Origin: a virus
Virus record (IMG/VR): IMGVR_UViG_3300038468_000223
Location: 1-64,000 of that record
Direction: 5' to 3' (one strand)
Length of the DNA: 64,000 nt
Made by a program: the position numbers and the translations under genes
Notes under the pieces: generated by a model
Database searches by the model: none
What the model was told of the DNA's origin: nothing
The model's input: the letters and a program-made list of their open reading frames with translations, nothing else
Shown here: positions 1-64,000 of the stretch, one piece after another
How the letters are laid out: every line of letters starts with the position of its first letter
Position numbering within the stretch: the stretch's first letter is position 1

Positions 1-477
1 CCCGACCTGCCGAGCGTGCTCGACGCGGAGGAGGGCGACGGGCGCCCCGGCATCGAGATCGTCACCGCCTGCAGGGCGTGGCTCGACGTGGTCGCGGCGG
101 CCGAGCACCGGACGCCGATCGTCTACACGGGTAGCGGATTCTGGGACCAGCTCCCCTCTTCTGACGTCCCCTCGACGTCGTCCTTGTGGACCGCCAACTG
201 GACGCAGGGTTGCCCCCTCATGCCGGCCGGCTGGGACGCGTGGGAGTTCTGGCAGTACAGCAGCAAGGGCAGCGTGCCGGGCATCGGCACCGCGGTGGAT
301 CTCGACCGCTTCAACGGCTCGCTCGAGGAGCTGCGCGCGTTCGCCGGCACCACGTTCACCGGCGCGCCGACCTCGCCCACCATCGCTGCGGCCTCCGCGT
401 GGCCCGTCGCACTAGCGGGGCTCGGCGCCCTCGGGACCCTCGGCGCCGTCCTCTGGAGCCGGCGTCGCGCGCGGTGA
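1..477 (+). CDS. GH25-type muramidase with C-terminal membrane anchor (5' end outside window)
   Basis: The open frame runs in from base 1, so the start lies upstream. The visible part matches the last third of a glycoside hydrolase family 25 lysozyme, which cuts the MurNAc-GlcNAc bond of peptidoglycan: VLDAEEGDG carries the acidic strand, then WTANWTQGC, and the late WEFWQYSSKG and AVDLDRFNG motifs typical of the barrel end. After a short linker comes one hydrophobic helix (about residues 125-146 of the visible part) ending in SRRRAR, so the enzyme looks tail-anchored with no evidence for a signal peptide in view. Other wall hydrolases in the window have the same C-terminal helix. It converges on the gene ending at 486 with only 8 bases between. 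Confidence 0.85.
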   Translation, partial: PDLPSVLDAEEGDGRPGIEIVTACRAWLDVVAAAEHRTPIVYTGSGFWDQLPSSDVPSTSSLWTANWTQGCPLMPAGWDAWEFWQYSSKGSVPGIGTAVDLDRFNGSLEELRAFAGTTFTGAPTSPTIAAASAWPVALAGLGALGTLGAVLWSRRRAR

Positions 478-485
478 GGCACATT

Positions 486-971
486 TCATCGACGGCAGAT
501 CTCGAGTGGATGCACACGCATCATCTCTGCGGGAATGATGTGATCAATGAGCCCGCTATCCGGTGAGATTTCTGTAAACCAACTCAACGGAATGTTGTTG
601 ATTTCTAGCAACACGAGAGGCGCTTTGGCTAGAAAGTGTGGATAGCAAGCAATGGTAATAGCGTCTTCGTAGGAAAAGATGATGCCGGTACCCCTAACGT
701 ATGTTCGCTTATACCCACCACTGTTTGTGTGAACAACTGATGGATGGATTGATCTGTTCGGATCCAGACCGAATCGTAGGATGGATCTTAGTGAGGCCCG
801 ACTGGTTACGTGATATCCCGCATCGATTTTATGTGACAGTAGCGTCGGGTTGATCTCGTTCCTAAACACGGGATAGATCGCGTTCCATCCAAGCTTCTTG
901 GTAGGAAACTTACGTCGTGTCTGGCGCACTATTGGGAGCAGCACACGACGATGCAACTCCGCGTAGTTCAT
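486..971 (-). CDS. ADP-ribosyltransferase-like protein (DarT/KptA-type fold suspected)
   Basis: 161 residues starting MNYAELHRRV. The centre reads GYHVTSRASLRSILRFGLDP, the pattern of ART-fold enzymes in which a YH(I/V)T strand is followed by a helix and a GL(D/S)P turn; further on are GTGIIFSYEDA, a VLLEINNI strand and DSGLIDHIIPAEMM, which fit the late strands of such folds. Function could be nucleic-acid or protein ADP-ribosylation or phosphotransfer; the substrate is not visible. Start ATG overlaps the stop of the upstream small gene (ATGA). The gene is clearly less GC-rich than its neighbours, a sign of separate acquisition. Fold assignment is by eye and moderate. Confidence 0.55.
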   Translation of the reverse strand: MNYAELHRRVLLPIVRQTRRKFPTKKLGWNAIYPVFRNEINPTLLSHKIDAGYHVTSRASLRSILRFGLDPNRSIHPSVVHTNSGGYKRTYVRGTGIIFSYEDAITIACYPHFLAKAPLVLLEINNIPLSWFTEISPDSGLIDHIIPAEMMRVHPLEICRR

Positions 972-1162
972 CAGACCTCGAGAACCTCTGGGTTCTGCGG
1001 CACGAACGACGGCTGCTGCTGCTGCTGTGGCGGCACCGGCGGCAACGCGCTCGGCGCCGGAGCCGGCGACGCCGCGGGTGCGGTGAGGGTCTTGTAGAGC
1101 AGGCACGCACCGAAGCCGATGAGGACGCCGGCGCCGAGCGTGATCAGGTTGACGTTCTTCAT
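971..1162 (-). CDS. Small single-pass membrane protein with proline/glutamine tail
   Basis: 63 residues. An N-terminal hydrophobic helix (NLITLGAGVLIGFGACLLY) is followed by an Ala/Pro-rich stretch and a run of five glutamines. Start overlaps the M23 peptidase stop and its own stop overlaps the next start, both as ATGA, so the three genes are translationally coupled. Probably an envelope or lysis accessory; no family recognised. Confidence 0.7.
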   Translation of the reverse strand: MKNVNLITLGAGVLIGFGACLLYKTLTAPAASPAPAPSALPPVPPQQQQQPSFVPQNPEVLEV

Positions 1163-1701
1163 CGTTTCTTTCCCTTCAGCCACATCACGAGGAACCCCGC
1201 AGCGAAGCCGCCGACGACGATGAGGGCGTACTTGATGCCGGAGGCGGCCGCCGGCGAGACGACCCGCTGCACGAGCGTCGGCGCCCAGCGCACGACGGCG
1301 GCCTCCTGCAGCAGGGGGTAGGGGTTCACCGCGTCGCCGCCGTCCGGGTGGACCTCGAAGTGCAGGTGGTTGATGCCGGTCTGCGCGGCGTTGCCGGTCA
1401 TCCCCACGTAGCCGATCACGTCGCCGGCCTTCACCGCACGAGCCTTGCCCTCGAACCCGTTCAGGTGCGCGTAGTAGTAGCGCGTGCGGTCGGGAGCGTT
1501 GAGGGTGGCGACGTTGCCGCCGAGCGGGTCGGTGCCGAACTTCACCGCCCCGTCGTCGACGGCGACGACCGGGGTCCCCTCGTCGGCCAAGATGTCGGTC
1601 CCCTTGTGCGTGCGTCCGCCGCTGCGCGGGGCGCCCCACGTGTCCGAGTAGCTCGGGGAGCCCTTGGGCGTCGAGACGACGGGGAAGACCTGCATCGGCA
1701 T
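1159..1701 (-). CDS. M23-family (lysostaphin-like) zinc endopeptidase, tail-anchored
   Basis: 180 residues. The LytM/M23 core is complete: GGRTHKGTDI supplies the first zinc His and Asp, and HLHFEVHPDG the HxH pair, with the usual GYVGMTGNA glycine turn. These enzymes cut peptide bridges of peptidoglycan. There is no N-terminal signal peptide; instead a C-terminal helix (YALIVVGGFAAGFLVMW, residues about 158-174) ends in KGKKR. There is no Shine-Dalgarno sequence: TAGAGT lies six bases before the ATG, matching five other leaderless-looking starts in the window. First gene of an ATGA-coupled trio. Confidence 0.9.
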   Translation of the reverse strand: MPMQVFPVVSTPKGSPSYSDTWGAPRSGGRTHKGTDILADEGTPVVAVDDGAVKFGTDPLGGNVATLNAPDRTRYYYAHLNGFEGKARAVKAGDVIGYVGMTGNAAQTGINHLHFEVHPDGGDAVNPYPLLQEAAVVRWAPTLVQRVVSPAAASGIKYALIVVGGFAAGFLVMWLKGKKR

Positions 1702-1713
1702 GGGTCTACTCTA
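1702..1713 (-). promoter_or_regulatory. Leaderless late-type promoter -10 (TAGAGT-N6-ATG)
   Basis: On the minus strand TAGAGT (1713-1708) sits exactly six bases before the M23 start, as in five other envelope-type genes. No convincing -35 box is visible. Confidence 0.5.
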
Positions 1714-1742
1714 CCCGATCCGTGCGGCGCGGGCGCGCGCCG

Positions 1743-2493
1743 TCACGCGCGGAGCCGCGCGACCAGCTTGTCGAACTCGGTCTTGTCCTTCTCCACGACG
1801 ACGAACCGTCGTCCGAGCTTGCGCGCCGCCGCCGCCGTGGTCCCCGAGCCCGCGAACGGGTCGAGCACCCACTCCCCGGGCTCCATGTGCACCTCGATCG
1901 GGATCTCGCAGACCCGCTCGGGCTTCTGCGCCTCGTGGATCTTGCCCTTCAAGATCTCGGTGACGTCGGTCCAGACGTTGGACCTGCGGAGGTACTTGCT
2001 CTTGGCCGGGTACTTCGCGTTGAACCCGGCGTAGCCGCGCTCCTCCTCGAGCAGCGGCACGACGAACCGACGCGGCTCCTTCGGATCGCCGAGGACGAAG
2101 TACGCCAGCTCCTCGCGCGTGAAGAGGTAGCCCCACTGGATGCCGTACCCGCGGCGCTTCTTCCAGGTGATGAGCGTCGAGAGCTGGAAGGGCGTGAGGC
2201 GCTCCACCACCGATAGGTAGCGAAAGAACGGCCGAAAGGTTGGCCTGCCGATGCCGCCCCAGACGTAGAGCGCGCCGCCCGGCAACGTCAGCTTGCTCAG
2301 GCAGATCGTCCAGTCGACCATCCACCCGATCGTCGACGTCGATGTCGTCCCAAGCCGCGGACACGATGTTGCCGTAGGGAGGGTCGGCGATGACGAGGGG
2401 GAAGCTTGGTTGCCTCGCGCAGATCGCCAGCACTCCCGGGCTCGGGAAGGTCCCGCGGATGGCAATGCCGTCGGGGAAGGTGACGGTCTTCAC
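1743..2493 (-). pseudogene. N6/N4 DNA methyltransferase (DpnA/M.MboII type), broken by a +1 frame change
   Basis: Starting at the GTG at 2493, the frame gives PLVIADPPYGNIVS, the catalytic DPPY motif of DNA amino-methyltransferases, then breaks near 2325-2335. The next frame continues with VDWTICLSKLTLPGGALYVW, a KRRGYGIQWGY target region and the SAM-binding end EWVLDPFAGSGTTAAAA, closing at 1743. Motif order (IV first, I last) is that of beta-class enzymes. The region is 751 bases, one more than a multiple of three, so a single extra base explains the break. Either a sequencing error or a real inactivating mutation. The GTG start overlaps the lipoprotein stop (GTGA). Confidence 0.85.
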
Positions 2494-2870
2494 TTCGGCA
2501 CGCAGATGTTGGCCGCCTCGTAGCAGCAACGCGCCGCCGGACACGGGCACCAGATCAGGACGTCACCGGCGAGTTCGACCTGCACCTTCTGGTAGTACTC
2601 GAGCGTCGCCGGACAGACGGCCCCGCCGGCGTCGCGGGCGTCGGGCACGTCGACGTCGCGAGCGTCGGGGGCGCCGGCATCGGTAGGGGGCGGCGGCACC
2701 GAACCGTCGGCGCCGTCCGGTGACACGCCCGCGTCCTCGCCGCCGGCGTCGCGCCCGAGGCCGGCGCCGCCCTCCGGCCCGTCGAAGAGACCCTCGGTGA
2801 ACGGGGACCCACTGCACCCCGCGAGGCCCAGGAGCCCGACGACCAACACCCAGTGCACCCCGACGTTCAT
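2490..2870 (-). CDS. Cys-rich Asp/Gly-rich lipoprotein, family copy 1
   Basis: 126 residues. A lipoprotein signal peptide ends VVGLLGLAGC, so the mature protein should be lipid-anchored. A long low-complexity Asp/Gly/Ala/Pro linker follows, then a compact C-terminal module CPATLEYYQKV..WCPCPAARCCYE..CVPK. The same module occurs in the gene at 20011, and a relative at 42182. Function unknown; disulfides are likely outside the cytoplasm. The acidic linker style is common in Myxococcota lipoproteins. ATGA overlap with the small gene upstream. Confidence 0.75.
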   Translation of the reverse strand: MNVGVHWVLVVGLLGLAGCSGSPFTEGLFDGPEGGAGLGRDAGGEDAGVSPDGADGSVPPPPTDAGAPDARDVDVPDARDAGGAVCPATLEYYQKVQVELAGDVLIWCPCPAARCCYEAANICVPK

Positions 2871-3019
2871 CTCGAAGTCCCTTCCGTTCGAACCTTGATC
2901 AGCATCTCGATCGCTTCCGGCGTCATCGTTCGGGCGCACCGAAGACACTCCGAGTACGACCAGCCGGTTCGCTCTTGAAGCGCTCGCGTCTGCTTCTTCT
3001 CTTTGCTCTTCATCGTCAT
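2867..3019 (-). CDS. Small basic protein (RTGWSYSECL motif)
   Basis: 50 residues starting MTMKSKEKK. The middle reads LQERTGWSYSECLRCART, a short pattern I associate with small phage and plasmid proteins of unknown role. It is translationally coupled (ATGA) to the lipoprotein. An upstream in-frame ATG at 3169 is less likely because the added residues look out of frame. Confidence 0.5.
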   Translation of the reverse strand: MTMKSKEKKQTRALQERTGWSYSECLRCARTMTPEAIEMLIKVRTEGTSR

Positions 3020-3026
3020 GATGAGT

Positions 3027-3371
3027 CTACCTCGGTACTCTTGTGAGAAGTTCGACGAACTCGCTACAGTCGGGTGGTTTCGTACTGTGATGGTCTTCAC
3101 GAAGATGACCGCAACGCGAACAAAGTTCGGTGGCGAAGACCTCCATGCGTGTTCGATACTCTTGGTCACCTCGCGAACCGTATCCGCCTTCGTCGGCCTC
3201 CCATGATCTTCCGCGTGCTTTGCAGCGCGAACCGCATCGAGGACATGCGACCTCGTTCAGCTCACATTGTGTCGGCACACGAACGTCAAAGACCAGCCCA
3301 CCGAGATCGGCCGATGACTTCGGAGGATGGAAGCAAGAGTGACATTCGAACGAGTACCAGTGATCACTCAT
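3027..3371 (-). CDS. Double zinc-ribbon protein
   Basis: 114 residues. Cysteines form CHSC with CPRCGSRCK and, near the C-terminus, CSRCGHLREDHH with a later DC, so two small zinc-binding knuckles are likely. Base composition is lower in GC than the flanks. Role unknown; such proteins often bind nucleic acids or modify host polymerases. Confidence 0.65.
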   Translation of the reverse strand: MSDHWYSFECHSCFHPPKSSADLGGLVFDVRVPTQCELNEVACPRCGSRCKARGRSWEADEGGYGSRGDQEYRTRMEVFATELCSRCGHLREDHHSTKPPDCSEFVELLTRVPR

Positions 3372-3392
3372 GAACGTCGAGGCCCCACAGGG
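3372..3392 (+). repeat. Dispersed 20-bp motif M, copy 1
   Basis: GAACGTCGAGGCCCCACAGG, a variant of the consensus GAACGWCGRGGSTCCCACTG found 16 times in the window. Confidence 0.6.
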
Positions 3393-3395
3393 TGT

Positions 3396-3707
3396 TTACG
3401 CGAACGGCTCAAGGAAGGTGAGATCCTTGCCGAGTTCGGCGGCGCGGGCGATGCCGCGGCGGGTGGTCTCGCCGATGTAGCCGTTGTAGTTGACGACGAA
3501 GACCTCGCCGGCGAGCGCGACCTTCGCGAGCATCAGCTCGTCGAGCATCTCCTTCTGCACGCTGGTGATCGGCACCATGTCGACGTGGTGGAAGAAGCCC
3601 GCGACCAGCACGATCTTGCCCTTGAGGGTCTCGCGCTGCGCGATGCCAAGGTGGAACTGCTTGAACCTGGTGGAGCCGATGATCGCGACGATCGTGGGCC
3701 TGGGCAT
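3396..3707 (-). CDS. Nucleoside 2-deoxyribosyltransferase-like protein
   Basis: 103 residues. It begins PTIVAIIGSTRF and ends with VVNYNGYIGETTRRGIARA, the Rossmann-like layout of the deoxyribosyltransferase / DUF4406 group in which an Asn/Tyr-Gly loop precedes a helix. Such proteins hydrolyse or transfer N-glycosidic bonds of deoxynucleosides, or act as sensors. TGATG overlap with the upstream HTH gene suggests one message. Catalytic residues cannot be fixed by eye. Confidence 0.55.
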   Translation of the reverse strand: MPRPTIVAIIGSTRFKQFHLGIAQRETLKGKIVLVAGFFHHVDMVPITSVQKEMLDELMLAKVALAGEVFVVNYNGYIGETTRRGIARAAELGKDLTFLEPFA

Positions 3708-3895
3708 CAGGCACCTCCTTCGAGTCGCGCTTGCACGTGCGTGATCGTGGCGGACCGCACCTCGAGCCCCGCGAGCATGCGGGTGATCGTCGAGTGGGAG
3801 ATGCCGAGCTTCTTCGAGCTGTTCCTCAGCCCTTCCCTGTCGACGAGGGCTCGGAGCTTGATCTGCAGGGCCTTGGGTGTGATCGCGTCGCTCAT
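3707..3895 (-). CDS. Small helix-turn-helix DNA-binding protein
   Basis: 62 residues. The stretch LRNSSKKLGISHSTITRMLA is a standard helix-turn-helix with the G at the turn. It is divergent from the Cas12m-like effector; the 90-bp gap between them holds an inverted repeat that could be its operator, so it may control both directions. Confidence 0.65.
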   Translation of the reverse strand: MSDAITPKALQIKLRALVDREGLRNSSKKLGISHSTITRMLAGLEVRSATITHVQARLEGGA

Positions 3896-3907
3896 GTCGA
3901 TCGGAGC

Positions 3908-3985
3908 TTGACACCGTTCGTTCTAGGAGTCAACATCCGAACCGTTGACAGTCGCCGCGAACAAAAATCGTCTGTTGGAGGAGCC
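3908..3985. promoter_or_regulatory. Divergent promoter/operator region before the Cas12m-like gene
   Basis: TTGACA occurs at 3908-3913 and 3945-3950, and GTCAAC (3929-3934) with GTTGAC (3944-3949) makes an inverted repeat with a 9-base spacer. The second TTGACA is well placed as a -35 for the effector, though its -10 is weak. GGAGGA (3978-3983) is the ribosome site for the ATG at 3986. Confidence 0.45.
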
Positions 3986-5668
3986 ATGTCTCTGCGTACC
4001 GGGTCGACTCCACGACCTGTAGGCGAATCAGTCGAAGGACACAGCGGAGGATCTGCCGCGGAAGAGAGCCCCTCGACGCTCGCCAATCGCCCCTCTGGGG
4101 CCACTCCAACTGCCTCCCCGCAAGGGGAGTGCGGAGACGTGGCTCCTTCAGCAGACGATGAAGTCATCTGCGCCAAGTGCGGCAAGCCGCAGGTCCACAA
4201 GGACGACGGCAAGAAGCAGGAGGTCTGCTCCTGCATCAAGATCGTCCGGGCTACGACGCGGTTCCAGATCGACCTGACGTCGCTCAGCCCCAAGGCCCCG
4301 CCGGGGGCCAAGCGGCCGCTGTCGCCGGCGGAGAAGGCGCTGCGCGACGCGCTGCAGGACGTCGCCGTGCTCGCGACGACGGCGCGCAACGTCGCGATGC
4401 GCGCGAACTACGGCGCCGACTCCAAGAGCCTCGACGACTACCTCCTCGAGCACGGCGAGATGCCGCGGAAGTCTGCGGACTGGTGCACGACGAAGCTCTA
4501 CTCGTACCCGAAGATCCGCGCGGCGGTCCCTCGGCTCTCGAGCAACATCGCCGCCACGCTGCAGCGCGAGATCGATCGGAAGTGGTCGCAGGTCCGCTTC
4601 GACGTCCTCATCCGCCAGATCGACTCGTGCCCGCACTTCCGCGTCGGCCAGCCGGTGCCGGTCCCCGCATCCTCGCTCAGGATGCGCAAGCGCGAGGACG
4701 GCGCGCTCGTCCTGTCCTTCTCGCTCTACTCCGGGGCCCACGACGGCGTGAAGAGCGTCGAGGTCCCGATGATCGCGCGCGACGACCACCAGCGGGAGCT
4801 GCTGGAGAAGATCGCGACGGGCGAGTACAAGTACGGGCAGGCGATGATCGAGCGCGATCGGCTGCGGCCGTCGCGGTGGTACCTGCGCCTGGCGTACACG
4901 CGCAAGGTCCCCAAGCGCACCGAGGGGATCGTGGCCGGCGTGCATCGCGGCATCAAGACGTTCCTCTGCGCCGTCACCGCCGACGGCGAGCAGTGGCTCT
5001 ACGACGGCTACGACATCGAGGCGTACCTGAAGCAGGTGCAGCGCCGCCGGCGTCGGATCCAGAACAGCGTCGTCGCGAGCGCACGCGTCGGCCACGGGCG
5101 ACGCCGCGTGCTCACGCCGATCTCGCATCTGCAGGACAAGGCGGCGCGGTGGCGCGCGACGCGGTGCCAGGTGATCGCGCGGCGCCTGGCGCAGTGGCTC
5201 TCGGACCGCAACGTGCGGCGCGTCTACCTCGACGACTTCGTCGGCATCCGCAACGGGCTGCCCGAGCAGCTCGAGGGGGGCCAGACGACCTGGCAGCGGA
5301 TCCAGGAGTGGCCCTTCTACGAGATGCAGATGCGCTTGATCGCGTGCCTGCAGGAGTACGGCATCGAGACCGTCGTCCGGCCCGCGGCGTACATCTCGCA
5401 GCGGTGCCCCCGCTGCGGTCACGTCGCGCAGGAGAACGTCGACCTGAAGTTCTGGTGCGTGCGCTGCACGAAGTGCCGGTTCAAGAAGCACCTCGACATC
5501 AGCGCCGGCATGAACCTCATCGCGAGCGGCGAGGCGGCGTCGAAGGGCGAGCCTAGTGATTTCCTGCGGATGCAGGAGAAGATAGAGGAGGTCCGGAGGG
5601 GCGCTCGCAGAGCGAGTCGCAAGAGCACGAAATCAAAGGAGGCCGACGCGCGGGGGCGGAAGGCGTGA
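3986..5668 (+). CDS. cas12m: Cas12m-like type V CRISPR effector with degenerate RuvC triad (H-D-D)
   Basis: 560 residues from the ATG with GGAGGA upstream. N-terminal disordered Ser/Pro-rich part, then a C-x2-C...C-x-C cluster (C62, C65, C81, C83) and a helical middle. The C-terminal half is a TnpB/Cas12 RuvC: RuvC-I is GVHRGIKTF (H320 where Asp is expected), RuvC-II is VYLDDFVGI (D416 where Glu is expected), a zinc ribbon with C474, C477, C491 and C494, and RuvC-III HLDISAGMNL (D504). Size and H-D-D pattern fit the Cas12m (V-U1) group, reported to bind DNA and block transcription without cutting it. The gene leads straight into a repeat array on the same strand and its TGA lies in the first repeat. 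No cas1/cas2 nearby. A TnpB-family alternative is less likely given the array. Confidence 0.85.
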   Translation: MSLRTGSTPRPVGESVEGHSGGSAAEESPSTLANRPSGATPTASPQGECGDVAPSADDEVICAKCGKPQVHKDDGKKQEVCSCIKIVRATTRFQIDLTSLSPKAPPGAKRPLSPAEKALRDALQDVAVLATTARNVAMRANYGADSKSLDDYLLEHGEMPRKSADWCTTKLYSYPKIRAAVPRLSSNIAATLQREIDRKWSQVRFDVLIRQIDSCPHFRVGQPVPVPASSLRMRKREDGALVLSFSLYSGAHDGVKSVEVPMIARDDHQRELLEKIATGEYKYGQAMIERDRLRPSRWYLRLAYTRKVPKRTEGIVAGVHRGIKTFLCAVTADGEQWLYDGYDIEAYLKQVQRRRRRIQNSVVASARVGHGRRRVLTPISHLQDKAARWRATRCQVIARRLAQWLSDRNVRRVYLDDFVGIRNGLPEQLEGGQTTWQRIQEWPFYEMQMRLIACLQEYGIETVVRPAAYISQRCPRCGHVAQENVDLKFWCVRCTKCRFKKHLDISAGMNLIASGEAASKGEPSDFLRMQEKIEEVRRGARRASRKSTKSKEADARGRKA

Positions 5669-7074
5669 GCGGGTGGTTGGAGTTTGGAGGCGCTGCGTGG
5701 TGGACCTCACGATCGATCCAAGGACCGGCGGAAGGCGTGAGCGGGTGGTTGGAGTTTGGAGGCCGGCGAGCGTCCAGCGGCGCGCGCTCGCGGCACGACC
5801 CCAGGCGGAAGGCGTGAGCGGGTGGTTGGAGTTTGGAGGCGTCACGAGGCGCCGCAACGTCTCATCACTGGCGCGGGGGCGGAAGGCGTGAGCGGGTGGT
5901 TGGAGTTTGGAGGGGAAACTAGGAGGTCCCCCCCGAACGGAGGCGGAAGGCGTGAGCGGGTGGTTGGAGTTTGGGAGGTGGTGCGCGAGCCGAAAGAACG
6001 CTTCGCTGACGTGCGGCGGAAGGCGTGAGCGGGTGGTTGGAGTTTGGAGGCACTTGCTCGTGAGCGCGTCGACGAGCCCTTCCGGGCGGAAGGCGTGAGC
6101 GGGTGGTTGGAGTTTGGAGGCAGGCGTCTTGGCCGCACTGGGACTCTTGGCGGAAGGCGTGAGCGGGGTGGTTGGAGTTTGGAGGATGGCGTACACCGAC
6201 GAGGAACTGAGCGAGATCTAGGCGGAAGGCGTGAGCGGGTGGTTGGAGCTTGGAGGATCGCCCGCGTCCGCGCGCGGCGGAAGGCGTGAGCGGGTGGTTG
6301 GAGTTTGGAGGGACTGACGCCGCATCACCGCTCTGGGGTTGTGGCGCAGACGGAAAGCGGGAAGGCGTGAGCGGGTGGTTGGAGTTTGGAGGGTCGAGAA
6401 GCTCCCTGCGTTCTATGTGAACCCGACGAGACGGAAGGCGTTGGAGTTTGGAGGATGGCCAAGGGAAAGAACCAGCACGTCGTCCCCCAGACGGAAGGCG
6501 TGAGCGGGTGGTTGGAGTTTGGAGGTCTTTGCGCGTCCGCCCGAGCACATGTCGATGGCCGAGACGGAAGGCGTGAGCGGGTGGTTGGAGTTTGGAGGAA
6601 CTCCTCGCGGCGCCGTGCAAGCTCGGCCGGCGTGAACGGGTGGTTGGAGGTTTGGAGGGCCGCCGGGCGCTATGCGTCGCGCTCGCGACGTCCGAGCCGG
6701 CGAAGGGCGTGAGCGGGTGGTTGGAGTTGGGAGGATGTGGATCCTCCGACGACGGCGGGGTGGCGTTCATCCGCGCCCGCGCCGGGCGGAAGTCGTGGTT
6801 GGAGTTTGGAGTGGAGTGGAGGATCGCCTTCGTGCGATGGCGTAAGTGGGGGAGTTTGCTTGGCGGAGGGAGGGAACGTTGGAGCTGGAGGAGCGTGACG
6901 GCGTCGACGCCGCAGTGGAGGGCGGGTGGTTGGAGTTTGAAGGCACGGTGGCGTTCATCCGCGCCCGCGCCGGGCGGAAGGCGTGAGTGGGTGGTTGGAG
7001 TTGGAGGCTCGACGACGGATGGCTGCCGAAGCACCCGCGGCGGAAGGCGTGAGCGGGTGGTTGGAGTTTGGAGG
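5655..7074 (+). CRISPR. CRISPR array, about 20 repeats of 36 bp
   Basis: Repeat 1 is 5655-5690: it begins GGCGGAAGGCGTGAGCGGG and ends GGTTGGAGTTTGGAGG. Near-identical copies start at 5727, 5804, 5878, 5942, 6015, 6085, 6149, 6221, 6276, 6357, 6490, 6563, 6699 and 7039; shortened or mutated copies are near 6431, 6626, 6784, 6921 and 6972. Spacers differ from each other and are mostly 28-41 bp, with one of 19. Decay is concentrated from 6600 to 7010, so this end is probably the old (trailer) end and transcription runs from the effector. Segment 6759-6792 is duplicated at 6947-6980. No leader-side adaptation genes are present. Confidence 0.9.
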
Positions 7075-7139
7075 TACGTCCGGAGACGCATCAAGCGGAC
7101 TCTCGGCTCTCGCAAGAAGAAGCCGTCGCCCCACGTCGA

Positions 7140-7433
7140 ATGAGCGAGAACATGCGTACTACATGGGTCGCCAGAGACGTGCAGGCCGGTTGCTTCGCCT
7201 GCTACGGCTTCGAGGCGCACTGGTTTGGTGGAAACGCACAAGGTGTCGCAGCTCGCCACCATGATGCAACCGGCCATGAGACTTGGTGCGATGTCGCAAT
7301 GTCGATCCGATATGGTGGCGACGGCTCAACCGCCTCACACCAAGAAGCGCCCCCGGGATCGCGCCCCACGTTGAACAAGGTGAACCGCAGATCGACCGGC
7401 CGGAGCGGAAGTAAGAGAACGACGCGTGTATAA
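7140..7433 (+). CDS. Small C2H2-like zinc protein, first gene after the array
   Basis: 97 residues. The pattern CFACYGFEAHW..ARHHDATGHET is that of small Cys-Cys-His-His proteins common in phages, in which the HxxxTGH turn binds zinc. The C-terminal third is basic and may be disordered. No good ribosome site precedes it, so an internal Met5 start is possible. The stop lies inside the palindrome at 7425-7439. Confidence 0.5.
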   Translation: MSENMRTTWVARDVQAGCFACYGFEAHWFGGNAQGVAARHHDATGHETWCDVAMSIRYGGDGSTASHQEAPPGSRPTLNKVNRRSTGRSGSKRTTRV

Positions 7434-7506
7434 TACACGTCGCCGCAGTTGGAGGGAGGCGGAGGTTCCGCGTGCCCCAGGAGGTGGGGCTAATGTATAT
7501 TAGAGG
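7425..7506 (+). promoter_or_regulatory. Palindrome and promoter region of the recombinase gene
   Basis: CGTGTAT-A-ATACACG (7425-7439) is a perfect inverted repeat containing TATAAT. Downstream, CTAAT and ATTAG flank a second AT-rich element near 7492-7505 with TATATT. Either could be the -10 of the integrase, and the palindromes could be its operator or an attachment-site arm. GAAAGGAAG near 7509 is the ribosome site. Confidence 0.45.
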
Positions 7507-7527
7507 TCGAAAGGAAGTGCTCGCACG

Positions 7528-8520
7528 ATGAAGCCCGCCGATCTCGCCCTCGCCGCCCTCTCCGGACCCGAGGCTCCGCTCGCGCCGCTCGAGGCGACGC
7601 GCGCGGACCAGAACCCGGTCTTGGTCTACCTGGCCGGCCGCAAGAGCGAGCGCACGCGCCAGACCATGCGCCAGGGCCTCGAGCGGCTCGCGCGCGCCGG
7701 CGGTTGGGCGAAGTACCCCGTCGAGGCCATCCCCTGGCACCAGATGACGTTCGCGCACACCGACGCGCTGCGAGCGGCGCTCACCCGGCAGGTCTCGCAG
7801 TCGACCGTGGCGCTGTCGCTCGCGGCGCTGCGCGGCGTGTCCAAGACCGCCTGGAAGCTCGGCCTCGTGACCTACGAGCAGCACGCGCGCGCGACGGCGT
7901 GGGACCTCGGTGGGACCCCAGACCGCCTCCCTGCCGGACGCGAGATCTCGCCGCCGGAGATCGTCAAGCTCCAGGCCTACTGCACGGCACAGCCGACGCC
8001 GTACGGCGAATTTCTCAGCGGGATCTTCGCGGTGCTCTTCGGCGCCGGCATGCGCGCGCACGAGCCCGGAGGGCTCACGATCGACGCCTACGATCCGGAT
8101 GAGCACTCGGTGCGCTTCGTGCGCAAGGGGCGCAAGCAGGCCGAGATCCCGCTGGGCGGCGCCGAGGCGGCCGCGCTCGAGGCCTGGATCGCGGTCCGCC
8201 GCACGCTCGACGTGCCCGCGACGTGGCTCTTCCCGCGCGTGCAGCGCAACGGCATCGTGCGCGCCCAGCCGATCACGAACAAGGGGCTCTGGCACCTCTG
8301 CAAGGCGATCGGCGAGGCGGCGAGCATCCGCGAGTTCAGCCCGCACGACACGCGCCGAACGTACTGCACGCGCCTGCTCAGCTCGGGGCTCGACCTGGCG
8401 ACGGCGCAGCGCCTCATGAGCCACTCGAGCCCGGCGACCACGGTCCGCTACGACAAGCGGCAGGCGCGCGCCGACGCCGAAGCGCGGCAGCGCGTGACGA
8501 TCTGGGGAGGTGAAGGATGA
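7528..8520 (+). CDS. Tyrosine recombinase (XerC/D-like integrase)
   Basis: 330 residues. The N-terminal half is a SAM-like core-binding domain (SERTRQTMRQGLERLARAGG onwards). The catalytic domain holds the expected residues: Arg in FGAGMRAHEPGGL, the H-x-x-R box in SPHDTRRTYC, His in LMSHSSPATT and the nucleophile Tyr in TVRYDKRQA. It joins or resolves DNA at a specific site, so the element may integrate or resolve multimers. The next gene overlaps by ATGA. Confidence 0.9.
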   Translation: MKPADLALAALSGPEAPLAPLEATRADQNPVLVYLAGRKSERTRQTMRQGLERLARAGGWAKYPVEAIPWHQMTFAHTDALRAALTRQVSQSTVALSLAALRGVSKTAWKLGLVTYEQHARATAWDLGGTPDRLPAGREISPPEIVKLQAYCTAQPTPYGEFLSGIFAVLFGAGMRAHEPGGLTIDAYDPDEHSVRFVRKGRKQAEIPLGGAEAAALEAWIAVRRTLDVPATWLFPRVQRNGIVRAQPITNKGLWHLCKAIGEAASIREFSPHDTRRTYCTRLLSSGLDLATAQRLMSHSSPATTVRYDKRQARADAEARQRVTIWGGEG

Positions 8521-9197
8521 ACTGTCCGATCTGGAAACGGACGGCGGATGGTGCGACCGTCAGTCGATGCTGCCTACGCCTGCCCGACGGCAAGACGTGC
8601 CCTCGACATGGCGACGTTTCCGCCGCCGTCGAGACGTTCAGCCAGACAGGTCAGTTGACCGAGGAGGGGACGCTCAACAAGAGCGTCGAGGCGGCGATCC
8701 ACCTCGTCATGGGCTACGGTGGTCCGTTCGAAAAGACTGCAATCGCCGGGCTTCGCAGCCTCATCGGCTCCAACAACTCCAGCTTCGTCGCCCGGCTCAA
8801 AGAACAACTTCGACCCCACGGCATCGAAATCATCACAGCCACACTGGGGCGCGTTGAAGGGCGACAGGCGTGGGTGCTCTCGATGAAGCTCCCGAACGGT
8901 CACGTCACGACGATCGACGCCGTACTCGAGCCGGCCAAGGACCCGTTTTCTTGCGACGCCGAGATCGCCGATCGCGTCGTGATGCACGTGCTCGGCCGCA
9001 GGCGTTCCGCGCCAACGCACGGTGTCCCGTCGGACGCGATCCACCTCGAGCTGTCGCCCGTCGAAGCCGCCACGCTCCGCGCGGCGCTCGACATGATGCA
9101 GCGCCACCCATTTTCACGGGATTTCAGAGTTCTGGTCGACGATCACGGCCCCAACATCCTGGCGCGGATCGCCGGGCGCCTCCGAAGCCGGTCATGA
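8517..9197 (+). CDS. Unknown 226-residue protein with N-terminal Cys cluster
   Basis: The first 35 residues hold CPIWKR..CCLRLPDGKTCPRHGD, a likely zinc knuckle. The middle (about 60-160) alternates strands and helices; the C-terminal part contains LSPVEAATLRAALDMM. No known family is recognised. It is coupled to the integrase by an ATGA overlap and to the next membrane protein likewise, so it may be a co-expressed accessory. Confidence 0.6.
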   Translation: MNCPIWKRTADGATVSRCCLRLPDGKTCPRHGDVSAAVETFSQTGQLTEEGTLNKSVEAAIHLVMGYGGPFEKTAIAGLRSLIGSNNSSFVARLKEQLRPHGIEIITATLGRVEGRQAWVLSMKLPNGHVTTIDAVLEPAKDPFSCDAEIADRVVMHVLGRRRSAPTHGVPSDAIHLELSPVEAATLRAALDMMQRHPFSRDFRVLVDDHGPNILARIAGRLRSRS

Positions 9198-9370
9198 CCG
9201 CACTCGCGTTCTACGTCGCCGGCGTGGGCCTCTCGCTGGCGTTTCTCCTCGCACGCTACCGCGAGGCGCCGTGGGTCGGCGCGCTCCTGGCACTGGTCTG
9301 GCCGCTGACGCTGGCGTTAGGCTTGATCGTCGTGATGGGCAACGACCGGCGGAACGACGAGGGGCACTGA
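9194..9370 (+). CDS. Small two-helix membrane protein
   Basis: 58 residues. Two hydrophobic segments, LAFYVAGVGLSLAFLLA and VGALLALVWPLTLALGLIVV, separated by a short charged turn, with a polar C-terminus. ATGA overlap upstream and TGATG overlap downstream. Holin-like in architecture, but so are many unrelated small proteins; no functional claim. Confidence 0.6.
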   Translation: MTALAFYVAGVGLSLAFLLARYREAPWVGALLALVWPLTLALGLIVVMGNDRRNDEGH

Positions 9371-9792
9371 TGGCGGGGACCGCGGGCCCCACGATTCCGT
9401 GGGGGCTGCATTTGGAATGGGGGGCGACGGTCCAGCCGTTCGGGACGACGGCGGGAACGGCGACGATCTACGTCTATCAGGCCTCGCGGCAACGGCTCGG
9501 CGACGAATTCGATCGGCTCCTCAGCGACTTCGACCGGGCCGTCGAGCGATCACTGCCGGCGCGCCGGCGCCGCGATCCGCTGACGCACCAGGCGGTTTCG
9601 GAGCCGACGTGCGGGCCGCCGATCGTGCCGCACTCCGTGGTCCCCGTCGCACTCTGCGACGCCCGGCTCGATCCGCGGCCCGCGGCGCCGCGGGAGCGGC
9701 CCGCAGACCGCTTCGCCAGGCTCGCTCGCCCCCACGGGCGCGAGCGTCGACCCGAGCGCGGGACGCGGCGCCTTCGCGCCGTCGCCCGCTAG
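9370..9792 (+). CDS. Unknown protein, arginine-rich C-terminal half
   Basis: 140 residues. The first 70 residues look like a normal soluble protein (GLHLEWGATVQPFG..DEFDRLLSDF); the rest becomes Arg/Pro/Ala-rich and may be disordered or reflect a frame change. Last gene before a long non-coding stretch. Confidence 0.5.
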   Translation: MAGTAGPTIPWGLHLEWGATVQPFGTTAGTATIYVYQASRQRLGDEFDRLLSDFDRAVERSLPARRRRDPLTHQAVSEPTCGPPIVPHSVVPVALCDARLDPRPAAPRERPADRFARLARPHGRERRPERGTRRLRAVAR

Positions 9793-9852
9793 CCTCGCGG
9801 CCCGCGGCCGGCGCTCGCCTCGCGGCCCGCGGCCGGCGCTCGCCTCGCGACC
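9793..9852. repeat. 25-bp tandem repeat, two full units and a partial third
   Basis: Units beginning CCTCGCGGCCCGCGGCCGGC start at 9793, 9818 and 9843. They directly follow a stop codon and begin the non-coding region. Confidence 0.7.
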
Positions 9853-9870
9853 CGCCGGCGCCCGGCACTA

Positions 9871-9890
9871 CCAGTGGACCCCCGACGTTC
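9871..9890 (-). repeat. Dispersed motif M, copy 2
   Basis: Forward strand reads CCAGTGGACCCCCGACGTTC; the following bases GTCGGTCCAC can pair back on it. Confidence 0.6.
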
Positions 9891-10181
9891 GTCGGTCCAC
9901 ATTGGTGCGCGTTCGTGCGTTTCGCTCACGACCGTCGACAGTGGCTTTTTGAGGCCTTTCCTAGATAGTTCTGAGCGTGATCTGACATGCATCTAAGCCC
10001 CCTTTCGTGCGACGCCTACCGCGATTACCCGCGAACGCCTTCCGGTATGGGGCGCGTCGAAAGGGTCCGGGTCACCTGATCGGGCACATCCAAACCCTTC
10101 CAGTAGAATCCGCACCAAGCGGCCTCATCAATAGATTGCGCTACGGTAGAGCTTGGCGCCCGGCCGCGCGGGCGCGCCGGG

Positions 10182-10269
10182 GGGCGCCCGGACGCCCCCA
10201 CGGCGGCGCTAGGACGCCCCAGGATGCGCCCGGGGCGCCGAGTACAGGCGCCCGGGCGTCCGGGCGCCC
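10182..10269. repeat. Perfect 16-bp inverted repeat with 56-base loop
   Basis: GGGCGCCCGGACGCCC at 10182-10197 is the exact reverse complement of 10254-10269. The loop itself contains partly self-complementary GC-rich words, so a large cruciform or RNA fold is possible. Confidence 0.7.
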
Positions 10270-11001
10270 CCTCGCCCGTCCTAGCCCGTCCAGCCGCTAA
10301 CTACGCGGAATCATTGAGCTTTTTTGGTGCGTACTTGGGTGCGCTAGGGCGCGTAAGGACCTACGCGGTCGTGATCTAATGATTTCGCGTACTTAGCGGA
10401 TCGCGCCCGCGTAGACCCTTGCGCACCCTAGCGTAACCCCGCGAAACTACACGCGCCCCACGTTGGCGCGCCGCCTGCAACGGCGGGGGTTGCGCTGGCA
10501 AATAGCCGGCGCTTCCAGGGCCCCGCGGTCGCACGCGGGCGCGCCACCCTGGCGACCGGCGGGAACCGCGCACAAGCGCGCGGACGGGCCCGCACTAGAC
10601 CGGCCCACCTGAGAGGGCGACGAGAGAAGTAGCGCTCGCACGCACAAGGAATCGGACGATCTCCGACGGAAATTAGACGCGCGAAACCGGCGCGTCGAAA
10701 GTACGGGATCCCAAGGGATAGACGTACACCGCGGAGTGAGCGGCACCGAAACTGAGGACAAGGATCGTGCTCCGCACGATCGAAGTCTAAGCGACTAGGT
10801 CAAGCACGTTGAACGCGTGCGGATCGATCGCGAGGCGAGTAGAGCGCGAAATCATCTCGGAATGTCGCTGAGCCTTCATAGGGCGATGAAGCTTGAACGC
10901 GCTGGGTAGGGTGCGAGGCCGGAGAGATCGATCGTCAACGTTTACGCCAGGATCGATCCAAAGCTAGGGGAGTTCTCCCTGAAAGCTTCACGAAGCGAGA
11001 T

Positions 11002-11190
11002 ATGAAACGTTCGTGTCACCTTGGCAAGGGCTGCGACCGTTACAAGTCGTATAGAACGAACGCGGAGTATCTCAGCGCTGTTGAGCGGCAAGCCTACGAC
11101 CTAAACTCTAGGCTTGTTCGTGGCGAAGGAAGGGATTGTAAACTCTGCGAATCCGTGCGAGTAGTCGTTCATCTAGATCGTCCCTGGTAG
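11002..11190 (+). CDS. Possible small Cys-rich protein
   Basis: 62 residues with CHLGKGC near the start and CKLC near residue 48, a possible zinc site. Base composition is lower in GC than around it. Upstream sequence forms small hairpins and lacks a strong ribosome site. Kept because codon structure and the paired cysteines look real. Confidence 0.4.
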   Translation: MKRSCHLGKGCDRYKSYRTNAEYLSAVERQAYDLNSRLVRGEGRDCKLCESVRVVVHLDRPW

Positions 11191-11244
11191 GGTCCGATAG
11201 AGTTTGGACGGCGAAACCGCGGCGAGAAGCAACGCAAGACACTT

Positions 11245-11332
11245 GAGCCGAATCGTCCGTGTATGCGCGACGGTTCGGCTCGTGTCGAGCGATGCGAGAA
11301 GCGGCCGATGCTATCGACCGCTTCTCGCATCG
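11245..11332 (+). terminator. Two strong adjacent stem-loops
   Basis: GAGCCGAATCGTCCG (11245-11259) pairs with CGACGGTTCGGCTC (11268-11281), and CGATGCGAGAAGCGG (11290-11304) pairs perfectly with CCGCTTCTCGCATCG (11318-11332). GAAAGGGGAAC follows. No U-run; these could be transcript ends or the leader structures seen in the module at 11630. Confidence 0.5.
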
Positions 11333-11407
11333 TTCAGTCGGTGTGAAAGGGGAACCTAGTCACGCATCGTTCTAGAGCGGCTCGTATGCCGCGAGAACGA
11401 TCGATAG

Positions 11408-11623
11408 GTAACAGTCGGATACGGGAAAGCAAATCATCCGGAAAATGCACGGGATGACGCCCGAAACGCGGTCGACGCCTCGGCACTGGAGACGTCCTTC
11501 GACGTCGCGGCGACGATCGCGGCGCTCGAAGCGTCGATCGACGCCATCCGCAGGGGCGACGGCTCGAAGGCGGCCGATCGCGCGGGCGAGGCGTTCGCGC
11601 GCCTCGCGTTCTTTCACCGCTAG
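11408..11623 (+). CDS. Coding-like frame without a usual start codon
   Basis: From the stop at 11405 this frame stays open for 71 codons and its second half reads DVAATIAALEASIDAIRRGD and AGEAFARLAFFHR, a believable helical protein, yet no ATG, GTG or TTG begins it. A stem-loop module follows its stop, as it does after the neighbouring real genes. A frame change from the ATG at 11445, or an unusual start, may explain it. Confidence 0.35.
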   Translation, partial: VTVGYGKANHPENARDDARNAVDASALETSFDVAATIAALEASIDAIRRGDGSKAADRAGEAFARLAFFHR

Positions 11624-11629
11624 CCCTCC

Positions 11630-11749
11630 GGGCGAGCCGTGAGGCTCGCCCGTCGAAAAGGGCCCTCGACTTGAGCATCCACACCTCGCGCGGCTCACGC
11701 GGGGATTCATTGTGGAAGGGTCGAGGGCCCTTTTCGACGAAAGGGGAAC
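11630..11749 (+). promoter_or_regulatory. Intergenic double stem-loop module U1
   Basis: GGGCGAGCC/GGCTCGCCC (11630-11651), then GTCGAAAAGGGCCCTCGAC (11652-11670) pairs perfectly with 11720-11738, immediately followed by GAAAGGGGAAC and the next start. Confidence 0.8.
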
Positions 11750-11753
11750 ACAC

Positions 11754-12392
11754 ATGGATATCAAGTGCGTTCGCTGTGGCGAGCCGTGGGACGCCTACGG
11801 CGTCGCCCACGGCGACATGCTGCCGTGGGAGGCTGCGCTGTTCAAGCGAGGGGCGGGCTGCCCCTCGTGCGAGGGCAAGTCGAACGGTTGGGAGCCCCAG
11901 ACGATCGACGACGTCGAGAACGGCGACGGCGATCCCATGGAGCGTATCGCCGCACACGAGAATGGCGCCGCCATCGCGTGGAAGCGCCCGGCGGATCCCG
12001 TGCACTGGACGTGCGACGGGTGTGGCGTCGAGGTAGTCACGGACCTCGACACGAACGAGCTAGAGTACCGCGTGCCGTTCGGTGCGAAGTGCCGCCAGTG
12101 GTACGCGTCACACCGATTCGACCGCGGCGCTCCGGAGAAAGAGCCGGCGCACGTATTCGGCGAGTGGAAGGTGTGCGAGTTCTGCCTGGATCGGTGTGCC
12201 GATTGCGGGACCGAGATCTCGACTCACCTGGAGTTCGGCGATCCGTACGCCGACGGGTATGCTTTTCCGCAGCCCGGCTCCTACACCGACTCGGTGTGCA
12301 CCGACTGCTTCGAGCAGTATTGCTCGGAATGCGAATCGCGCGAGTGCTCGTGCGGCTCGTGCCTTGCGGCCGACGACGACGACGCAGACTGA
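11754..12392 (+). CDS. Multi-zinc-finger protein
   Basis: 212 residues with at least six paired-cysteine knuckles: CVRC, CPSC, CDGCG, CEFC/CADCG, CTDC and a terminal CSECESRECSCGSC, ending in an acidic tail ADDDDAD. The spacing suggests several separate zinc ribbons joined by acidic linkers. No enzyme motif. It opens a run of similar small genes, each behind a stem-loop module, and probably acts in protein or RNA binding. Confidence 0.7.
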   Translation: MDIKCVRCGEPWDAYGVAHGDMLPWEAALFKRGAGCPSCEGKSNGWEPQTIDDVENGDGDPMERIAAHENGAAIAWKRPADPVHWTCDGCGVEVVTDLDTNELEYRVPFGAKCRQWYASHRFDRGAPEKEPAHVFGEWKVCEFCLDRCADCGTEISTHLEFGDPYADGYAFPQPGSYTDSVCTDCFEQYCSECESRECSCGSCLAADDDDAD

Positions 12393-12398
12393 TCACTT

Positions 12399-12544
12399 GG
12401 GCGAGGCGAGTCACGAGGCTCGCCCGTCGAAGGCGGGACACGAGAGATGACGTTCGTCGATCCGAGCTACGACGCGAGACGTTCTAGCTCCGCACGAAGC
12501 GAACCTCTCACATTCTCTCGTGTCTCGCCTTCGGCGAAAGGGGA
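12399..12544 (+). promoter_or_regulatory. Double stem-loop module U2
   Basis: GGGCGAG/CTCGCCC (12399-12425), then the arm starting GTCGAAGGCGGGACACGAGA (12426-12446) pairs with 12515-12535; GAAAGGGGAA and the next start follow. Confidence 0.8.
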
Positions 12545-12551
12545 ATGAACC

Positions 12552-12677
12552 ATGCTCAAGTTCAAGCGCAAGCTGGCGTTCAAGCTGGTGTGCAAGTGCG
12601 GCACGTGTGGCCACAAGGTCGGCCGCAAGCGCGGTCAGTGCCGCGACCCGTTCGACTGCTTGGGGGCGTCGTCGTGA
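12552..12677 (+). CDS. Small basic zinc-ribbon protein
   Basis: 41 residues, strongly basic: MLKFKRKLAFKLVCKCGTCG then KVGRKRGQC and DPFDC, giving CKCGTC plus C...C. The ATG is 7 bases after the AGGGGAA of module U2. Too short for most gene finders; the GTGA overlap with the next gene supports it. Confidence 0.6.
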   Translation: MLKFKRKLAFKLVCKCGTCGHKVGRKRGQCRDPFDCLGASS

Positions 12678-12982
12678 GACGGAACAACCACGTCGAGCGC
12701 GACAACGAGACCTTCAGCGCGGAGGCGTACACCGTCCGCCGTCACGGCGGCGTCGCGTGGCGCGTGCTCGGTTGGGAAACCGAGCCCGACGAGGACACCG
12801 AATGGTCGGGCGTCGAGAATCGAACCGGCCGCGTCGTCGCGCACATGGTCGGCGATGACGCGCGCTTCACGTTCGATCCGGAGGACCTCACGCCGATCAA
12901 GCGCGAGGACTACTGCGGCGAGTGTGGCCAGATCGGGTGCACGCACGACGGCCTCGATCGCGACGACGACGACGAGACCTAG
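12674..12982 (+). CDS. Small acidic protein with C-terminal Cys cluster
   Basis: 102 residues from a GTG that overlaps the previous stop. It has a beta-rich first half (VRRHGGVAWRVLGWE) and ends DYCGECGQIGCTHDGLDRDD, a likely zinc site with an acidic tail. Role unknown. Confidence 0.65.
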   Translation: MRRNNHVERDNETFSAEAYTVRRHGGVAWRVLGWETEPDEDTEWSGVENRTGRVVAHMVGDDARFTFDPEDLTPIKREDYCGECGQIGCTHDGLDRDDDDET

Positions 12983-12988
12983 ACCGAC

Positions 12989-13084
12989 GGCGAGGGCCCC
13001 CAAGCCCTCGCCCGTCGAAAGAGTCTCGCGAGCTAGACCAAACGCCTCGGGGCGGGCTCGCGGGTCTCTTTCGACGAAAGGGGA
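12989..13084 (+). promoter_or_regulatory. Double stem-loop module U3
   Basis: GGCGAGGGC/GCCCTCGCC (12989-13013), then GTCGAAAGAGTCTCGCGAG (13014-13032) pairs with 13057-13075, followed by GAAAGGGGAAC. Confidence 0.8.
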
Positions 13085-13089
13085 ACATC

Positions 13090-13606
13090 ATGTCGAAAGA
13101 AGAGAGGCACGAGGTCTCGCCGGAAAACGCCGCGAAGTTTCGCGATTGGATCGCGAGGCGCGGAGGCGTCGCCGTCTGGCATAGTATCAACCTGTCCAAC
13201 ATCGGCGCGTCGTGGAGCACCCCCGCCCTCCGAGAGGACGGGACCCCCACGCCCAAGCCGACGTGGGAGGCCGACGACAAGCCGGCGAATCCTGGCGCAG
13301 CCGAACGGCGGGATCTCCGACGTCGGGCGCGCGTCGTTCGACGAAGTCCTCGCGGCGACTGAGGAGCTACACGCGGAGCCCGGCTCGGGGCGTCTGATCG
13401 CCGCGGTGCTCGACGCGTACGAGAACGCGCCGGGCGCGCGCGCGGGGACGGCCTACGGGCTGATCCAAGGCGTCACCTATTACGAGACGCACCTCCGCGG
13501 CCGCTCGGCGGCTGATCGCTACGTCAACCGCCTGACCGCCGTCAAGGACGACGCGCTCTTGATCGAGACGGTGCTCGACGAGCTGAAGATCAGCCGCGCC
13601 GCGTGA
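13090..13606 (+). pseudogene. Unknown small protein split by a frame change
   Basis: From ATG 13090 the frame reads plausibly to about residue 66 (GGVAVWHSINLSNIGASWST..WEADDKPA), then turns Arg-rich and stops at 13362. Another frame becomes coding-like at about 13285 (ISDVGRASFDEVLAATEELH) and continues through LIAAVLDAYENAPGA and YGLIQGVTYYETHL to a stop at 13606. The second part alone could start at GTG 13406. One inserted or lost base near 13285 would join them; one gene is the simpler reading because the module structure places one gene here. Confidence 0.55.
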
Positions 13607-13615
13607 CGTTCCGCC

Positions 13616-13720
13616 GGGCGAGCCGCGAGGGCTCGCCCGTCGAAACAGGCTTCCGAGCGTGACGCGAGTCACGTTCCACCCTCTAGCGCCGCTCGGGGGC
13701 CTATTTCGACGAAAGGGGAA
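13616..13720 (+). promoter_or_regulatory. Double stem-loop module U4
   Basis: GGGCGAGCC/GGCTCGCCC (13616-13638), then the arm 13639-13659 (GTCGAAACAGGCTTCCGAGC...) pairs with 13690-13710 with some G-U pairs; GAAAGGGGAAC follows. Confidence 0.75.
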
Positions 13721-13725
13721 CGAGC

Positions 13726-13962
13726 ATGATGGCTCTTTTGCGAGAATTGCGAGAACTCTACTCGGTGGTGTACAGCAACACCGAGTCGTTCGAGGTCGAC
13801 GACATCGGAGCCGACCTAGCGTATCTGATGGGCGCCATCGTCTCCGACGACGTCTGCACCTGGCCGGCCGATCGGCCGTTGGTCTTGATTCTCAAGGCGC
13901 ATTTCCAGCCGAGCCACGAGGTGTGGCGGTACGTGCGCCTCGAAGGAGGAGAACCAAAATGA
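13726..13962 (+). CDS. Unknown small protein
   Basis: 78 residues, soluble, starting MMALLRELRELYSVVYSNTE. Contains VCTWPADRPLVLILKAHF. The ATG is placed right after the AGGGGAAC of module U4 and the stop overlaps the next ATG, so both starts are well supported. No family recognised. Confidence 0.65.
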   Translation: MMALLRELRELYSVVYSNTESFEVDDIGADLAYLMGAIVSDDVCTWPADRPLVLILKAHFQPSHEVWRYVRLEGGEPK

Positions 13963-14338
13963 AGGTCACGATCGAAAGCACGGTCGATCCGACTTGGATC
14001 GACTACCTCCTCAAGAGGCCCGATATCTTCGGGGCCCCCTACCACGCCGGCTACTGGCTCGGCGCGATCCTCTACCACCCCGACAGGGGGTGGCTGGTGT
14101 GAGAGCACGAGGACCGGCGCGTCGACCGCACCGATCGGCGCCACCGAGCCGCGATCAAGGCCTGGGAGGCGGGCGAGCCCCTTCCGAAGGGCTACTACCG
14201 CCTCGACGAAGCTGCGGCCGCCCGCGCGTGGGTGGAGGGCGTCAAGCGGTGGGGGGAGTCGTGGTACGTCGACGGCGACGGGCCGCGCTACGACGTCGCC
14301 GTCCAGCTCGCCCTGCTCGGCGAGGAGCGCTACGGGTG
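13959..14338 (+). CDS. Small accessory protein interrupted by an in-frame TGA
   Basis: The frame from ATG 13959 reads MKVTIESTVDPTWIDYLL..GWLV, meets TGA at 14100-14102, then continues in the same frame for 78 clean codons (EHEDRRVDRTDRRHRAAIKA..YYRLDEAAAARAWVEGVKRW..VAVQLALLGEERYG) to TGA at 14336-14338. As I recall, homologous small proteins are a single chain across this point. Point mutation, sequence error or UGA read-through are possible. Without the second part the protein is 47 residues. Confidence 0.6.
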
Positions 14339-14343
14339 AACCG

Positions 14344-14534
14344 CCGGGCGAGCCGAGAGGGCTCGCCCGTCGAAGGCGGGACACGAGAGCTGAACGTCGA
14401 GGCTTCACTGTTGGTGCTCCGAGCCAGCGGGCTCGGGGGCCCTAGCGACCCTCGGGGCGGCGGCCGTCCGGCCCTCGTTCCCTCCTCCCCGCCGCCGCGG
14501 GGGTCGCTAGGGCTCTTCAAACCAAAGGGGACGA
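14344..14534 (+). promoter_or_regulatory. Double stem-loop module U5 (variant)
   Basis: The 5' half copies module U2 (GGGCGAGCC hairpin, then the same 21-base arm at 14369-14389), but no matching 3' arm follows. Instead come a motif-M copy and a different long hairpin, GGGCCCTAGCGACCC (14437-14451) against GGGTCGCTAGGGC (about 14500-14512), then AAAGGGGAC and the start. Confidence 0.7.
14392..14410 (+). repeat. Dispersed motif M, copy 3
   Basis: GAACGTCGAGGCTTCACTG, lying inside module U5. Confidence 0.55.
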
Positions 14535-14536
14535 CA

Positions 14537-15133
14537 ATGAAACGAGAGCGAATCAAGAACCTGTCGTGTGCCTCGATCGACGTGAAGCCGATCGACTACG
14601 ACTGGTCCGACGAGAACCACCCGTACGGCGAGGCGTGGGACTTCTGGGAGGCCGGGGACTGCACGAAGTGCGGCAAGTACGCCGTGGTCTCCTCGTCCGA
14701 CGAGACGCACTCCGACGTCGATGACGAGTCGGAGTGCGACGGGACCATCCAGGCGAACGTCGACGGCCCCATGAATAGCTACTACTACCCGCTCCCCGGC
14801 CTCGTCCGCGACGACGCGCTCAAGATCGCGCACCTCCCGCTCTGCATCGTCGAGGTCGACGGCGAGACGGGTCTCGCCCTCACCGGCGGCGGGATGGACC
14901 TCTCGTGGGAGATCTGCGAGGCGTTCATGCTCCTCGGCGAACTCCCGCCGCTGCACTTCGCGGACCTGCCCGGGATGGCGGGGCGCGGGACGTCCGAGCG
15001 CGATCGATGGATCATCGCCGGGTGCCTCCAGTCGTGCGCCGTCGCGGTGGGGTGGGCGCGGTCGCGGGCGAAGCGACTGCGCGAGACGGCCAAGCACGCG
15101 CGCGAGGCTCTCCAGAAGAAAGGGAAGGCTTGA
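14537..15133 (+). CDS. Unknown 198-residue protein with zinc knuckle
   Basis: CTKCGKYAVVSSSDETHSD with a later C suggests a zinc-binding insertion at about residues 42-65. The rest is mixed, with SWEICEAFMLLGELPPLHF and a basic C-terminal helix ending REALQKKGKA. No family recognised. A single spacer base separates it from the next start. Confidence 0.6.
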   Translation: MKRERIKNLSCASIDVKPIDYDWSDENHPYGEAWDFWEAGDCTKCGKYAVVSSSDETHSDVDDESECDGTIQANVDGPMNSYYYPLPGLVRDDALKIAHLPLCIVEVDGETGLALTGGGMDLSWEICEAFMLLGELPPLHFADLPGMAGRGTSERDRWIIAGCLQSCAVAVGWARSRAKRLRETAKHAREALQKKGKA

Positions 15134-15134
15134 G

Positions 15135-15572
15135 ATGAGAACCATCCTCGTCAGCATCACCAAGACCGTCGCCGTCGAAGTGCCCGACGAGTCGTGGGTC
15201 ACCGCCAGCTTGATCGCGCGCATCGCGCGGTGGAAGCTCGACGACACGACGGACGGCCGTCGGCCGTTCTCGACGGAGTTGATCGAGGATGGGGTGTCGC
15301 GTGGCGTGGACTACGCCGTCGACGAGACGGTGTTCCACCTGATAGCGAACCTGCCGAGGTACCGTCGAGGTCGAGGTGAGAACCTCGACGAGCGCAACGC
15401 CCTGGTCGAGAAGGAATGCGCTGCGATCAAGCGGCGGCCGATCTACGGCCTGGAGATCCGCGCCTTCGACGGCGTCGGCGACGAAGGGATCTGCCGCGCG
15501 TGCGGCATGCTGTCGCGCACCGAGCCGGCGGACGACGGTCTGGTACGCTGCAATCAGTGCGGGATGCACTGA
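15135..15572 (+). CDS. Unknown protein with C-terminal zinc ribbon
   Basis: 145 residues. It begins with strand-like MRTILVSITKTVAVEVP and ends with CRACGMLSRTEPADD..RCNQCGMH, a CxxC...CxxC ribbon. The central helical part has no recognised motif. Confidence 0.65.
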   Translation: MRTILVSITKTVAVEVPDESWVTASLIARIARWKLDDTTDGRRPFSTELIEDGVSRGVDYAVDETVFHLIANLPRYRRGRGENLDERNALVEKECAAIKRRPIYGLEIRAFDGVGDEGICRACGMLSRTEPADDGLVRCNQCGMH

Positions 15573-15582
15573 GGGGGACCTC

Positions 15583-15714
15583 ATGGGCAAGGAGACCAAG
15601 GAAATGGAAACGGTCAAGGATCGGTTCAACGTCATCCAAATTACGAACGGCGGGCTCGTCGACCACGGGTCGCGCCCCGGACGCGAGCAGCCGGACTGGT
15701 CGATCCACACGTAG
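15583..15714 (+). CDS. Very small protein
   Basis: 43 residues, MGKETKEMETVKDRFNVIQI then HGSRPGREQPDWSIHT. GAGGGGGACC upstream is the ribosome site. A stem-loop module follows the stop. Role unknown. Confidence 0.5.
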   Translation: MGKETKEMETVKDRFNVIQITNGGLVDHGSRPGREQPDWSIHT

Positions 15715-15722
15715 CCCTCGTC

Positions 15723-15843
15723 AGGCGAGCCGCGAGGCTCGCCCGTCGAAGAGGCCCCGTGAACGCTTGCGAGCCGCGCGGTCGTTCCCCCCGCGCGCGG
15801 CCCGCTTGCCCGAGCGCTCACGAGGCCTCTTCGACGAAGGAGG
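15723..15843 (+). promoter_or_regulatory. Double stem-loop module U6
   Basis: GGCGAGCC/GGCTCGCC (15724-15743), then the arm 15745-15767 (GTCGAAGAGGCCCCGTGAAC...) pairs with 15813-15835, followed by GAAGGAGG and the next ATG. Confidence 0.8.
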
Positions 15844-15849
15844 TAGGGC

Positions 15850-16335
15850 ATGGACAACGAGAAGGACATTCAAGCCGCCAAAACCCGGCTGGAGGACGCC
15901 GTGAGCGCCGTCGCCACGGCGGCGCAGTGTCTCCAACAGATCGAGGGGGTGCGCATCAAAGAGGGCGCGCTCGTCGACCTGGAGGACTGGAAGGAGCTTC
16001 AGGAGGCGCTGGCCGAGTGGCGCGCCGCTACGCAGCACTTCCTCGCGACCGCGTTGGAGGCCGGCCGCGGGCCCGAGATCGGAGACATCATCGCCGTACG
16101 TCGTCGAGCTGGTCTCGTCGCCGCCCATGGTGGGCAGAAGTTCTACGTCTCCTGCGGCGGCGACCCGAGTGTGGGCATCCCCGGTCAACAGGCCGAGGTG
16201 CTCCTCTGGGTCGACCCTCACGACTCGGAGGCGATTCCCTTCGTGAAGGAGCAGCTCGCCTCGGCGTTCACGGCGATCTGGGACGAACGCGTGATGGTGC
16301 TGACCGAAGAGGAATTCAAGGCCGACATCGCGTAG
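15850..16335 (+). CDS. Unknown 161-residue protein
   Basis: N-terminal helical coiled-coil-like part (EKDIQAAKTRLEDAVSAVAT, EDWKELQEALAEWR) then a mixed domain with QKFYVSCGGDPSVG and a C-terminal VMVLTEEEFKADIA. GAAGGAGG from module U6 is the ribosome site. A GC-rich hairpin follows the stop. Confidence 0.6.
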   Translation: MDNEKDIQAAKTRLEDAVSAVATAAQCLQQIEGVRIKEGALVDLEDWKELQEALAEWRAATQHFLATALEAGRGPEIGDIIAVRRRAGLVAAHGGQKFYVSCGGDPSVGIPGQQAEVLLWVDPHDSEAIPFVKEQLASAFTAIWDERVMVLTEEEFKADIA

Positions 16336-16346
16336 CGACGTCGCGG

Positions 16347-16380
16347 GCCGCCCCCGTCCCACGAAAGGGACGGGGGCGGC
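16347..16380 (+). terminator. GC-rich hairpin
   Basis: GCCGCCCCCGTCCC-ACGAAA-GGGACGGGGGCGGC, a perfect 14-bp stem after the 15850 gene; no U-run follows. Confidence 0.5.
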
Positions 16381-16438
16381 ACGGGATGCCGGTGCATCTC
16401 GGAGGAGCGACACGGAGTCGCACCTCGAAAGGATCACG

Positions 16439-17482
16439 ATGGAACAACTGAAGATCGTCTGCGACGTCCCCAAGGACGTCGCGGCGCGAGCCGGTAGCTC
16501 GCGATACGGGACGGTGACCTTCGCCGTCGAGGACGCACACCTGGCCGAGCTGTCGGCCGACGAGCGCGCCGCCTTGTGCAGGTTCACCAGCTACTCGCCG
16601 CTGGCGATCCCCCAGTGCAAGGGGTCCCCCCTCGACTGGGAGACGGTGCGCGACGCGCTGCGGGCGACCCTCGCGACGGACGAGGAGCGCCGCTCGCGCG
16701 AGAAGCGCGAGAACGAGGAGCGCCGCGAGCGCGCGGTGACCAAGGCGCTCGCCAAGCCCCTCGGGGACTGGATCGGGCGCGGAAGTCGGGACTTCGTCCT
16801 CCACAACGGACAGTACGCCGAGACCGGCGTCCGGGAGTGGGAGCCCGAACTCAAAGACTTCCCCGGTTGGGAAGGCGACGACGCCGTCAAAAGCGACCCG
16901 CGCATCAAGGCGCGGCGCGCCGAGCTGGAGCCCGCGTTCCGCGAGCTTCACTCCGCGTGGGAGAAGCGGTACGCCGCGTGGGAGGCGGCGGTCGCGGAGG
17001 CCCGCGCCGAGGTCCAGGCCAGGACCGAGCGCTACGCGCGGCTCTGCCGCGAGTACGTCATCGGGCACGTTGACGAGTACAAGCGCGCGGCGTGCCTCGG
17101 CAAGAAGGTCAACGCCGTGGCCGAGCGGCACGCGACCAAGGCGCTCAACGAGCGCCTGCTGGTCGTGCAGCAGAGGCGCCTGCCGGACGTCGACCGGCTG
17201 CCGCTCCACGGCTCGGAGGAGGAGCAGCCCGCGCCACACCAGACGGCGTACGAGGTCTACGACGAGGTGTCGCAGGCGCTCAGGCACTTCGAGTGCCCCC
17301 TCATCGCAGGCTGGTCGGCGAGCATCATCCGGCGTCGCAACAGGTCCCGCACGCGGACGTGCGTGCAGGTCGAGATCCGGTGGGTCGACGACGAGGTGTC
17401 ACACTTGTGGGTCTACGCCGACGCGGCGCCGCCGCCCGATCGGTTCTTCGACGAACCGGCCGACGTCGACGACGACGAGTAG
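16439..17482 (+). CDS. Large charged coiled-coil protein of unknown function
   Basis: 347 residues. Residues about 75-105 are very charged (EERRSREKRENEERRERAVT), and residues 155-205 form a long helix (ELHSAWEKRYAAWEAAVAEA). The C-terminal third is beta-rich with RTCVQVEIRWVDDEV and ends in an acidic PADVDDDE. It could be a structural or nucleic-acid-associated scaffold; no enzymatic motif is visible. Confidence 0.6.
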   Translation: MEQLKIVCDVPKDVAARAGSSRYGTVTFAVEDAHLAELSADERAALCRFTSYSPLAIPQCKGSPLDWETVRDALRATLATDEERRSREKRENEERRERAVTKALAKPLGDWIGRGSRDFVLHNGQYAETGVREWEPELKDFPGWEGDDAVKSDPRIKARRAELEPAFRELHSAWEKRYAAWEAAVAEARAEVQARTERYARLCREYVIGHVDEYKRAACLGKKVNAVAERHATKALNERLLVVQQRRLPDVDRLPLHGSEEEQPAPHQTAYEVYDEVSQALRHFECPLIAGWSASIIRRRNRSRTRTCVQVEIRWVDDEVSHLWVYADAAPPPDRFFDEPADVDDDE

Positions 17483-17494
17483 CGACCTCGCGGT

Positions 17495-17524
17495 CCGCCC
17501 CCTCCCGGAGCAGGGAGGGGGCGG
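17495..17524 (+). terminator. GC-rich hairpin
   Basis: CCGCCCCCTCCC-GGAGCA-GGGAGGGGGCGG, placed after the 16439 gene just like the hairpin at 16347. Confidence 0.5.
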
Positions 17525-17556
17525 GACGAGTGGCCGGTACAAAGGAGGATGACAAG

Positions 17557-17826
17557 ATGCGGAAGACCATGACCTGGGGCGTGATGCCCTCACGCGAGGA
17601 GTTCGACGAGGCGTGGGATGCCCAGTGCGACGAGCGGTTCGCCTTCGGTAACGATCCGCGACTCGGAACGTGCGCCCTGTCGCAGGACGAACTCTGGGAG
17701 GAGCTTTTGAAGGCCCATGCCGAGAGCCAAGCCGTCGACGGTTCCTCTGACGACGGAGGGGCACCGGAGCGCGCGGGCGACTGGTGTTCGGCCGTTCTGT
17801 ACTGCCTCGGCTTCGAGTGGGTCTGA
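17557..17826 (+). CDS. Small acidic protein
   Basis: 89 residues, MRKTMTWGVMPSREEFDEAW and SQDELWEELLKAHAESQA, ending WCSAVLYCLGFEWV. AAAGGAGG lies upstream. No family recognised. Confidence 0.6.
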   Translation: MRKTMTWGVMPSREEFDEAWDAQCDERFAFGNDPRLGTCALSQDELWEELLKAHAESQAVDGSSDDGGAPERAGDWCSAVLYCLGFEWV

Positions 17827-17843
17827 CGCCAAAGGAGGAGAGG

Positions 17844-18251
17844 ATGAAAAAGATCGAGGTGCTCAAGGTGGACTTGAGTGGTGTCACGCTGCTCGGGGGA
17901 CACGAGGCCCGCGTGACGTGGCCCGCGCTTCGCGCGGCGGCCTACCAGGCCGACGACGACCTGGCCGTTCCGTACGCCGTCGCGCTGCTCGACGCGCTCG
18001 AGCGCGTCTACCGCGGGCCCGAGGAGGCCCTGCGTGCCGGTCAGGACTGGCTGGAGTGGCACCACATGAGGGTGCAGCCCTATTGTGGACCAGAGATGGC
18101 CGACGCCGGGTACGGACCCGCGGCGCGTGCCGCCGAGCGCAGGCGGGTCGAGACCGACATCCACGCCGAGCTAGTCGCGGTGGCTCCGGTGATCCGTCGG
18201 GTGAGGGAGCTGGCGGCGGCTGTCCGCCGCGCGGCGGAGGTGCGATCGTGA
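17844..18251 (+). CDS. Unknown helical protein
   Basis: 135 residues with AAAGGAGG upstream. Mainly helical (VTWPALRAAAYQADDDLAVP, RRVRELAAAVRRAAEV). Coupled by GTGA to the next small gene. Confidence 0.6.
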   Translation: MKKIEVLKVDLSGVTLLGGHEARVTWPALRAAAYQADDDLAVPYAVALLDALERVYRGPEEALRAGQDWLEWHHMRVQPYCGPEMADAGYGPAARAAERRRVETDIHAELVAVAPVIRRVRELAAAVRRAAEVRS

Positions 18252-18253
18252 TC

Positions 18254-18454
18254 ATGAACTACTACACCAAGGGCTGCACGCCGTACGGCGCCGACATGGG
18301 TCGGCGAAGCGACCTGCCGCGCGACACGAAGGGCCCGCTGCGCGTGTGCCGCGTGCCCCTCGACGAGGGCGGCTACGATCCCGGCGGCGCGTACGCGGCG
18401 CCGTGGAGGTCTGGACCAAGAGGGAGACGTCATGAACAAGTCCATGTCGAATGA
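18254..18454 (+). CDS. Small protein (LRVCRVPLDEGGYDPGGAY family), possibly truncated
   Basis: Starts at ATG 18254 or the overlapping GTG 18248. The core GRRSDLPRDTKGPLRVCRVP and LDEGGYDPGGAY resembles a short protein I have seen widely in phages and plasmids. After AAPW the sequence turns Arg-rich and runs into the next gene, so the usual C-terminus appears to be lost by a frame change near 18400. Role unknown. Confidence 0.5.
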   Translation: MNYYTKGCTPYGADMGRRSDLPRDTKGPLRVCRVPLDEGGYDPGGAYAAPWRSGPRGRRHEQVHVE

Positions 18455-19172
18455 CGAGTATACGGCCCTGATCCGAGCCACGCGCGACGACACTCGCGCC
18501 GGATGCGTCGCCGCGCTCCGCAAGCTCGGAATCACGAGCGAGGCGGCAACGCTGCTCGCTAACGTCTCCGGTCTGCATCGGCACGAGCGCAGGGTGTTGC
18601 GGGTGCTCGACCTCGCCGCCGATCTCGATGGCGGTGAAACGGAGCTGTTCTGGCTCTGCCTCTTCGAGGGCGGCGGCAGCGGCGGGCGTGCCGGCCTGGG
18701 CGGCCCCCTCGGCCGCTCGACGACGCGCCTTGCGATCTTCGGGTCACTCGGTACGGGGCGCCAACACGCGTCCGATGGCGGAGCGTGGGACGCCGCGATC
18801 CGCGATGCCGCACGCGAGCTGATGCCGCGCGTCCTGGGTGACGGGCGGTGCGGCGGTCAACTGATCCCGACGCACGCTGAGGGCGCGCCGGACGACGGAG
18901 TCGTGGACTCCGTCGTCACCGATCCATACGACGGGAGCCGGCGCCGGACCGGCTCGTACGGCGTCGACGCGCTCGTGCGCTGGGGCGGGCGCGCTGCGGT
19001 AGCGTGGTGCGGCCGCGTGCTGTGTCGTGCTGCGGGCACGGCAGGGGCGCCCGCGCCACACAATCAGTGGTTCGGCGACTGGACGACCGAGATGTGCGAT
19101 CTCGACGTGCACGGGTGGACGCGCGTCTATGAGACGGCCGTTGCAGTCCTCGGGGAGTGCGACCTGACATGA
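18432..19172 (+). CDS. Unknown 246-residue protein
   Basis: N-terminal helical part (DEYTALIRATRDDTRAGCVA, GITSEAATLLANVSGL) followed by a Gly/Ala-rich centre and a C-terminal part with NQWFGDWTTEMCDLDVHGWT. Composition is unusual for the region and parts may be disordered. ATGA overlap with the TPR gene. Confidence 0.5.
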   Translation: MNKSMSNDEYTALIRATRDDTRAGCVAALRKLGITSEAATLLANVSGLHRHERRVLRVLDLAADLDGGETELFWLCLFEGGGSGGRAGLGGPLGRSTTRLAIFGSLGTGRQHASDGGAWDAAIRDAARELMPRVLGDGRCGGQLIPTHAEGAPDDGVVDSVVTDPYDGSRRRTGSYGVDALVRWGGRAAVAWCGRVLCRAAGTAGAPAPHNQWFGDWTTEMCDLDVHGWTRVYETAVAVLGECDLT

Positions 19173-20014
19173 ACCACACACCGTCTCACGACATCTTCGT
19201 CGCCGGCGCCGCCGACAGAGGTGAGTGGCGAGAGCGCCACCGCGGTGGCGTCGACTCGCGGCGGATGCGCAGCCAGTGGCGTCGCGCGAAGAGCATGACG
19301 GCCCGGCTTCACGGTGCCGTGCGCGCCTCGCGCCAACGCTTTAGCCTGATCGAGAGGCCGACGCAGTCGAGCATCGCCGAGTACCTCCGGTACACCCGCG
19401 CACTGTACGGCGGCCGCGAGACGCCGATCTTCCACGTGTCCCTCTTCCGCGACCGGCTCCCTCTGGCCGTCGTCGACCGCCCACCCGAGAACGACACGGC
19501 CGAGCCGCGCGCCGAGATCATCCAGTTCCCGCGCACGGAGCAGCGCCGCAAGAGCGCGTACGATCTCTACGTGCAGGCGAGCGCCCTCGACGAGGACAGC
19601 ACGGCTTTCAACAAGACCGAGGCGCTCTACCGACGCGCGATTGCGCTCGATCCCAACCTCGCCATCGCCTACACCAACCTGGGCAACATCCGCTTCCGCC
19701 GCGGCGACGAGCTGGGCGCCCTCGCGCTCTACAAGCAGGCGCTGCAGCTCGACGAGACGCAGCCCGAGGCGCACTACAACATCGGCTACGTGATGCTAGA
19801 GCGCGGCGAGTTCAAGACGGCGAGGAGCTGCTTCGAGCGCGCGCTGCGGTACGATCCGCGCTTTGCCGACGCGCACTTCAACCTCGCGACGACCCTCGAG
19901 CAGCTCGGGGAGGCGCGCAAGGCGCGCCCGCACTGGAAACGCTACCTAGAGTTCAATCCGCGCGGCGTCTGGGCCGACGACGCGCGCCAACACCTCGGAA
20001 AGGCCGACCGATGA
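19169..20014 (+). CDS. Tetratricopeptide-repeat protein
   Basis: 281 residues. The second half has at least four TPR units, for example YRRAIALDPNLAIAYTNLGN, YKQALQLDETQPEAHYNIGY and FERALRYDPRFADAHFNLAT, ending HWKRYLEFNPRG. TPR arrays bind peptides or partner proteins. The N-terminal 110 residues are basic and may bind nucleic acid. ATGA coupling on both sides, to the lipoprotein downstream. Confidence 0.85.
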   Translation: MNHTPSHDIFVAGAADRGEWRERHRGGVDSRRMRSQWRRAKSMTARLHGAVRASRQRFSLIERPTQSSIAEYLRYTRALYGGRETPIFHVSLFRDRLPLAVVDRPPENDTAEPRAEIIQFPRTEQRRKSAYDLYVQASALDEDSTAFNKTEALYRRAIALDPNLAIAYTNLGNIRFRRGDELGALALYKQALQLDETQPEAHYNIGYVMLERGEFKTARSCFERALRYDPRFADAHFNLATTLEQLGEARKARPHWKRYLEFNPRGVWADDARQHLGKADR

Positions 20015-20337
20015 AGATCACCATCCTCTCCGCTCTCCTCCTCTGCGCCTGCGGCGCCCCGTTCGAGGCCTCGCCCGGCGACGGCTCGCCCAGTGAGCCC
20101 CCGAGCCACGAGGCCTCGACTCGCGAGGCGCGCGACGAGGCGCCGAGCGCCGTCGCACCGACGCTCGACGCCGGCGCGAACCCCACGGCGCCCGACGCCG
20201 GCGGCGAGGCCTGCCCCGCGACGCCGGAGTACTATCAGCGCGCCCAGAGCGAGCTGACCAAGTCGTCGGGCCCGACGTGGTGCCCGTGCCCGAGCACGTC
20301 GTGCTGCTACGACGGGCTCGTCTGCGTCGCGAAGTAG
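20011..20337 (+). CDS. Cys-rich lipoprotein, family copy 2
   Basis: 108 residues. The signal peptide is MKITILSALLLCACG with a lipobox Cys. A low-complexity Ser/Pro/Glu linker is followed by CPATPEYYQRAQ..WCPCPSTSCCYDGLVCVAK, nearly the same C-terminal module as the gene at 2490. Coupled to the TPR gene by ATGA. Confidence 0.75.
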   Translation: MKITILSALLLCACGAPFEASPGDGSPSEPPSHEASTREARDEAPSAVAPTLDAGANPTAPDAGGEACPATPEYYQRAQSELTKSSGPTWCPCPSTSCCYDGLVCVAK

Positions 20338-20345
20338 GAGGAGAC

Positions 20346-20723
20346 ATGGACCGAGCAAGCTTCGAGAAGCTGTCGCTCTTTGACCAGGCAGAGCACCTCC
20401 TCGGTAGCCTCGGCAGCGGATTGAAACTGCCACTCAGCGTGGCGGCGGTCAGCGCCGACAGGCTGACGTGGTGCGAGGACGGCGTTCTGAGGTGCGCGGA
20501 CGGCGTCCTGATCGACGACTCCATCCGAGTCGTCAAGGACGACAGCCTCCCCGGCTACGTGGTGACGTACGAGAGCCGTTCCGGCGTGGTCGAGATCGCG
20601 GCGGAGCACTGCGCCGCCTCCGCCTTGGTGGAGGCGTTCACCGCCGCCTTCCGAGAGCGGCTCCGCAAGGCGGTCGAGGACCTCGTCGAGCCCCCTCCGC
20701 CCCCCAGTGAGCCCTCGACGTAA
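20346..20723 (+). CDS. Unknown small protein, proline tail
   Basis: 125 residues. MDRASFEKLSLFDQAEHLLG begins a helical part, then strands (VVTYESRSGVVEIAAEHC) and a C-terminal VEPPPPPSEPST. AGGAGGAG upstream is the ribosome site. Confidence 0.6.
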   Translation: MDRASFEKLSLFDQAEHLLGSLGSGLKLPLSVAAVSADRLTWCEDGVLRCADGVLIDDSIRVVKDDSLPGYVVTYESRSGVVEIAAEHCAASALVEAFTAAFRERLRKAVEDLVEPPPPPSEPST

Positions 20724-20730
20724 GGAGGAT

Positions 20731-20847
20731 CGACGTTCGAAAGCAGCACACGAGCGGACCTTGTGCGAGTCCAGGACGGGCAAGCGGTTCGGGGTCATGC
20801 CCGCACACGTGTCGCGCCGCACGCTCGTGCGCTGCTTCCGAACGTCG
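20731..20847 (+). promoter_or_regulatory. Long inverted repeat, module U7
   Basis: The 26-base arm 20731-20756 (CGACGTTCGAAAGCAGCACA...) pairs with 20822-20847 with few mismatches, and AGGAGGAG follows. The outer bases are CGACGTTC/GAACGTCG, the start of motif M. Confidence 0.75.
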
Positions 20848-20861
20848 ACGAGGAGGAGAAG

Positions 20862-20912
20862 ATGACGATCAACATCCGGGAGTGCGAGCCCGATTGGGTC
20901 GAGGTGCAGTGA
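20862..20912 (+). CDS. Possible 16-residue leader peptide
   Basis: MTINIRECEPDWVEVQ after a strong AGGAGGAGA site and right behind module U7; three bases separate its stop from the next ATG. Could be a leader peptide or the relic of a longer gene. Confidence 0.35.
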   Translation: MTINIRECEPDWVEVQ

Positions 20913-20914
20913 TC

Positions 20915-21184
20915 ATGAAAGAGAAGCTCGATCGCATCGTTGCTGTGGGTCCTCTCGTCAGCGAAAAGCGACGTCTCGTTCTTCGCGAGACCGAGACCGG
21001 CTTGAGCACCGGGACGCTCGGTCCGGTCCAACAAGGCAAACCGATGGTCGAGGGCGCCGAGCTTCTCGACATCGACTACAAGACCGGCTGCGTGACGGTG
21101 CTCTACCGCCACGGGCCCGCGCAGGTCGCCACCAAGGCGTACCGCAACGGTTGGGATGCCGTCTTCGGCAAGGAGAAGGAATGA
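20915..21184 (+). CDS. Unknown small beta-rich protein
   Basis: 89 residues: RRLVLRETETGLSTGTLGPV, LLDIDYKTGCVTVLYRHG, ending GWDAVFGKEKE. ATGA coupling to the next gene. No family recognised. Confidence 0.6.
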   Translation: MKEKLDRIVAVGPLVSEKRRLVLRETETGLSTGTLGPVQQGKPMVEGAELLDIDYKTGCVTVLYRHGPAQVATKAYRNGWDAVFGKEKE

Positions 21185-21444
21185 CGACCTCCAAGTGCCC
21201 GCACGGCCGCACCGTCGGTAAGACCGACGGCGGCACGTTCGTGTGTCTCAAGTGCCTCGGTGTCGACGAGGAGCGTCGCCGCGTCGCCGGCGTGCTCGAC
21301 GCCGCGAAGCGCCTCCTCCTCGCCGCGAAGGTCCGCGGCAACCGCGTGGAGGTGCCCGGCGAGAACCTCAACGCGCTCGTGACCGCGATCAAGACGTACG
21401 AGGCCCCGCCCGAACGTCGGGGTCCCACCGAGGGTGGCGGGTGA
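21181..21444 (+). CDS. Small protein with zinc knuckle and helix
   Basis: 87 residues; CPHGRTVGKTDGGTFVCLKC gives C-x-H plus CxxC, then a helical part RRRVAGVLDAAKRLLLAAKV. The C-terminal PERRGPTEGG is coded by a motif-M copy. Overlaps the next gene by GTGA. Confidence 0.6.
   Translation: MTTSKCPHGRTVGKTDGGTFVCLKCLGVDEERRRVAGVLDAAKRLLLAAKVRGNRVEVPGENLNALVTAIKTYEAPPERRGPTEGGG
21412..21430 (+). repeat. Dispersed motif M, copy 4
   Basis: GAACGTCGGGGTCCCACCG at the 3' end of the 21181 gene. Confidence 0.55.
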
Positions 21445-21740
21445 GGCTCGCGGGCCTGGTCGCGGCCGACTTCTCGATCAAGATCAAGTTCAAGCCGGCG
21501 GCGGGTCTCTCCGTCGCCGACATCAGGGCTTTGATCCGAGTACGTGCGGCACAAGAAAGCAAGGGCCGGCCGATGCCGTTCGAGCTGGTCGTGCTATGCA
21601 CGTCGGCTCGAGAGACGCCTGTCAAGACCTGGGAGAGTCTCGTCCGTCGAAAGTTGTTGACGGGAAGCCGATCCGTTCGGCTCACCAGGAAGGGCCGCAA
21701 AAAGCTCGACGAAGTTCTCGGGGTGCTCGTCAGTGGTTGA
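21441..21740 (+). CDS. Probable winged-helix protein
   Basis: 99 residues from a GTG overlapping the previous stop. The C-terminal part, VKTWESLVRRKLLTGSRSVR then LTRKGRKKLDEVLG, has the helix-strand-helix order of a winged helix (hydrophobic recognition helix, wing, LTxKG). May bind DNA. Confidence 0.5.
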   Translation: MRLAGLVAADFSIKIKFKPAAGLSVADIRALIRVRAAQESKGRPMPFELVVLCTSARETPVKTWESLVRRKLLTGSRSVRLTRKGRKKLDEVLGVLVSG

Positions 21741-21752
21741 ACCATGCACCCC

Positions 21753-21781
21753 TTGACAAGTGATAGACACATGTCTATCAT
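21753..21781 (+). promoter_or_regulatory. Sigma70-type promoter with embedded operator
   Basis: TTGACA (21753-21758), 17 bases, TATCAT (21776-21781). Between and into the -10 lies the palindrome TAGACA-CA-TGTCTA (21764-21777), a typical repressor position. The same palindrome type precedes the gene at 28109. Confidence 0.7.
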
Positions 21782-21815
21782 CGACACGCCATCGCACCGA
21801 AAAAGGGAGAAGACC

Positions 21816-22328
21816 ATGACGACCAAGAGGAAGAAGACCAGCAGCGGCGGCAACAAGAAGGCCGCCCCGCGGCGCCCGGCGCGCGCGAAGGCCGCCCACG
21901 AGGCCCCCGTCGCCGCCAACCCGTACTGCAAGAAGATCCAGCACCACGTCGACGCCGTGTACCGGCGCCTCGGGCGGCAGATCGCCAAGCTGCGCGCCTT
22001 CGGCCTGACCGACGAGGAGGGCGGCGTCGTCGCCACGGCGGCCGCGGCCTGCGCCGGCGTGCTCAAGACCAGCCAGCTCCTGGCCGGCGTGCCGGAGGAC
22101 TGGAAGCCCGCCCGCGGCTCGATCACGACGGCCCCCATCGACGTCGGTGCGGTCGTCACCTTCAAGGAGAAGGTGGCCGCGAAGTACGCGAAGCTCATCG
22201 ACAACGGCGCCACCGTCATCGTCTCGAGCATCGTCGACGGCCAGCTCCACTGCCGGACCATGTCGGCCGGCACGACGACCTCGATCCTGATCCCGCGCTC
22301 CCACGTCGTCCGGGCCTCCGCCGCGTAG
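21816..22328 (+). CDS. Basic-tailed protein of unknown function
   Basis: 170 residues from the ATG behind AAAAAGGGAG. The first 35 residues are Lys/Ala/Arg-rich (TTKRKKTSSGGNKKAAPRRP), histone-tail-like, and should bind nucleic acid. The remainder is a compact domain with helical IQHHVDAVYRRLGRQIAKLR and a beta-rich end. It has its own repressible-looking promoter. An upstream ATG at 21771 lies in the operator and is unlikely. Confidence 0.6.
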   Translation: MTTKRKKTSSGGNKKAAPRRPARAKAAHEAPVAANPYCKKIQHHVDAVYRRLGRQIAKLRAFGLTDEEGGVVATAAAACAGVLKTSQLLAGVPEDWKPARGSITTAPIDVGAVVTFKEKVAAKYAKLIDNGATVIVSSIVDGQLHCRTMSAGTTTSILIPRSHVVRASAA

Positions 22329-22329
22329 T

Positions 22330-22349
22330 CGGAGTGGTACACTCCGGCC
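22330..22349 (+). promoter_or_regulatory. Leaderless promoter within a palindrome
   Basis: TACACT (22338-22343), six bases, ATG at 22350. It overlaps the perfect inverted repeat CGGAGTG-GTA-CACTCCG (22330-22346), which could be an operator or an initiation hairpin. Confidence 0.5.
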
Positions 22350-22850
22350 ATGCTCTTCCTACACGCGAACACCCGAGCGCTCACCTGGCACCGCGAGGGC
22401 GGTGGCGGGTCCTTCGTCCCCTCCGGCAAGCGCACCTACTTCGGTGACCGCGCGGTCCTCGACTACAGGCGCAACCCCGTCCGCTGGGACTCCACCGAGA
22501 CCCACGCGGCACGGCTCATCGTCGGCTTCAACGTCGGCGGCGAGCCGCGCTGGTCGGTCGAGGACGTGATCCCGATCGTGGCCGCGGTCCGCAAGGATCA
22601 AGGTGACAAGCAGGGCGCGACCTTCCTCTACCAGAAGGGTCTCTACCGTCACCACGTGAGCGGCCAGCTCGTCGAGGAGAACGGCGCCCAGGTCGTCATC
22701 ATCGACGTCTGGGGAACGCCGCGCGAGGCGTTCCACACCGAGATGATGACGCTCGCGGAGACGCTCGCCGCGCGCCTCGAACAGGAGGAGGTCATCCTCG
22801 AGTTCCAGGTCAACGGCGTGACCACGAGCACGCTCGGCGTCTACGCATGA
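22350..22850 (+). CDS. Unknown protein, leaderless start
   Basis: 166 residues. FVPSGKRTYFGDRAVLDYRR and ARLIVGFNVGGEPRWSVEDV suggest an alpha/beta domain; a repeat of strands follows (AQVVIIDVWGTPREAF). No family recognised. It lacks a ribosome site and has the TASNNT-N6-ATG pattern shared with envelope genes. ATGA overlap with the next gene. Confidence 0.6.
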   Translation: MLFLHANTRALTWHREGGGGSFVPSGKRTYFGDRAVLDYRRNPVRWDSTETHAARLIVGFNVGGEPRWSVEDVIPIVAAVRKDQGDKQGATFLYQKGLYRHHVSGQLVEENGAQVVIIDVWGTPREAFHTEMMTLAETLAARLEQEEVILEFQVNGVTTSTLGVYA

Positions 22851-23203
22851 TCGGCACGACCGACACCGCGAAGCGCCTCTTGCCCTTCTTCGAGGGGCTC
22901 GCGCGCCACGCGAACATCGGTTCGAGTCGGGTCAAGCTCCACGTCTCGAAGAAGCAGGTCGCGCCCGAGGCGGTGGGCGACACCATTCGCCTGCCGGACC
23001 TCTCGGACGAGCCCCGGCTCTTCGTCCGCAGCTTCCTTCACGAGCTTCGTCACGTGCGCGACGTGCTCGACGGGTTCGCCCTCCAGCTCTCGGAAGAGGA
23101 GATGGAGGCGCGCGCGCGTCGAGCAGAACGAACCATCTCACCGGCCGCCGTGGACATGCTGCTCAAGCGCCACGCCGCCCTCTTCCAGAAGGACGCGTCA
23201 TGA
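22847..23203 (+). CDS. Putative zincin-like protein (HExxH)
   Basis: 118 residues. FLHELRHVRDVLDG contains HELRH, the zinc-binding HExxH of metallopeptidases, followed by EEEMEARARRAE where a third ligand Glu could sit. The protein is short for a complete peptidase and may be a minimal or non-catalytic member. It sits in an ATGA-linked run with genes on both sides. Confidence 0.55.
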   Translation: MIGTTDTAKRLLPFFEGLARHANIGSSRVKLHVSKKQVAPEAVGDTIRLPDLSDEPRLFVRSFLHELRHVRDVLDGFALQLSEEEMEARARRAERTISPAAVDMLLKRHAALFQKDAS

Positions 23204-23580
23204 GCGAGGACAAGGATCAGGACCAGGCCGAGGCAGCCGAGGAGACGCAGACCATGCCGCTCGGGCTGCCGAAGGGGTTCAACCCCAAGGCCCAGGCCCT
23301 GGCCGAGAGCAACTGGGCGATGCACCTGGCGCAGCAGTCGATCGACATCGACCGGCGCAAGTCGTGGTTCTTCGTCGCCGAGGAGACCCTCGTGGAGTGG
23401 GTCGAGGGCCTCGGTGACAAGGCACCGGATGCGACGCTGTCGATGGAGGCGCTCGCCCGCCGGCGCGCCGGGGTTCCCGCCGAGACGCCCGTCAGGCGCG
23501 GCGTCAACATGACCGGGCGGGTCATGTACGCCGTGTGGACGGGGCCGACGGCGGAGCCCACGTTCGACCCGGAGTTCTGA
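23200..23580 (+). CDS. Unknown acidic protein
   Basis: 126 residues: acidic start (EDKDQDQAEAAEE), middle ALAESNWAMHLAQQSIDIDR, basic Arg-rich turn and a C-terminal RVMYAVWTGPTAEPTFDPEF. ATGA overlap with the preceding gene. Role unknown. Confidence 0.6.
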   Translation: MSEDKDQDQAEAAEETQTMPLGLPKGFNPKAQALAESNWAMHLAQQSIDIDRRKSWFFVAEETLVEWVEGLGDKAPDATLSMEALARRRAGVPAETPVRRGVNMTGRVMYAVWTGPTAEPTFDPEF

Positions 23581-23582
23581 GC

Positions 23583-23834
23583 ATGGCCTACTCGACCTTC
23601 GGGGCGCTCTACACCCTCGACAAGACCAGAGCGATCGAGCTGGCGGTCGACACGATCAACAAGCACGAGGGCGACCTGACCGCATCGGCGCGCGCGCTCC
23701 GCATCGGGCGCAACACGCTCCTGCGGTTCATCGCCAAGAGCGAGACGCTGCGGTCGGCGGTGAAAGCCGTCCGCGAGGCGCATGGCTGGCGGCAGGTCAA
23801 CGGCCGGTGGTACATGCCAGGAGCAGTGGGATGA
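23583..23834 (+). CDS. Small helix-turn-helix protein
   Basis: 83 residues. GDLTASARALRIGRNTLLRF is a Fis-type helix-turn-helix, preceded by a helix and followed by a basic tail ending NGRWYMPGAVG. Likely DNA-binding regulator. ATGA overlap with the next gene. Confidence 0.65.
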   Translation: MAYSTFGALYTLDKTRAIELAVDTINKHEGDLTASARALRIGRNTLLRFIAKSETLRSAVKAVREAHGWRQVNGRWYMPGAVG

Positions 23835-24115
23835 GCGGCCGACTACTGGACCTCGTCAAGCAGGAGAAGTTCCTCGCGCTCGAGCAGTACATCAAGACGA
23901 AGCTCGCGGCGACGTGGATGGAGATCCTCGCGTACCGCAAGGTCGCCGGCGTCGACATCGACGAGAGCGAGCAGTTCGCGCTCTTGCTCCTCATCGACTT
24001 CGTGATCGAGACCATGCACGACATGGACATGTCGCGCGAGGAGATGCTCGCCGCCGTCACCACGGCGTTCGACGACCTGAAGAAGAAGGAGGAGGAAGAA
24101 GACACCGTCGAGTAA
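23831..24115 (+). CDS. Small helical acidic protein before the tmRNA
   Basis: 94 residues, almost entirely helical (QEKFLALEQYIKTKLAATWM, FALLLLIDFVIETMHDMDM) with an acidic C-terminus DDLKKKEEEEDTVE. Six bases separate its stop from the tmRNA 5' end, so the two may be co-transcribed. Confidence 0.6.
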   Translation: MSGRLLDLVKQEKFLALEQYIKTKLAATWMEILAYRKVAGVDIDESEQFALLLLIDFVIETMHDMDMSREEMLAAVTTAFDDLKKKEEEEDTVE

Positions 24116-24121
24116 GAGTGA

Positions 24122-24476
<355 letters not shown>

Positions 24477-24493
24477 ACGAAAGGGGAAAGTAC

Positions 24494-24664
24494 ATGGAGT
24501 GGTTCACCGTCGACAAGGAGGGGCTCGCCCAGCTCCTCGCTCGCAGGGGGAAGGTCTTCGCCCTCTACGAGCTGATCCAGAACGCGTGGGACACGAACGC
24601 CAAGCACGTCTGCGTGGATCTTCATCCGAGCGCGGGCCGCCCCCTGGTGGAGGTAGAGGCATGA
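24494..24664 (+). CDS. Small protein with GHKL-like start (IQNAWD)
   Basis: 56 residues from the ATG after GAAAGGGGAAAG. FALYELIQNAWDTNAKHVCV looks like the N box of GHKL ATPases (ELIQNAxDA), yet the protein stops soon after, so it is a fragment or a mimic of that fold. ATGA overlap with the next gene. Confidence 0.55.
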   Translation: MEWFTVDKEGLAQLLARRGKVFALYELIQNAWDTNAKHVCVDLHPSAGRPLVEVEA

Positions 24665-24984
24665 TCCTCAAGTTCACCACCAAAGACACCGCGCAGCACT
24701 GCGTCGCCTGCACCGAAGAGACACCGTGCGGCTGGTGCGCCGACCGGCGCAGCAAGGCCGGCCAGGAGATCGTGATCGTCGCCGGAGTCGGCGTGAACGC
24801 ACACCGCGCGTTCGAGCACGCCTGCGCGCACTTCGGCATGTCGCAACGATCCGACTTCGACGTCGTTCAGTTGCCGTCGCTCGAGGGGGTCACGTGCGAG
24901 GTGATCGACCTCACCAGACACGGCAACGATTTCTTGCACGGCGGAACCATGCGCGGCGTGCACTACAAGGCGAAGAAGCGATGA
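24661..24984 (+). CDS. Unknown protein with Cys/His cluster
   Basis: 107 residues. HCVACTEETPCGWCADRRSK gives a H/C-x2-C...C-x2-C cluster, then VIVAGVGVNAHRAFEHACAH, a helix with histidines. Probable zinc protein. ATGA overlaps on both sides. Confidence 0.6.
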   Translation: MILKFTTKDTAQHCVACTEETPCGWCADRRSKAGQEIVIVAGVGVNAHRAFEHACAHFGMSQRSDFDVVQLPSLEGVTCEVIDLTRHGNDFLHGGTMRGVHYKAKKR

Positions 24985-25526
24985 ACGTCGAGGCTCCCAC
25001 TGGTTGGGCGGACGTCTCGCGGCACCTGCGGGTCTGGCCGGGTACCAAGGTGGTGGTGGACAACCACGCGGGGCTCTCGCTCGTCAAGAACTTCCTGGTG
25101 ACGCTGGACACGGACGTCACCATCCTCATCGCGCTCGGGCGAGGAACCCTGCGAGGGGGCTTCTCCAAGCCGAAGCCCAGATCCACTTGCCCGCGGCATC
25201 TCCCGATCCCGCCCGACGTCTGGGTCGAGTACATCGATCGCGAGGCAAAATGGGCGACCCCGAAACCGCAGCTCGCCATCCACTGGCACGTCCCGATGCA
25301 CGCGCCGACCCGCGACGAGGCCGACACCTATCGTAAGGCGTTCCTCAACGCCGCGTTCAAGCAGGTCGCGAAGGACGGCCAGATCTTGATGCGTGCGCCG
25401 TTGTCGTGGCTCGCCGATCGAGAGCTGCACACCGCGCGCCCCGCCGAGCTTTTCATCTGCCGGGATCTCGAGCACGCGTGGTTCCTCTGGGACCGCTCGC
25501 GCGCCCCGACCTGGCACCTACTGTGA
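24981..25526 (+). CDS. Unknown 181-residue protein
   Basis: Starts MNVEAPTGW, coded by a motif-M copy, and ends next to another. Contains VVVDNHAGLSLVKNFLVTLD, strands, and a C-terminal AELFICRDLEHAWFLWDRS. No known motif; role unknown. Confidence 0.6.
   Translation: MNVEAPTGWADVSRHLRVWPGTKVVVDNHAGLSLVKNFLVTLDTDVTILIALGRGTLRGGFSKPKPRSTCPRHLPIPPDVWVEYIDREAKWATPKPQLAIHWHVPMHAPTRDEADTYRKAFLNAAFKQVAKDGQILMRAPLSWLADRELHTARPAELFICRDLEHAWFLWDRSRAPTWHLL
24983..25003 (+). repeat. Dispersed motif M, copy 5
   Basis: GAACGTCGAGGCTCCCACTG directly at the start codon of the 24981 gene. Confidence 0.65.
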
Positions 25527-25538
25527 CCCCCAACGTTC
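25519..25538 (-). repeat. Dispersed motif M, copy 6
   Basis: Reverse orientation, TACTGTGACCCCCAACGTTC; the stop codon of the 24981 gene lies within it. Confidence 0.65.
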
Positions 25539-25558
25539 AGAAGGAGCCGTGAAAGCAC

Positions 25559-25756
25559 ATGCCGCTCGTGGAATACATCGCCTCTCTCGTCCTCGACCTG
25601 CGTCGCAACAAGAACAAGCCGGACAAGCTGCGCCTGGTGCAGGACGAGGTCATTCGTCAGGCGCTCAGGCGCACCGAGGGCAACAAGAGCGCCGCGGCGC
25701 GCCTCCTCGGCATGGAGCGCAAGGCGTTCTGCCGCAAGGCGGACAAGATCCGCTAG
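25559..25756 (+). CDS. Fis-like DNA-binding protein
   Basis: 65 residues. RQALRRTEGNKSAAARLLGM followed by ERKAFCRKADKI is a Fis-family helix-turn-helix (NxxxAARxLG). The gene at 28109 ends in the same motif. Likely a small transcription or nucleoid factor. Confidence 0.75.
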   Translation: MPLVEYIASLVLDLRRNKNKPDKLRLVQDEVIRQALRRTEGNKSAAARLLGMERKAFCRKADKIR

Positions 25757-25762
25757 TGCGCC

Positions 25763-26062
25763 ATGCACACCCTCGTCCGCTACCAGTGCGAGATCTGCCT
25801 GGGTACCTACGACGATCCCGCCGCCGCCCGCGCGTGCGAGGCGCAGGGGCTGCCCGCGCCGGTTCCGTGGCTCCCGCTGGCGGACCCGCCGCCGAGGTGG
25901 CGCTACGTGTACGCCGTGTTGGCGCCGGGGCCCGCGTTCAAACGGGAACTCGCGCGCAACGAGCAGCCGCCAAGCTCGCCGAGGCGGCGCTCGTCGACGA
26001 GCCGCTGCCGAAGTCGGCGCGGACCACCAAGCCGCGCCGCGCGATCAGGGGGGAAGAAGTGA
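25763..26062 (+). CDS. Zinc-finger N-terminal protein, probably frameshifted into the next gene
   Basis: The start MHTLVRYQCEICLGTYDDPA holds CEIC and a later C, like a short zinc finger. After about residue 68 (ELARNEQ) the frame becomes Ser/Arg-rich, while the frame of the downstream gene reads AAAKLAEAALVDEPLPKSAR over the same DNA and is open into it. A single base change near 25965 would make one protein of about 220 residues with the gene at 26062. Confidence 0.5.
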   Translation: MHTLVRYQCEICLGTYDDPAAARACEAQGLPAPVPWLPLADPPPRWRYVYAVLAPGPAFKRELARNEQPPSSPRRRSSTSRCRSRRGPPSRAARSGGKK

Positions 26063-26424
26063 TGGCGGCGAAGAAGTCGACCAGGCCCTCCGAGATGGAG
26101 GTGGGCCTCGCTCAGAACCGCATCGAGCCGTTCCTCGGAGCTGAAGCGATGCCTAGCGTAGAGTTGGATCCGTTTGTGATCCGTGTGGTCCGTGCCATCG
26201 GCGAAGGGCTGGCCCGCGTGGGCGTTCGGTCTGCCAACGTGGACTACAAGAAGGTGCGCGGAACGAAGCTCTATCGCTTCATCGTGGTGTCCAAGAAATT
26301 CAAGTCGATGGACTTCTCCGAACGGCAGCACGTTGTATGGCGAATCGTCGAGCGGGACCTGCCGCCACGGGATACGCAGCGGATCAGCATGATCCTCACG
26401 CTAACGCCGGACGAGGCGCTTTAG
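26062..26424 (+). CDS. Unknown protein (possible C-terminal half of the 25763 gene)
   Basis: 120 residues; helical-strand mix with VELDPFVIRVVRAIGEGLAR and KLYRFIVVSKKFKSMDFSER, ending ISMILTLTPDEAL. TGATG overlap with the upstream stop. See the upstream entry for the frame problem. Confidence 0.55.
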   Translation: MAAKKSTRPSEMEVGLAQNRIEPFLGAEAMPSVELDPFVIRVVRAIGEGLARVGVRSANVDYKKVRGTKLYRFIVVSKKFKSMDFSERQHVVWRIVERDLPPRDTQRISMILTLTPDEAL

Positions 26425-26457
26425 CGCTGCGTGCGTGGTCACGTCGGCACTTGACGA

Positions 26458-26778
26458 CTACCCGCGTTTGCTGCGCGCACCACACTCCGCGACGAGACGC
26501 GACAAGATCGGTAGGGGCTTCGTTGGGCGCCCCGCCCGGCGCTTCTCAACACGCTCCGGAGAGACGAACAACTCGTGCACGTCCGTCTCGAACGCGTTCG
26601 CGAGCGCAACGAGCGTTCTGACCGTCACGTTGCGGTGCCCTCCTTCGATCGCCTGGTAGTCACGAAGGAGCACGCCGAGTCGCTCCGCCGCGTCGGCCTG
26701 CGTCCAAGAGCGGGCGCGTCGTAGCTCGCGGAGGCGCATGCCGAGAGCGTCTAGGACACGTGCGAGCGTCTGGCGCAC
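26458..26778 (-). CDS. XRE-type repressor-like regulator
   Basis: 106 residues. RLRELRRARSWTQADAAERL and LLRDYQAIEGGHRNVTVRTL make a complete XRE helix-turn-helix (TQxxAAxxLGV...YQxxExG), followed by LANAFETDVHELFV. It faces the gene at 26849 and could repress the shared promoter region. Basic C-terminus RRAGRPTKP. Confidence 0.85.
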   Translation of the reverse strand: MRQTLARVLDALGMRLRELRRARSWTQADAAERLGVLLRDYQAIEGGHRNVTVRTLVALANAFETDVHELFVSPERVEKRRAGRPTKPLPILSRLVAECGARSKRG

Positions 26779-26848
26779 CGACCCGACGATGGGCGTTGCA
26801 CCCCCTTTGATAAAACGCGACGATGATCACGTTATTTGGAGGTTCGCG

Positions 26849-27178
26849 ATGACGCGATCATGCTCTCGCGCGGCCGGCGCCGCCGCCCTGGTGGCCGCGG
26901 TGGCTCTCATTGCCGTCGACCTTCCCTCGCTCGGTTGCGGCGGCGAGTTCACCGGGCTCGTCGATGTAGCTAACGAAGGTGGCGCTAGCATCGACGGCCG
27001 GCGGTCCTGGCGGGCGCCCAGTGCGCGTCGTCGTCTCCACCGGGATGCCTCGTCGCGCAGTGCCGAGCGAAGCCACACTCCCTCACCCTGTGGAAGCCTC
27101 GTCGTTCCGCTCGAACGACGAGGCTTCCACGGGTGTGAGGACCGCTCGGGACCGCGCCGGCTGAGAAACGCCGTCTGA
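26849..27178 (+). CDS. Short secreted protein or relic
   Basis: Signal-peptide-like start SRAAGAAALVAAVALIAVDL, then LGCGGEFTGLVDVANEGGAS. After about residue 50 the frame becomes Arg/Ser-rich and crosses the hairpin at 27090, so the gene is probably damaged or was shorter. TTTGGAGG precedes the ATG. Confidence 0.4.
   Translation: MTRSCSRAAGAAALVAAVALIAVDLPSLGCGGEFTGLVDVANEGGASIDGRRSWRAPSARRRLHRDASSRSAERSHTPSPCGSLVVPLERRGFHGCEDRSGPRRLRNAV
27090..27130 (+). terminator. Perfect 18-bp stem-loop built from motif M
   Basis: GTGGAAGCCTCGTCGTTC (27090-27107), loop CGCTC, then its exact complement (27113-27130), which is motif-M copy 7. No U-run. Confidence 0.7.
27113..27130 (+). repeat. Dispersed motif M, copy 7 (arm of a hairpin)
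   Basis: GAACGACGAGGCTTCCAC, with a perfect inverted partner at 27090-27107. Confidence 0.6.
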
Positions 27179-27326
27179 CGCCACCAGCCCATCGATCGCT
27201 CGTCCTGGCGGCGGCCAGGCCCGTTAGACGAGCCCACGAGCGCGTCGTAGAGTCGAAGGGCACAAACACGAACGGCCGAGCGGTGGGCGCCCGGCCGTCG
27301 TGCCTCCCGGCAAGGAGTTCGTTCTG

Positions 27327-28065
27327 GTGACAAGAAACGTAATCCCGTTCCCGCGGGCGGTCCAGCGCGCGTCGAGAAAACGCGCGCTGGACCGCGCGAC
27401 GCCGGGCGAGGCTCACCCCGCAGGGCTCGACCCTCTCACGGCGCTGGAGGCCATCACGGCGCGACCCGAGCGCGTCCACGAGGTGTTCGCGGCCCTCGAT
27501 ACCGCCAGTCCCGAGGAGGAGGACGGCGCGGGCGTCACCAGCGGTGGAGCGGCGATGGTGGACTGGCCCTACCCGCCGGGCCGGGGCAAGGTCGGGTGGT
27601 CGTGGCGGCGAAACGCCTCGACGGGCGCGATGCAGTGGCACGCCACCGTCACGCCGCCGGACGAGGCGCGCTCCAACTGGCAGCCTCTCGATCCCGCCAT
27701 CCCCGAACGTGACGCCGCACGCGCCGAGGCGGACGCGCGCGCGCTGGTTGACGAGTCGGCGGGCGCGGCGCTCGTCGCAGCGGCGCGGGCGCCACGGCAG
27801 TCGACCGAAACCGTCGATGCGCGGACGCCGGTCGCAAGTGGCGCGAGGGCACGTGGGGTGGCCGCTGGGGCAAGTGGATCTCGCCAGTGCTCGGCACCAA
27901 GCCCGTCACGAGCATCACGCGCGACGACATCGAGGACGTGCGCGAGACCGTGGCGCCGCGGCTCATGAAGTGCGCGCACTTCGCACACTTCAAGCCGGTC
28001 CTGCGCTGGGAGGGCCCGGGCGGCGAGGTCAAGACCACCGAGGAGCTGCTGGCTTCTCTCCCCTA
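27327..28065 (+). pseudogene. Broken integrase-like gene (core-binding domain remnant)
   Basis: From GTG 27327, behind CAAGGAG, the frame reads VTRNVIPFPRAVQ and VDWPYPPGRGKVGWSWRRNA, then loses sense near 27820. A second frame gives DAGRKWREGTWGGRWGKWIS, VLGTKPVTSITRDDIEDVRE, the N-terminal core-binding pattern of tyrosine recombinases, and stops at 28065 with no catalytic domain. A frameshift plus truncation fits; it could also be a domesticated fragment. Confidence 0.5.
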
Positions 28066-28089
28066 GTAGACCTCGACCACGAGGTCTGC

Positions 28090-28103
28090 TAGACAGGTGT
28101 CTA
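28090..28103 (+). promoter_or_regulatory. Operator-like palindrome TAGACA-GG-TGTCTA
   Basis: Perfect 6-2-6 inverted repeat five bases before the ATG at 28109, matching the palindrome at 21764. Its position would block ribosome or polymerase access. Confidence 0.6.
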
Positions 28104-28108
28104 ACAAC

Positions 28109-28555
28109 ATGACGACCATCAACGACGTGGCCGAGGCCATGCAGGGCGCGAACGTGTCGATCGACGAGCTGATCGAGGTCTTGCGCGCGGCGCCCTACAA
28201 CACCCCCGCGTTCTTCGGGCCGCACGACCCCACCGCCCGCGGGCTGCAGAAGCTCGGACTGCTCGAGGAGTGCCCGAGCACCCCCGGTCTCTTCCGCCAG
28301 ACCTGGGCCGGGCAGGAGCTGGCGGCCAAGGCCGGCGAGCCTCACGCCGCGGCGGCGGCGCCGAAGCCGAACCTGTCCCTCCAGGACGTCGCCCACGGTA
28401 TCCTGGCGCTCCCCGTCAAGGGCTCCAGGCTCGACGCGGCGGCGGGCGCGGTCAAGGAGGCCGTGGCGCGGGCCGCGGGCAACAAGTCGAAGGCGGCCGC
28501 GCTCCTCGGCGTCGACCGCAAGGCGTTCGCCCGCCGCCTCAAGAAGGCCCGCTGA
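28109..28555 (+). CDS. Fis-like regulator with N-terminal domain
   Basis: 148 residues. The N-terminal 75 residues (TINDVAEAMQGANVSIDELI, GLQKLGLLEECP) are a small helical domain; after an Ala-rich linker, VKEAVARAAGNKSKAAALLG and VDRKAFARRLKK form a Fis-type helix-turn-helix. A shared operator-like palindrome overlaps its 5' end, so self-regulation is plausible. TGATG overlap with the Dam gene. Confidence 0.7.
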   Translation: MTTINDVAEAMQGANVSIDELIEVLRAAPYNTPAFFGPHDPTARGLQKLGLLEECPSTPGLFRQTWAGQELAAKAGEPHAAAAAPKPNLSLQDVAHGILALPVKGSRLDAAAGAVKEAVARAAGNKSKAAALLGVDRKAFARRLKKAR

Positions 28556-29361
28556 TGTTCGCCGAGCCCTTCCTCCGCTGGGCGGGCGGCAAGCGCAAGC
28601 TGGTCCCGCAGATCCAGGCGCTCCTGCCGAAGCGGTACGGCACCTACCACGAGCCCTTCCTCGGCGGCGGGGCTCTGTTCTTCGCGCTGCAGCCGCAGCG
28701 AGCGCGCCTGAACGACATCAACGCGCCGCTCATGACCACGTACCGCACCGTCCGCGACGACGTCGAGGGGCTCATCAAGCTCCTCCGGCGGTACTCGCGC
28801 AACGAGGAGGAGTTCCTCCGCGTCCGGAAGTTCAACTTCGGTCGCGGCTCCGCCGCGCGGAAGGCCGCCGACTTCATCTACGTCAACAAGTGCTGCTTCA
28901 ACGGACTCTATCGTGTCAACCAGAGTGGGCGATTCAACGTCCCCTTCGATGGCACCAAGACCGATCGGAACGTCATCTGCGACGCAGAGCTGCTTCGTGC
29001 GGTGAGCGCGGCGCTGCAGAATGCGCGCTTCTCGCGCGCGCCATTCGACTCGACGACGGTCACCGCGCGGATCTCCAAGGGGGACCTCGTCTACTTCGAT
29101 CCGCCGTACCACCCGCTCACCAAGACGAGCAACTTCACCGCGTTCCACCAGAACGGCTTCGACGGGGAGGATCAGAGGCGTCTGCGCGACGTCGCACTCG
29201 AGCTGAAGAAGCGTGGTGCCTTCGTCGTCATCAGCAACAGCAACGCCCAACTGATCAGGGAGCTGTACGCCCACTTCAAGATCGAGGAGGTGATGGCCGC
29301 ACGGTCGATCAACTCCGACGCGGAGGGGCGCGGCAAGATCAAGGAGCTGCTGATCACATGA
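28555..29361 (+). CDS. dam: DNA adenine methyltransferase (Dam family)
   Basis: 268 residues with the full D12/Dam pattern: FLRWAGGKRKLVPQI (SAM motif I), YHEPFLGGGALFFAL, LNDINAPLMT, YVNKCCFNGLYRVNQSGRFN (the loop before target recognition) and catalytic LVYFDPPYHPL (DPPY). It methylates adenine N6, probably in a short palindrome such as GATC, though the site is not readable from sequence. Intact, unlike the methyltransferase at 1743. Coupled by overlaps on both sides. Confidence 0.93.
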   Translation: MFAEPFLRWAGGKRKLVPQIQALLPKRYGTYHEPFLGGGALFFALQPQRARLNDINAPLMTTYRTVRDDVEGLIKLLRRYSRNEEEFLRVRKFNFGRGSAARKAADFIYVNKCCFNGLYRVNQSGRFNVPFDGTKTDRNVICDAELLRAVSAALQNARFSRAPFDSTTVTARISKGDLVYFDPPYHPLTKTSNFTAFHQNGFDGEDQRRLRDVALELKKRGAFVVISNSNAQLIRELYAHFKIEEVMAARSINSDAEGRGKIKELLIT

Positions 29362-29633
29362 ACTGCAGAACGTGCGACAAGCCTTGTGGCGATCTGTTCA
29401 CGTGCACCGACTGCTGGGAGGTCGAGCGCCGCCTCGACGACTACGTCCGCTCTCCGAAGGGTAGGGCGCGCGTGGCGGAGGCCCTGCGCAACGCCACGCA
29501 GGATCAGGTCCTCCGCTTCATCTGTCCCGTGTGCCAGGCGCAGCACGATCGCGGGTTCGTCAACGGCGTCGACGTGTATCGGTGCCTGCGGTGCGGGTAT
29601 ACCGGCACCGACAACGAGGCAAGACGTGAGTAA
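29358..29633 (+). CDS. Double zinc-ribbon protein
   Basis: 91 residues. CRTCDKPCGDLFTCTDC and CPVCQAQHDRGFVNGVDVYRCLRCG are two zinc ribbons flanking a helix. Likely nucleic-acid or polymerase binding. ATGA overlap with dam. Confidence 0.7.
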   Translation: MNCRTCDKPCGDLFTCTDCWEVERRLDDYVRSPKGRARVAEALRNATQDQVLRFICPVCQAQHDRGFVNGVDVYRCLRCGYTGTDNEARRE

Positions 29634-29856
29634 ACGGAATCGAGGGCGCAAATGCAGGTCGCCGCGCTGGACGACGAATTCCAGCCCCGTTCGCGCTATC
29701 GCCAGCGTCGATGCGCACGGGACGAAGTGGCTGACTTGCGGCCATCCGGCGGAGGGGCGACCGCTGGGGCAGGACAAGAAGAGCTACTTCTGCTCCCGGT
29801 GCGCCAATGCCGCACGGACCGAGCGGCTCCGTCGACAGGTGACACATGAGCGATGA
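29626..29856 (+). CDS. Small basic zinc protein
   Basis: 76 residues from a GTG overlapping the previous stop. KRNRGRKCRSPRW is basic; TCGHPAEG and FCSRCANA supply C-x-x-H and CxxC. Typical short phage zinc protein. Confidence 0.55.
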   Translation: MSKRNRGRKCRSPRWTTNSSPVRAIASVDAHGTKWLTCGHPAEGRPLGQDKKSYFCSRCANAARTERLRRQVTHER

Positions 29857-29891
29857 CTTCTACACGTCAAAGTGACACGACGGAGGCGACG

Positions 29892-30788
29892 ATGAACAAG
29901 AGCGTGGTGGTCAGCGCGGGACGGGATGAGATCGAGCTGCGGTGGGCGCGCGACGGCGTGTACGTCCACCGGTGCCGACCCGATCAGCCTGCCTTCCTCG
30001 ACATCACGGCGGCGGCATGGCTGCACCACGAACTCGGCGAGTGGCTGCTCGAGCGGGCGCGGAGCGACGAGCGCTGGCGTGACGCGATCGGCTCGACGAT
30101 GACGGCGATGTGCCGGCGGATGCCGCTCTTCAAATTCGTCGGAAGCCCGAGCCGGGAGCATATCTCCGGCGCGCGCGCCGCGATCTTGTCCTTCAGCAAC
30201 GCGCTGATTCACGCCGGGGAGGGACGGCGCCTCGAAGTGTGGCTGCAGTTCCTGCTCAAGGAGCTTCGGACGTACGGTAACAGCAGCGAACATGCAGCGG
30301 CGACCGCCAGTGCGGAGATCGAGCAGGCGAAGCAGGCCTGGGAGGCCGAGGCCGTCGTGCACGACGCCACGGCGAAGACGCCACCGCCGACCGAGGCGGT
30401 GCCCGCCGCGCCAGTGGAAAAACTCGAGGAGATTCGGGAGATCGAGCAAATTCGAGCGCTCGTCGACCTGGAAGAGGAGTTCGGCCCCATCGTCCCCGGC
30501 GGCGCGCAGGGGGGCGTCGTCGCCAAGCACCGCCGCGCCGCTGCCGCAGCGGAGGCGGCGAAGAAGACACCGCTCCAGGACCTGTTCGCACACGTCGAAG
30601 CAGCAGAACAAGCCCTGGCGCGCGTTGGTCGAGCGCGAGAAGCCCTCGAGAAGGCGTGGGACATCGTCACGTGGGTGGCCAATCACGTTCCCGCGCCAAG
30701 CGACTGGGCTTGTGCCGAGTGCAACCTGAAGCCGGGCTTCAAATGCGCCGTACACCAGGCACGCGCGCTCACGGCGAAAGAGAAATGA
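29892..30788 (+). CDS. Paralogous protein family member A
   Basis: 298 residues. The first 120 residues (VVVSAGRDEIELRWARDGVY, ELGEWLLERARSDERWRDAI) and the block GPIVPGGAQGGVVAKHRR recur almost unchanged in the gene at 33751; the C-terminal parts differ. Here the tail has a helical Ala/Lys region and a terminal CAECNLKPGFKC zinc site. Function unknown. ATGA overlap with the next gene. Confidence 0.65.
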   Translation: MNKSVVVSAGRDEIELRWARDGVYVHRCRPDQPAFLDITAAAWLHHELGEWLLERARSDERWRDAIGSTMTAMCRRMPLFKFVGSPSREHISGARAAILSFSNALIHAGEGRRLEVWLQFLLKELRTYGNSSEHAAATASAEIEQAKQAWEAEAVVHDATAKTPPPTEAVPAAPVEKLEEIREIEQIRALVDLEEEFGPIVPGGAQGGVVAKHRRAAAAAEAAKKTPLQDLFAHVEAAEQALARVGRAREALEKAWDIVTWVANHVPAPSDWACAECNLKPGFKCAVHQARALTAKEK

Positions 30789-30985
30789 GCACGCAGATCT
30801 GCACCGAGTGCGGCGTCACCCTGGACTACGAAGGGGAGGTGCCCGACGACGAGGACGACATCCTCTGCCAGGGGTGCTTCGAGGATCGGACGGACAAGAT
30901 CATCAAGGCCCTCATCGCCCGCGCCGAGGCGGCGGAGCGAGAGCGGGACGAGATCCGGAAGCGGCTGGAGGAGATGACGGGATGA
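30785..30985 (+). CDS. Small zinc-finger plus coiled-coil protein
   Basis: 66 residues. CTECGVTLDYEGEVPDDEDD..CQGC is a zinc ribbon, followed by a charged helix RAEAAERERDEIRKRLEEMT. ATGA overlaps on both sides. Confidence 0.65.
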   Translation: MSTQICTECGVTLDYEGEVPDDEDDILCQGCFEDRTDKIIKALIARAEAAERERDEIRKRLEEMTG

Positions 30986-31620
30986 ACGCCGATGAGATCC
31001 GCTGGACGATCCTAGAACGCCGCCCGTGCAGCGAGGGACGCGAGTGGCTCGCCACACAGCCCGCCGACGCGGCACCCGAGACGCTCTGGCTTACGTGTCC
31101 GCGGGGCGACTGGTTGATGTGGGCTCTCGTGCCGTACGCGTCGAAACACCGTCCGCTGCTCGTGGCGATGATCCTCGCGTCCGCGAGGATTGCGAGGACA
31201 AGGCTGCATCTCATTCCGGAGCACCACCGCACGCCCTGCGAGCGCGCGCTCGACCTGACCGAGCGCTGGTGCGCGGGAGAGGACATGCCGGCGAGCGCGT
31301 TGCGAGCCGCCGCCAACGCCGCCGCCAACGCCGCCGCCAACGCCGCCGCCAACGCCGCCGCCAACGCCGCCGCCAACGCCGCCGCCAACGCCGCCAACGC
31401 CGCCGCCAACGCCGCCGCCAACGCCGCCGACTACGCCGCCGCCGTCCACGCCGCCTACGCCGCCAACAACGCCGCCTACGCCGCCGCCGCCTACGCCGCC
31501 GACGCCGCCAACGCCGCCGCCAACGCCGCCGGCTACCTCACCGCCGATCTCGCGATCGTCCACGAGGCGACCCCGTGGCAGCTCGTCGCGTACGCCATCG
31601 AAACCGCGGAGAACCAATGA
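30982..31620 (+). CDS. Ala-Ala-Asn repeat protein (Imm5-like architecture)
   Basis: 212 residues. A normal N-terminal 110-residue part (CPRGDWLMWALVPYASKHRP, CERALDLTERWCAGEDMP) precedes about 75 residues of nearly pure AAN, AAY or AAD triplets, then AGYLTADLAIVHEATPWQLV. The DNA (31310-31535) is a GCC-GCC-AAC tandem repeat, prone to slippage. The layout matches proteins grouped as putative immunity protein 5-like. The repeat should form stacked helices. Function unproven. Confidence 0.65.
   Translation: MNADEIRWTILERRPCSEGREWLATQPADAAPETLWLTCPRGDWLMWALVPYASKHRPLLVAMILASARIARTRLHLIPEHHRTPCERALDLTERWCAGEDMPASALRAAANAAANAAANAAANAAANAAANAAANAANAAANAAANAADYAAAVHAAYAANNAAYAAAAYAADAANAAANAAGYLTADLAIVHEATPWQLVAYAIETAENQ
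31310..31535 (+). repeat. GCCGCCAAC tandem codon repeat
   Basis: Dozens of GCC GCC AAC units with some TAC and GAC substitutions, inside the 30982 gene. Confidence 0.9.
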
Positions 31621-31868
31621 ACGACGGGGCTCCCACTGGGTGGCGGGCGCTGCGCCTCGACAGGGTCTACCGGGGCCACCTGCTGAAGGTCTACCTGGCG
31701 CCGGAGGGGCGGCGCTGGCGGTGGTCGACTGAGAAGCTGGCCCGGCGCACGCGACTCCTGAACGTTCGCTGGGAGCGGGCGGGCGGGTACCGCGCGACGA
31801 GCAAGCAGGCCATGGAGTCGGCGGAGAGGGCGACCGACGAGATCGTAGACGGAAAGGGCGGTGAGTGA
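31617..31868 (+). CDS. Small basic protein
   Basis: 83 residues starting MNDGAPTGWRALRLDRVY, the start coded by a motif-M copy. Rich in Arg and aromatic residues (GRRWRWSTEKLARRTRLL). Overlaps both neighbours. Confidence 0.6.
   Translation: MNDGAPTGWRALRLDRVYRGHLLKVYLAPEGRRWRWSTEKLARRTRLLNVRWERAGGYRATSKQAMESAERATDEIVDGKGGE
31619..31640 (+). repeat. Dispersed motif M, copy 8
   Basis: GAACGACGGGGCTCCCACTG overlapping the start codon of the 31617 gene. Confidence 0.65.
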
Positions 31869-32218
31869 TGAACCGACGGGCCCGCAAGAAACTCCACTAC
31901 GCCGAGAAGGCGTACCTGCACGCGAACGGCTGGACGTTGGGGGCGGACGGGAGATGGTCCAACAAGGTCCTCCGCCGGGACAGCCTCGACGAAGGGCATG
32001 CCGTGAACGTTCAGAAGCAGCGCGACCGATGGAGCGAAGCGGATCGGCGCCGGCGTGTCAACGAAGGCCCCCTGCTCGTGCACGCGCTCCGGCACCCGGT
32101 GAAGCTCCTTCGACGCTTCGCCGCGCGGCTCTGGGCGGCGCCGCGGAGCACGAGCGTCGCGGACTTCATGGAGGACATCGACCGGGCCGCGCTCGGCGAC
32201 GACTGGGGGGACCAATGA
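31865..32218 (+). CDS. Unknown small basic protein
   Basis: 117 residues: RRARKKLHYAEKAYLHANGW, TLGADGRWSNKVLRR, ending VADFMEDIDRAALGDDWGDQ. ATGA overlaps on both sides. No family recognised; helical and basic. Confidence 0.6.
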   Translation: MMNRRARKKLHYAEKAYLHANGWTLGADGRWSNKVLRRDSLDEGHAVNVQKQRDRWSEADRRRRVNEGPLLVHALRHPVKLLRRFAARLWAAPRSTSVADFMEDIDRAALGDDWGDQ

Positions 32219-32340
32219 ATGGCACCAACAAGTGCTTCGCCTGCGATTCCACTCTCGGCTGCGCGGTGAACTGGCTCCGCGAGACAGGCTACTCGCTGCC
32301 GCTGCCCTTTCACTCTTCACTGGATGTGAGCTTGAAGTAG
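32215..32340 (+). CDS. Very small Cys-containing protein
   Basis: 41 residues, NGTNKCFACDSTLGCAVNWL, with CFAC plus a later C. Overlaps the previous gene by ATGA and contains the promoter of the next gene at its 3' end. Confidence 0.45.
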   Translation: MNGTNKCFACDSTLGCAVNWLRETGYSLPLPFHSSLDVSLK

Positions 32341-32349
32341 ACTCACCCC
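32338..32349 (+). promoter_or_regulatory. Leaderless late-type promoter (TAGACT-N6-ATG)
   Basis: TAGACT at 32338-32343 with the ATG at 32350 and no ribosome site. Confidence 0.5.
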
Positions 32350-33003
32350 ATGAGCCTCGACGCAGACACCTTCCCCACCCTGATCCGACTCGGCCAGGAG
32401 ACCGGCATCGAGCCTGAGTACCTCCTGCTCGTCGCCTACCTCGAGTCCCGCTTCACCCCCGAGATCCACCGCTCGGGGACCGGCTACTACGGCCTGACGC
32501 AGATCAGCGGTACGTGGCTCAAGGCCCACGGCATCGACCCCACCGACTTCCTCACCTGGCCGGCCAGCCACCAGTTCGCTCGAGCGACGGTGCCCTACTT
32601 CCTCGAGCAGATGAAGGCGTACAAGATCCCCGGCGTCCGCTCCGCGGGGGTCCTGCAGGCCATCAACCTCGCGCCGGCGCGCGTGCGTGACGGCGCCCCG
32701 GGCAACGTCCTGTACCCCCCGCCGCAGAACTACTACGACGCCAACAAGGGCGTCGACGTCAACAAGGACGGCCAGATCACGATCGGCGACCTCGACGCCC
32801 TCGCCGACGCCCTCGCGAGGCAGCAGACCTTCCAGGTGGAGCTGGCGAAGCTGCGCGCGCTCAGGGGCGCGAAGGCGGTGGGTGCGGCGGCTAAGGCGGC
32901 CGAGCCGTCCCTGCTCGGCGCGTCACTCGGCGGGCTCGCCGTCGGGGCGGTGGGGTACGCCGCGTACGAGTGGTGGAAGAAGATGAGAGGAGTGTCCCGA
33001 TGA
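32350..33003 (+). CDS. Lytic transglycosylase-like protein with EF-hand and C-terminal anchor
   Basis: 217 residues. LLVAYLESRFTPEIHRSGTG then YYGLTQIS is the SLT fold pattern, with the catalytic Glu in YLESRF and the GLTQI turn. A calcium-loop sequence DVNKDGQITIGDLDAL (dockerin/EF-hand type) follows at about 138-153, and a C-terminal helix LGGLAVGAVGYAAYEWWKK anchors it. It cuts peptidoglycan glycan strands. The start is leaderless. A Ca-binding tail-anchored transglycosylase is unusual. Confidence 0.82.
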   Translation: MSLDADTFPTLIRLGQETGIEPEYLLLVAYLESRFTPEIHRSGTGYYGLTQISGTWLKAHGIDPTDFLTWPASHQFARATVPYFLEQMKAYKIPGVRSAGVLQAINLAPARVRDGAPGNVLYPPPQNYYDANKGVDVNKDGQITIGDLDALADALARQQTFQVELAKLRALRGAKAVGAAAKAAEPSLLGASLGGLAVGAVGYAAYEWWKKMRGVSR

Positions 33004-33303
33004 CCGACGCCCACGAAGAGATCGAGAAGCTCGTCGAGAAGGTCGGCGAGGTCCAAGAATCCCTCGACGACTTGCTAGGCGCGCAGGTCGGCTTCTACAT
33101 GCGCGCCGACAAGCTCGTTCGGCTGCTCACGAGGGAAACGGTGGGCGAGATCATGGAGCGCCGGCGTCGTTCCGCGACGAGTTCGTGCGGTTCGCCCGTG
33201 AGGTCTACGCGCCGGTCGGACCGCGCCTCACGGTCGCCGGACCGCCGCTGCCGGAGGCGTGCTTGGAGGCTCTCAGGACGTGGCTCGCCGCGCATGACGA
33301 CGC
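33000..33303 (+). pseudogene. Coiled-coil protein with frame change
   Basis: From ATG 33000 the frame reads MTDAHEEIEKLVEKVGEVQE and MRADKLVRLLTRETVGEIME, then turns Arg/Ser-rich near 33160. The other frame reads FRDEFVRFAREVYAPVGPRL and PPLPEACLEALRTWLAAHDD to a stop at 33303. One base change in the GC-rich run at about 33155-33170 would restore a protein of roughly 100 residues. Confidence 0.5.
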
Positions 33304-33319
33304 GTGAACGGAGGACAGG

Positions 33320-33754
33320 ATGAGCGATCGGTCGAAAACGGTGGTGGGGGCGATGTTCGACATGTTGGACTTGGAGGCTTTGCGGACGCAAGCTCAGCAT
33401 GCATCGCAAGAGGCGGAACGAAGTCGCCTCGCGCGCGAGATCTTCTTGCACTGCGCGCTCATGGCCGACAACGGAGGCGAGCGATTCGAACAGCTCGCGC
33501 AACGCGCCTTCGAGGCGGCCGACGCCTTCTTGAGCGTCGAGGCGGGGAACGCACAGACGCAGCCCGAGGTGAGTGCGCTGCAAACTGCCGCCGACGTGCT
33601 CGAGCAGCTCGAATGGTCGCCATTCACCTCCGTCCACTTGTTGAACGACGAAACGAGCGAGGGATGGTGTCCCATCTGTAGGAACCCGATGATGAAGGTG
33701 CACGCCGCAGACTGCAAGCTCGAGGCGGTCTTGAAGGCTGCGGGGAGGCGATGA
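33320..33754 (+). CDS. Unknown helical protein with zinc site
   Basis: 144 residues, helical (ERFEQLAQRAFEAADAFLSV) with a C-terminal CPICRNPMMKVHAADC cluster. Overlaps the next gene by ATGATG. Role unknown. Confidence 0.6.
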   Translation: MSDRSKTVVGAMFDMLDLEALRTQAQHASQEAERSRLAREIFLHCALMADNGGERFEQLAQRAFEAADAFLSVEAGNAQTQPEVSALQTAADVLEQLEWSPFTSVHLLNDETSEGWCPICRNPMMKVHAADCKLEAVLKAAGRR

Positions 33755-34539
33755 TGGGTGACAACGACGTGGTGGTCAGCGTTGGGAAGGGTGAGATCGA
33801 GCTGCGGTGGTCGTACGACGGCGTGTTCGTCCACCTCGTTCAGCGATCCGATCAGCCCGCCTTCCTCGACATCGCGGCGGCGTCGACGCTGCATCGCGAA
33901 CTCGGCGAGTGGCTGCTCGAGCGGGCGCGGAGCGACGAGCGCTGGCGTGACGCGATCGGCTCGACGATGGCAGCGATGTTCGGGATGGTACCACTCGTCT
34001 TCCATCTCGTCGGGGGCCAGACCCCCAGCAAAGAGAGCGTCTCCGGCGCGCGCGCCACGATCATGTCGTTCGGGCGCGCGTTGATCCGTGCGGGGGAGGG
34101 GGCACGCTTGCGGCGCCTCTTGTGGACCCTGATCAGGGAAGAAGGCGCCGACTTCGAGACGAAGACGTTGCCGCCTACCGAAGATGTTGAGCGGTTTCGT
34201 CAGATCGTCGACCTGGAGGAGGAGCTTGGCCCCATCGTCCCCGGCGGCGCGCAGGGGGGCGTCGTCGCCAAGCATCGGCGGGAGGCGACGTGGACCTGTC
34301 CAGCTTGCACCGAAACGCTCGACGGTGTCGAGCCGTGTCCCGTTGGAGCAAAGCGTGGCGCCGCGCCGATCCCGGAAGGCGAGTGCTGCCCGGGCTGCGG
34401 AGCGCAGCGCGTTGCGCTCTCTCGACCCGGACGCTGCACGAAGTGCAACGTCTTCACTGTCTGGGCCTTTATCTGCAACGGCGTAGGGTCGTGGTACGTG
34501 TGCGTCGACTGCGCTCACCGGTGCATGACAGCCCCATGA
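33751..34539 (+). CDS. Paralogous protein family member B with zinc-ribbon tail
   Basis: 262 residues. The N-terminal part repeats member A at 29892 (ELGEWLLERARSDERWRDAI is identical; GPIVPGGAQGGVVAKHRR too). The C-terminus differs, with three CxxC pairs: CPACTE, CPGCGAQ and CTKCNV, plus CVDCAHRC. It overlaps the SNF2 helicase start by ATGA, so the zinc tail may work with it. Function unknown. Confidence 0.65.
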   Translation: MMGDNDVVVSVGKGEIELRWSYDGVFVHLVQRSDQPAFLDIAAASTLHRELGEWLLERARSDERWRDAIGSTMAAMFGMVPLVFHLVGGQTPSKESVSGARATIMSFGRALIRAGEGARLRRLLWTLIREEGADFETKTLPPTEDVERFRQIVDLEEELGPIVPGGAQGGVVAKHRREATWTCPACTETLDGVEPCPVGAKRGAAPIPEGECCPGCGAQRVALSRPGRCTKCNVFTVWAFICNGVGSWYVCVDCAHRCMTAP

Positions 34540-36116
34540 TCCTCGCCAAGGCATTCCTCTCCGGCCGCGGTCGGTGGGCGCTCCGCTGCGCCTACGACGA
34601 GCAGGTCACCGAGCAGTGCCACAAGCTACCCGGCATGCACTTCGACCGCGAGGCCCGCGCCTGGGTCGGCTACCTCGACGCCCTCAAGCCGCTCATCCGG
34701 CGCCTCGAGAAGCACCGCATCGCCAAGGTCCGCATCCTCACCCCACCAGTGCAAGCCCCGTCGTTCTTCGAGGACGACGACCGCCTGCGCCCGTACCAGA
34801 AGGAGGGCGCCGACTTCATCGTCGACCACGCCGACGAGGGGGTCCTGCTCGCCGACGACCTCGGACTCGGCAAGACCCGCACGATCCTGTGCGCGCTGTC
34901 GGAACTCGAGCTGCCCGCCGTGGTCGTCTGCCCCGCCGGCGTCAAGCGGTCGTGGGTCAGCGAAGGCGAGAAGGTCGGCGTCAAAGTCAAGATGATTAGC
35001 GGCGGCAAAGTAGAGGACTTCGACCTCGACGGTGTCGTGGTGATCAACTACGACATCCTGCCGACGTGGTTGCCCTTCCTCAAGTCGGCCCAGACGGTCG
35101 TCTTCGACGAGGCTCACTACCTCATCAACGAGCGCAGTCGACGCAGTCGACTGTGCAAGGAACTCGCCGCGGGGTGTTCGTATCGAATCGCCGCCACCGC
35201 GACGCCGTTCACGAACAAGCCGCGGAACTTGTGGAACGTAGTCGACACGATCAGCCCCGGCCGTTTCGGCAAGTTCTTCTACTTCGCGAAGCGTTACTGC
35301 GACGCGCACAACGAGACGATCGAGCTGCGGGACGGCGACACCAAGACCATCCTGAAATGCGACGGTGCGACGCACCTCAAGGAGCTGTCGAACCGCCTGA
35401 AGCAGTTCACCATCCGCCGCATGAAGGCGGACGTTCAGCTCGAGCTGCCCCCGCAAATCCGCCAGATCGTCGAGGTCGACGTGGCGAGCGACTCGCTCGC
35501 CTACGAGTGGTCCCTCAAGAACACTAAGGAGGCGCGCATCGCGCTGAGTGCGGCCGCGAAGACCAAGATCCCACACGCCGTGGAGATGGCCGACGAGGTC
35601 GTCGCCGGCGGCGGTCACGTCGTCGTCTTCTGCCACGAGAAGCGCGTGGTGCGCGAGACGGTCAGGGCGCTCGAGGAGCGCCACGTGCCGGTGTTCTGGG
35701 CGACCGGGGAGCTGTCACCCGAGCGGCGCGAGAAGGCCGCCGCCGAAGCCGCCAGGGCCCCCTCGGCGCTCGTCGTCACCACCCACTCGATGGGCGTCGG
35801 CATCAACTATCTCACCTACGCCGACCACGCCATCTTCCTCGAGTTGGACTACGAGCCGCACTGGTTGATCCAGGCTGCCGGGCGCCTGCATCGTCAGGGG
35901 CAGCGCAAGACGGTCCACGTCCGCTACCTCGTCGCCATCGGCACGATCGACGAGGCGATCCGGGACGCGGTCCTGAACAAGATGGACGTGTTCGAGCGGA
36001 CGTTCGGCTCCACCGAGGCCGGCTTCGTCGACGACCTGCGCGGGGGCTCGGAGGAGGACTCCCTCGCCGCCGTGCGCGACTACCTGCACGAGATGGGCAA
36101 GACGTACTTCACCTAG
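34536..36116 (+). CDS. SNF2-family DNA translocase/helicase
   Basis: 526 residues. A HARP-like N-terminal 80 residues precede the SF2 core: LRPYQKEGADFI (Q-like), LLADDLGLGKTRTILCALSE (Walker A), VVFDEAHYL (DEAH), IAATATPFTNKP (motif III), then helicase C with HVVVFCHEKRVVRETV, VTTHSMGVGINYL and QAAGRLHRQGQRK (motif VI). ATP-driven movement on duplex DNA; SMARCAL1-like fork remodelling is possible. The stop overlaps the stop of the opposing gene (shared CTAG). Confidence 0.92.
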   Translation: MILAKAFLSGRGRWALRCAYDEQVTEQCHKLPGMHFDREARAWVGYLDALKPLIRRLEKHRIAKVRILTPPVQAPSFFEDDDRLRPYQKEGADFIVDHADEGVLLADDLGLGKTRTILCALSELELPAVVVCPAGVKRSWVSEGEKVGVKVKMISGGKVEDFDLDGVVVINYDILPTWLPFLKSAQTVVFDEAHYLINERSRRSRLCKELAAGCSYRIAATATPFTNKPRNLWNVVDTISPGRFGKFFYFAKRYCDAHNETIELRDGDTKTILKCDGATHLKELSNRLKQFTIRRMKADVQLELPPQIRQIVEVDVASDSLAYEWSLKNTKEARIALSAAAKTKIPHAVEMADEVVAGGGHVVVFCHEKRVVRETVRALEERHVPVFWATGELSPERREKAAAEAARAPSALVVTTHSMGVGINYLTYADHAIFLELDYEPHWLIQAAGRLHRQGQRKTVHVRYLVAIGTIDEAIRDAVLNKMDVFERTFGSTEAGFVDDLRGGSEEDSLAAVRDYLHEMGKTYFT

Positions 36117-36559
36117 ACCGGAACTTGTGGGGGCGCCGGGAACGAGCGCACGACACCGGCACCGGCCTCCACCGTGGCGGTCCCGCCCGCGTCGCAGCGC
36201 GCGACCACGGAGACTTGATGACTACCAGTAGAGAGTGGATCCGAACGGAAGGTGCGCGTGAGCAGGACCTTCTTGGCGGCCGCCAGGGTCACGGTGAAGA
36301 CGTCGACCGGGACGCCGTCGACGTAGATGCCGAACTGGAAGGCGGCCTGGTCGGCTTCGCCGTTCTGCACGTAGGCGCTGACGTCGATGGCCAGCGCGTA
36401 GCCGGCGGCGACCACGATGGGTGCTGTCGCGATGAAGGCGACCGCATCGGGGGTGATGTTCACCGGATCGGTGTTCTGCGCGAACCCGAGCTGCGGCGTC
36501 GGCTTCGGCTGCGGGTAGGGCACCGCGGCGATGCTTGCCAGAACATAGCGGCTCAACAT
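36113..36559 (-). CDS. Probable surface or virion beta-sandwich protein
   Basis: 148 residues, beta-rich and Val/Ala/Thr-rich: DAVAFIATAPIVVAAGYALA, FQFGIYVDGVPVDVFTVTLA, HQVSVVARCDAGGTATVEAG. No signal peptide. Looks like an Ig-like or lectin-like structural fold. Leaderless start with TACAAT six bases upstream, the pattern shared with wall hydrolases, supports late expression. Identity unproven. Confidence 0.55.
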   Translation of the reverse strand: MLSRYVLASIAAVPYPQPKPTPQLGFAQNTDPVNITPDAVAFIATAPIVVAAGYALAIDVSAYVQNGEADQAAFQFGIYVDGVPVDVFTVTLAAAKKVLLTRTFRSDPLSTGSHQVSVVARCDAGGTATVEAGAGVVRSFPAPPQVPV

Positions 36560-36571
36560 GGGTGGATTGTA
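36560..36571 (-). promoter_or_regulatory. Leaderless late-type promoter (TACAAT-N6-ATG)
   Basis: Minus-strand TACAAT (36571-36566) lies six bases before the ATG at 36559. Confidence 0.5.
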
Positions 36572-36630
36572 CAGGATCTAGTCAGGAAGACTAGCGCGAC
36601 ACGTTCAGAGTGCTTACGGAGGATGAGACC

Positions 36631-36828
36631 ATGACCGAATCGACCGAGACCAAGAAGCCGAAGGGGTTCGCTGCCATGACGAAGGAGCAGCGCGCCGAGA
36701 TCTCTCGCAAGGGCGGCCGCGCGGCGCACGCGCGCGGTACCGCGCACGAGTTCACCGCCGAGGAGGCGCGCAGGGCGGGCCGCAAGGGGGGCCTGGCGAC
36801 CCACGCGAAGCACCAGGACGGGGGCTGA
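36631..36828 (+). CDS. KGG-repeat (GsiB/YciG-like) protein
   Basis: 65 residues with two KGG repeats, ISRKGGRAAHARGTAHEFTA and RAGRKGGLATHA, preceded by GFAAMTKEQRAE. In bacteria such small hydrophilic proteins are stress-linked; in phages the role is unknown and DNA association is plausible. GGAGG upstream at about 36619. Confidence 0.75.
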   Translation: MTESTETKKPKGFAAMTKEQRAEISRKGGRAAHARGTAHEFTAEEARRAGRKGGLATHAKHQDGG

Positions 36829-36831
36829 TGC

Positions 36832-36843
36832 TACGCTAGTGGC
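36832..36843 (+). promoter_or_regulatory. Leaderless late-type promoter (TACGCT-N6-ATG)
   Basis: TACGCT at 36832-36837, ATG at 36844, no ribosome site. Confidence 0.5.
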
Positions 36844-38307
36844 ATGCCCGATCGCAGCTACTGGCAGAAGCTCGTCGACGACTACACCGAGGCGTTCAAG
36901 CGCCTCGGGCTGACCCCCACCAAGCACGCGCTGCTCCTCGCCGCCACGCCCGGCGAGTTCGAGACCAACAGCGGCAGGGCGTGGCCCGGCACGTACAACG
37001 TCGGCGCCGTGCAGGGCCGAGCGCTCACACAAGAGGAGCAGGCGAAGCTCGCCTCGGGTGAGCTGCGACCCGGCGCGCGCATCGCCGGCGACCCGGGCTA
37101 CGTGCTCCAGTACGACACGAACCCGGACAAGGGCGGCGCGAAGTACCCCGTCTGGTTCGTCGCCTTTCCCACCCAGCTCGACGGCATCCTCTACTACCTG
37201 CGCGTCCTGCTCGGCAAGGCGAAGTCGGTGGTCGTCGACCCCGCCGGGACCTTGCGCCAGCTCGCGACGGCGATGTACCTCGGCGGCTACTACCAGGGCC
37301 GTCACGCCGGCGCGCGCCCCTACTACAAGCGCGCGCTGCCGCTCACGGTGCCGGAGCAGGCCAACGTCGACGACTACACCAAGGCGCTCGAGGGGGTCTA
37401 CGCTCAGACCATCGAGCCCAACATGGGCCCCCTCATCCAAGAGGAGAAGTCTCCGATGCCGGATCCGACGCCCGCTCCCGCCCCCACCGCCTTCGCCAAG
37501 CGCCTCGCCGAGATCGCACTGGCCCACGCGCCGTGCTCCGCGCACGACCGACAGGACGTGTACGTCGACATCATCGTGCGCCCGAGCGACCGCACCGAGG
37601 CGCGGTTGCCGTACTACATCGGCAACAAGCCGCCCAGCACCTGCGGCCTGCTCGTCGAGGGCGCCCTACGCCTCGACGGGCTCACCGACCCCGAACTCGT
37701 CGACCCGTACAAGACCCCGCCCGGAGCCGTGGCGGACCTCCAGACGGTCGCCAAGCGGCACGGCGTCCTCGAGTACGGGACCCCTACGAAGCCGCCCTGC
37801 TGCGGAGACGCGATCATCATCGACGAGGTCCTCGTCGACAAGGACGGCAAGGAATACGACAACGCCCACGTGATCCTGTGCACCAGTGACGCGGCGGTCA
37901 GCGACGACGGGCTGACGTGGGCGTACGCGTCGGTCCAGGGGGGACAGTACAACCCCAGCGACAAGACCGGCGGGAGCAGCGCCGTCATGTCGTTCCCGAC
38001 GAGCACCCTCGTCAAGAAGAACGGCAGGTGGTACGCGGGCGCCGGGACGCGGTACGTGATCGCGATCTGCCGCTTCAGCCGGCTCGACTTCCCCGTCTCG
38101 CAGCAGGTCCCCGTCGCCAAGCCGGCGGAGCCGCCCGAGGAGCCGACCAAGGAGCCGGAGCCCGCGCGCGAGCCGGCGGCCGCCCCCCAGCCGAACGACG
38201 GGGCTCCCACAGGGGGGGTGAAGAAGAACGTGGTGGGCCTGGCGGCGGGGGCGTCGCTGTTCGCGCTGGTGGCGGGGGTGGTGGCGTGGGTCTGGGAGAA
38301 GTGCTGA
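36844..38307 (+). CDS. Two-domain wall-active protein (glucosaminidase-like plus CHAP-like), tail-anchored
   Basis: 487 residues. The N-terminal 190 residues (FETNSGRAWPGTYNVGAVQG, YLRVLLGKAKSVVVDPAGTL, YYQGRHAGARPYY) look like a phage glucosaminidase-type domain. The centre has Cys and His in the order of a CHAP/NlpC fold (PPSTCGLLVEGALRL ... NAHVILCTSD). A Pro/Glu linker follows, then a C-terminal helix (VVGLAAGASLFALVAGVVAW). Wall cleavage is inferred from layout and needs domain searches. Leaderless start. Confidence 0.6.
   Translation: MPDRSYWQKLVDDYTEAFKRLGLTPTKHALLLAATPGEFETNSGRAWPGTYNVGAVQGRALTQEEQAKLASGELRPGARIAGDPGYVLQYDTNPDKGGAKYPVWFVAFPTQLDGILYYLRVLLGKAKSVVVDPAGTLRQLATAMYLGGYYQGRHAGARPYYKRALPLTVPEQANVDDYTKALEGVYAQTIEPNMGPLIQEEKSPMPDPTPAPAPTAFAKRLAEIALAHAPCSAHDRQDVYVDIIVRPSDRTEARLPYYIGNKPPSTCGLLVEGALRLDGLTDPELVDPYKTPPGAVADLQTVAKRHGVLEYGTPTKPPCCGDAIIIDEVLVDKDGKEYDNAHVILCTSDAAVSDDGLTWAYASVQGGQYNPSDKTGGSSAVMSFPTSTLVKKNGRWYAGAGTRYVIAICRFSRLDFPVSQQVPVAKPAEPPEEPTKEPEPAREPAAAPQPNDGAPTGGVKKNVVGLAAGASLFALVAGVVAWVWEKC
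38193..38213 (+). repeat. Dispersed motif M, copy 9
   Basis: GAACGACGGGGCTCCCACAG, coding NDGAPTG between the linker and membrane helix of the 36844 gene. Confidence 0.65.
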
Positions 38308-38553
38308 GGGGCCTAGACAGCAAGAGGGGTCGTGGGCATCATCGGTCCCGATGATGATTCGACGCCGCTCGGGGCGGGCTGGGTTCGGGACCCGGCACCG
38401 TTCCATCTAGCGGGTGCGACGCACGAACCAGACGCGATAGCGATGATTGACGGCGGCGGATAGCCGCGAGCGCGAAAGCACGCGAGGCGCCACCAGAAGC
38501 GGCGCGAAGCACACGGGAGGCTGCGGGCAGGGTGCCCGCGGCCTTCGGTGTTT
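38308..38553. other. Intergenic region between convergent genes
   Basis: About 245 bases without a gene. It ends with GGCTGCGGGCAGGGTGCCCG (hairpin 38517-38541) followed on the plus strand by TTCGGTGTTTTC, a weak terminator that could serve both sides. Confidence 0.4.
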
Positions 38554-39795
38554 TCACAACCCCATGGCGCTGTGCCGGACGGCCGCCTCCACCTTGGCGG
38601 CGTCGACCCCGCGGGGGTCGATCCAGAGCGACCTCGCCATGCCGAGCGTGTGACTCAGCCCGCGCCCGTGGACGACGCTCAGGTAGAGCGCCTGCGGCTT
38701 GAACCAGACCCGGATGGCCCCGTCCGGCGACGTCGCGTGCGGGACCTTCAGGTCCCGCGCGACTCGCCAGCCCTGCGCTTCGAGGTGGTTCATGACCCGC
38801 GCCTTCGCCTGCGCGAAGGTCTCGACCGGGTTCGGGAGCCCCTCGCGCAGCCGGCGCCCCTTCGCCGCCTTGTCCATCGCCTTCAGGCCCCACCAGAAGA
38901 GACCGACGGTCGCAGCGAGCGCGGCGCCGCTCCAGAAGACCGCCCCCCAGTCCGTCTTCCTCTCGATCTGCGAGCTACTCGTAGGGATCGGGCCGGTATC
39001 CGAGTAGCTCGCCCGTCGAAAAGGGCTGGAGGCCTCCGGCGTCGCCGCGAAGAGCGGCGCCAGCTCGGGCACGCCCGGCTGACGGAGGACCGTCATCTTG
39101 CCCTGGTGGCTCGCGAGCGGCGCCAGCTCCGCACTCGAGAGGACCGCCTGCAGGTCCATCGGCTGCCCGTCGACGAGGCACTGCCTGGCGACGAGGAGGC
39201 ACGTCTGGCTGTAGTCGATGTGCTTGAAGTCGTGAAACCACCCGCGCCCCTGGATCACGCGCTGCTTCGCGTCCGTGACGGACGGCTCCCACGACTTGCC
39301 GCCGAGGGTCGGCCCCTCGAAGTGCCAGCCGTAGTTCTCGGCCTTGCCGGTGGCGTACCGGAGCAAGTCGTTGTCGATGCACCAGTTCTTGCCGACCGTC
39401 CTGATGATGCCCCCGGCCGGCGTGGGCGGGAGCTTCGCGAGCTGGGCGTCGATCGTCGTGCTGTGCCTGATCATCCCGGCGCTCGAGGACGTGATCGTCT
39501 GCGTGTCGGGCGGCAGCGTCGTGGCCCGCTGCTGCCAGCCGAGGTCGACGAGCTTGGGCGTGAGCAGCGAGCACCCGAGCAGGTCGGCGATCTGCTGCTC
39601 GAGGTACGCGCTGACGTCGATGCGCACGCCTTCGATCTTGAGGGCGTCAGCGAAGACCCTAAACTCGCCGTGGTGGCCGCCGGCGTCGCTGACGACCGTC
39701 CCCCACGAGACCTCAAAGTTGCCGCCCTTGATCTGGTCGAGGACGAGCGGGGCGTACGCGGCGCTCGCGGTGTCACCGGGCCATACGATGGGCAT
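38554..39795 (-). CDS. Large envelope-associated protein of unknown function
   Basis: 413 residues. A soluble N-terminal half (RIDVSAYLEQQIADLLGCSL, WCIDNDLLRYATGKAENYGW, GWFHDFKHIDYSQTCLLVAR) is followed by one membrane helix (WGAVFWSGAALAATVGLFWW, about 298-317) and a soluble basic tail. A virion or envelope role is inferred from its membrane-protein neighbours. Bases 39009-39027 carry GCTCGCCCGTCGAAAAGGG, a fragment of the stem-loop module, inside the coding frame. Confidence 0.55.
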   Translation of the reverse strand: MPIVWPGDTASAAYAPLVLDQIKGGNFEVSWGTVVSDAGGHHGEFRVFADALKIEGVRIDVSAYLEQQIADLLGCSLLTPKLVDLGWQQRATTLPPDTQTITSSSAGMIRHSTTIDAQLAKLPPTPAGGIIRTVGKNWCIDNDLLRYATGKAENYGWHFEGPTLGGKSWEPSVTDAKQRVIQGRGWFHDFKHIDYSQTCLLVARQCLVDGQPMDLQAVLSSAELAPLASHQGKMTVLRQPGVPELAPLFAATPEASSPFRRASYSDTGPIPTSSSQIERKTDWGAVFWSGAALAATVGLFWWGLKAMDKAAKGRRLREGLPNPVETFAQAKARVMNHLEAQGWRVARDLKVPHATSPDGAIRVWFKPQALYLSVVHGRGLSHTLGMARSLWIDPRGVDAAKVEAAVRHSAMGL

Positions 39796-39798
39796 CGC

Positions 39799-40116
39799 TC
39801 ACCTCTTGAGCTGGTTGAAGATCCCGATCGCGAGCGGGATGCCGAGCCCGATGCCCGCCACCTTGATCGCGGTGTCGCGCTGCTTGGCCGAGACGACCGC
39901 CACGCCGAGCCCGATGATGCCGGCGAGCACCAGGCCGCTGTACGCGCCGAAGACGGCGCCCTTGCCGGCGCCGCAGAGGATCCCCGACCCCTCCTTGTCG
40001 CAGCTCGGGTTGGTCAGCGCACCGAAGACGGCGCCGATGCCGAGGCTGATGCCGGTGTAGACGAGCGCCGGCTTCCAGCCGGTGCTCGCGGGCTCCCGCA
40101 GGACGATGTCGGCCAT
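39799..40116 (-). CDS. Multi-pass small membrane protein
   Basis: 105 residues with three to four hydrophobic stretches: PALVYTGISLGIGAVFGALT, AVFGAYSGLVLAGIIGLGVA and IKVAGIGLGIPLAIGIF, rich in Gly. No family recognised. Part of a minus-strand membrane cluster. Confidence 0.65.
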   Translation of the reverse strand: MADIVLREPASTGWKPALVYTGISLGIGAVFGALTNPSCDKEGSGILCGAGKGAVFGAYSGLVLAGIIGLGVAVVSAKQRDTAIKVAGIGLGIPLAIGIFNQLKR

Positions 40117-40119
40117 GAC

Positions 40120-40569
40120 CTACTCCTCTTCCTCGTCGTGGGCCGCCGCCTTGTGCGGCGCGCGAGCCTTGAAGAACGCCGACGCCGCGGCGAGCGACGC
40201 GCTGAAGAGCGCCGTGCCGAGCAGCAGGAAGCTGATGATGCGCGTCGAGTTGTCGACCGCCGGCGCCGGCGTGTGCTGTACGACGGGCTGCGCGGGGACC
40301 GTCCCCGGCGGCGGGTGGTAGAGCGTCACGCCGTGACAGCCGTCGGCGGGGCACGGGACCTGCTCGCCCCTGCTGTTGTACGTGAACGCGTGGTGCTCCA
40401 CGCGCCCCGCGACCGGGACGCCCTCGATCACGGTGTGGAAGATCTCGCCGTAGTGCGACATCCCGGTCTGGTGGTTGATCTCCTGCGCCCACGCCACCAT
40501 GGCCGAGGACAGGTGCGACGACCCCCAGGGGGTGTAGCCGGGCGGCATGGGTCCGTCGTAGATCGCCAT
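40120..40569 (-). CDS. Single-pass membrane protein with acidic tail
   Basis: 149 residues. The outer part holds HHAFTYNSRGEQVPCPADGC and a Pro/Val linker; one helix (IISFLLLGTALFSASLAAAS) at about 111-130; the C-terminus is KARAPHKAAAHDEEEE. Role unknown. Confidence 0.6.
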   Translation of the reverse strand: MAIYDGPMPPGYTPWGSSHLSSAMVAWAQEINHQTGMSHYGEIFHTVIEGVPVAGRVEHHAFTYNSRGEQVPCPADGCHGVTLYHPPPGTVPAQPVVQHTPAPAVDNSTRIISFLLLGTALFSASLAAASAFFKARAPHKAAAHDEEEE

Positions 40570-40581
40570 CAGGCGGCTCCT

Positions 40582-40977
40582 TCAGGAGAGAACGAAGAGG
40601 TGGGCCTGGTCGGACGAGAGGAAGGCCTGCGACACCTCCATGTCCTGCTCCGGGGTGAAGATGAGGTAGGCCTTGCCGGGGGTGGCGTCGTCGGCCGGCC
40701 ACCCCGCCGGCGGGTCGGCGGTCACCTGGAGGGTGCGCAGGCCGTGTGCCGACAGGCTCTGGCTCACCGGCTCGTAGGCGACCGTCTGACCGCGCGTCAG
40801 GTCGCTGACGCCGTAGGTGAAGCCCTTGAGGAGCTGGTAGACCCTGCGGTCCGCGTCGATCGGCACGCGCTGCCAGGTCCGGCCGGCGGCGCTGGCCGTC
40901 TTCGAGGAGCCGAGGAGCCACAGCGCCCCCGCCGCGCTCGCGGCGACGACGCCGGCAGCGAGGTAGCGCCGGTCCAT
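40582..40977 (-). CDS. Membrane-anchored protein of unknown function
   Basis: 131 residues. N-terminal helix RRYLAAGVVAASAAGALWLL, then a beta-rich domain (GYPRGQ-type motifs absent) with GKAYLIFTPEQDMEVSQAFL. TGATG overlap with the upstream small gene. Confidence 0.6.
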   Translation of the reverse strand: MDRRYLAAGVVAASAAGALWLLGSSKTASAAGRTWQRVPIDADRRVYQLLKGFTYGVSDLTRGQTVAYEPVSQSLSAHGLRTLQVTADPPAGWPADDATPGKAYLIFTPEQDMEVSQAFLSSDQAHLFVLS

Positions 40978-41222
40978 CAGCAGCAGTCCCAGGCCGCCTT
41001 GTCGGCCGGCGGCAGCGTCCCGGCCGGGACGATCTTCGCCGACCAACCTTCACAGCCAACGCAGCGGCTGCCGGAGCACTGGGGTGACCAGTACGACATG
41101 ATCCGCTGGCACGCATCCAGCGTGTCGGTCGTGACGTAGTAGACCTCTTCGGCGAACCGATCGCTGGCGGGCGAGCCGAGGCAGAAGCCGTAGGACCATC
41201 GGATCCAGAGCGTGTACCACAT
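40977..41222 (-). CDS. Small Cys-rich protein
   Basis: 81 residues: MWYTLWIRWSYGFCLGSPAS then SYWSPQCSGSRCVGCEGWSA and a terminal CC. Six or more cysteines imply disulfides or metal binding. GGGGGCCGG upstream serves as ribosome site. Confidence 0.55.
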   Translation of the reverse strand: MWYTLWIRWSYGFCLGSPASDRFAEEVYYVTTDTLDACQRIMSYWSPQCSGSRCVGCEGWSAKIVPAGTLPPADKAAWDCC

Positions 41223-41234
41223 GACCGGCCCCCT

Positions 41235-42113
41235 TCAGAAATCGCCGCCGAGGTCCAGGGCGACCTCCTGCACGAAGAGGCCGGGGACCGAGCCCTTCGC
41301 CCACTTGAGCGGCGTCGTGTTGCGGTAGTAGACGTCGAACCCCCAGAGGTTCTCGCCCGTCTGCGTCGCCGCGATGAGGAAGCCCTGGTTGGCCAGGAGC
41401 GCCGCCATGTTCTGGATCGACTGCCCCCGGCTCGGCGTCATGAGGAGGACGTAGTGCCGGAAGGGCATGAAGGTCACGCCGCCGTCGGAGTCCTCGACCG
41501 TGATCGCCTTCACCGGCAGCTTCATCGGCGCGACCGCCGGCGTCGAGGTGCACTGCCAGGCGCGCAGCACCGGGAGCGGCGACCCGTACTCCATGGAGAG
41601 GATCTGCGAGACGAGGTCGCCGAACGTCTGGTACGCCGAGATGTACTGGACGCGCAGGCGCATGGCGTCGTCGTACTTGTCGAGGTTGCGCGGCCAGTCG
41701 GTTGGCAGCGACCTGCTACGCGGGTACGCGAGCATCGAGATCCACGCGCCCTCGATCTTCAGGCCGGGAAGCGCCGCCTGGATCTCCGTCATGGCCTTGA
41801 CGAACTTGTCGCCGTCGAACACGGCCTCCTTGGTCGGCGGGAGCGTGATCTCGATGCGGTAGCGGCCGGTGTTTCCGAGCGCGCTCAGGTCGTCGAGGAA
41901 GCTCCACTGCAGGCAGGTCGAATCGACCAGCGCGCCGGGTGCGGCACCCGGCGTCGCGGTCGACGTGCCTCCCGTCGTCTTCGCCGACGAACGAGTCGCG
42001 ACGAACGCGACTGCGAGAGCCGCCGCGACTCCTCCTCCGATCAGCAGGGCCTTCTTCTTGGGCGTGTTCGGGTTGAGGATCGAGTCCTCGCTGAGCGATT
42101 CGTGAACGTACAT
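41235..42113 (-). CDS. Membrane-anchored protein, leaderless start
   Basis: 292 residues. A cytosolic N-terminus, one helix (ALLIGGGVAAALAVAFVATR, about 22-41), a Ser/Thr/Gly linker and a 230-residue domain with GRYRIEITLPPTKEAVFDGD and MRLRVQYISAYQTFGDLVSQ. No homologue recognised. The promoter pattern suggests co-regulation with wall hydrolases. Confidence 0.6.
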   Translation of the reverse strand: MYVHESLSEDSILNPNTPKKKALLIGGGVAAALAVAFVATRSSAKTTGGTSTATPGAAPGALVDSTCLQWSFLDDLSALGNTGRYRIEITLPPTKEAVFDGDKFVKAMTEIQAALPGLKIEGAWISMLAYPRSRSLPTDWPRNLDKYDDAMRLRVQYISAYQTFGDLVSQILSMEYGSPLPVLRAWQCTSTPAVAPMKLPVKAITVEDSDGGVTFMPFRHYVLLMTPSRGQSIQNMAALLANQGFLIAATQTGENLWGFDVYYRNTTPLKWAKGSVPGLFVQEVALDLGGDF

Positions 42114-42125
42114 GCAGAGATAGTA
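42114..42125 (-). promoter_or_regulatory. Leaderless late-type promoter (TACTAT-N6-ATG)
   Basis: Minus-strand TACTAT (42125-42120) six bases before ATG 42113; TGACAG about 16-17 bases further upstream is a possible -35. Confidence 0.55.
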
Positions 42126-42181
42126 CCAGTAGGGGTAGGTGCTGTCACGCGAACCATGTCAAGCTGGAAGGGAGGCGTTCG

Positions 42182-42448
42182 ATGAAACTAGGACTGGTTT
42201 TTCTCACTGCGATCGTGGTGGTTTCTTGCCAAGAAAGCGTGACGACGCCGCCGCAGGGACCCGGCACGGAGTTCCCGTGCGGCTACCGCGGCGTCGACTG
42301 CGGCGACGAGACGTGCTGCTACGAGGGCGACGTCTGCGGCGGCGCACCGTTCACCGGGTGCCCGGCGGACACGTGCTGCTTCACCGGCGAGGACGCGGTC
42401 GGGTCCAAGAAGCCGTACCCGAAGGTCCGGCGGCGCCACACACAGTGA
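42182..42448 (+). CDS. Cys-rich lipoprotein, family copy 3
   Basis: 88 residues. Lipoprotein signal KLGLVFLTAIVVVSC, then a short linker and a dense Cys domain: CGYRGVDCGDETCCYEGDVC and CPADTCCFTG. Related in style to copies at 2490 and 20011 but with a duplicated CC module. The stop lies in a motif-M copy. Confidence 0.7.
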   Translation: MKLGLVFLTAIVVVSCQESVTTPPQGPGTEFPCGYRGVDCGDETCCYEGDVCGGAPFTGCPADTCCFTGEDAVGSKKPYPKVRRRHTQ

Positions 42449-42460
42449 CCCCCGTCGTTC
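42441..42460 (-). repeat. Dispersed motif M, copy 10
   Basis: Reverse orientation, CACAGTGACCCCCGTCGTTC, containing the stop codon of the 42182 gene. Confidence 0.65.
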
Positions 42461-42462
42461 GG

Positions 42463-42536
42463 CGCGCCGTGCAGGGGTCGAACCTGCAGCCTTCCAGCTC
42501 TAACGACTGGACGCTCTACCTTTGAGCTAACAGCGC
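42463..42536 (-). tRNA. tRNA with 9-base anticodon loop (anticodon uncertain)
   Basis: Cloverleaf on the minus strand: acceptor GCGCTGT with ACGGCGC (one T-G pair), D arm GCTC/GAGC, anticodon stem TCCAG/CTGGA, T arm GCAGG-TTCGACC-CCTGC, discriminator G, CCA not encoded. The anticodon loop is TCGTTAGAG, nine bases. If the outer T-G pairs, the loop is seven bases with TTA in the centre but no T at position 33. Confidence 0.8.
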
Positions 42537-42537
42537 G

Positions 42538-42614
42538 TGGTGGGAGGGGCTGGACTTGAACCAACGACCTCCTCGAGACGAGCCCGAGGCGCTCTGACAC
42601 TGAGCTACCCTCCC
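42538..42614 (-). tRNA. tRNA with 9-base anticodon loop, CCA encoded (anticodon uncertain)
   Basis: Acceptor GGGAGGG with CCCTCCC, D arm GCTC/GAGC, anticodon stem CCTCG/CGAGG, T arm GTTGG/CCAGC around TTCAAGT, discriminator A and encoded CCA. The loop is GGCTCGTCT, nine bases; pairing of the outer G-T would leave TCG in the centre. Only one base separates it from the other tRNA. Confidence 0.82.
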
Positions 42615-42619
42615 GCGAT

Positions 42620-42913
42620 CTACTTCAGCAGCGGCAACGACGCGACGTGGCGCCGCAGGACCTCCTTCCTCCTCGGATGGAGGCCCAGAGCCATGAGCTG
42701 GCCGTGGTAGGGGGGATCGGGCTCGTGGACGGCCGTCAGCGCGACGCCGGCGGCTCGCAGGCGGGCTTCCTCGCGCGCGAGCGACACCTCGTCGGGGACG
42801 GCCAGGACCACCGCGTAGGTCCCGGGACCGAGGCCGCCGGGAGAGGACTCTCCGGCGGCGTGGCAGACTTGCGCGGCTTGTATGCCCCTGGGCAGGTCCG
42901 CGCGGACGATCAC
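42620..42913 (-). CDS. pth2: Peptidyl-tRNA hydrolase 2-like protein
   Basis: 97 residues from a GTG. VRADLPRGIQAAQVCHAAGE is the PTH2 start (K/R-x-DL then AAQ-x-xHA), and the end VHEPDPPYHGQLMALGLHPR is the EPD...G.AxG.xP pattern of the family. It cleaves peptidyl-tRNA released from stalled ribosomes. Five bases upstream of two tRNAs on the same strand, and complementary in role to the tmRNA at 24122. Slightly short for the family. Confidence 0.75.
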   Translation of the reverse strand: MIVRADLPRGIQAAQVCHAAGESSPGGLGPGTYAVVLAVPDEVSLAREEARLRAAGVALTAVHEPDPPYHGQLMALGLHPRRKEVLRRHVASLPLLK

Positions 42914-43091
42914 GTAGTGGGTGACGGGACTAGGCGATTAGCGACATGGCGCCCCTCTGCGTCGATGGTCGTCCCCAGCGTGCGGACGATCGCCGCCGCT
43001 GTCAAGAAGAACGACGGGGCTCCACCGGTCGGCGCGCCGGGCGCCGAGGGCGGTCTCGAGGAGAGGGGCGACCCTCGACGCGGTCACGACG
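42914..43091. other. Short intergenic stretch with a motif-M copy
   Basis: A weak plus-strand frame from 42965 (MVVPSVRTIAAAVKKNDGAP) runs over motif M; it may be a relic and is not called as a gene. Confidence 0.35.
43009..43030 (+). repeat. Dispersed motif M, copy 11
   Basis: GAACGACGGGGCTCCACCGG. Confidence 0.55.
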
Positions 43092-43499
43092 TCACGGCCG
43101 CGGTTCCTGGGGCTCCGAGAGGCCGTCCAGCTCCTCCTCGGTGAGGCCCTCGAGCGCCTTCACGATCGTTATCACACGAGATTTTGGACAGATGCAGATC
43201 TCGCGGCACTCGGCGTCGATGATCTTGTACCAGCCGTCCTTCACCCGATCTTCGTACGAGTCGGTGTCTCGGAGGGGCGCGGCCAAGAAGCCGGGCTCGT
43301 AGGTCCAGCGGTAGCCCGGCGGCGGCGGCCGGATCTGGATCGGTTCTCCCACGTGCTTCTGCATCGCCATGGAGACGAGCTGCGCTTCGCGAAAGCTCGG
43401 ACAGATGCAGAACTCGACGAACCGCCCATCGACCTCGAGTGGCGCCGTTGCGAGGAGCACAGTGATCTTGCCCGGCGGGCTCGGGATGAAACGAAACAT
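43092..43499 (-). CDS. Unknown protein with duplicated C-x-C-P elements
   Basis: 135 residues. Two similar segments, EFCICPSFREAQLVSMAMQK and EICICPKSRVITIVKALEGL, suggest an internal duplication. Linker rich in Pro (RPPPPGYRW). Role unknown. Confidence 0.6.
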   Translation of the reverse strand: MFRFIPSPPGKITVLLATAPLEVDGRFVEFCICPSFREAQLVSMAMQKHVGEPIQIRPPPPGYRWTYEPGFLAAPLRDTDSYEDRVKDGWYKIIDAECREICICPKSRVITIVKALEGLTEEELDGLSEPQEPRP

Positions 43500-43506
43500 G
43501 GGAAAA

Positions 43507-44112
43507 TCATGGCCTTTCTTTGTTCAGCAGCTCCCGGAGGCGCGCACCCGCCTCCGCGAGGGGCATAGCGCGCCACCTGCGGTCCTCGAGAACCGCGCAC
43601 GCCTCGTCGGGTCCGAGGCCGCCCCTGCTTGCCAGGGTCTCGAGCGACTGCCCGCCGTGGTTCTTGCGCGCCTGGTCCTCGTGGGCGGCGAGGGCGGACC
43701 ACGGTACGGTCAGCGGCCCGGCGTACGTGCGGCACTGCTCGTAGGTGAGGAAGATCGGAAACTCCTTGAACGGGGCAGCACCGTCTTTCTCGGCGGATAT
43801 CGCTGTTCCCGCGTCACGCGCGCCATGCTCGCCGCGTTCGATGGAGTCGAGAACGCGTTGAACTTCGATGTGCAGAGAGCTGCGGTAGTATTTCAAGATT
43901 CGTCCGCGTTCGTCGGCGCGACCTTCTTCACGAAGATCTTCGATCGGAGACGACTTAGGGCGGCCCTTGTACATGGCGACCCGAAGCCGATTGCAGACCC
44001 CTCCGAGAACGGGTGGCTGCTTGAAGACCCCACGTATCAGGTTGATGTCGCAGATGGACTGATGAAGCTCTTGGACCTCTTCGTCGTCCAGCGGAATGAC
44101 GATCTCCCACAT
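43507..44112 (-). CDS. Unknown 201-residue protein
   Basis: Start behind AAGGAG. Helical with acidic start (WEIVIPLDDEEVQELHQSIC) and a C-terminal part MPLAEAGARLRELLNKER. SLETLASRGGLGPDEACAVL may be a helix-turn-helix-like turn. No family recognised. Confidence 0.55.
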   Translation of the reverse strand: MWEIVIPLDDEEVQELHQSICDINLIRGVFKQPPVLGGVCNRLRVAMYKGRPKSSPIEDLREEGRADERGRILKYYRSSLHIEVQRVLDSIERGEHGARDAGTAISAEKDGAAPFKEFPIFLTYEQCRTYAGPLTVPWSALAAHEDQARKNHGGQSLETLASRGGLGPDEACAVLEDRRWRAMPLAEAGARLRELLNKERP

Positions 44113-44117
44113 TTTGG

Positions 44118-44906
44118 CTACTCCTTGAACGGGTGCGTTTTGCTGTACGCCGACGCGAACGACAACCGCGCCCGGGCCTTCGGGCAGCCGTCCTCGTTCT
44201 CACCACTGTAGCCACAGAGGGTCCCCGAGCGGCGGATGCTCGCCCGGGCGATGTGCAGCGCCACGCGCACGGCGAGACGGCGGTCCGCGAGCAGGTCCTT
44301 GCCGTAGTAGAGCGGGCGTCCCTTCGCCCCCCACGCGCCGACCCACCCGCCGTCCTCGGTGAGCGCGATGCCCCCGTAGGCGTGGATCTGGAAGATGGAG
44401 ACGGCGATGCCCTGGTCGCAGTCGCCGGATCGCAGCGTGAGGGCCTTGCCCGCGCCCCGACGCCACTTCTCGCTGTTGCAACTCCCGTCGTCGACGTGCT
44501 GCCAGAAGTGCGACTCCCAGAAGCCGATGGCGGCGACGAGGATGGCGGTGCGCGCCTTGTTGACGTCCGTCTTCCAGATCGGCTCCTCGCCGGGCTCGCT
44601 CACGACGTCGACGATGTCGCGTGCGATCGCGTCGTAGTGAGCGATGCTGCGCCCGGGCATCGTCGCCGCCGGCGCCCAGCGCTTCATCGCGGCGAGCACG
44701 TAGGCCTCGAGCGCCTCGTTTCGCGCAGCCGGCTTGGCCGGCTTCGCGCCCATAGAAGAGGAAGGGGCGGGGACGGGGACCGGGGCCGGAGAAGCGGAGG
44801 CCTCGGCGGCGGCGGCGTCGACGGGGGCCTCCTTGGAGACGGTGGCGGGTTTGGTGCAAGCGAAGAGCACCGCGGCGATGAGCGAGAGCTTCATGAAGGT
44901 GTTCAT
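44118..44906 (-). CDS. Lipoprotein with lysozyme/transglycosylase-like fold
   Basis: 262 residues. Signal MKLSLIAAVLFACTKP with lipobox Cys, an Ala/Pro/Ser linker (about 30-60) and a domain with VAAIGFWESHFWQHVDD (candidate catalytic Glu) and DQGIAVSIFQIHAYGG, the GxxQI turn of SLT-like enzymes. Likely an envelope peptidoglycan lyase attached to the outer membrane; the only hydrolase here anchored by lipid rather than a tail helix. Confidence 0.7.
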   Translation of the reverse strand: MNTFMKLSLIAAVLFACTKPATVSKEAPVDAAAAEASASPAPVPVPAPSSSMGAKPAKPAARNEALEAYVLAAMKRWAPAATMPGRSIAHYDAIARDIVDVVSEPGEEPIWKTDVNKARTAILVAAIGFWESHFWQHVDDGSCNSEKWRRGAGKALTLRSGDCDQGIAVSIFQIHAYGGIALTEDGGWVGAWGAKGRPLYYGKDLLADRRLAVRVALHIARASIRRSGTLCGYSGENEDGCPKARARLSFASAYSKTHPFKE

Positions 44907-44953
44907 GGTGCCGGAGCTTGCTGTCCCTGGTGGGGATGTCAAGTTGGGTCGCG

Positions 44954-45127
44954 TTAGAGTCCCTCCAAGAACTGTCGGAGGGCTCGCACCTGCTCGTTGT
45001 CGGTCGCGCGCCTCCTCGCCTGCGCGATGATCTCCTGCGCGAACGCCGCCTCGCGCTTGCGCGGGCCGATCGCGGCCTTGAAGACCTCGTCGATGATGTA
45101 CGCCGCGGTCTTCCATGCAAAGTACAT
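44954..45127 (-). CDS. Small helical protein
   Basis: 57 residues, MYFAWKTAAYIIDEVFKAAI then QEIIAQARRRATDNEQVRAL, with AAGGAGG ahead of the ATG. No family recognised. Confidence 0.6.
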   Translation of the reverse strand: MYFAWKTAAYIIDEVFKAAIGPRKREAAFAQEIIAQARRRATDNEQVRALRQFLEGL

Positions 45128-45155
45128 GGAGGGGACCTCCTTGACGGGCGTCGTC

Positions 45156-45410
45156 TCAGCGGATGTCTTCGCCTCGCGCCCACCGCTCCGCGGCGGCCGC
45201 GCACTCCGCGCAGATCTCGTCTTGCTCATGGGCCGGTCCTTGGATCTGAGCGCCCTCGTCGCCGCACGACGCGGTCTCGGAGAGCTTGTTGTGAGCCTCG
45301 TCGTAGGTGAAGACGTGGCCGAGGCCGTCGGTGCAGCGGGCGACGACGATCTTGGAGCCGCCGGCGGGCCGCGACACGACGCGGTAGTTCATCTGCCGGT
45401 ACGTCTTCAT
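45156..45410 (-). CDS. Small zinc-site protein
   Basis: 84 residues. A beta-rich start (KTYRQMNYRVVSRPAGGSKI) and a C-terminal CAECAAAAERWARGED; a CGD earlier may complete the site. Start overlaps the upstream stop by ATGA. Confidence 0.6.
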   Translation of the reverse strand: MKTYRQMNYRVVSRPAGGSKIVVARCTDGLGHVFTYDEAHNKLSETASCGDEGAQIQGPAHEQDEICAECAAAAERWARGEDIR

Positions 45411-45583
45411 CGAAGTACCTTCCGCATCGCCTCGATGCAGCCCTTGCAGCACACCTTCGGCAGGGCGAAGTCGTACTTCGGGTCGATCACGGCGACGCCC
45501 TGCTCGACGACCTTCTCGCAGATGCGGCAGGTCGCCGAGTTGGTCCTCGTGTGTGTTGCAGGATCGTAGGGCACGTACTTCAC
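45407..45583 (-). CDS. Small double-CxxC protein, GTG start
   Basis: 58 residues, VKYVPYDPATHTRTNSATCR then ICEKVVEQGVAVID and KVCCKGCIEAMRKVLR. GGAGGAAATC precedes the GTG, which overlaps the previous stop. Overlaps at both ends make the call firm despite its size. Confidence 0.6.
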   Translation of the reverse strand: MKYVPYDPATHTRTNSATCRICEKVVEQGVAVIDPKYDFALPKVCCKGCIEAMRKVLR

Positions 45584-45675
45584 GATTTCCTCCCGTTGTC
45601 GTTGCTGGCCTTGGTGGAGCGCAGGGCGTTCAAGAGGACGCTCGCGCGCAACCGGATCTCGAGTTCGTCGCTCAT
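45580..45675 (-). CDS. 31-residue protein
   Basis: MSDELEIRLRASVLLNALRS then TKASNDNGRKS, a single amphipathic helix. ATGA overlap with the upstream gene and GTGA overlap downstream support it. Confidence 0.5.
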   Translation of the reverse strand: MSDELEIRLRASVLLNALRSTKASNDNGRKS

Positions 45676-46241
45676 CGCGACCCGAGGTGGAAGAAGAGTG
45701 AGTAGAGCAGCACCCACAGGCCCGCGGCGAACGTGAACCCGGTGACGTAGCCGACGTACCCGATGTCGTTCCAGTTCTCGATCTCCTCCTGTGCGTGCTG
45801 GGGAGGCGGCGGTGCAGCCTGCATCATCCGCACGACGAGGAACGTCGCCACGAAGGCCACGTAGGGGACGTGCAGGTGGGTCGTCGGCTCGAAGAACCAG
45901 GTCCAGACCTTGGCTATTACGAAGCCGTACCAGAGGGCGTTCGCGACGGTGAAGATCGACTGGAAGGCGGTACGGCGGAGCAGCAGTTGGTACTTGCCGA
46001 CGCGCCCCGAGTACTTGTCGGTCCCGCGCACGAGGAGGGTGTCGGGCCCGCCGTCCTCGACAAACTCGCAGACGCCCTCCTCCCTGAGCTTCTCGAAGAC
46101 GGTGGCGTAGGGCGAGCTACTCGTGGTGTGGACGTGCGCCTTCGGATTCTTGAGCGTCTTGCGCAGCGCCTCCTCGAACTGCTCGGGTGACGGGGGAGGG
46201 GGGATCGGAGGTGGCAGCGGGGGCGGGATCGGGGGGATCAT
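45672..46241 (-). CDS. Proline-rich membrane protein
   Basis: 189 residues. N-terminal polyproline (PPIPPPLPPPIPPPPS), a soluble segment, and three to four membrane helices (FTVANALWYGFVIAKVWTWF, VPYVAFVATFLVVRMM, GFTFAAGLWVLLYSLFF). Possibly an envelope scaffold. ATGA coupling downstream. Confidence 0.65.
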   Translation of the reverse strand: MIPPIPPPLPPPIPPPPSPEQFEEALRKTLKNPKAHVHTTSSSPYATVFEKLREEGVCEFVEDGGPDTLLVRGTDKYSGRVGKYQLLLRRTAFQSIFTVANALWYGFVIAKVWTWFFEPTTHLHVPYVAFVATFLVVRMMQAAPPPPQHAQEEIENWNDIGYVGYVTGFTFAAGLWVLLYSLFFHLGSR

Positions 46242-46265
46242 GGTGGACGACTCCTTACAGGCCGA

Positions 46266-46466
46266 TCATCTCGTTTGCCGCCGTTTTGCGACGCCGGCGC
46301 GAATAGGTCGCGTAGATCGCACGCTCTCGGCTCTCACGTATTTGTGCACTGTGAAGTTCCCGTCGAACCGATCGGTCGCCTCCTCCTCGGAGTAGTGCGC
46401 CTCGATATTCCCCGCCTCCGGATCGTGGGTGACCCAGATCACTTTCGGAAGTTTTAGCTTTCTCAC
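46266..46466 (-). CDS. Small basic protein (IWVTHDPEAG family)
   Basis: 66 residues. LPKVIWVTHDPEAGNIEAHY and EEATDRFDGNFTVHKYVRAE form a compact beta-rich fold that I recall from other phages without a function. Low-GC patches around its end. Confidence 0.6.
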   Translation of the reverse strand: MRKLKLPKVIWVTHDPEAGNIEAHYSEEEATDRFDGNFTVHKYVRAESVRSTRPIRAGVAKRRQTR

Positions 46467-46530
46467 AAACCGAGTTCCTTACTCGCCATCCTCACGCGTA
46501 AAGCTGCGCGTCTCGCCAGGCGTCGTTCCA

Positions 46531-46716
46531 TCATCCCCGCAGCTCCCGATCGATCTGGCGCTCCATCTCAGCGACGAGCTTGTCGTACAGCGACTGACTG
46601 CGCCCCTGCAGCGTCGCGAGGTTCACCCTGGTCGGCTTCTTGTTCCACCGTTCCTCTGCGAGGAGCGCGTCCATGTAGGCGCCCAGGAGGCGCACGACCT
46701 TGGGTGACGGCTGCAC
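46531..46716 (-). CDS. Small helical protein
   Basis: 61 residues, helical: VVRLLGAYMDALLAEERWNK, LYDKLVAEMERQIDRELRG. Its start overlaps the SET-gene stop. Role unknown. Confidence 0.55.
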   Translation of the reverse strand: MQPSPKVVRLLGAYMDALLAEERWNKKPTRVNLATLQGRSQSLYDKLVAEMERQIDRELRG

Positions 46717-47117
46717 TACTTCACCTTGAACCAGAGCGGCGACTCGTCCTTCGGATCCCCGTTGTAGTTGATGAAGATCTCCTCTCCCGGCTTGATGTCG
46801 TGCAGCGCGATGAACTTCATCGACTGCATCGGCACGTACCGCTCGTAGTACGCGTTGGGTGCGTACGAGTGGTTGATGAACGATCCGAGACCCATCGCGA
46901 GCGCGGCGTTCTTCGCGTCCCAGACGTACGCGTACGCGGAGACCCGCTCGGCCATCTCGCGATTCGGTAGGATCAGCACCGGGTTGATCATGAAGACGTC
47001 TCCCTTCAAGATCTCATCGACCGTGATCACCGTCCTACCGTACTTCCGGCTGCCGACCAACCGCAAGTACTTGTCAACGGACCATCGACATCCGCACCAC
47101 GACGACATCTCGATCAT
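46716..47117 (-). CDS. SET-domain protein (lysine methyltransferase-like)
   Basis: 133 residues. GLGSFINHSYAPNAYYERYV is the SET motif (NHSxxPN) and IALHDIKPGEEIFINYNGDP the following GEEIxxxY motif, both needed for SAM binding and catalysis. The N-terminal part is short and lacks the usual G-x-G start, so it may be a minimal SET. It would methylate lysine, perhaps on host or own DNA-binding proteins. ATGA overlap with the nuclease gene. Confidence 0.8.
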   Translation of the reverse strand: MIEMSSWCGCRWSVDKYLRLVGSRKYGRTVITVDEILKGDVFMINPVLILPNREMAERVSAYAYVWDAKNAALAMGLGSFINHSYAPNAYYERYVPMQSMKFIALHDIKPGEEIFINYNGDPKDESPLWFKVK

Positions 47118-48265
47118 TTCGGCACGATCTCCCGAAGCTCCTGCCTGGTGTCCTTCTCGATGCACCCGCGCGACCGCAGGTCGGCGATGAGCTGCTGCCC
47201 GTCGACGCGACCGAGCGCGCGCTCGATCGAAGCCTTCGAGAGGTTGTCGCGCTGGCTCTCGACGATGGCCAGCTCCTTGCCGTTGCTCAGCTCGATCGGA
47301 CCGTTCATCTGGACCCACCGCATGATGCGCTGGCGCCGCTTCTCGAGCGCCTTGTCGAGCGCGCGGGAGATCTCGTAGACGCGGCGCACGCTCTCGCTGC
47401 TGTTCGCGTCGCTGAGGACGTCATCCATCCCCGTGGGGCCGACGATGGCGGGGCAGATCTCGTTGGCCGGGCAGTACTTGCAGTGCGCGCCGGGCCGCAT
47501 CGCCGGCGTCTTGGAGTAGACCCGTACGAGCGCCTGCTTCAGGTGCCTGCGGTGCTTCGCCCACCGCTCCGCCCCGACCTCCGCGACGTCGGGCTCGATG
47601 AACTCGTCGTCGACGCGGAAGATCGCGTTCACGCTGCGCCCGTCCCGCGCGTCCCAGACGCGCGAGAGGCCGAGCGACAGCGTGTCGAGCTGCTTGTTGG
47701 TCTTGGCCTCGTAGACGCTGCTGCCCGTCTTCCAGTCCGCGGTGAACAGGAGGCTCCCCTCGTTGACGACCGCCGCCATGTCGAGCTGCCCCGGGATCTC
47801 GGTCGCCCGGCGCGCGGAGTAGTCGCGCGAGCCCGTCCCTTCGAGGAAGCGCGCCTCGTCCCTGAAGGGGTCGTAGGCGAGCTTCTTCTCGGTGACGAGC
47901 GGGATCCCATCCCAGCCGCGGTCCGCGAGGAACCCGCGCAGGAACTCCGTCGCCCTGCGGTAGTAGTCGTAGAGCCGGCCGGGCTCCACCCGGTGACCGA
48001 CCGCGATCTTCTCGATGGCCGATCGCCTGAGCCTCCCGTAGGCCGCGAACCCGCCCGCCACGTGCCGCTCCATCGCGAGGTGGAACGCCACGCCGAAGCG
48101 CGGCGCGTCGGCCAGGAGCTTCGGGTCGCGGGTGCCGAGCGGGTCGTTGGGATCAGGAGGGATCTTGACGTCGGGCCCTGCCCACCACTGGCACTCGAGC
48201 AGGAGGTCCGTCTTGCTGGCGCTTGCGTGATGCCGCGGGACGGTACCCGCCACCGTTGGTTTCAT
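47114..48265 (-). CDS. PD-(D/E)XK exonuclease (RecB/Cas4-like)
   Basis: 383 residues. GQLDMAAVV and LLFTADWKTGSSVYEAKTNK supply the D...D-W-K catalytic core, with FGVAFHLAMERHVAGG as the upstream His/Glu helix, and CKYCPANEICPAI as a Cys cluster that could hold an Fe-S centre or zinc as in Cas4/AddB. It probably degrades or resects DNA ends in recombination. AAAAGGGGAAAG precedes the ATG. The overlapping minus gene upstream is RHH-like. Confidence 0.82.
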   Translation of the reverse strand: MKPTVAGTVPRHHASASKTDLLLECQWWAGPDVKIPPDPNDPLGTRDPKLLADAPRFGVAFHLAMERHVAGGFAAYGRLRRSAIEKIAVGHRVEPGRLYDYYRRATEFLRGFLADRGWDGIPLVTEKKLAYDPFRDEARFLEGTGSRDYSARRATEIPGQLDMAAVVNEGSLLFTADWKTGSSVYEAKTNKQLDTLSLGLSRVWDARDGRSVNAIFRVDDEFIEPDVAEVGAERWAKHRRHLKQALVRVYSKTPAMRPGAHCKYCPANEICPAIVGPTGMDDVLSDANSSESVRRVYEISRALDKALEKRRQRIMRWVQMNGPIELSNGKELAIVESQRDNLSKASIERALGRVDGQQLIADLRSRGCIEKDTRQELREIVPK

Positions 48266-48596
48266 CTTTCCCCTTTTGTGTGACTGCTGCGACTGCTACT
48301 GCGCGGACCCAGACGCTCGGCAGCACCTTCTCCTCCGCCGCGGCGCGCTGGATGAAGTCGGCTTCCTCGGGCGCGAAGCGGATGGAGAGGGGCTTGCCCA
48401 AGCCGTGGGCTGTGTCGTAATGCAGAGGTGGACATGCCGCGCCCCTCAGCACCCGACCGGCACGCAGCATCACCGTCTCGCGGATCCAGGCGGAGACGGT
48501 GAGCCCGTCTTGGGCAGCGCGCATGGTAACCGCGCTCAGGTCTTCAGGCTTGAACCTGATGTTCGGTTTCCAGGGGGCGGCGGGGGTGGCACTCAT
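48153..48596 (-). CDS. Possible ribbon-helix-helix-like protein overlapping the nuclease
   Basis: The first 115 residues hold two similar segments, IRFKPEDLSAVTMRAAQDGL and IRFAPEEADFIQRAAAEEKV each followed by SxWxR, like tandem RHH modules. The last 35 residues overlap the nuclease start in another frame and are probably unimportant or caused by a lost stop. Confidence 0.55.
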   Translation of the reverse strand: MSATPAAPWKPNIRFKPEDLSAVTMRAAQDGLTVSAWIRETVMLRAGRVLRGAACPPLHYDTAHGLGKPLSIRFAPEEADFIQRAAAEEKVLPSVWVRAVAVAAVTQKGKDETNGGGYRPAASRKRQQDGPPARVPVVGRARRQDPS

Positions 48597-48637
48597 CTGT
48601 TGGACGGCAGTCTAGCAAGATACCGCAGCGAGGGGAA

Positions 48638-49705
48638 ATGGATAAGGTCACACCCATCAGGCGCACCGACGGCCCCGTGATCGGCAAGTCGAAGGCGCAG
48701 ATGCAGACGTCGTACGTCGAGGCTTACACAGTGGAGGGAGGGTCGCTCCTCGGGGCCTCCACCGAGTGCGAGTTCCTCGTGGCGGGGGCGCTCCCGGTCG
48801 GCAACTTGGTCCTCATGTCCGGCGAGAGTGGCGGCGGCAAGTCCTGGTGCGCCTACGACCTCGCGCGCGCGGTGGCGACGGGCACGAAGTGGCTCCACCG
48901 CAGCAAGTCGGTGCAGGGTGCACAGCGCGTCCTGATCCTCAACTACGACAACCCGACGCCCACGCTCCAATCACGCCTGGTCCGACTCGGCTTCACCGCA
49001 GAGATGCCGTTCCGTGTGATGACGCTCGGCCACACCAAGCCGATCGACGGCCTCCCGGAGATCCTCACGCTCCCGTCGAACCGCCGGCACCTGCGCCACA
49101 TCGTTCACGGCTACCAACCGGCGCTCATCCTGGTCGACTCGTTCCGGCAGCTCCACGAGCTGGACGAGAACGACAGCAAGGAGATGAAGGCGATCATGTC
49201 CACCCTGAAGGAGTGGACCACGGTCAACAAGTGCGTCGTCGTGATCATCCACCACACGAGCAAGAGCGGCGGCGGTCGATGGGAAGCGCAAGCGCGCGGC
49301 TCCGGCGAGATCATCAGCTCGGCGGGCGTCGTGATCGAGGTGCGCAAGGCCGAGGCGAAGAACATCTCCGGCGTCGCCGGCACCCTGCACTGGAGCAAGC
49401 ACCAGGCTTGGGCCATCGGCCAGACGCGCGAATGTGCCTTCGAGATCATCGACGAGGACGATCGCGAGGGCAGCCACACGATCGTGCGCGCGACCTCCGC
49501 GCTGCCCGGCGAGATCGACATGATCCAAGAGGAGAAGATCCACAAGGCCATCGTCGAAGCCGGACGTCCCGTCACGCGAGAGCAGCTCTACATCATCCTG
49601 AAGGGCACGCCCAAACCGGTCGTGAACCGCGCGCTCAACAAGCTACTGGCACGACAGGAGCTGGTCTACCGACACAAGCCGAGTCGAACGTACGCAGTTC
49701 GATGA
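48638..49705 (+). CDS. repA: RepA-like hexameric replicative helicase (RecA-fold ATPase)
   Basis: 355 residues. LVLMSGESGGGKSWCAYDLA (Walker A), ALILVDSFRQLHELD (Walker B), VVIIHHTSKSGGGRWEAQAR then GSGEIISSAG (sensor and arginine motifs of RepA/KaiC-like ATPases). Opens duplex DNA in plasmid and phage replication. GAGGGGAAA is the ribosome site. It is divergent from the minus-strand nuclease cluster and stands 0.5 kb before the iteron region. Confidence 0.85.
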   Translation: MDKVTPIRRTDGPVIGKSKAQMQTSYVEAYTVEGGSLLGASTECEFLVAGALPVGNLVLMSGESGGGKSWCAYDLARAVATGTKWLHRSKSVQGAQRVLILNYDNPTPTLQSRLVRLGFTAEMPFRVMTLGHTKPIDGLPEILTLPSNRRHLRHIVHGYQPALILVDSFRQLHELDENDSKEMKAIMSTLKEWTTVNKCVVVIIHHTSKSGGGRWEAQARGSGEIISSAGVVIEVRKAEAKNISGVAGTLHWSKHQAWAIGQTRECAFEIIDEDDREGSHTIVRATSALPGEIDMIQEEKIHKAIVEAGRPVTREQLYIILKGTPKPVVNRALNKLLARQELVYRHKPSRTYAVR

Positions 49706-49971
49706 GGACATGGCAGCAGCTCCTCTACGCGTCGAGATTGGAAGACATCGAGCGTCTCTCCCGCTTCGTCGGCGTGTCGCACACGACACCCAAACACGGT
49801 GAGTCCTACTCGGCCTACAAGCATCGAGTGATCCAGAAGCTCCTGCGCTTCATGTCGGCCGAACGCCGACGAGAGGCTAAACTCGAGGCATGCAAGACGC
49901 CGAAGACCCGCCCACCCACCGAGACTCCGGCTCACTCTCGGTCTTCGAGAACACCGCCGCCGAAGCGCTGA
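49702..49971 (+). CDS. Unknown small protein
   Basis: 89 residues. ATGA overlap with the helicase. The core RTWQQLLYASRLEDIERLSR, VSHTTPKHGESYSAYKHRVI is followed by a Pro/Arg tail that overlaps the next gene. May assist the helicase. Confidence 0.5.
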   Translation: MRTWQQLLYASRLEDIERLSRFVGVSHTTPKHGESYSAYKHRVIQKLLRFMSAERRREAKLEACKTPKTRPPTETPAHSRSSRTPPPKR

Positions 49972-50174
49972 CCACCCTCGAAGAGTTCTCCCTCGACGAG
50001 GAGGGCCACGAGCTGATGCACGAGGCGCGGGAGCTGGCCACCATCTTCGCCGCGTGGCGCTCGCTCCCCCCGAGCCCGGAGGACCGGACCGTCGCCATCA
50101 CGCGCGTGATGACCCTGCACCGCAGCGTGGGCGAGTACGTCGTGCGGCGGCGCGCTCGACTCACCCACCAGTGA
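49890..50174 (+). CDS. Small helical protein
   Basis: 94 residues. EALTTLEEFSLDEEGHELMH and ELATIFAAWRSLPPSPEDRT are helical. The stop lies in a motif-M copy that opens the iteron region. Role unknown. Confidence 0.6.
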   Translation: MQDAEDPPTHRDSGSLSVFENTAAEALTTLEEFSLDEEGHELMHEARELATIFAAWRSLPPSPEDRTVAITRVMTLHRSVGEYVVRRRARLTHQ

Positions 50175-50187
50175 CCCCCGTCGTTCG
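50168..50187 (-). repeat. Dispersed motif M, copy 12
   Basis: Reverse orientation, ACCAGTGACCCCCGTCGTTC, containing the stop codon of the 49890 gene. Confidence 0.65.
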
Positions 50188-50233
50188 GCGGTGCCACTAC
50201 GCAAATAGTTCAAGATCGGCCCCTCAAACTCGA

Positions 50234-50507
50234 TGCAGACTGCACCGGATCACGTGCAGGCTGCACGGATGCAGCATGCACGCACGTCGCGGTTGACATG
50301 CGCGATCTCCGCGAAAATCGCGGGGTGAGCGGCTGCATGTTGCATCCATTCGCGTGCGTGATGCACGAAGAACTGGTCGAGTAACTTGAGTAAGGGTGCG
50401 ATCTACTCTCATGCCTACATTTCCCCCCCAAAATTCGGGAAAAAGCATGCAGAGTGCACGACAGTGATCTCGCGTACTTAGGGCGCCAAAAAAGCGTGCA
50501 CTATGCA
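50234..50507. repeat. Seven iteron-like palindromes TGCA-N3-TGCA
   Basis: TGCAGACTGCA (50234), TGCAGGCTGCA (50255), TGCAGCATGCA (50270), TGCATGTTGCA (50334), TGCGTGATGCA (50355, one change), TGCAGAGTGCA (50448), TGCACTATGCA (50497). Starts are 15-93 bases apart. Confidence 0.8.
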
Positions 50508-50895
50508 GCACCCCATTTCTCGCGATCGGGACCCGATTCGGCTGCCCCTCGCGAGATCGTTCGACTTTTTCACTGAAGCGCAGTTCAGTGGTCGGGGTCG
50601 CGGAGGGGGGGTCCGACCCACGAAACCCACTTTTGCCCGAGAAAAGCTGGGTGCGGCAGATCGCTAAACCCGGCCCAAATGCCGCTTTTCCAGACCCCCC
50701 TGCACCCTCACCGAACCTCTTTATTTCTGCTGGATCGGTTGCCTCAAACCCTGGTGCTTCCTCACCCCCGGGCCCCCCCTATAAGGGGGCCCGTGGGAGC
50801 CCGGATGGACCACCTGGTTGCCTGGGGATGCTTTTGCTATGCCGGGCTTGACGCTGCCAACTGCGCTCTGCAACGGCGCGCTCGGTGCGACTCGG

Positions 50896-50940
50896 CCCCC
50901 GCGACCTCCTTCCCCTTGGTCGCGGGGGCTTCTTTCTTTG
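50896..50940 (+). terminator. Rho-independent terminator
   Basis: CCCCCGCGACC pairs with GGTCGCGGGGG around an 11-base loop, followed by CTTCTTTCTTTG. Confidence 0.75.
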
Positions 50941-51040
50941 TTGGACGCCTGTCCAGCAAAGAAGGTTGACCTGCTCCGCGGTCGGGCGTAGAAGCGGGTG
51001 ATGGACTCCGGGTCGCGTCCCGGATGAAAGGGGAAAACTG

Positions 51041-51793
51041 ATGCCGTACTCGGTCGCGGACATCCGCGCTCGGCAGTTCTTGCTTCGGATGCTCCTCGTG
51101 GCGCCGCCGAAGCAGGGCAAGAGCACGTGCGCGATCTCGACGTGCCCGAAGCCCTGCTTCGTCCTGAACACGGACGGCAAGGGCGCCTTCGACTACGCCG
51201 TGCTCGCCGGCAAGGTCCAGGAGGGGGAGATGGACGTCGAGGACCTGACGAGCGTCAAGGGGTTCAAGAGAGGTCTTGCGCACGTGCGCGCGAACCCCGA
51301 CAAGTACAAGACGGTGGTCCTCGACAACCTCACCTTCTTCGCCGGGATCGTGGAGGAGGAGGTGCGTCGCGAGACCAAGGGGGAGGACGGGCGCCAGGTC
51401 TACCCGAAGATCGAGCGCATCCTCCTCACCTGCCTGAACGACCTCATCTCGCTCCCGCACCACGTGATCGTGATCGGCCACGTCGATCCGAGCGAGGAGA
51501 AGAAGGCGGCCGGATCGTTCGGACACATCCTGTCCATCTCCGGCAAGGCCAAGATCAAGGTGCCCAGTCTCATGCAGGACTGGGTGTGGCTAGAGGTCTC
51601 GATCGACGAAGATACGGGTCTCGCCAAATACGAGTTCTTGCTCGCTCCAGAAGGACACTGGAAGCAGGCAGTGCGATCGATCAAGACGGATACGAAGCGA
51701 ATGGCTGCGGATGTTTCCAAGTTCATTCGCCTCGCATCGAAACGCGCAGCACCGAAGGCAGCCAAAGAAGCCAATTCGAAGGAGTCGCAATGA
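51041..51793 (+). CDS. RecA-fold ATPase (Sak4-like single-strand annealing recombinase candidate)
   Basis: 250 residues. LLVAPPKQGKSTCAISTC (Walker A), KTVVLDNLTFFAGI (Walker B) and VIVIGHVDPSEEKKAAGSFG in the order of phage AAA_24/Sak4 proteins. It should load on single-stranded DNA with the SSB-like protein encoded next. ATGAAAGGGGAAAACTG is the ribosome region. ATGA overlap downstream. Confidence 0.8.
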   Translation: MPYSVADIRARQFLLRMLLVAPPKQGKSTCAISTCPKPCFVLNTDGKGAFDYAVLAGKVQEGEMDVEDLTSVKGFKRGLAHVRANPDKYKTVVLDNLTFFAGIVEEEVRRETKGEDGRQVYPKIERILLTCLNDLISLPHHVIVIGHVDPSEEKKAAGSFGHILSISGKAKIKVPSLMQDWVWLEVSIDEDTGLAKYEFLLAPEGHWKQAVRSIKTDTKRMAADVSKFIRLASKRAAPKAAKEANSKESQ

Positions 51794-52602
51794 GCTACGA
51801 CGAGCACGAGGACTACACCGAGGAGATGAACTGGGACGAGGTCGGTACGGTCGTCCCAGAAGGGAAGTACACGCTCGAAGTCGAGAAGGCGTCGTACAAG
51901 CCCACCAAAGACAAGAAGCACATGGCGGTCGTACAGTTCAACATCGTCGCCGCCTACGATCCGGAGAACGAGAAGTACGTCGGCAAGAAGGTGTTCGAGA
52001 ACTTCGTGTTCACGATGACCGCCGCGTTCACCGTGAAGAAGTTCATGCGCGCCGCGCAGCTCGAACAGCCGAAGGTCATCTCGAAGAAGTTTCTCGAGGA
52101 CACGTGGTGTGACGAGGTCCTCGGCGTGCAGGTCGACGCGGAGCTGAAACACGAGACCTTCCAGGGCGACACGCGCGCCAAGGTCAAGCAGTACTTCCCC
52201 GCCGGCACCGCCGAGGAGGAGGTCGACGACGAGGCCGACGACGACAAGGAGAAGAAGAAGTCGAAGCCGGCCGCGCCGACTTCGACGAAGAAGAAGAAGG
52301 AGAAGGAGGAGAAGCCCGCGCCCGAGCCGGAGGACGACGAGGACGACGACGAGGAGGAGGACGACGAGGAGGACGACGAGGAGGACGACGACGAGGAGGA
52401 CGACGACGAGGAGGACGACGACGAGGAGGACGACGAGGAGGAGGAGGAGCCCGCGCCGAAGGCCGCGACCAAGCCGGCGCCCAAGACCGCCAAGAAGTCG
52501 GAGGCGGCGGCGGCGGCACCGCCACCGAAGGCGGCGCCGAAGTCGTCGCCACCGAAGGCGGCGACGAAGAAGGGGGCGAAGACGACGAAGAAGGGGAAGT
52601 GA
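51790..52602 (+). CDS. SSB-like (DUF669-type) protein with long charged tail
   Basis: 270 residues. A beta-rich N-terminal domain (GKYTLEVEKASYKPTKDKKH, VFENFVFTMTAAFTVKKFMR, LGVQVDAELKHETFQGDTRA) of the kind next to Sak4/Erf recombinases in phages. From about residue 145 comes a Lys/Glu stretch, a run of over 40 Asp/Glu, then an Ala/Pro/Lys tail. The acidic tail could mimic DNA or recruit partners. Coupled by ATGA. Confidence 0.75.
   Translation: MSYDEHEDYTEEMNWDEVGTVVPEGKYTLEVEKASYKPTKDKKHMAVVQFNIVAAYDPENEKYVGKKVFENFVFTMTAAFTVKKFMRAAQLEQPKVISKKFLEDTWCDEVLGVQVDAELKHETFQGDTRAKVKQYFPAGTAEEEVDDEADDDKEKKKSKPAAPTSTKKKKEKEEKPAPEPEDDEDDDEEEDDEEDDEEDDDEEDDDEEDDDEEDDEEEEEPAPKAATKPAPKTAKKSEAAAAAPPPKAAPKSSPPKAATKKGAKTTKKGK
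52320..52450 (+). repeat. GAG/GAC tandem codon repeat
   Basis: Codes the Asp/Glu run of the SSB-like protein; prone to slippage and length change. Confidence 0.85.
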
Positions 52603-52605
52603 GCC

Positions 52606-53757
52606 ATGGCGTCCGCGGCAGCCCGCTATCTCGACCTCGGTTGGAACGTGATCCCCGTCGACGGCACGACGAAGAAGCCGCTCATCGGCACCTGGAAGGA
52701 GTTCCAGACGCGCCGGGCGGCGCCGGACGAGATCGAGTCGTGGTCGCGGCGGTTCCCCAGCGGGGGGATCGCCGTCATCTGCGGCAAGATCTCCGGCCTG
52801 CTCGTGCTCGACGCCGACGGGGCCGAGGGTGTCGCCGAGGCCGAGAGACGCGGGCTGCCCAAGACGCCCATGGTCAAGACGCCGGGGGGCGGGATGCACA
52901 TCTACTTCAAGCTCCCGCACGGCTTCAACTCTCCCAGCTCCTGCAAGGTCGGCGACAGCCGCAGGCTCGACGTCCGCGGCGACGGCTCGTACGTCGCCGC
53001 GCCGCACACGAAGCGGTCGGACGGCCGGCGCTACGAGTGGGTCGTCAAGCCGTCGACGAAGCTCGCCGACGCGCCAGAGTGGTGGAGGAAGCTGCTCAAG
53101 CAGCGGGACGGCGGCGAGTTGGAGAGGCGGAGGCAGAAGGTTGAAGCTCGAACGTCGGGGCTCCCACTGGTGGGGGCGGGGTTCGAGCGCCTCGACCCCG
53201 TCGTGCGGGGGTGGATCGAGAACGGGCACGACCTCGAGCGGTTCCCGAGCCGCAGCGAGTGCGACTTCGCGGCGGTGATGGCGCTGCTCGCGATCGGGAT
53301 GGAGGACGACGAGATCGAGCGGGTCTTCGCGACCTACCCGATCGGGGAGCGGTACCGCGAGCCGGGGACGGGGGGACCGCGCTACCTCGAGCTGACCATC
53401 CGGACCGCGCGCCGGAAGCTCAAGGCGGTGCGCATCAAGTACGCGGACCTCACGGACTACGAGGCCGACGGCCGCAAGAGCGGGTGCCGGCGCCTGCACC
53501 TCGCGCTCGTCGTCGAGGACGGCGACGACGTCGGGCGGTGGATCAGGACGGGGATCACGGTCCCCAGCGACGGCCGGGAGGCGTGCGCGGCGCGCTGGCA
53601 GCGCCTGTTCGAGGCGCTCGGCGTGCCGCCCATCCCTCCGGGGGAGGTCACGCCGCGCAGCTTCAGCGGCCTGGTCGGACGCACGCTCGTCGTGGAGGTC
53701 GACCGCTCGCGGCAGCAGAACCAGGTGGTCGCGTTTCACAAGGGGAGGTGGCAGTGA
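52606..53757 (+). CDS. Primase-polymerase (PrimPol family)
   Basis: 383 residues. GWNVIPVDGTTKKPLIGTWK, GGIAVICGKISGLLVLDADG (catalytic D-x-D) and TPGGGMHIYFKLP (the conserved His) match the bifunctional primase-polymerase N-terminal domain. The C-terminal half contains a helical PriCT-like segment (FAAVMALLAIGMEDDEIERV). It makes primers and short DNA. Residues around 185 (ARTSGLPLVGAG) are coded by a motif-M copy, i.e. the repeat sits in a linker. Confidence 0.85.
   Translation: MASAAARYLDLGWNVIPVDGTTKKPLIGTWKEFQTRRAAPDEIESWSRRFPSGGIAVICGKISGLLVLDADGAEGVAEAERRGLPKTPMVKTPGGGMHIYFKLPHGFNSPSSCKVGDSRRLDVRGDGSYVAAPHTKRSDGRRYEWVVKPSTKLADAPEWWRKLLKQRDGGELERRRQKVEARTSGLPLVGAGFERLDPVVRGWIENGHDLERFPSRSECDFAAVMALLAIGMEDDEIERVFATYPIGERYREPGTGGPRYLELTIRTARRKLKAVRIKYADLTDYEADGRKSGCRRLHLALVVEDGDDVGRWIRTGITVPSDGREACAARWQRLFEALGVPPIPPGEVTPRSFSGLVGRTLVVEVDRSRQQNQVVAFHKGRWQ
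53150..53173 (+). repeat. Dispersed motif M, copy 13
   Basis: GAACGTCGGGGCTCCCACTG inside the PrimPol gene. Confidence 0.65.
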
Positions 53758-53981
53758 TCGACGTGGTGGTCCTCGACCCCGCCCACCGCGAGATCCTCGT
53801 GCGGGTGATGTGGCGCAAGGGCCTGCGCTTCCTCGAGCTGGCGATCTCGGGCTCCTTCCCCGAGCCGACCAAGGCGGTGTCGGAGAGCACCATCAGGGCC
53901 GCGATGGGCGGCGAGGCGATCGAAAGCCTCGCGGCGGAGAAGATCGCCTACTTCATCAAGGAGCGCGCCGAGCGGACGTAG
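53754..53981 (+). CDS. Small helix-turn-helix-like protein
   Basis: 75 residues from a GTG overlapping the PrimPol stop. KAVSESTIRAAMGGEAIESL may be a helix-turn-helix. Role unknown, perhaps replication-linked. Confidence 0.5.
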   Translation: MIDVVVLDPAHREILVRVMWRKGLRFLELAISGSFPEPTKAVSESTIRAAMGGEAIESLAAEKIAYFIKERAERT

Positions 53982-54077
53982 GTTGGAGTGGAGGAAGTGG
54001 AGGGTGACGCGTGGTGTGGTGCAAGGGGCACCCACAGTGACGAGAAGAAGAAGAAGAAGGAGTGATGGAGGCCCAGC
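53982..54077 (+). other. Short intergenic stretch with CRISPR-repeat-like half
   Basis: GGTTGGAGTGGAGG at 53981-53994 resembles the 3' half of the array repeat, and CACCCACAGTGACG at 54028-54041 resembles a partial motif M. Confidence 0.35.
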
Positions 54078-54344
54078 ATGGGCTCGCGTCCTCGTACTGA
54101 GTTCGAGTATCGCTGGCATGGTGCGCCGGTGGTGTGGGTCGAGAGCGAGCTGACCATGGTGCACGCCGTTCCCGAGGCGCTCGCTAACGTGACGCCTCTG
54201 CGCGACGTGCACGCAATTTGCGGCAGCTTCATGCGCGGCGAGGTGTCGCTTCGGGATCGATGTTGGGGGATGCCCGTGGAGCCGTGGACGATCATGTGCT
54301 GTGGCCGGTGCGAACGAATGGTGAGGAGGAGGAAGAGATGCTGA
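54078..54344 (+). CDS. Unknown small protein
   Basis: 88 residues; ESELTMVHAVPEALANVTPL, CGSFMRGEVSLRDRCWGMP and a CCGRCERM site near the C-terminus. Overlaps the MazG start. Confidence 0.6.
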   Translation: MGSRPRTEFEYRWHGAPVVWVESELTMVHAVPEALANVTPLRDVHAICGSFMRGEVSLRDRCWGMPVEPWTIMCCGRCERMVRRRKRC

Positions 54345-54961
54345 ACAGCAGCGAGATCAAGACGCTCTGCGAGGAGTCGCACCGCATCGCCGAGGAGCAC
54401 GGCTGGCTCGACACGCCGCGCCCCTTCGGCACCATCATGGCGCTCCTGCACTCGGAGCTGAGCGAGGCGCTCGAGGAGTTCCGCGCCCACCGCGGGCTCG
54501 CCGAGATCTACTACGAGACTACAAAGGGTGAGTGCTCCGAGGCGGAGGCGCCGGAACGTCTCGCGCAGGGCTACAAGTTGAAGCCCTGTGGCATCCCCAT
54601 CGAGCTGGCCGACTTCCTGATCCGCATCGCGCAGGAGATCGAGACGGCCGACTTCACCGGGCGCTTCTGCTCGCTCTTCAACGGGCCGTCGGGCGTGTCG
54701 GTCGGCAAGGGGCTGTACCTCGGGCAGCACGAGTTCGATGCCGGGTTCGACGCGGACCTCCTCCCGAACCTGCACCGGCTCGTGTCGAAGGCCTACGACG
54801 AGGGCAGCTTCAACGTCATCGCGGCGGCCTACCTGCATACCGCCTTCGTGCTCACGGTCCTGTACTGCGACCGCTTCGAGATCGACATCCGCCGCGCGCT
54901 CGAGATCAAGGCGGCGTACAACGAGAAGCGCCCCTACCGCCACGGCGGCAAGGCCTGCTAG
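54341..54961 (+). CDS. MazG-like nucleotide pyrophosphohydrolase
   Basis: 206 residues. IMALLHSELSEALEEFRAHR (ELxEAxEE) and IPIELADFLIRIAQEIETAD (ELxDxxIR) are the two metal-binding helices of all-alpha NTP pyrophosphatases. It removes pyrophosphate from (d)NTPs, perhaps dUTP or (p)ppGpp-like signals. It starts the nucleotide-metabolism run. Confidence 0.82.
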   Translation: MNSSEIKTLCEESHRIAEEHGWLDTPRPFGTIMALLHSELSEALEEFRAHRGLAEIYYETTKGECSEAEAPERLAQGYKLKPCGIPIELADFLIRIAQEIETADFTGRFCSLFNGPSGVSVGKGLYLGQHEFDAGFDADLLPNLHRLVSKAYDEGSFNVIAAAYLHTAFVLTVLYCDRFEIDIRRALEIKAAYNEKRPYRHGGKAC

Positions 54962-54963
54962 CC

Positions 54964-55533
54964 GTGGGGCGCTGGACGCTCATCGCCGAGGCGGCCTACG
55001 AGGCGTTCTGCAAGCGCCTCGATCTAGAGCAGCACGGCCCGGGAGAGGAGTGGTCCGTCCTCCCCCCGGGCGTCCAGGCTGCCTGGGAGGCGGCGGTGGA
55101 GGCCGCCGCCGTCGCGACGAGCAAGGCCGTCCTGCCGCGTTCGAAGTCGAACGCCGTCCTCGAGCGAGCCGTCAAGCGCCTCACCATCTCGCAGCGCAAC
55201 CACGTCTACGCCCTCGCCGTCCGGACCTCGTGGCACACCAGCAGTGTGCCCCGTCGTTCGACTCTGAATGCGCTGCGGCTGCTCGGCTTCGTCTACGTCC
55301 ACAACGACCGCGCGATGTTGACGGCGAAGGGGAGGGCGGCGCACGAACTGCTCAAGAAGACGGATCACTACCCGTCCGTTCGCGCCAGGAGGATGGCGGG
55401 CCAGCCGATCGTCGTCGCGCAACCCGTCGCCGGCTGCGACGGGTCCGGCGAGTACTTCGACGATCCGACTCGAGAAGATGGGCGCGGGGCGAAGAGGCCG
55501 GTGCGATGCCCGGGCTGCCGCGCGTGTTCATGA
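54964..55533 (+). CDS. Unknown 189-residue protein
   Basis: Starts at GTG 54964. Helical N-terminus (WTLIAEAAYEAFCKRLDLEQ, GVQAAWEAAVEAAAVATSKA), winged-helix-like centre (LNALRLLGFVYVHNDRAMLT, AKGRAAHELL) and a terminal CPGCRAC knuckle. Interrupted by a motif-M copy coding SSVPRRSTL. Confidence 0.55.
   Translation: MGRWTLIAEAAYEAFCKRLDLEQHGPGEEWSVLPPGVQAAWEAAVEAAAVATSKAVLPRSKSNAVLERAVKRLTISQRNHVYALAVRTSWHTSSVPRRSTLNALRLLGFVYVHNDRAMLTAKGRAAHELLKKTDHYPSVRARRMAGQPIVVAQPVAGCDGSGEYFDDPTREDGRGAKRPVRCPGCRACS
55241..55260 (-). repeat. Dispersed motif M, copy 14
   Basis: Reverse orientation, GCAGTGTGCCCCGTCGTTCG, inside the 54964 gene. Confidence 0.55.
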
Positions 55534-55553
55534 TCCAAGCCACGGAGGAAGCG

Positions 55554-56081
55554 ATGGACAGCAGCAAAGACAACAGCGAACAGGCCAAGCTCGTGACCCG
55601 CCCGGTCGTGTGGGACGGTGCCGTGCGCGTCGTCATCGACGAGCACGCGCTTCAGACGTACACGGCGAGGGGGTGGGTCCTGCTCGATCGCTACGAAGCC
55701 CCCGTGACCGAGCACACGCCGGTGACCGGCGACCGCTACGGAAGCGTCAGCGTCAACGTCGTTTCGAAAACGTACTTCTTGCTCGGCCAAGATCGCGAGA
55801 GCACGATGCGGGCGCTCGCCGACGCCAACGAGGAGCTGCGCCGCGCGGCGAATGCACACAACGGTCGAGCACGCGAAGCCGAGGCGAAGCTCGCAGCCGC
55901 CGAAAAGGCGTTTCAAGAGGAAAAGGCGAGACACCACCGTCTCTTGCAAGACGCCGAGCAAGCGCGACAGATCGCCGTAGAGGAGCGCAAGCGCTCGTGC
56001 AAGATGGAACTCGATCTCGCGAAGGTGCGCGCGCACTTCGGCGAGAAGGCGATGAACGAGGCGTTGGCGGGGAAGAAGTAA
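55554..56081 (+). CDS. Coiled-coil protein of unknown function
   Basis: 175 residues from the ATG behind CGGAGGAAG (an in-frame ATG at 55530 is possible). The first 75 residues are beta-rich; the rest is a long charged helix (STMRALADANEELRRAANAH, EAEAKLAAAEKAFQEEKARH). Possibly an oligomeric scaffold. Confidence 0.6.
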   Translation: MDSSKDNSEQAKLVTRPVVWDGAVRVVIDEHALQTYTARGWVLLDRYEAPVTEHTPVTGDRYGSVSVNVVSKTYFLLGQDRESTMRALADANEELRRAANAHNGRAREAEAKLAAAEKAFQEEKARHHRLLQDAEQARQIAVEERKRSCKMELDLAKVRAHFGEKAMNEALAGKK

Positions 56082-56086
56082 CGGCC

Positions 56087-56629
56087 ATGCGCTTCATCTC
56101 CGTGGACGTCGAGACCGACGGGCCGCTCGTCGGCCGGAACTCGCTGCTCTCCGTCGGGGCCGTGGCGTTTTGCACGGAACACGGCGAACTCGCGTCGTTC
56201 AAGGTCAACCTGAAACGAGCCGGACGGCCGGATCCCGACACGATGAAGTTCTGGGCGGCGCACCCGGTCGCCTTCATTCGCGCGACGTCGGATCAGGAGG
56301 CCCCGCGGACCGCGATGAGGAAGTTCGCGGCCTGGTCGTCCCGCTTCCCCGACGCCGCGTTCGCCGCGTGGCCGGTCGCGTTCGACTACGCGTTCTGCCA
56401 CGCCTACTTCCTGAAGTACCTCGGAGCCGACCCGTTCGGGTACGGCCAGCGAACGATCGACATCTCCTCGTACGCGATGGCGGTGACCGGGCTGCCTCGG
56501 TCCGAGGTCGGGGAGTGGCTCGAGAAGCTGTACCCGATGAAGAACACCCACGACGCGCTCGAGGACGCGCGCGAGCAGGGTCGGGCCTTCCTGCGCCTGC
56601 TCGAGCGCGCGAAGACGGTGGTGCGATGA
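56087..56629 (+). CDS. DEDDh-type 3'-5' exonuclease
   Basis: 180 residues. FISVDVETDGPLVGRNSLLS (Exo I, DxE), VAFDYAFCHAYFLKYLG (Exo II Asp) and NTHDALEDAREQG (Exo III, H...D) match DnaQ-like exonucleases. Trims DNA or RNA 3' ends. A second, different member starts at 63295. Confidence 0.85.
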   Translation: MRFISVDVETDGPLVGRNSLLSVGAVAFCTEHGELASFKVNLKRAGRPDPDTMKFWAAHPVAFIRATSDQEAPRTAMRKFAAWSSRFPDAAFAAWPVAFDYAFCHAYFLKYLGADPFGYGQRTIDISSYAMAVTGLPRSEVGEWLEKLYPMKNTHDALEDAREQGRAFLRLLERAKTVVR

Positions 56630-56889
56630 ACGACCTGTTCGACGAAGACGACGACCTGTACGCGACGCTCTTCGCGTTGACGTACACCCAGCACGTTGCC
56701 GGCAAGCTGCCGCTCCCCGGGCTTCGTGATCGGATGGGGCGTCTCGAGGCCGCGATCTGCGCCGATCTGCAAGAGCGCAATCGCAGAAAAGGGCTCTGTA
56801 CGTGCCCCTGTCACCTGTCGCCGGGCATGAAGCACGTCGTGCCGTGCTGCGACGGCGGCGGTTTCGGTCGGCCTGGTCGTTCCAAGTAG
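56626..56889 (+). CDS. Small protein with Cys/His cluster
   Basis: 87 residues: NDLFDEDDDLYATLFALTYT, then CTCPCHLSPGMKHVVPCCDG. Zinc binding likely. ATGA overlap with the exonuclease. Confidence 0.6.
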   Translation: MNDLFDEDDDLYATLFALTYTQHVAGKLPLPGLRDRMGRLEAAICADLQERNRRKGLCTCPCHLSPGMKHVVPCCDGGGFGRPGRSK

Positions 56890-56898
56890 GAGGTCATC

Positions 56899-57111
56899 AT
56901 GGAAGAAGATCGCATGCTCAAGTGGTTCGCGGTGCCGGCGGCGCCGGAGGGTGTCCTGCCGCAGCCGTTGCTGGACCTATCGCGCACGTTCTCGACGGTC
57001 GCGCATCACCTCTGCAAGGAGATCCGGCCGGGCCCCGAGCGCACCGTCATGCTGCGCAAGCTGCTCGAGGCGAAGGACGCCGCCGTTCGTGCGATGGTGG
57101 ACCCCGGATGA
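56899..57111 (+). CDS. Acb2-like anti-CBASS protein candidate (DUF7681-like)
   Basis: 70 residues. LKWFAVPAAPEGVLPQPLLD then LSRTFSTVAHHLCKEIRPGP and ERTVMLRKLLEAKDAAVRAM fit the Acb2 plan: a start of type F-x-x-P-P-x-x, a helix, a P-G/S-R-E turn and a C-terminal K-L-x-E-A helix. Acb2 proteins are hexamers that sequester cyclic oligonucleotide signals and block CBASS defence. The family resemblance is by eye only; the key binding residues are not verified. Good ribosome site TAGGAGG. Confidence 0.5.
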   Translation: MEEDRMLKWFAVPAAPEGVLPQPLLDLSRTFSTVAHHLCKEIRPGPERTVMLRKLLEAKDAAVRAMVDPG

Positions 57112-58625
57112 CGTTCGAGTGCGATCACTGCGGTGGACCGGCCTACGACGGCGACCTGAGCGACGCCGTCGAGGGCGCCACGCGACCGTGCCTGTCGTGC
57201 GGGTTCCCTGGACGGCTCGTGTGGGACGCGGAGACGCCTGCCGAGTGGTCTACCAACCATGACCTGCACGCCGTCTGCTTCGACGGCGACTGCGTGCAGT
57301 GTAGACGCGACAGCGAACAGGAAGGTCCGAAGATGAAGACTCGCATCATCGACAATCTGTCCCCCGAGGACATCGCCATGGCCCAGGCGCTCTACAGCCG
57401 CAGCCCGGAGAGCGTCGACGTGCACCTCGAGAAGGTCCGCCAGACCGGCTCGGGCAAGTTCATGCAGAAGTACTACGTCGGCTACGGCCACAAGAGCATC
57501 GCCGACTGCGGTACCACGACCCTCTTCATCGAGGGGGTGAGCCTGCTCGCGGCGAAAGCCGTCCAGGACTGGCCGCTCTACTGCGGCCAGGAGACGAGCA
57601 CGCGCTTCATCGACATGGCGCGGCAGCCGATCATCGACATGATCAACACACTCGACACCAGGACGATCCTCTTCGAGTGGATGCGGTTCTACGCGGGCGC
57701 ACAGGAGCCGACGCGGGTCGAGATCCGGCGCCGGTACCCGCGCCGCCCCGACGAGGATCCCGACGTCTACGAGCGTGCGGTCAAGGCGCGCACGTTCGAC
57801 ATCCTGCGCGGCTTTTTGCCGGCGGGCATCACCACGCAGCTCTCGTGGCACACCAACCTGCGCCAGGCGGGCGACCACCTCGCGCTCCTGCGCAACCACC
57901 CGAGCCCCGAGATCGCGAGCCTGGGGGAGGGGCTCCTCCACGCAATGCGAACGCAGTATCCCTCTAGCTTCAGTCGTCCGGACAAGGCGTGGGACCGGCT
58001 CGTCGCTCAAGACTACGCGTACGACTACGAGAGCGGCGGGCGCCGCACACCCTTCATGGAGTCGACCATCGTCCACGAGGATCTCGACCCCATGGCCGAT
58101 CTCTTCGCCGAGCGTGGGCGCGGGGACGAGCTTCCGCATTCGTTCACTCGCTTCGGGCAGATGACCTGGCGGTTCCCGCTCGACTTCGGCAGCTTCCGCG
58201 ACCTGCAGCGGCACCGCAACGGCGTGTGCGTGATGCCCTTGCTCACGACCGATCTCGGCTTCGAGCCGTGGTATCTGGAGCAGCTCGATCCCACCAGTCG
58301 GCAGCGCGCCGCACTTCTCGTCCTGGAGCAGACGGCGCGCATCGCCGAGATCCGCGATCCTGTCATGCGGCAGTACTACTGCGCGCTCGGCTTCAGGGTC
58401 CCCTGTACGGTGTGCTACGCACTGCCGGCGACGGTGTACTTGCTCGAACTCCGATCGAGTAAGATGGTGCACCCGACGCTCCGGCGCGTGGTGCAGCGGA
58501 TGGCGGACACCTTCAAGAAGGAGCTGCCGATGGTCGTGCTCCACGACGACCAGGACGAGGACGACTGGTCGGTGCGGCGCGGGACGCAGACGATCGTGGA
58601 GAAGGTCGCGACGGAGGAGGAATGA
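57108..58625 (+). CDS. thyX: Flavin-dependent thymidylate synthase (ThyX-like), with zinc-ribbon N-terminal extension
   Basis: The frame is open from ATG 57108 (ATGA overlap) through a 75-residue zinc part (CDHCGG, CLSCGF, CVQCRR) into the synthase, which could also start at ATG 57333. The ThyX-like part is long (430 residues): GYGHKSIADCGTTTLFIEGV, QETSTRFIDMARQ, and later FGSFRDLQRHRNG, where RHRNG replaces the usual RHRxxS, plus a second copy-like region. It makes dTMP from dUMP with FAD and folate. Whether one fused protein or two starts are used is open. Confidence 0.8.
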   Translation: MTFECDHCGGPAYDGDLSDAVEGATRPCLSCGFPGRLVWDAETPAEWSTNHDLHAVCFDGDCVQCRRDSEQEGPKMKTRIIDNLSPEDIAMAQALYSRSPESVDVHLEKVRQTGSGKFMQKYYVGYGHKSIADCGTTTLFIEGVSLLAAKAVQDWPLYCGQETSTRFIDMARQPIIDMINTLDTRTILFEWMRFYAGAQEPTRVEIRRRYPRRPDEDPDVYERAVKARTFDILRGFLPAGITTQLSWHTNLRQAGDHLALLRNHPSPEIASLGEGLLHAMRTQYPSSFSRPDKAWDRLVAQDYAYDYESGGRRTPFMESTIVHEDLDPMADLFAERGRGDELPHSFTRFGQMTWRFPLDFGSFRDLQRHRNGVCVMPLLTTDLGFEPWYLEQLDPTSRQRAALLVLEQTARIAEIRDPVMRQYYCALGFRVPCTVCYALPATVYLLELRSSKMVHPTLRRVVQRMADTFKKELPMVVLHDDQDEDDWSVRRGTQTIVEKVATEEE

Positions 58626-58987
58626 GCGCGCAGAAGAAGTGGGAAACGGTTGGCACGGACACGGAGTACGGCAAGGGGTACTCCGACGGCTTCGACGTCG
58701 CCGAGGAGTTGACAGAGAAGAAGGCGGTCGCGTGGCTCGAGGCCTGCGGCTTCCACGATCTCGCGAGGCGTGCTGAGAGCGAACTGCACAAGTTCGAAGA
58801 GCCGAAGGCTCCGGAGACCCCGAAACAGGACTGCCACTCCTGCGGTTACTACGGCATAACCATGTACATGGAGCCCTACTGCTTCGCCTTTCCACACGGC
58901 AAGACGCTCTCGCGAGGCGCCCCGAAGGAGTGCCTCGTCGACGGCGTGTACACGCTCTGGACGAAGGACACGAGGAGGTCGAAGTGA
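58622..58987 (+). CDS. Unknown protein with Cys pairs
   Basis: 121 residues. GYSDGFDVAEELTEKKAVAW, LARRAESELHKFEE, then CHSCGYYGITMYMEPYCFAF and a later C. A zinc or iron site is possible. GTGA overlap with the kinase. Confidence 0.6.
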   Translation: MSAQKKWETVGTDTEYGKGYSDGFDVAEELTEKKAVAWLEACGFHDLARRAESELHKFEEPKAPETPKQDCHSCGYYGITMYMEPYCFAFPHGKTLSRGAPKECLVDGVYTLWTKDTRRSK

Positions 58988-59673
58988 AGCTGATCGGCGT
59001 CTGCGGCATGGCGGGATCCGGCAAGGACACCTTCGCCGACTTCCTCGTCCGCGATCACGGCTGGGTCAAGATCGCCCTCGCCGACCCGCTCAAGCGGTTC
59101 TGCCAGGAGGTCTTCGACTTCTCCGACGAGCAGCTCTGGGGACCGAGCGAGAAGCGCAACGCGCCCGACCGCCGCTACGTGATCAGCAAGGGCTACGAGG
59201 AGGTCGTCAAGCGGTTCGAGGCTACAGGCGACCTCGAGCGGGCGGCGTCCTACGCCGAGCAGGCCTACCTCACGCCGCGCTACGCCCTGCAGCAGCTCGG
59301 CACGGAGTGGGGGCGCCGGTGCTATCCCGACGTCTGGGTGAAGCTCGCCCTGCGCAACGCCAGGGACCTGCTCCGGCCGGTCGACGACTCCGGCCTCAAC
59401 GGCTTCGGGAACATCCAGGGCGTCGTCATCAGCGACGTCCGCTTCAAGAACGAGGTCGCCGCGATCCAGGACGCCGGCGGCACCGTGGTGCGCCTCCTGC
59501 GCGGCGCGCCGCTCCCGGGAGAGGCCGGCCGCCACCAGAGCGAGACCGAGGTGCAGGAGATCCCGGACTCGCTCTTCGACCACGTCATCGACAACCGCGA
59601 GTTCACGCTCGAGGAGCTGCGGCAGGCCGCCGGCCGACTCGTCGGGCTCTTCGCCAGGAAGAAATCTCGATGA
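58984..59673 (+). CDS. Deoxynucleoside monophosphate kinase
   Basis: 229 residues from a GTG. IGVCGMAGSGKDTFADFLVR is the P-loop of the T4 gp1-type kinase family; ALADPLKRFCQEVFDFSDEQ is the typical substrate segment, and LNGFGNIQGVVISDVRFKNE the Walker-B-like strand. It turns dNMPs, including dTMP from ThyX, into dNDPs. ATGA overlap with the HD gene. Confidence 0.85.
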   Translation: MKLIGVCGMAGSGKDTFADFLVRDHGWVKIALADPLKRFCQEVFDFSDEQLWGPSEKRNAPDRRYVISKGYEEVVKRFEATGDLERAASYAEQAYLTPRYALQQLGTEWGRRCYPDVWVKLALRNARDLLRPVDDSGLNGFGNIQGVVISDVRFKNEVAAIQDAGGTVVRLLRGAPLPGEAGRHQSETEVQEIPDSLFDHVIDNREFTLEELRQAAGRLVGLFARKKSR

Positions 59674-60299
59674 ACAACGACTGGATCCAGACGGTCGACG
59701 GCAGGGCCTTCCACTTCCTCGACCCCAGGCCCGAGGACATCGACATCGAGGTCGTCGCGCACGTCCTCTCGCGCGAGGGTCGGTGGGGCAACCACCTCAA
59801 GATGTTCTACTCGGTGGCCGAGCACTGCTACCGCGTGAGCTACGTGTGCGAGCCCCAGGACGCGCTCTGGGGCCTCCTGCACGACCTGGCGGAGGCCTAC
59901 CTGCGCGACATCTCGACGCCGATCAAGCGCCACCTGCGCCACGGCGTCGACGAGGTCGTGCGGCGGCTGAAGCTCGTCATGGACCTCGATCCCGTCCTGG
60001 AGGGGATGATCCGGGGCGCCTGCAGCGACATGCTCGGCTACGACGAGATGGAGCGGCGGATCATGCGCGCGGCCTGCACGAAGTTCGGGCTGCCCGAGCA
60101 GATGCCGGAGTCGGTCGTGCGCGCCGACGCCGTGCTCCTCGTCACCGAGAAGCGCGACCTCGCCGCGCCCCCGCCGCTCCCCTGGGGACGGGCGGACGTC
60201 GAGCCGCTTCCCTACCACATCAACGATCCCTGGACGCCGAAGATGGCTCGAGAGCTGTTCCTCCGGCGCTTCGAGGAGCTGACCCGGAGGAACCCATGA
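59670..60299 (+). CDS. HD-domain phosphohydrolase (YfbR/5'-nucleotidase-like)
   Basis: 209 residues. FYSVAEHCYRVSYVC then LLHDLAEAYLRDISTPIKRH holds the H...HD...D metal site; the DISTPIK ending is like YfbR/phage nucleotidases. It removes phosphate from deoxynucleotides, balancing dNTP pools with MazG and the kinase. Confidence 0.82.
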   Translation: MNNDWIQTVDGRAFHFLDPRPEDIDIEVVAHVLSREGRWGNHLKMFYSVAEHCYRVSYVCEPQDALWGLLHDLAEAYLRDISTPIKRHLRHGVDEVVRRLKLVMDLDPVLEGMIRGACSDMLGYDEMERRIMRAACTKFGLPEQMPESVVRADAVLLVTEKRDLAAPPPLPWGRADVEPLPYHINDPWTPKMARELFLRRFEELTRRNP

Positions 60300-60709
60300 A
60301 TGCGATCGAGAGCCTCATCGAGCCCTGCGCCCGCGCGGCGCACGAAGTCAACCGCGCCTACTGCCTGGCACTCGGTGACACGTCCCAGGCCCCCTGGGAC
60401 CACGCGCCGGCGTGGCAGAGGGAGAGCGCGCGCAGAGGCGTGCGAGGCGTCCTGCTCGACGGCAACGGGCCGGGCGCGTCGCACGCGTCGTGGCTCGCCG
60501 AGAAGACGCGGGCGGGGTGGAAGTACGCCCCGATCAAGAACGCTGCTAAGAAGGAGCACCCGTGCATGGTGCCCTTCGAGGAGCTGCCCATCGAGCAGCG
60601 GTACAAGGACGTGCTGTTCGTGGCGGTCGTCAGGCAGGTGGCCACCGCGATCCGCAAGGAGCCGATCGAGGGAGAGGCCGCCCACTACCAGAGCGAGACC
60701 GAGGGATGA
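60296..60709 (+). CDS. RyR-domain protein
   Basis: 137 residues, almost entirely one RyR repeat: CARAAHEVNRAYCLALGD, PAWQRESARRGVRGVL, ASHASWLAEKTRAGWKYAPI, KKEHPCMVPFEELPIEQRYK. Such domains occur in phages, often near nucleotide genes, and are thought to bind small ligands; the ligand is unknown. ATGA overlaps on both sides. Confidence 0.8.
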   Translation: MNAIESLIEPCARAAHEVNRAYCLALGDTSQAPWDHAPAWQRESARRGVRGVLLDGNGPGASHASWLAEKTRAGWKYAPIKNAAKKEHPCMVPFEELPIEQRYKDVLFVAVVRQVATAIRKEPIEGEAAHYQSETEG

Positions 60710-62313
60710 ACTGGAGCACCTACCAGCTCGCCTACTTCCGCGACACGGCGCAGGGCACCGGGAACACCGTGCTCGACGCCGTCGCCGGCAGCGGCAAGTC
60801 CACCACCGTGATGGCGGCGATCCCGCACATCCCGAAGGACAAGGACGCGCTCATCACCAGCTTCTCCACCGCCTGCGTCGACGACCTGAAGAAGAAAGGG
60901 AGCGGCGGCGGGTGGGCGGGGCCGGAGATCCGTACGCTCAACAGCCTCGGCTTCCGCGCGTGCCGCGACGAGTTCGGCTCGCTCGAGGTCGACACCGATC
61001 GGATCTACAAGGTGCTCGACAAGGTGACCGGCGAGTCGTCGACGGTGCCGGACTCGCGGCGCGGCGAGTTCAACGCCATGCGCTACCGGCTCAAGCTCAC
61101 CGTCGACCTCGCCAAGAACCACCTCGCCGACAAGCCCGAGCAGATCGTCGAGCTGTGCGACCAGTACGAGATCGCCCAGGACGTCCCCGCGTGGGCCGAG
61201 GACGCGCTCGGTCAGAAGTACGAGGCCGAGGGCAACGAGCTGTTCGCGCGCATGGCGCTCGCCGCGATGAGGATCTGCAAGAAGCCGACGGGCGGCAAGA
61301 TCGACTTCACCGACCAGATCTGGATGCCCGCCGCGCTCAAGCTCGACATGCCGAAATACGATCGCATCTTCGTCGACGAGGCGCAGGACATGTGCGCCGC
61401 GCAGGTGGAGATGGTCTTCCGATCCATCACCAAGGGCGGGCGCCTCTGCGCGATCGGCGACGATCACCAGTCCATCTACGGCTTCCGAGGCGCGGGCATC
61501 GGGATGGCGCCGTTCGTCGAGCGCGGCAAGGCGACCAAGCTCCCCCTGTCGATCAGCTATCGCTGCCCGAAGGCCGTCGTGCGAGAGGCGAAGCGGCTGG
61601 TCCGCCACATCGAGGTGGCCCCCAACGCCGCCGAGGGCCTGGTCGAGACGATCAACGTCGAGACGCTCCCGGGGCGCGTGCGGCCCGGTGACGCCATCCT
61701 CTCGCGCACCAACGCGCCGCTCGTGCGCATCTTCTTCGACTACCTGCGGCGCGGCATCCCCACCGTGATCCAGGGGCGCGACCTCGGCGGGGCCCTCCTG
61801 GCGCTGCTCAACAAGAGCCAGGCTCGGTCGATCGCGGCGCTGCTCGACTACGTCGCGGAGTGGCAGAAGAAGGAGAACGCGGAGCGCCACGCGAAGTTCC
61901 CGAACTGCCGCACCGACTCGATCGACGACCGGGCGGACACGATGCGCATCATCTGCGAGATCTCCTTGAACATCGACGACGTGCGCCGCAACATCCAGCG
62001 CCTGACGCCGCCGGCGAGGGGGGGCGAACGTCGGGGGTCACAGGTGCTTACGGGTCAGGAGGTGGTGCTGTCGAGCGTGCACCGGAGCAAGGGGCGCGAG
62101 TGGACCCGGGTGTTCCTCATCGAGTCGAGCTTCGTGACCTCGGAGCACTACTGGCGCGTGCGCACGAAGGACGGTGGTGCGTCACAGAACAGCAAGCGCT
62201 GGATCCGCGACCGGGTGGCGGAGGCGATCAGGACACCCGAGGACCGCAACATCCGCTACGTCGCGATCACTCGGAGCAAGAGCGAGCTGTACTTCGCCGC
62301 TCCGCCGGTCTGA
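60706..62313 (+). CDS. UvrD/Rep-type SF1 helicase
   Basis: 535 residues. VLDAVAGSGKSTTVMAAIPH (Walker A), RIFVDEAQDMCAAQVEMVF (DEAQD), ICAIGDDHQSIYGFRGAGIG (motif III), LPLSISYRCPKAVVREAKRL (motif IV), SSVHRSKGREWTRVFLIES (motif V) and IRYVAITRSKSELYF (motif VI). 3'-5' DNA unwinding. Just before motif V a motif-M copy codes ERRGSQVLTG, in a loop position. Confidence 0.93.
   Translation: MNWSTYQLAYFRDTAQGTGNTVLDAVAGSGKSTTVMAAIPHIPKDKDALITSFSTACVDDLKKKGSGGGWAGPEIRTLNSLGFRACRDEFGSLEVDTDRIYKVLDKVTGESSTVPDSRRGEFNAMRYRLKLTVDLAKNHLADKPEQIVELCDQYEIAQDVPAWAEDALGQKYEAEGNELFARMALAAMRICKKPTGGKIDFTDQIWMPAALKLDMPKYDRIFVDEAQDMCAAQVEMVFRSITKGGRLCAIGDDHQSIYGFRGAGIGMAPFVERGKATKLPLSISYRCPKAVVREAKRLVRHIEVAPNAAEGLVETINVETLPGRVRPGDAILSRTNAPLVRIFFDYLRRGIPTVIQGRDLGGALLALLNKSQARSIAALLDYVAEWQKKENAERHAKFPNCRTDSIDDRADTMRIICEISLNIDDVRRNIQRLTPPARGGERRGSQVLTGQEVVLSSVHRSKGREWTRVFLIESSFVTSEHYWRVRTKDGGASQNSKRWIRDRVAEAIRTPEDRNIRYVAITRSKSELYFAAPPV
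62026..62046 (+). repeat. Dispersed motif M, copy 15
   Basis: GAACGTCGGGGGTCACAGGT inside the UvrD-like gene. Confidence 0.6.
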
Positions 62314-62605
62314 TGGTTGGAGTGATGGAGGGTGGTGGACCTGCCGCTGCCGAAGGACCTCGCCGTCGGCAAGATCCTCCCGGCGATGGGGGGCGGCGAG
62401 ATCGGCGCCGCAGTGCACGTCGCTGTTCGGCAACGGCACCCACCAGGTCAACATGCTGGTCCGCGGGTATCGGGTCTCGTTCTTGCTCGACCCCGTCGGG
62501 TTCGTGCTCAAGGTCTGGGGCCCCGACAACTTCTTGCGGCTCGCGCAGGACCCCCGCATCTTCTGGCCCGGCGGGCCCCCGGCCCGCCGGCCCGACACCC
62601 AGTGA
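62314..62605 (+). pseudogene. Unknown small gene with frame change
   Basis: From GTG 62332 the frame reads VDLPLPKDLAVGKILPAMGG and EIGAAVHVA, then breaks near 62410-62420; another frame reads SLFGNGTHQVNMLVRGYRVS and FLLDPVGFVLKVWGPDNFLR to a stop at 62605 inside a motif-M copy. One base change joins them into about 90 residues. The sequence before it (62316-62333) resembles the CRISPR repeat 3' half. Confidence 0.5.
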
Positions 62606-62618
62606 CCCCCAACGTTCA
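62598..62618 (-). repeat. Dispersed motif M, copy 16
   Basis: Reverse orientation, CCCAGTGACCCCCAACGTTC, containing the stop codon of the preceding gene. Confidence 0.65.
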
Positions 62619-62631
62619 AGGAAAAGGACCC

Positions 62632-62904
62632 ATGGTAAAGACCCTGAAATCTCGTCACGAAGAAGTGCTTCGCGCTCTCGCCAAGGCCTCCGAGGCCGAC
62701 CCGAAGGCGTGGATCAAGCCGTCGCAGGTCGGCGGCACCAGCGGCAGCCGCCACTCCCTCACGCTCAAGCAGTTGTGGGAGCACGAACTAGTGGCGCGCG
62801 ACGGCAACGCCGGCCAGGTGCGGACGACCTACCGCTACCGCCTGCTCGCCTCGGGGCGGCGCTACCTCGCGAAGCTCCAGGCCCCCAAGAAGGCCAAGCG
62901 GTAA
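62632..62904 (+). CDS. Winged-helix-like small protein
   Basis: 90 residues: LKSRHEEVLRALAKASEADP, WIKPSQVGGTSGSRHSLTLK, QLWEHELVARDGNAGQVRTT, YRYRLLASGRRYLA. The order helix, helix, recognition helix, wing is clear. Basic C-terminus. Probable DNA-binding regulator. Confidence 0.6.
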   Translation: MVKTLKSRHEEVLRALAKASEADPKAWIKPSQVGGTSGSRHSLTLKQLWEHELVARDGNAGQVRTTYRYRLLASGRRYLAKLQAPKKAKR

Positions 62905-62918
62905 GAAGGAGGATCTCC

Positions 62919-63302
62919 ATGACCGAAGAGAAGAAGAAGAAGCAGGCCCTGAACCTGCACCGCCTCGTCCCCTTCCTCGCCAGCTACAACAACTTCATCC
63001 TCACCGAGAAGCTCGTCGAGACCGAGGAGCAGACGACCGAGGCCGGCATCATCGTGCCGGTCGACAAGGACAAGGCGGTGCACACCTTCAGCCGCGTCGT
63101 GTACGTCGGCTGGAGCTGCTCGAAGCGCCTCGACCCCGGCGACATCGTCATCGCCGAGAAGGCGTTCAAGACGCACCTCACGAGCCCGCGAGGTCACGAG
63201 CTGCAGCTCGTCAGGGAGACCGACATCTGCGGCTACGTGAAGTGTGAGTTCCTCCCCGAGGACCTCATCGTCGACGACTACCTGTTCATCGACGATGGCT
63301 GA
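62919..63302 (+). CDS. GroES-like cochaperonin candidate
   Basis: 127 residues. A Cpn10-type barrel is suggested by RLVPFLASYNNFILTEKLVE, TTEAGIIVPVDKDKAVHTFS, RVVYVGWSCSKRLDPGDIVI, and the late LVRETDICGYV. The mobile-loop region (EEQTTEAGIIVP) is in the expected place. It may cap the host GroEL as T4 gp31 does. Start behind AAGGAGG. Confidence 0.65.
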   Translation: MTEEKKKKQALNLHRLVPFLASYNNFILTEKLVETEEQTTEAGIIVPVDKDKAVHTFSRVVYVGWSCSKRLDPGDIVIAEKAFKTHLTSPRGHELQLVRETDICGYVKCEFLPEDLIVDDYLFIDDG

Positions 63303-64000
63303 CAACTCCTGGCGCTTCAAGCAGCGGCAGATGGTGGCGGAGGCCCTCGAGCGGGGCCTCCGCCGCGTCCTGCTGCTGGACACCGAGACCACGGGGCTCG
63401 ACCCGGAGGACGGCGCGGTCTGCATCGAGGCGGCGTGCATCCGCTTCGACCTGCGGCACGCTCAGGTGCTCGACGCCTACTCGTCGCTCATTCACCATCC
63501 CGCCGGCAACCCGATCGAGGACGTCAACCACATCCCGAGCGAGATGGTCCGGCGCGCGCCCAAGGCCGAGGCGGTCTGGCGGCGCGTGGCGAAGATGATC
63601 CGGGGCTCGGACCTGATCGTCGCGCACCGGGTCGAGTTCGACTACCAGTTCGTCCCGGACGAGTTGCGGACGACGAGGCCGTGGTGCTGCTCGAAGTTCG
63701 ACATCGAGTGGCCGCACGGCAAGAACGGCGACGACCTGCTCCACCTCGCGCTCGCCAACGGCGTGGGCGTGGTCTACGCCCACCGGGCGATGAGCGACAC
63801 CGAGGTCCTGGCTCGGGTCTTCGCTCGCACGATGGAGCGCTACGACATCCTCGAGATCCTGCGCAGGGCGCTCCGGCCCAAGACGCTCGTCGTCTCGCTC
63901 GAGCCCTTCCAGCGTAAGGACCACGTCAAATCTCTCGGGTTCGCCTTCGATTCCAAGACGAAGGACTGGTACAAGTGGATGCCGATCGAGGACGTCGGCA
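63295..64000 (+). CDS. DnaQ-like exonuclease (3' end outside window)
   Basis: The frame from ATG 63295 (overlapping the cochaperonin stop) stays open to the window end, at least 235 residues. VLLLDTETTGLDPEDGAVCI (Exo I), IVAHRVEFDYQFVPDE (Exo II) and VVYAHRAMSDTEVLARVFA (Exo III) are complete. The C-terminal part (KSLGFAFDSKTKDWYKW) resembles the DUF3820-like extension seen in exonuclease fusions. A proofreading or RNase T-like role is likely. Confidence 0.85.
   Translation, partial: MADNSWRFKQRQMVAEALERGLRRVLLLDTETTGLDPEDGAVCIEAACIRFDLRHAQVLDAYSSLIHHPAGNPIEDVNHIPSEMVRRAPKAEAVWRRVAKMIRGSDLIVAHRVEFDYQFVPDELRTTRPWCCSKFDIEWPHGKNGDDLLHLALANGVGVVYAHRAMSDTEVLARVFARTMERYDILEILRRALRPKTLVVSLEPFQRKDHVKSLGFAFDSKTKDWYKWMPIEDVG

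What the first reader, a model, noticed from the sequence alone, without database searches (positions are those of the whole stretch)
3986..7074. Single-effector, cutting-deficient-looking type V CRISPR system
The 560-residue effector has RuvC motifs with H320, D416 and D504 where active nucleases have D, E and D. As I recall, this H-D-D-like pattern and size match Cas12m, which binds DNA and blocks transcription without cutting. No cas1/cas2 lie nearby, and the first repeat overlaps the effector stop, so effector and guide RNA likely share one transcript. On a phage-like element it could silence competitors or host genes.
Basis: partly seen in the sequence, partly recalled or inferred. Interest (0 to 1): 0.92.

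Follow-up and report, generated by a model that had tools for sequence, protein, structure and literature searches.

The report
Nuclease-dead viral Cas12f with guide array
A virus of bacteria carries a small CRISPR system whose cutting enzyme (a Cas12f, not a Cas12m) has lost its catalytic residues but keeps its guide array and probably its companion RNA, so it most likely switches genes off by binding DNA rather than cutting it.

Summary
An effector gene is followed on the same strand by about 22 repeats (5656-7074), the first overlapping the effector's stop codon. Its RuvC triad is H-D-D where active relatives have D-E-D. No cas1, cas2 or sigma region-4 domain was found in the whole 105.5-kb IMG/VR record.

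Three corrections. (1) It is not Cas12m. Sequence, profile and predicted fold all place it in Cas12f (type V-F/V-U3, AsCas12f-like), on a very long branch; the Cas12m2-like HDD triad is convergent. (2) The 560-residue length is probably wrong. Codon-position GC puts the start at GTG 4139 (509 aa). (3) The 138 nt taken as its N-terminus is the best match in the whole record to a tracrRNA profile built from relatives, so it probably encodes a diverged tracrRNA. That step is suggestive, not proven.

Most likely function: RNA-guided binding without dsDNA cleavage, silencing targets. No protospacer was found, so targets are unknown. Spacer lengths (20-45 nt) are far more irregular than in relatives. 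RuvC inactivation occurred at least four times among sampled Cas12f relatives. Verdict: a new variant of a known kind.

The parts
4139..5668 (+). Nuclease-dead Cas12f-like effector (509 aa from GTG 4139; 560 aa if ATG 3986 is used)
   Evidence: PADLOC Cas12u3 1.3e-47 and Cas12f 9e-47; PDB AsCas12f 1e-29; AF2 model pLDDT 85.7, Foldseek top AsCas12f; GC3 shift at 4139; gene call start 4139
4943..4945 (+). RuvC-I catalytic position: His (CAT) instead of Asp
   Evidence: aligned to AsCas12f D225; the only H-D-D among 145 aligned sequences
5231..5233 (+). RuvC-II catalytic position: Asp (GAC) instead of Glu
   Evidence: aligned to AsCas12f E324
5495..5497 (+). RuvC-III catalytic position: Asp, conserved
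   Evidence: aligned to AsCas12f D401
4169..4234 (+). Putative N-terminal zinc ribbon (CAKCG...CSC), an extension not seen in the Cas12f relatives looked at
   Evidence: sequence; N-termini of relatives lack it; model confidence low here
4001..4138 (+). Candidate tracrRNA: hairpin 4001-4018; stem 4022-4026/4080-4084 followed by AA; hairpin 4089-4101; anti-repeat-like 4103-4115; hairpin 4114-4129
   Evidence: top position of 210,734 in the whole record for a two-part profile built only from relatives' tracrRNAs; unfiltered CM hit at 4001-4018, E 0.055 in 10 kb, 0.35 in 64 kb; non-coding composition; fold
5656..7074 (+). CRISPR-like array, ~22 copies of a 35-nt repeat, spacers mostly 20-45 nt; degenerate and partly duplicated from ~6620 on
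7528..8520 (+). Tyrosine recombinase/integrase just downstream of the array (neighbour)
   Evidence: PF00589 8e-26; phrog_1 3e-27
3707..3895 (-). Small HTH-like ORF divergent from the tracrRNA/effector (neighbour)
   Evidence: ORF list; no Pfam match; HTH reading is by eye

Best explanation
A viral type V-F (Cas12f, V-U3-like) CRISPR system whose effector has lost the RuvC active site. A tracrRNA (4001-~4138), the effector (4139-5668) and the guide array (5656-7074) lie in tandem on one strand and are probably co-transcribed. The effector, with tracrRNA and crRNA, binds DNA matching a spacer and blocks transcription there instead of cutting (CRISPRi-like silencing). Shown here: Cas12f lineage, substituted triad, array, absence of cas1/cas2. 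Suggested here: the tracrRNA. Inferred: expression, DNA binding, silencing. Targets are unknown; competing mobile elements or host genes are both possible.
For: Cas12f membership: PADLOC Cas12u3 1.3e-47, AsCas12f by phmmer 1e-29, Foldseek AsCas12f 2.5e-29, tree places it on the Cas12f side of a branch with 99% SH-aLRT. Loss of catalysis: D225H and E324D, plus loss of the conserved N-H pair (N394C, H395Q), while all four zinc cysteines are kept. The same HDD triad in Cas12m2 holds one metal ion, does not cut dsDNA and still silences (PMC10442227). Guide machinery kept: array of about 22 repeats in the same position and strand as in the nearest relatives; tracrRNA candidate. The ORF is open with GC3 0.97. 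Inactivation of RuvC arose at least 4 times among these relatives, and dead relatives L065, L073, L080, L083, L059 and L087 keep a recognisable tracrRNA, so losing the nuclease does not mean losing the guide system.
Against: No protospacer was found in the element, phages or plasmids or, for one spacer, IMG/VR, so targeting is untested. The tracrRNA candidate scores far below real ones (1.6 against 37-76 bits), and the anti-repeat energy is not exceptional in such GC-rich DNA. The effector branch is very long (2.9) and it keeps only 23 of 46 columns conserved in relatives, so decay is possible. Distal repeats are degenerate.
Confidence: 0.6

Rival explanations
1. A true Cas12m (type V-M) system: crRNA-only, HDD RuvC, DNA-binding silencer.
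For: HDD triad of the same kind as Cas12m2; compact size; no cas1/cas2.
Against: No Cas12m chain hit by the protein at E<=10 while AsCas12f hits at 1e-29. In the family-profile search Cas12m scores 1.8e-6 and 2.4e-12 against 1e-179 for AsCas12f. Fold ranks Cas12m2 27th, TM 0.38. Triad spacing 96/88 fits AsCas12f (99/77) and not Cas12m2 (168/94). A tracrRNA-like element is present.
Confidence: 0.03
2. A decaying remnant: a viral Cas12f locus that lost its nuclease by drift and is no longer functional.
For: Long branch and poor retention of conserved columns; degenerate, irregular, partly duplicated distal array; a methyltransferase about 2 kb away looks frameshifted; no targets found.
Against: Full-length open frame with strong codon-position bias; confident fold; all four zinc cysteines kept; proximal repeats near-identical. 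Both catalytic changes reproduce the functional Cas12m2 triad rather than random residues.
Confidence: 0.2
3. A dedicated regulator of host or viral genes (TldR-like or dCas12f-sigma-like), with fixed guides rather than immune memory.
For: Element has no adaptation genes; dead RNA-guided proteins on phages act as regulators (TldR, PMC13418256); a natural dCas12f is in the PDB (9n9c); 3 of 19 spacers begin exactly with ATG, p 6.5e-4, a post hoc test.
Against: About 20 different spacers rather than one guide; no sigma region-4 domain in the record; no match of spacers to own genes above chance; host unknown.
Confidence: 0.12
4. Still an active nuclease using the HDD triad or another activity such as RNA or ssDNA cleavage.
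For: RuvC-III Asp is retained; catalysis was not tested.
Against: In Cas12m2 the HDD triad binds one Mg2+ and gives no dsDNA cleavage, and restoring DED did not bring it back there (PMC10442227); further active-site neighbours are lost.
Confidence: 0.05

Closest known systems
AsCas12f1 (Acidibacillus/Sulfoacidibacillus, type V-F; locus L064 here)
   Same: Best sequence and fold match; array downstream on the same strand; TNB zinc finger; tracrRNA with a comparable series of hairpins
   Different: AsCas12f has D225/E324/D401; here H/D/D. Here the candidate tracrRNA is upstream of the effector, there is an extra N-terminal CxxC...CxC segment, and spacers are irregular
Cas12m2 (type V-M)
   Same: HDD RuvC triad; compact; no dsDNA cleavage expected, silencing by binding
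   Different: Different Cas12 lineage; no detectable sequence match by phmmer; fold only distantly similar; different triad spacing
Natural dCas12f (PDB 9n9c/9n9m/9n9o/9n9q; from memory, associated with a sigma factor and RNA-guided transcription)
   Same: Cas12f lineage with dead nuclease
   Different: No sigma region-4 domain in this record; this locus has a long array; not a close sequence match (9n9c absent)
TldR (TnpB-like nuclease-dead repressors, some phage-encoded)
   Same: RuvC-dead RNA-guided protein on a mobile element, expected to repress
   Different: TldRs use a single adjacent guide and derive from TnpB; here a CRISPR-like array with a Cas12f
Phage-encoded V-F/V-U systems (Al-Shayeb 2020, PMC7162821; Alicyclobacillus phage MMB025, locus L005)
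   Same: Compact type V effector plus array on a phage, no cas1/cas2
   Different: Most of those keep catalytic residues (PMC7162821; L005 is DED)

Membership tests
Cas12m (type V-M) | Effector sequence homologous to Cas12m above other Cas12 | tested here: not met
   phmmer: AsCas12f 1e-29, no Cas12m at E<=10; family profile 1.8e-6 and 2.4e-12 for Cas12m against ~1e-179
Cas12m (type V-M) | Cas12m fold as best structural match | tested here: not met
   Foldseek ranks 1-8 are Cas12f; Cas12m2 rank 27, TM 0.38-0.42
Cas12m (type V-M) | HDD RuvC triad (clade 2, e.g. Cas12m2) | tested here: met
   H320/D416/D504 against H317/D485/D579
Cas12f (type V-F, V-U3-like) | Cas12f sequence and fold, with TNB zinc finger | tested here: met
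   C474/C477/C494/C497 kept
Cas12f (type V-F, V-U3-like) | Adjacent CRISPR array, same strand | tested here: met
Cas12f (type V-F, V-U3-like) | tracrRNA of the family's conserved architecture | tested here: inconclusive
   Top-ranked position in the record lies directly upstream but its score is well below true members
Cas12f (type V-F, V-U3-like) | D-E-D catalytic triad (defines active Cas12f nucleases; the subtype itself is assigned by effector phylogeny, and dead members exist) | tested here: not met
   HDD
Cas12f (type V-F, V-U3-like) | Asymmetric homodimer | not testable with these tools
   Only a monomer was modelled
dCas12f-sigma RNA-guided transcription | Associated sigma factor | tested here: not met
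   No Sigma70_r4_2 match in the 105.5-kb record; other sigma domains not searched
TldR | Single TnpB-type guide RNA, no CRISPR array | tested here: not met
   Array of ~22 repeats

The most novel reading that the evidence does not exclude
A Cas12f independently evolved the same HDD, cut-free triad as Cas12m2 and, freed from cleavage and from Cas1-Cas2 sizing, runs a viral multi-guide gene-silencing array with relaxed guide lengths, some guides aimed at start codons, and with its tracrRNA moved in front of the effector in one operon.
Probability: 0.15. Interest if true: 0.82.

Novelty: new variant of a known kind. Interest (0 to 1): 0.6.

Why it matters
If right, the HDD triad of Cas12m2 was reached a second time from a different Cas12 lineage, which points to HDD as a functional DNA-holding state and not only a broken site. 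It would also be a natural multi-guide CRISPR-interference system carried by a virus. Together with several other RuvC-dead Cas12f relatives found here on integrase- and ParAB-bearing elements or viral contigs, it suggests that mobile elements repeatedly turn Cas12f from a cutter into a binder. Those are compact natural repressors worth testing.

Tried and rejected
Single-protein scans for close relatives in IMG/VR and GTDB genomes found none; only ~25%-identical Cas12f relatives exist. Anti-repeat by strict alignment: best local hit 10027-10044 (4 of 500 shuffles as good in 8 kb) in a non-coding stretch, not tracrRNA-like by profile, kept as an alternative. tracrRNA between effector core and array (5500-5655), where the nearest relatives have it: duplex with the repeat no better than shuffles, 142/300. 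Duplex energy alone does not discriminate in this GC-rich DNA. CM R2 gave the same 4001-4018 hairpin only at chance level for the window (E 3.9), with an equal hit at 28927; the two-part profile is the better test. Spacers against own record, phages, plasmids: nothing above chance; repeat and one spacer in IMG/VR: nothing. Host search through DNA polymerase, integrase and tmRNA: no usable kin. Structure of a capsid candidate fragment: useless, pLDDT 33.

Full report
Where it is. The window is bases 1-64000 of a 105,511-nt IMG/VR virus record. I read the remaining 41.5 kb as L002-L004. The record has phage-type replication genes (family A DNA polymerase, prim-pol, helicases), an integrase, a tmRNA and 20-odd tRNAs. 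In the sample of proteins I scanned I saw no terminase, portal or tail hallmark except a transglycosylase/baseplate-like hit. 'Virus' rests on IMG/VR, and the host is unknown.

The observation. The open frame ends at 5668. The first 35-nt repeat (5656-5690) overlaps its stop codon, and about 22 repeat-like copies extend to 7074. Eight copies are exact and several others differ by one base; the part after ~6620 is degenerate and contains a duplicated spacer piece (6759-6785 and 6947-6973). They align with the AsCas12f1 catalytic residues D225, E324 and D401. Locus L064 encodes a 422-aa protein that matches the AsCas12f PDB chain in the printed alignments.

Which family. PADLOC gives Cas12u3 1.3e-47 and Cas12f 9e-47; Pfam gives the Cas12f1-like TNB domain. 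PDB by sequence gives AsCas12f 1e-29, OsCas12f and other Cas12f, and no Cas12m at E<=10. An AlphaFold2 model with 51 sequences has mean pLDDT 85.7. Its best PDB matches are AsCas12f (E 2.5e-29, TM 0.77), OsCas12f and SpCas12f; dCas12f 9n9c is rank 14, and Cas12m2 is rank 27 with TM 0.38. In a tree of 80 proteins the window falls on the Cas12f side of a branch with 99% support, on a branch of length 2.9, so its exact place is unsure. It is therefore a Cas12f-lineage protein and not a Cas12m. The HDD triad of Cas12m2 (H317, D485, D579; one metal ion; no dsDNA cleavage; PMC10442227) was reached separately here. Triad spacing also fits Cas12f (96 and 88 residues here; 99 and 77 in AsCas12f; 168 and 94 in Cas12m2).

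Is it dead? Among 145 aligned sequences 134 are DED and the window is the only HDD. It also lost the conserved N-H pair (N394C, H395Q) and keeps 23 of 46 strongly conserved columns, including all four zinc cysteines. dsDNA cleavage is thus unlikely, by analogy with Cas12m2; this was not tested. RuvC inactivation is not unique: L065, L073 and L080 (FEF), L083 (TEH), L087 (HEN), L059 (NED), L138/L029 (DEN) and L012/L122 (DRD). The tree needs at least four changes.

Where the gene starts. Codon positions in 3986-4138 have GC 0.67/0.73/0.57, against 0.57/0.44/0.87 in 4139-4300 and 0.66/0.46/0.97 in 4301-5518. A codon-usage gene call starts at GTG 4139. The 51 residues before it are probably not protein. 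A good Shine-Dalgarno sequence in front of ATG 3986 (GGAGGA) speaks the other way, so the start needs an experiment.

The tracrRNA. Nearest relatives have a conserved, covarying tracrRNA close to the effector, usually 37-86 nt past its stop. A covariance model of it, searched without filters, has its best hit in window 1500-11500 at 4001-4018 (E 0.055; 0.35 over the window). Because that is one hairpin only, I built a two-part profile from relatives alone and scored every position on both strands of the whole record. The best of 210,734 positions, for the first part and for the sum, is 4000 on the effector strand, 139 nt before the GTG. A top hit within 1 kb on the right strand has a chance of roughly 1-2%. 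The stem after it sits in register with AsCas12f: CGA at the same distance, with the pair C-G replaced by G-C, then AA after the closing strand (register read by eye). Its score (1.6 bits) is far below those of real members (37-76), so I call it a candidate, diverged tracrRNA. A 13-base stretch at 4103-4115 can pair with GGGUGGUUGGAGU of the repeat, with some G-U pairs (by eye, supported by the duplex fold), but GC-rich DNA makes such energies unremarkable (rank 106 of 2828).

The array. In the relatives with arrays the spacer length varies by SD 0.4-1.6 nt (L135 excepted); here the repeat period has SD 7.3, and spacers run from 20 to 45 nt in the well-formed part. Cas1 and Cas2 are absent from the record, and so is a sigma region-4 domain. 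Three of 19 spacers begin with ATG (p 6.5e-4, but noticed after the fact). Extra-G variants in several repeats and a split methyltransferase nearby leave room for sequencing indels, but these cannot explain 25-nt differences in spacer length. No target was found.

How it probably works. tracrRNA, effector and array lie in tandem on one strand; no sigma-70-type promoter was found inside the locus, so one transcript from upstream is plausible but not shown. The mature complex would bind DNA beside an unknown PAM and block transcription. For binding-only silencers short guides can suffice: TldR represses with guides as short as 6 nt (PMC13418256). That would fit loose spacer lengths (inference). 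Phages are known to carry V-F and V-U systems without adaptation genes, and repression without cleavage has been proposed for phage systems lacking a nuclease (PMC7162821).

Context among relatives. The RuvC-dead clade members L065 and L080 lie between a tyrosine recombinase and ParA/ParB genes; L083 also has a neighbouring recombinase. L012 and L138 are in viral contigs. The window locus also sits beside a recombinase (7528-8520). This suggests dead Cas12f is kept by mobile elements, but I did not measure the association against active loci.

Verdict. Real, correctly spotted, misfiled. A new variant of a known kind: a naturally nuclease-dead viral Cas12f with Cas12m2-like HDD chemistry. The main open point is whether it is a working silencer or a decaying locus.

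Noticed in passing
L065 1299-2618, L080 4692-5795 (ORF from 4476), L073, L083 4725-6044: Clostridial Cas12f clade with a destroyed RuvC triad (F-E-F or T-E-H) that keeps tracrRNA and arrays, next to a tyrosine recombinase and (L065, L080) ParA/ParB; L065 and L083 have two tandem tracrRNAs. Looks like a nuclease-dead Cas12f on partitioned integrating elements.
   Followed up: partly
L087 1475-4700: H-E-N Cas12f with at least three near-identical tracrRNA copies interleaved with its repeats.
   Followed up: no
L012 1-1599 (also L122): Viral contig with a D-R-D Cas12f-like effector and degenerate repeats upstream.
   Followed up: partly
L125 and L050, tracrRNA on both sides of the effector: Two different tracrRNA copies, one upstream and one downstream of one Cas12f gene.
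   Followed up: no
window 24122-24476: Complete tmRNA gene on the virus, tag ANDNITPQKAAA.
   Followed up: partly
window 42461-42614; L003 14133-18514: tRNA with TTA anticodon (would read the stop codon TAA) beside a tRNA-Arg, and a cluster of 21 tRNAs including one with TCA anticodon.
   Followed up: no
L002 5010-8240 (record 69010-72240): DNA polymerase A fused at its N-terminus to DUF4326, a YAcAr/SLOG domain and a uracil-DNA glycosylase.
   Followed up: no
window 1711-2550 (-): DNA methyltransferase apparently split by a frameshift (DPPYG part and C-terminal part in different frames), either a pseudogene or a sequencing indel.
   Followed up: no
window 9970-11000: About 1 kb without clear genes, rich in possible hairpins, with an 18-nt stretch (10027-10044) complementary to the 5' half of the CRISPR repeat at 16 of 18 positions.
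   Followed up: partly
window 6759-6785 and 6947-6973: Exact 27-nt duplication inside the distal array, a sign of recombination or decay there.
   Followed up: no
L005 2428-4308: Alicyclobacillus phage MMB025 carries a catalytically intact (D-E-D) Cas12f annotated as transposase, with two small repeat arrays upstream.
   Followed up: no

Follow-up and report, generated by a model that had tools for sequence, protein, structure and literature searches.

Five gaps of a phage genome between 11.6 and 15.9 kb, each located before a co-directional small gene, contain the same composite element (M1-M5), and a sixth copy (M6) lies further downstream at 20730. These modules are real, covary in their stems and have the standing of an orphan family; most likely they act at gene boundaries as RNA signals for processing or insulation, as predicted from their sequence and position. 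They probably cut or insulate a shared message and expose the ribosome site of the next gene. The window, i.e. the whole stretch of DNA that was analysed, comprises bases 1-64000 (64,000 nucleotides) of a 105,511-base IMG/VR virus record (a 105.5 kb phage contig, G+C 67%), and the remainder of the contig beyond the window was included in the analysis. The record is a DNA virus of bacteria and encodes a DNA polymerase, helicases, a primase and a tmRNA. Megablast and blastn searches of phage and plasmid sequences returned nothing useful and no close named relative.

Layout of the modules

In M1-M5 the order is stop codon, hairpin 1, a long stem of 20-26 bp, ribosome site and ATG. The parts are as follows.

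11630..11651 (+): M1 hairpin 1, GGGCGAGCC-GTGA-GGCTCGCCC, GNRA-type loop (sequence, fold, model match 84.9 bits)
11651..11739 (+): M1 long stem, arms 11651-11670 / 11720-11739, 20 bp perfect (inverted-repeat scan)
11738..11756 (+): M1 start-associated sequence CGAAAGGGGAACACACATG (motif scan)
12405..12424 (+): M2 hairpin 1, GGCGAGTC-ACGA-GGCTCGCC, one G-U pair (sequence, fold)
12425..12536 (+): M2 long stem, arms 12425-12447 / 12514-12536 (inverted-repeat scan)
12535..12554 (+): M2 start-associated sequence and ATG (motif scan)
12989..13012 (+): M3 hairpin 1, upper part altered on both sides, GGCGAGGGC...GCCCTCGCC (sequence, fold)
13013..13076 (+): M3 long stem, arms 13013-13033 / 13056-13076 (inverted-repeat scan; 69.9 bits)
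13075..13092 (+): M3 start-associated sequence and ATG (motif scan)
13616..13638 (+): M4 hairpin 1, loop GCGAG (sequence, fold)
13638..13711 (+): M4 long stem, arms 13638-13659 / 13690-13711 (inverted-repeat scan; 79.0 bits)
13710..13728 (+): M4 start-associated sequence and ATG (motif scan)
14346..14389 (+): M4b chimera, hairpin 1 and M2-type left arm (repeat families D14, D15; 27.9 bits)
14437..14515 (+): M4b unrelated long stem, then AAAGGGG and ATG 14537 (inverted-repeat scan)
15724..15743 (+): M5 hairpin 1, GGCGAGCC-GCGA-GGCTCGCC (sequence, fold)
15744..15836 (+): M5 long stem, arms 15744-15769 / 15811-15836, then GAAGGAGG and ATG 15850 (71.0 bits)
20730..20848 (+): M6 long stem without hairpin 1, arms 20730-20756 / 20822-20848 (repeat and inverted-repeat scans)
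after 20848 (+): M6 downstream part, GAGGAGG then ATG 20862 (sequence)
24122..24496 (+): phage tmRNA, 3' CCA then CGAAAGGGGAA and ATG (RNA-family match, motif scan)

The sequence and an inverted-repeat scan confirmed that the elements lie in the gaps where a sequence-only reading of the DNA had placed them. Hairpin 1 comprises 7-9 bp, mostly GGCGAGCC...GGCTCGCC, and is located 6-12 nt after the stop codon. Its loops vary (GUGA, GCGA(G), GAGA(G), GCGA) within a GNRA-like pattern typical of RNA. The long stem begins directly after hairpin 1 in M1-M5, and its 3' arm ends at the ribosome site. All long stems of M1-M6 run in the sense direction and end 0-4 nt upstream of the Shine-Dalgarno run and ATG, in agreement with the constant place between stop codon and ribosome site that had been claimed. 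The stem plan is likewise constant, with CGTCGAA, 9 variable bp and CGAG (or a near variant), and the fixed ends pair as CGTCGAA/TTCGACG and CGAG/CTCG; the loops of the long stems (22-66 nt) are unconserved.

The common plan proposed for at least six gaps holds strictly for four copies (11630, 12405, 12989 and 13616), which combine hairpin 1, a CGTCGAA...TTCGRCG stem, CGAAAGGGGAA and ATG. M5 (15724) departs from it by its ribosome site GAAGGAGG, and M6 (20730) lacks hairpin 1, has a stem reading GTTCGAA and uses GAGGAGG as ribosome site. The variant that had been suggested at 14344 was found at 14346 (M4b). It has hairpin 1 and a left arm but lacks the right arm; the stem before the next gene is a different, unrelated one. 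The M4b left arm is identical to M2 at 33/34 nt, on the left side only.

The stop codon upstream of M1 (11621-11623) belongs to a short frame unlisted by a simple gene caller. In the gene after M3 (13090-13606) the frame apparently changes at ~13290, due to either a sequencing error or gene decay. Elsewhere in the window, at 38980-39026, 20 bases identical to M1 (GCTCGCCCGTCGAAAAGGGC) occur behind a 10-bp inverted repeat (E 1e-4), inside a gene called on the - strand; they are a module fragment or a chance match.

Pairing is retained while the stem sequence changes

Covariation was assessed on the six related copies M1-M6, whose arms were aligned by hand from the stem base, a procedure which leans towards pairing generally. 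The 5' arms differ between copies at 3-7 of the 9 variable positions, yet 50/54 pairs of the variable part are Watson-Crick or G-U when each copy keeps its own arms. With swapped arms an average of 5.3/9 positions pair, and the observed total exceeds that of all 719 rearrangements. Both sides have changed in 12 of 20 stem pairs, and the covariation score is 0.55 compared to 0.18 in shuffles (0/500 as high) and ~0.16 or less in slid registers. The claim that the inner stems differ and nevertheless stay paired is thus supported by these counts, and the covariance test on which the family had been staked was passed by the six copies, few, related and hand-aligned as they are. The nearest copies, M1/M5 and M2/M6, differ at 3/9 positions with the changes compensated, which looks like descent with retained pairing and not like unrelated palindromes.

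Stems of this strength are rare. The inverted-repeat scan of the whole contig (105 kb) returned 12 repeats of module strength, while three first-order Markov sequences of equal length contained 0, 2 and 0. Eleven of the 12 are located outside called genes and seven directly upstream of a start site; no stem in the remaining co-directional gaps (60-600 nt) scored above 14. The six modules also fold far below dinucleotide shuffles (z -4.1 to -9.0; coding control mean -0.7).

Since pairing is kept without a conserved middle sequence, the data point to intrastrand pairing rather than to a protein operator. The 11 non-Watson-Crick stem cells (5 G-U, 5 A-C, 1 U-U) have no G-U bias, and both strands of the modules fold about equally well, with no consistent energy difference, so that the sequence alone leaves an action at the RNA level unproved. 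The constant sense orientation, the abutted ribosome site and the GNRA-like loops of hairpin 1 speak in favour of RNA, and pairing in RNA is the view we favour.

The start-associated sequence and relatives of the modules

There are five sites in the contig at which CGAAAGGGGAA is followed by ATG, all on the + strand (0 on the - strand, 0 in a reversed control). Four of these sites follow modules and one follows the CCA end of the phage tmRNA. A leader common to the modules and to a 3'-processed RNA fits processing.

No homologous modules were found among 2.9 million viral contigs and 84,980 bacterial genomes. Pattern scans of the viral contigs gave 0 places for the hairpin-1/stem frame, 4 for the stem with a free middle and 4 for the left arm; the matches are without paired arms and resemble coding sequence. 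A match to the bare start sequence (L012) and the sole genome match (L040, Opitutae) have no stem and were likewise rejected. Protein searches detected distant DNA polymerase relatives only, and Rfam matches passing the gathering cut-off in the window were limited to the tmRNA and two tRNAs, with none at the modules at E<1. A covariance model built from M1-M5, as had been recommended for a wider scan, recovered its own copies, but its sole matches in 42 other viral records were two weak ones (E 0.06 and 0.23).

Among 80 viral sites that share the start sequence, a single one (G001/L079) has a long stem. Its layout is stop, hairpin with T-run, long stem and CGAAAGGGGAACATCATG. Since no protein common to G001 and this phage is detectable, G001 is an analogy and not a shown homologue; it suggests that the module-type layout may have arisen more than once. 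G001 (L167 1990-2160) carries a terminator, a 17-bp stem and the start sequence CGAAAGGGGAAC before a small Cys-rich gene, and in a second gap (3834-3900) a hairpin precedes GGAAAGGGG.

Comparison with known elements

The SAS/ESAS elements of cluster K mycobacteriophages are the closest described element. There, ESAS inverted repeats are located just upstream of the conserved, Shine-Dalgarno-containing SAS in gaps >50 bp (PMC3203893). SAS is a 13-bp start-site sequence, GGGATAGGAGCCC, and the ESAS inverted repeats, of 17 bp, follow a consensus and have spacers of 4-13 bp (Pope et al. 2011; PMC3203893); their function is unsettled (PMC3203893, PMC12699233, PMC11373665). Both systems have several copies per genome, small genes of unknown function and, in gaps >50 bp, a conserved ribosome-site sequence immediately preceded by an inverted repeat. 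In contrast to SAS/ESAS, the start sequence here is CGAAAGGGGAA and not GGGATAGGAGCCC, the arms comprise 20-26 bp with a variable paired middle and spacers of 22-66 nt, a second hairpin precedes the stem, and a scan of 9.7-24.6 kb for promoters of the sigma-70 type only placed none within the modules. Because sequence, spacer and promoter differ, the resemblance to ESAS is one of layout, and the modules do not belong to that group.

Helices with RNase III sites are found between early genes of phage T7, one of them being R1.1 between genes 1.0 and 1.1 (PMC6121014). As in T7, the long hairpins here lie between genes that probably share a message, close to the ribosome site of the following gene. 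R1.1 differs by an asymmetric internal loop. We know of no description of conserved stem ends or of a paired leading hairpin for the T7 sites. The T4-type phages reportedly contain PeSL regulatory cassettes, repeated intergenic stem-loops linked to small-gene shuffling, described by Arbiol et al. in 2010. PeSLs carry an early promoter. The modules share the repeated intergenic stem-loop character and include one chimeric copy. A scan for sigma-70-like promoters found none in them, and a promoter of a phage-specific type may be present. Integron attC sites also place a paired stem with conserved ends and a variable middle between genes. They have the core RYYYAAC/GTTRRRY, which is absent from the modules, and the recombinase near the modules is no integron integrase.

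Mycobacteriophages have been known since 2011 to carry start-associated inverted repeats, on whose function there is no agreement. That the repeats of a second phage, unrelated to these, covary argues that pairing, and not sequence, counts in such elements, and the modules offer a small, easily tested RNA set. The family carries limited weight because a single genome is its only known source to date.

A putative role in RNA processing and competing explanations

We tentatively propose, giving the idea somewhat less than even weight, that the modules punctuate a shared phage message as cis-acting RNA, with processing of the RNase III type between genes. In this model hairpin 1, just 3' of the stop codon, would protect the upstream message at its 3' end, and host RNase III would act on the long stem, whose 20-26 bp are joined by inner helices. 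The cut would part the upstream from the downstream message and leave a short leader with the ribosome site. The middle of the stem would drift while staying paired because RNase III needs a helix and not a given sequence, and the fixed stem ends and the start-associated sequence may be held by geometry, a second factor or recent common descent. We infer that the modules are transcribed through and cut, with effects on stability or translation. An RNase III site is expected in an intergenic helix of about two turns, and the stems of 20-26 bp have this length. The conserved stem ends count against RNase III, which does not need them, and the lack of a G-U bias and of a strand difference in folding energy also weighs against this proposal. 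An RNase III gene was sought in the contig and not found, and the enzyme is therefore assumed to come from the host. It is possible, but doubtful, that the modules constitute a new family of phage cis-acting RNA, a covarying boundary element of two hairpins that would cut the message gene by gene and provide each following gene with a standard start-associated sequence, the leader also found after the tmRNA. Only in some copies does the sequence behind the stop codon mask the ribosome site, and this is no common feature.

An inverted repeat of the SAS/ESAS kind could instead be an operator or promoter region, with the conserved sequence after it tuning translation of each gene. Such control is unlikely: the layout is that of cluster K ESAS plus SAS (PMC3203893), and later work placed putative SigA-like promoters in ESAS repeats (PMC11373665), but the sole sigma-70-like site in 9.7-24.6 kb (21753) is outside the modules, and an operator would keep its sequence, whereas the middle 9 bp change with pairing retained. 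Hairpin 1 and the long stem might also pause or terminate the polymerase or aid antitermination, resulting in stepwise expression down the gene array. The distance of 6-12 nt between stop codon and hairpin 1 would suit this, as would the unrelated contig G001, where a T-run hairpin takes this place before the long stem and CGAAAGGGGAAC. However, no module has a U-run after hairpin 1 or after the long stem, so that hairpin 1 is not a standard intrinsic terminator, and the number of terminator-like sites in the region (11) is close to that expected by chance (7.4 ± 3.1); we consider transcription punctuation quite unlikely.

The palindromes could further act as single-stranded or cruciform DNA, for instance as recombination joints that shuffle small genes. 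The neutral ratio of G-U to A-C speaks for this, as do the chimera at 14346, with 33/34 nt in common with M2 on its left side only, and a tyrosine recombinase encoded nearby at 7528-8520. What makes a role at the DNA level improbable is that every copy is sense-oriented directly before a ribosome site, that the attC core motif is absent and that no full-length element is conserved. The recombinase scores 37.2 bits with the integron-integrase model TIGR02249 (cut-off 265), and an integron attC array was rejected, as was a MITE reading. Template switching perfects imperfect palindromes and would mimic covariation, so paralogous palindromes kept perfect by such correction might have no function at all, and only a single genome is known. 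Against such an artefact, which we regard as very improbable, stand the fixed position before start sites, the conserved stem ends and start sequence, and the fact that the rest of the contig is almost free of such palindromes.

Other features of the window

Upstream of the modules, ~1.8 kb (9793-11620) have no called gene and several strong stems (10180-10271, 10294-10399 and 11287-11335; z down to -7.2 in 150-nt windows), and an undescribed structured RNA may be located there. A TnpB-family protein is encoded at 4139-5668 (NF040570, 91.9 bits, slightly below the cut-off of 100) and is followed by ~1.9 kb almost without called genes. Two near-perfect hairpins, 27087-27133 (20 bp, loop 5) and 27357-27395 (16 bp, loop 7), sit in a 1.2-kb stretch without called genes. 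At 42461-42536 (-) a tRNA-like gene with the anticodon TTA, which would read UAA, adjoins a tRNA-Arg; since its position 33 is G and not U, it may be either a suppressor tRNA or a decayed tRNA.
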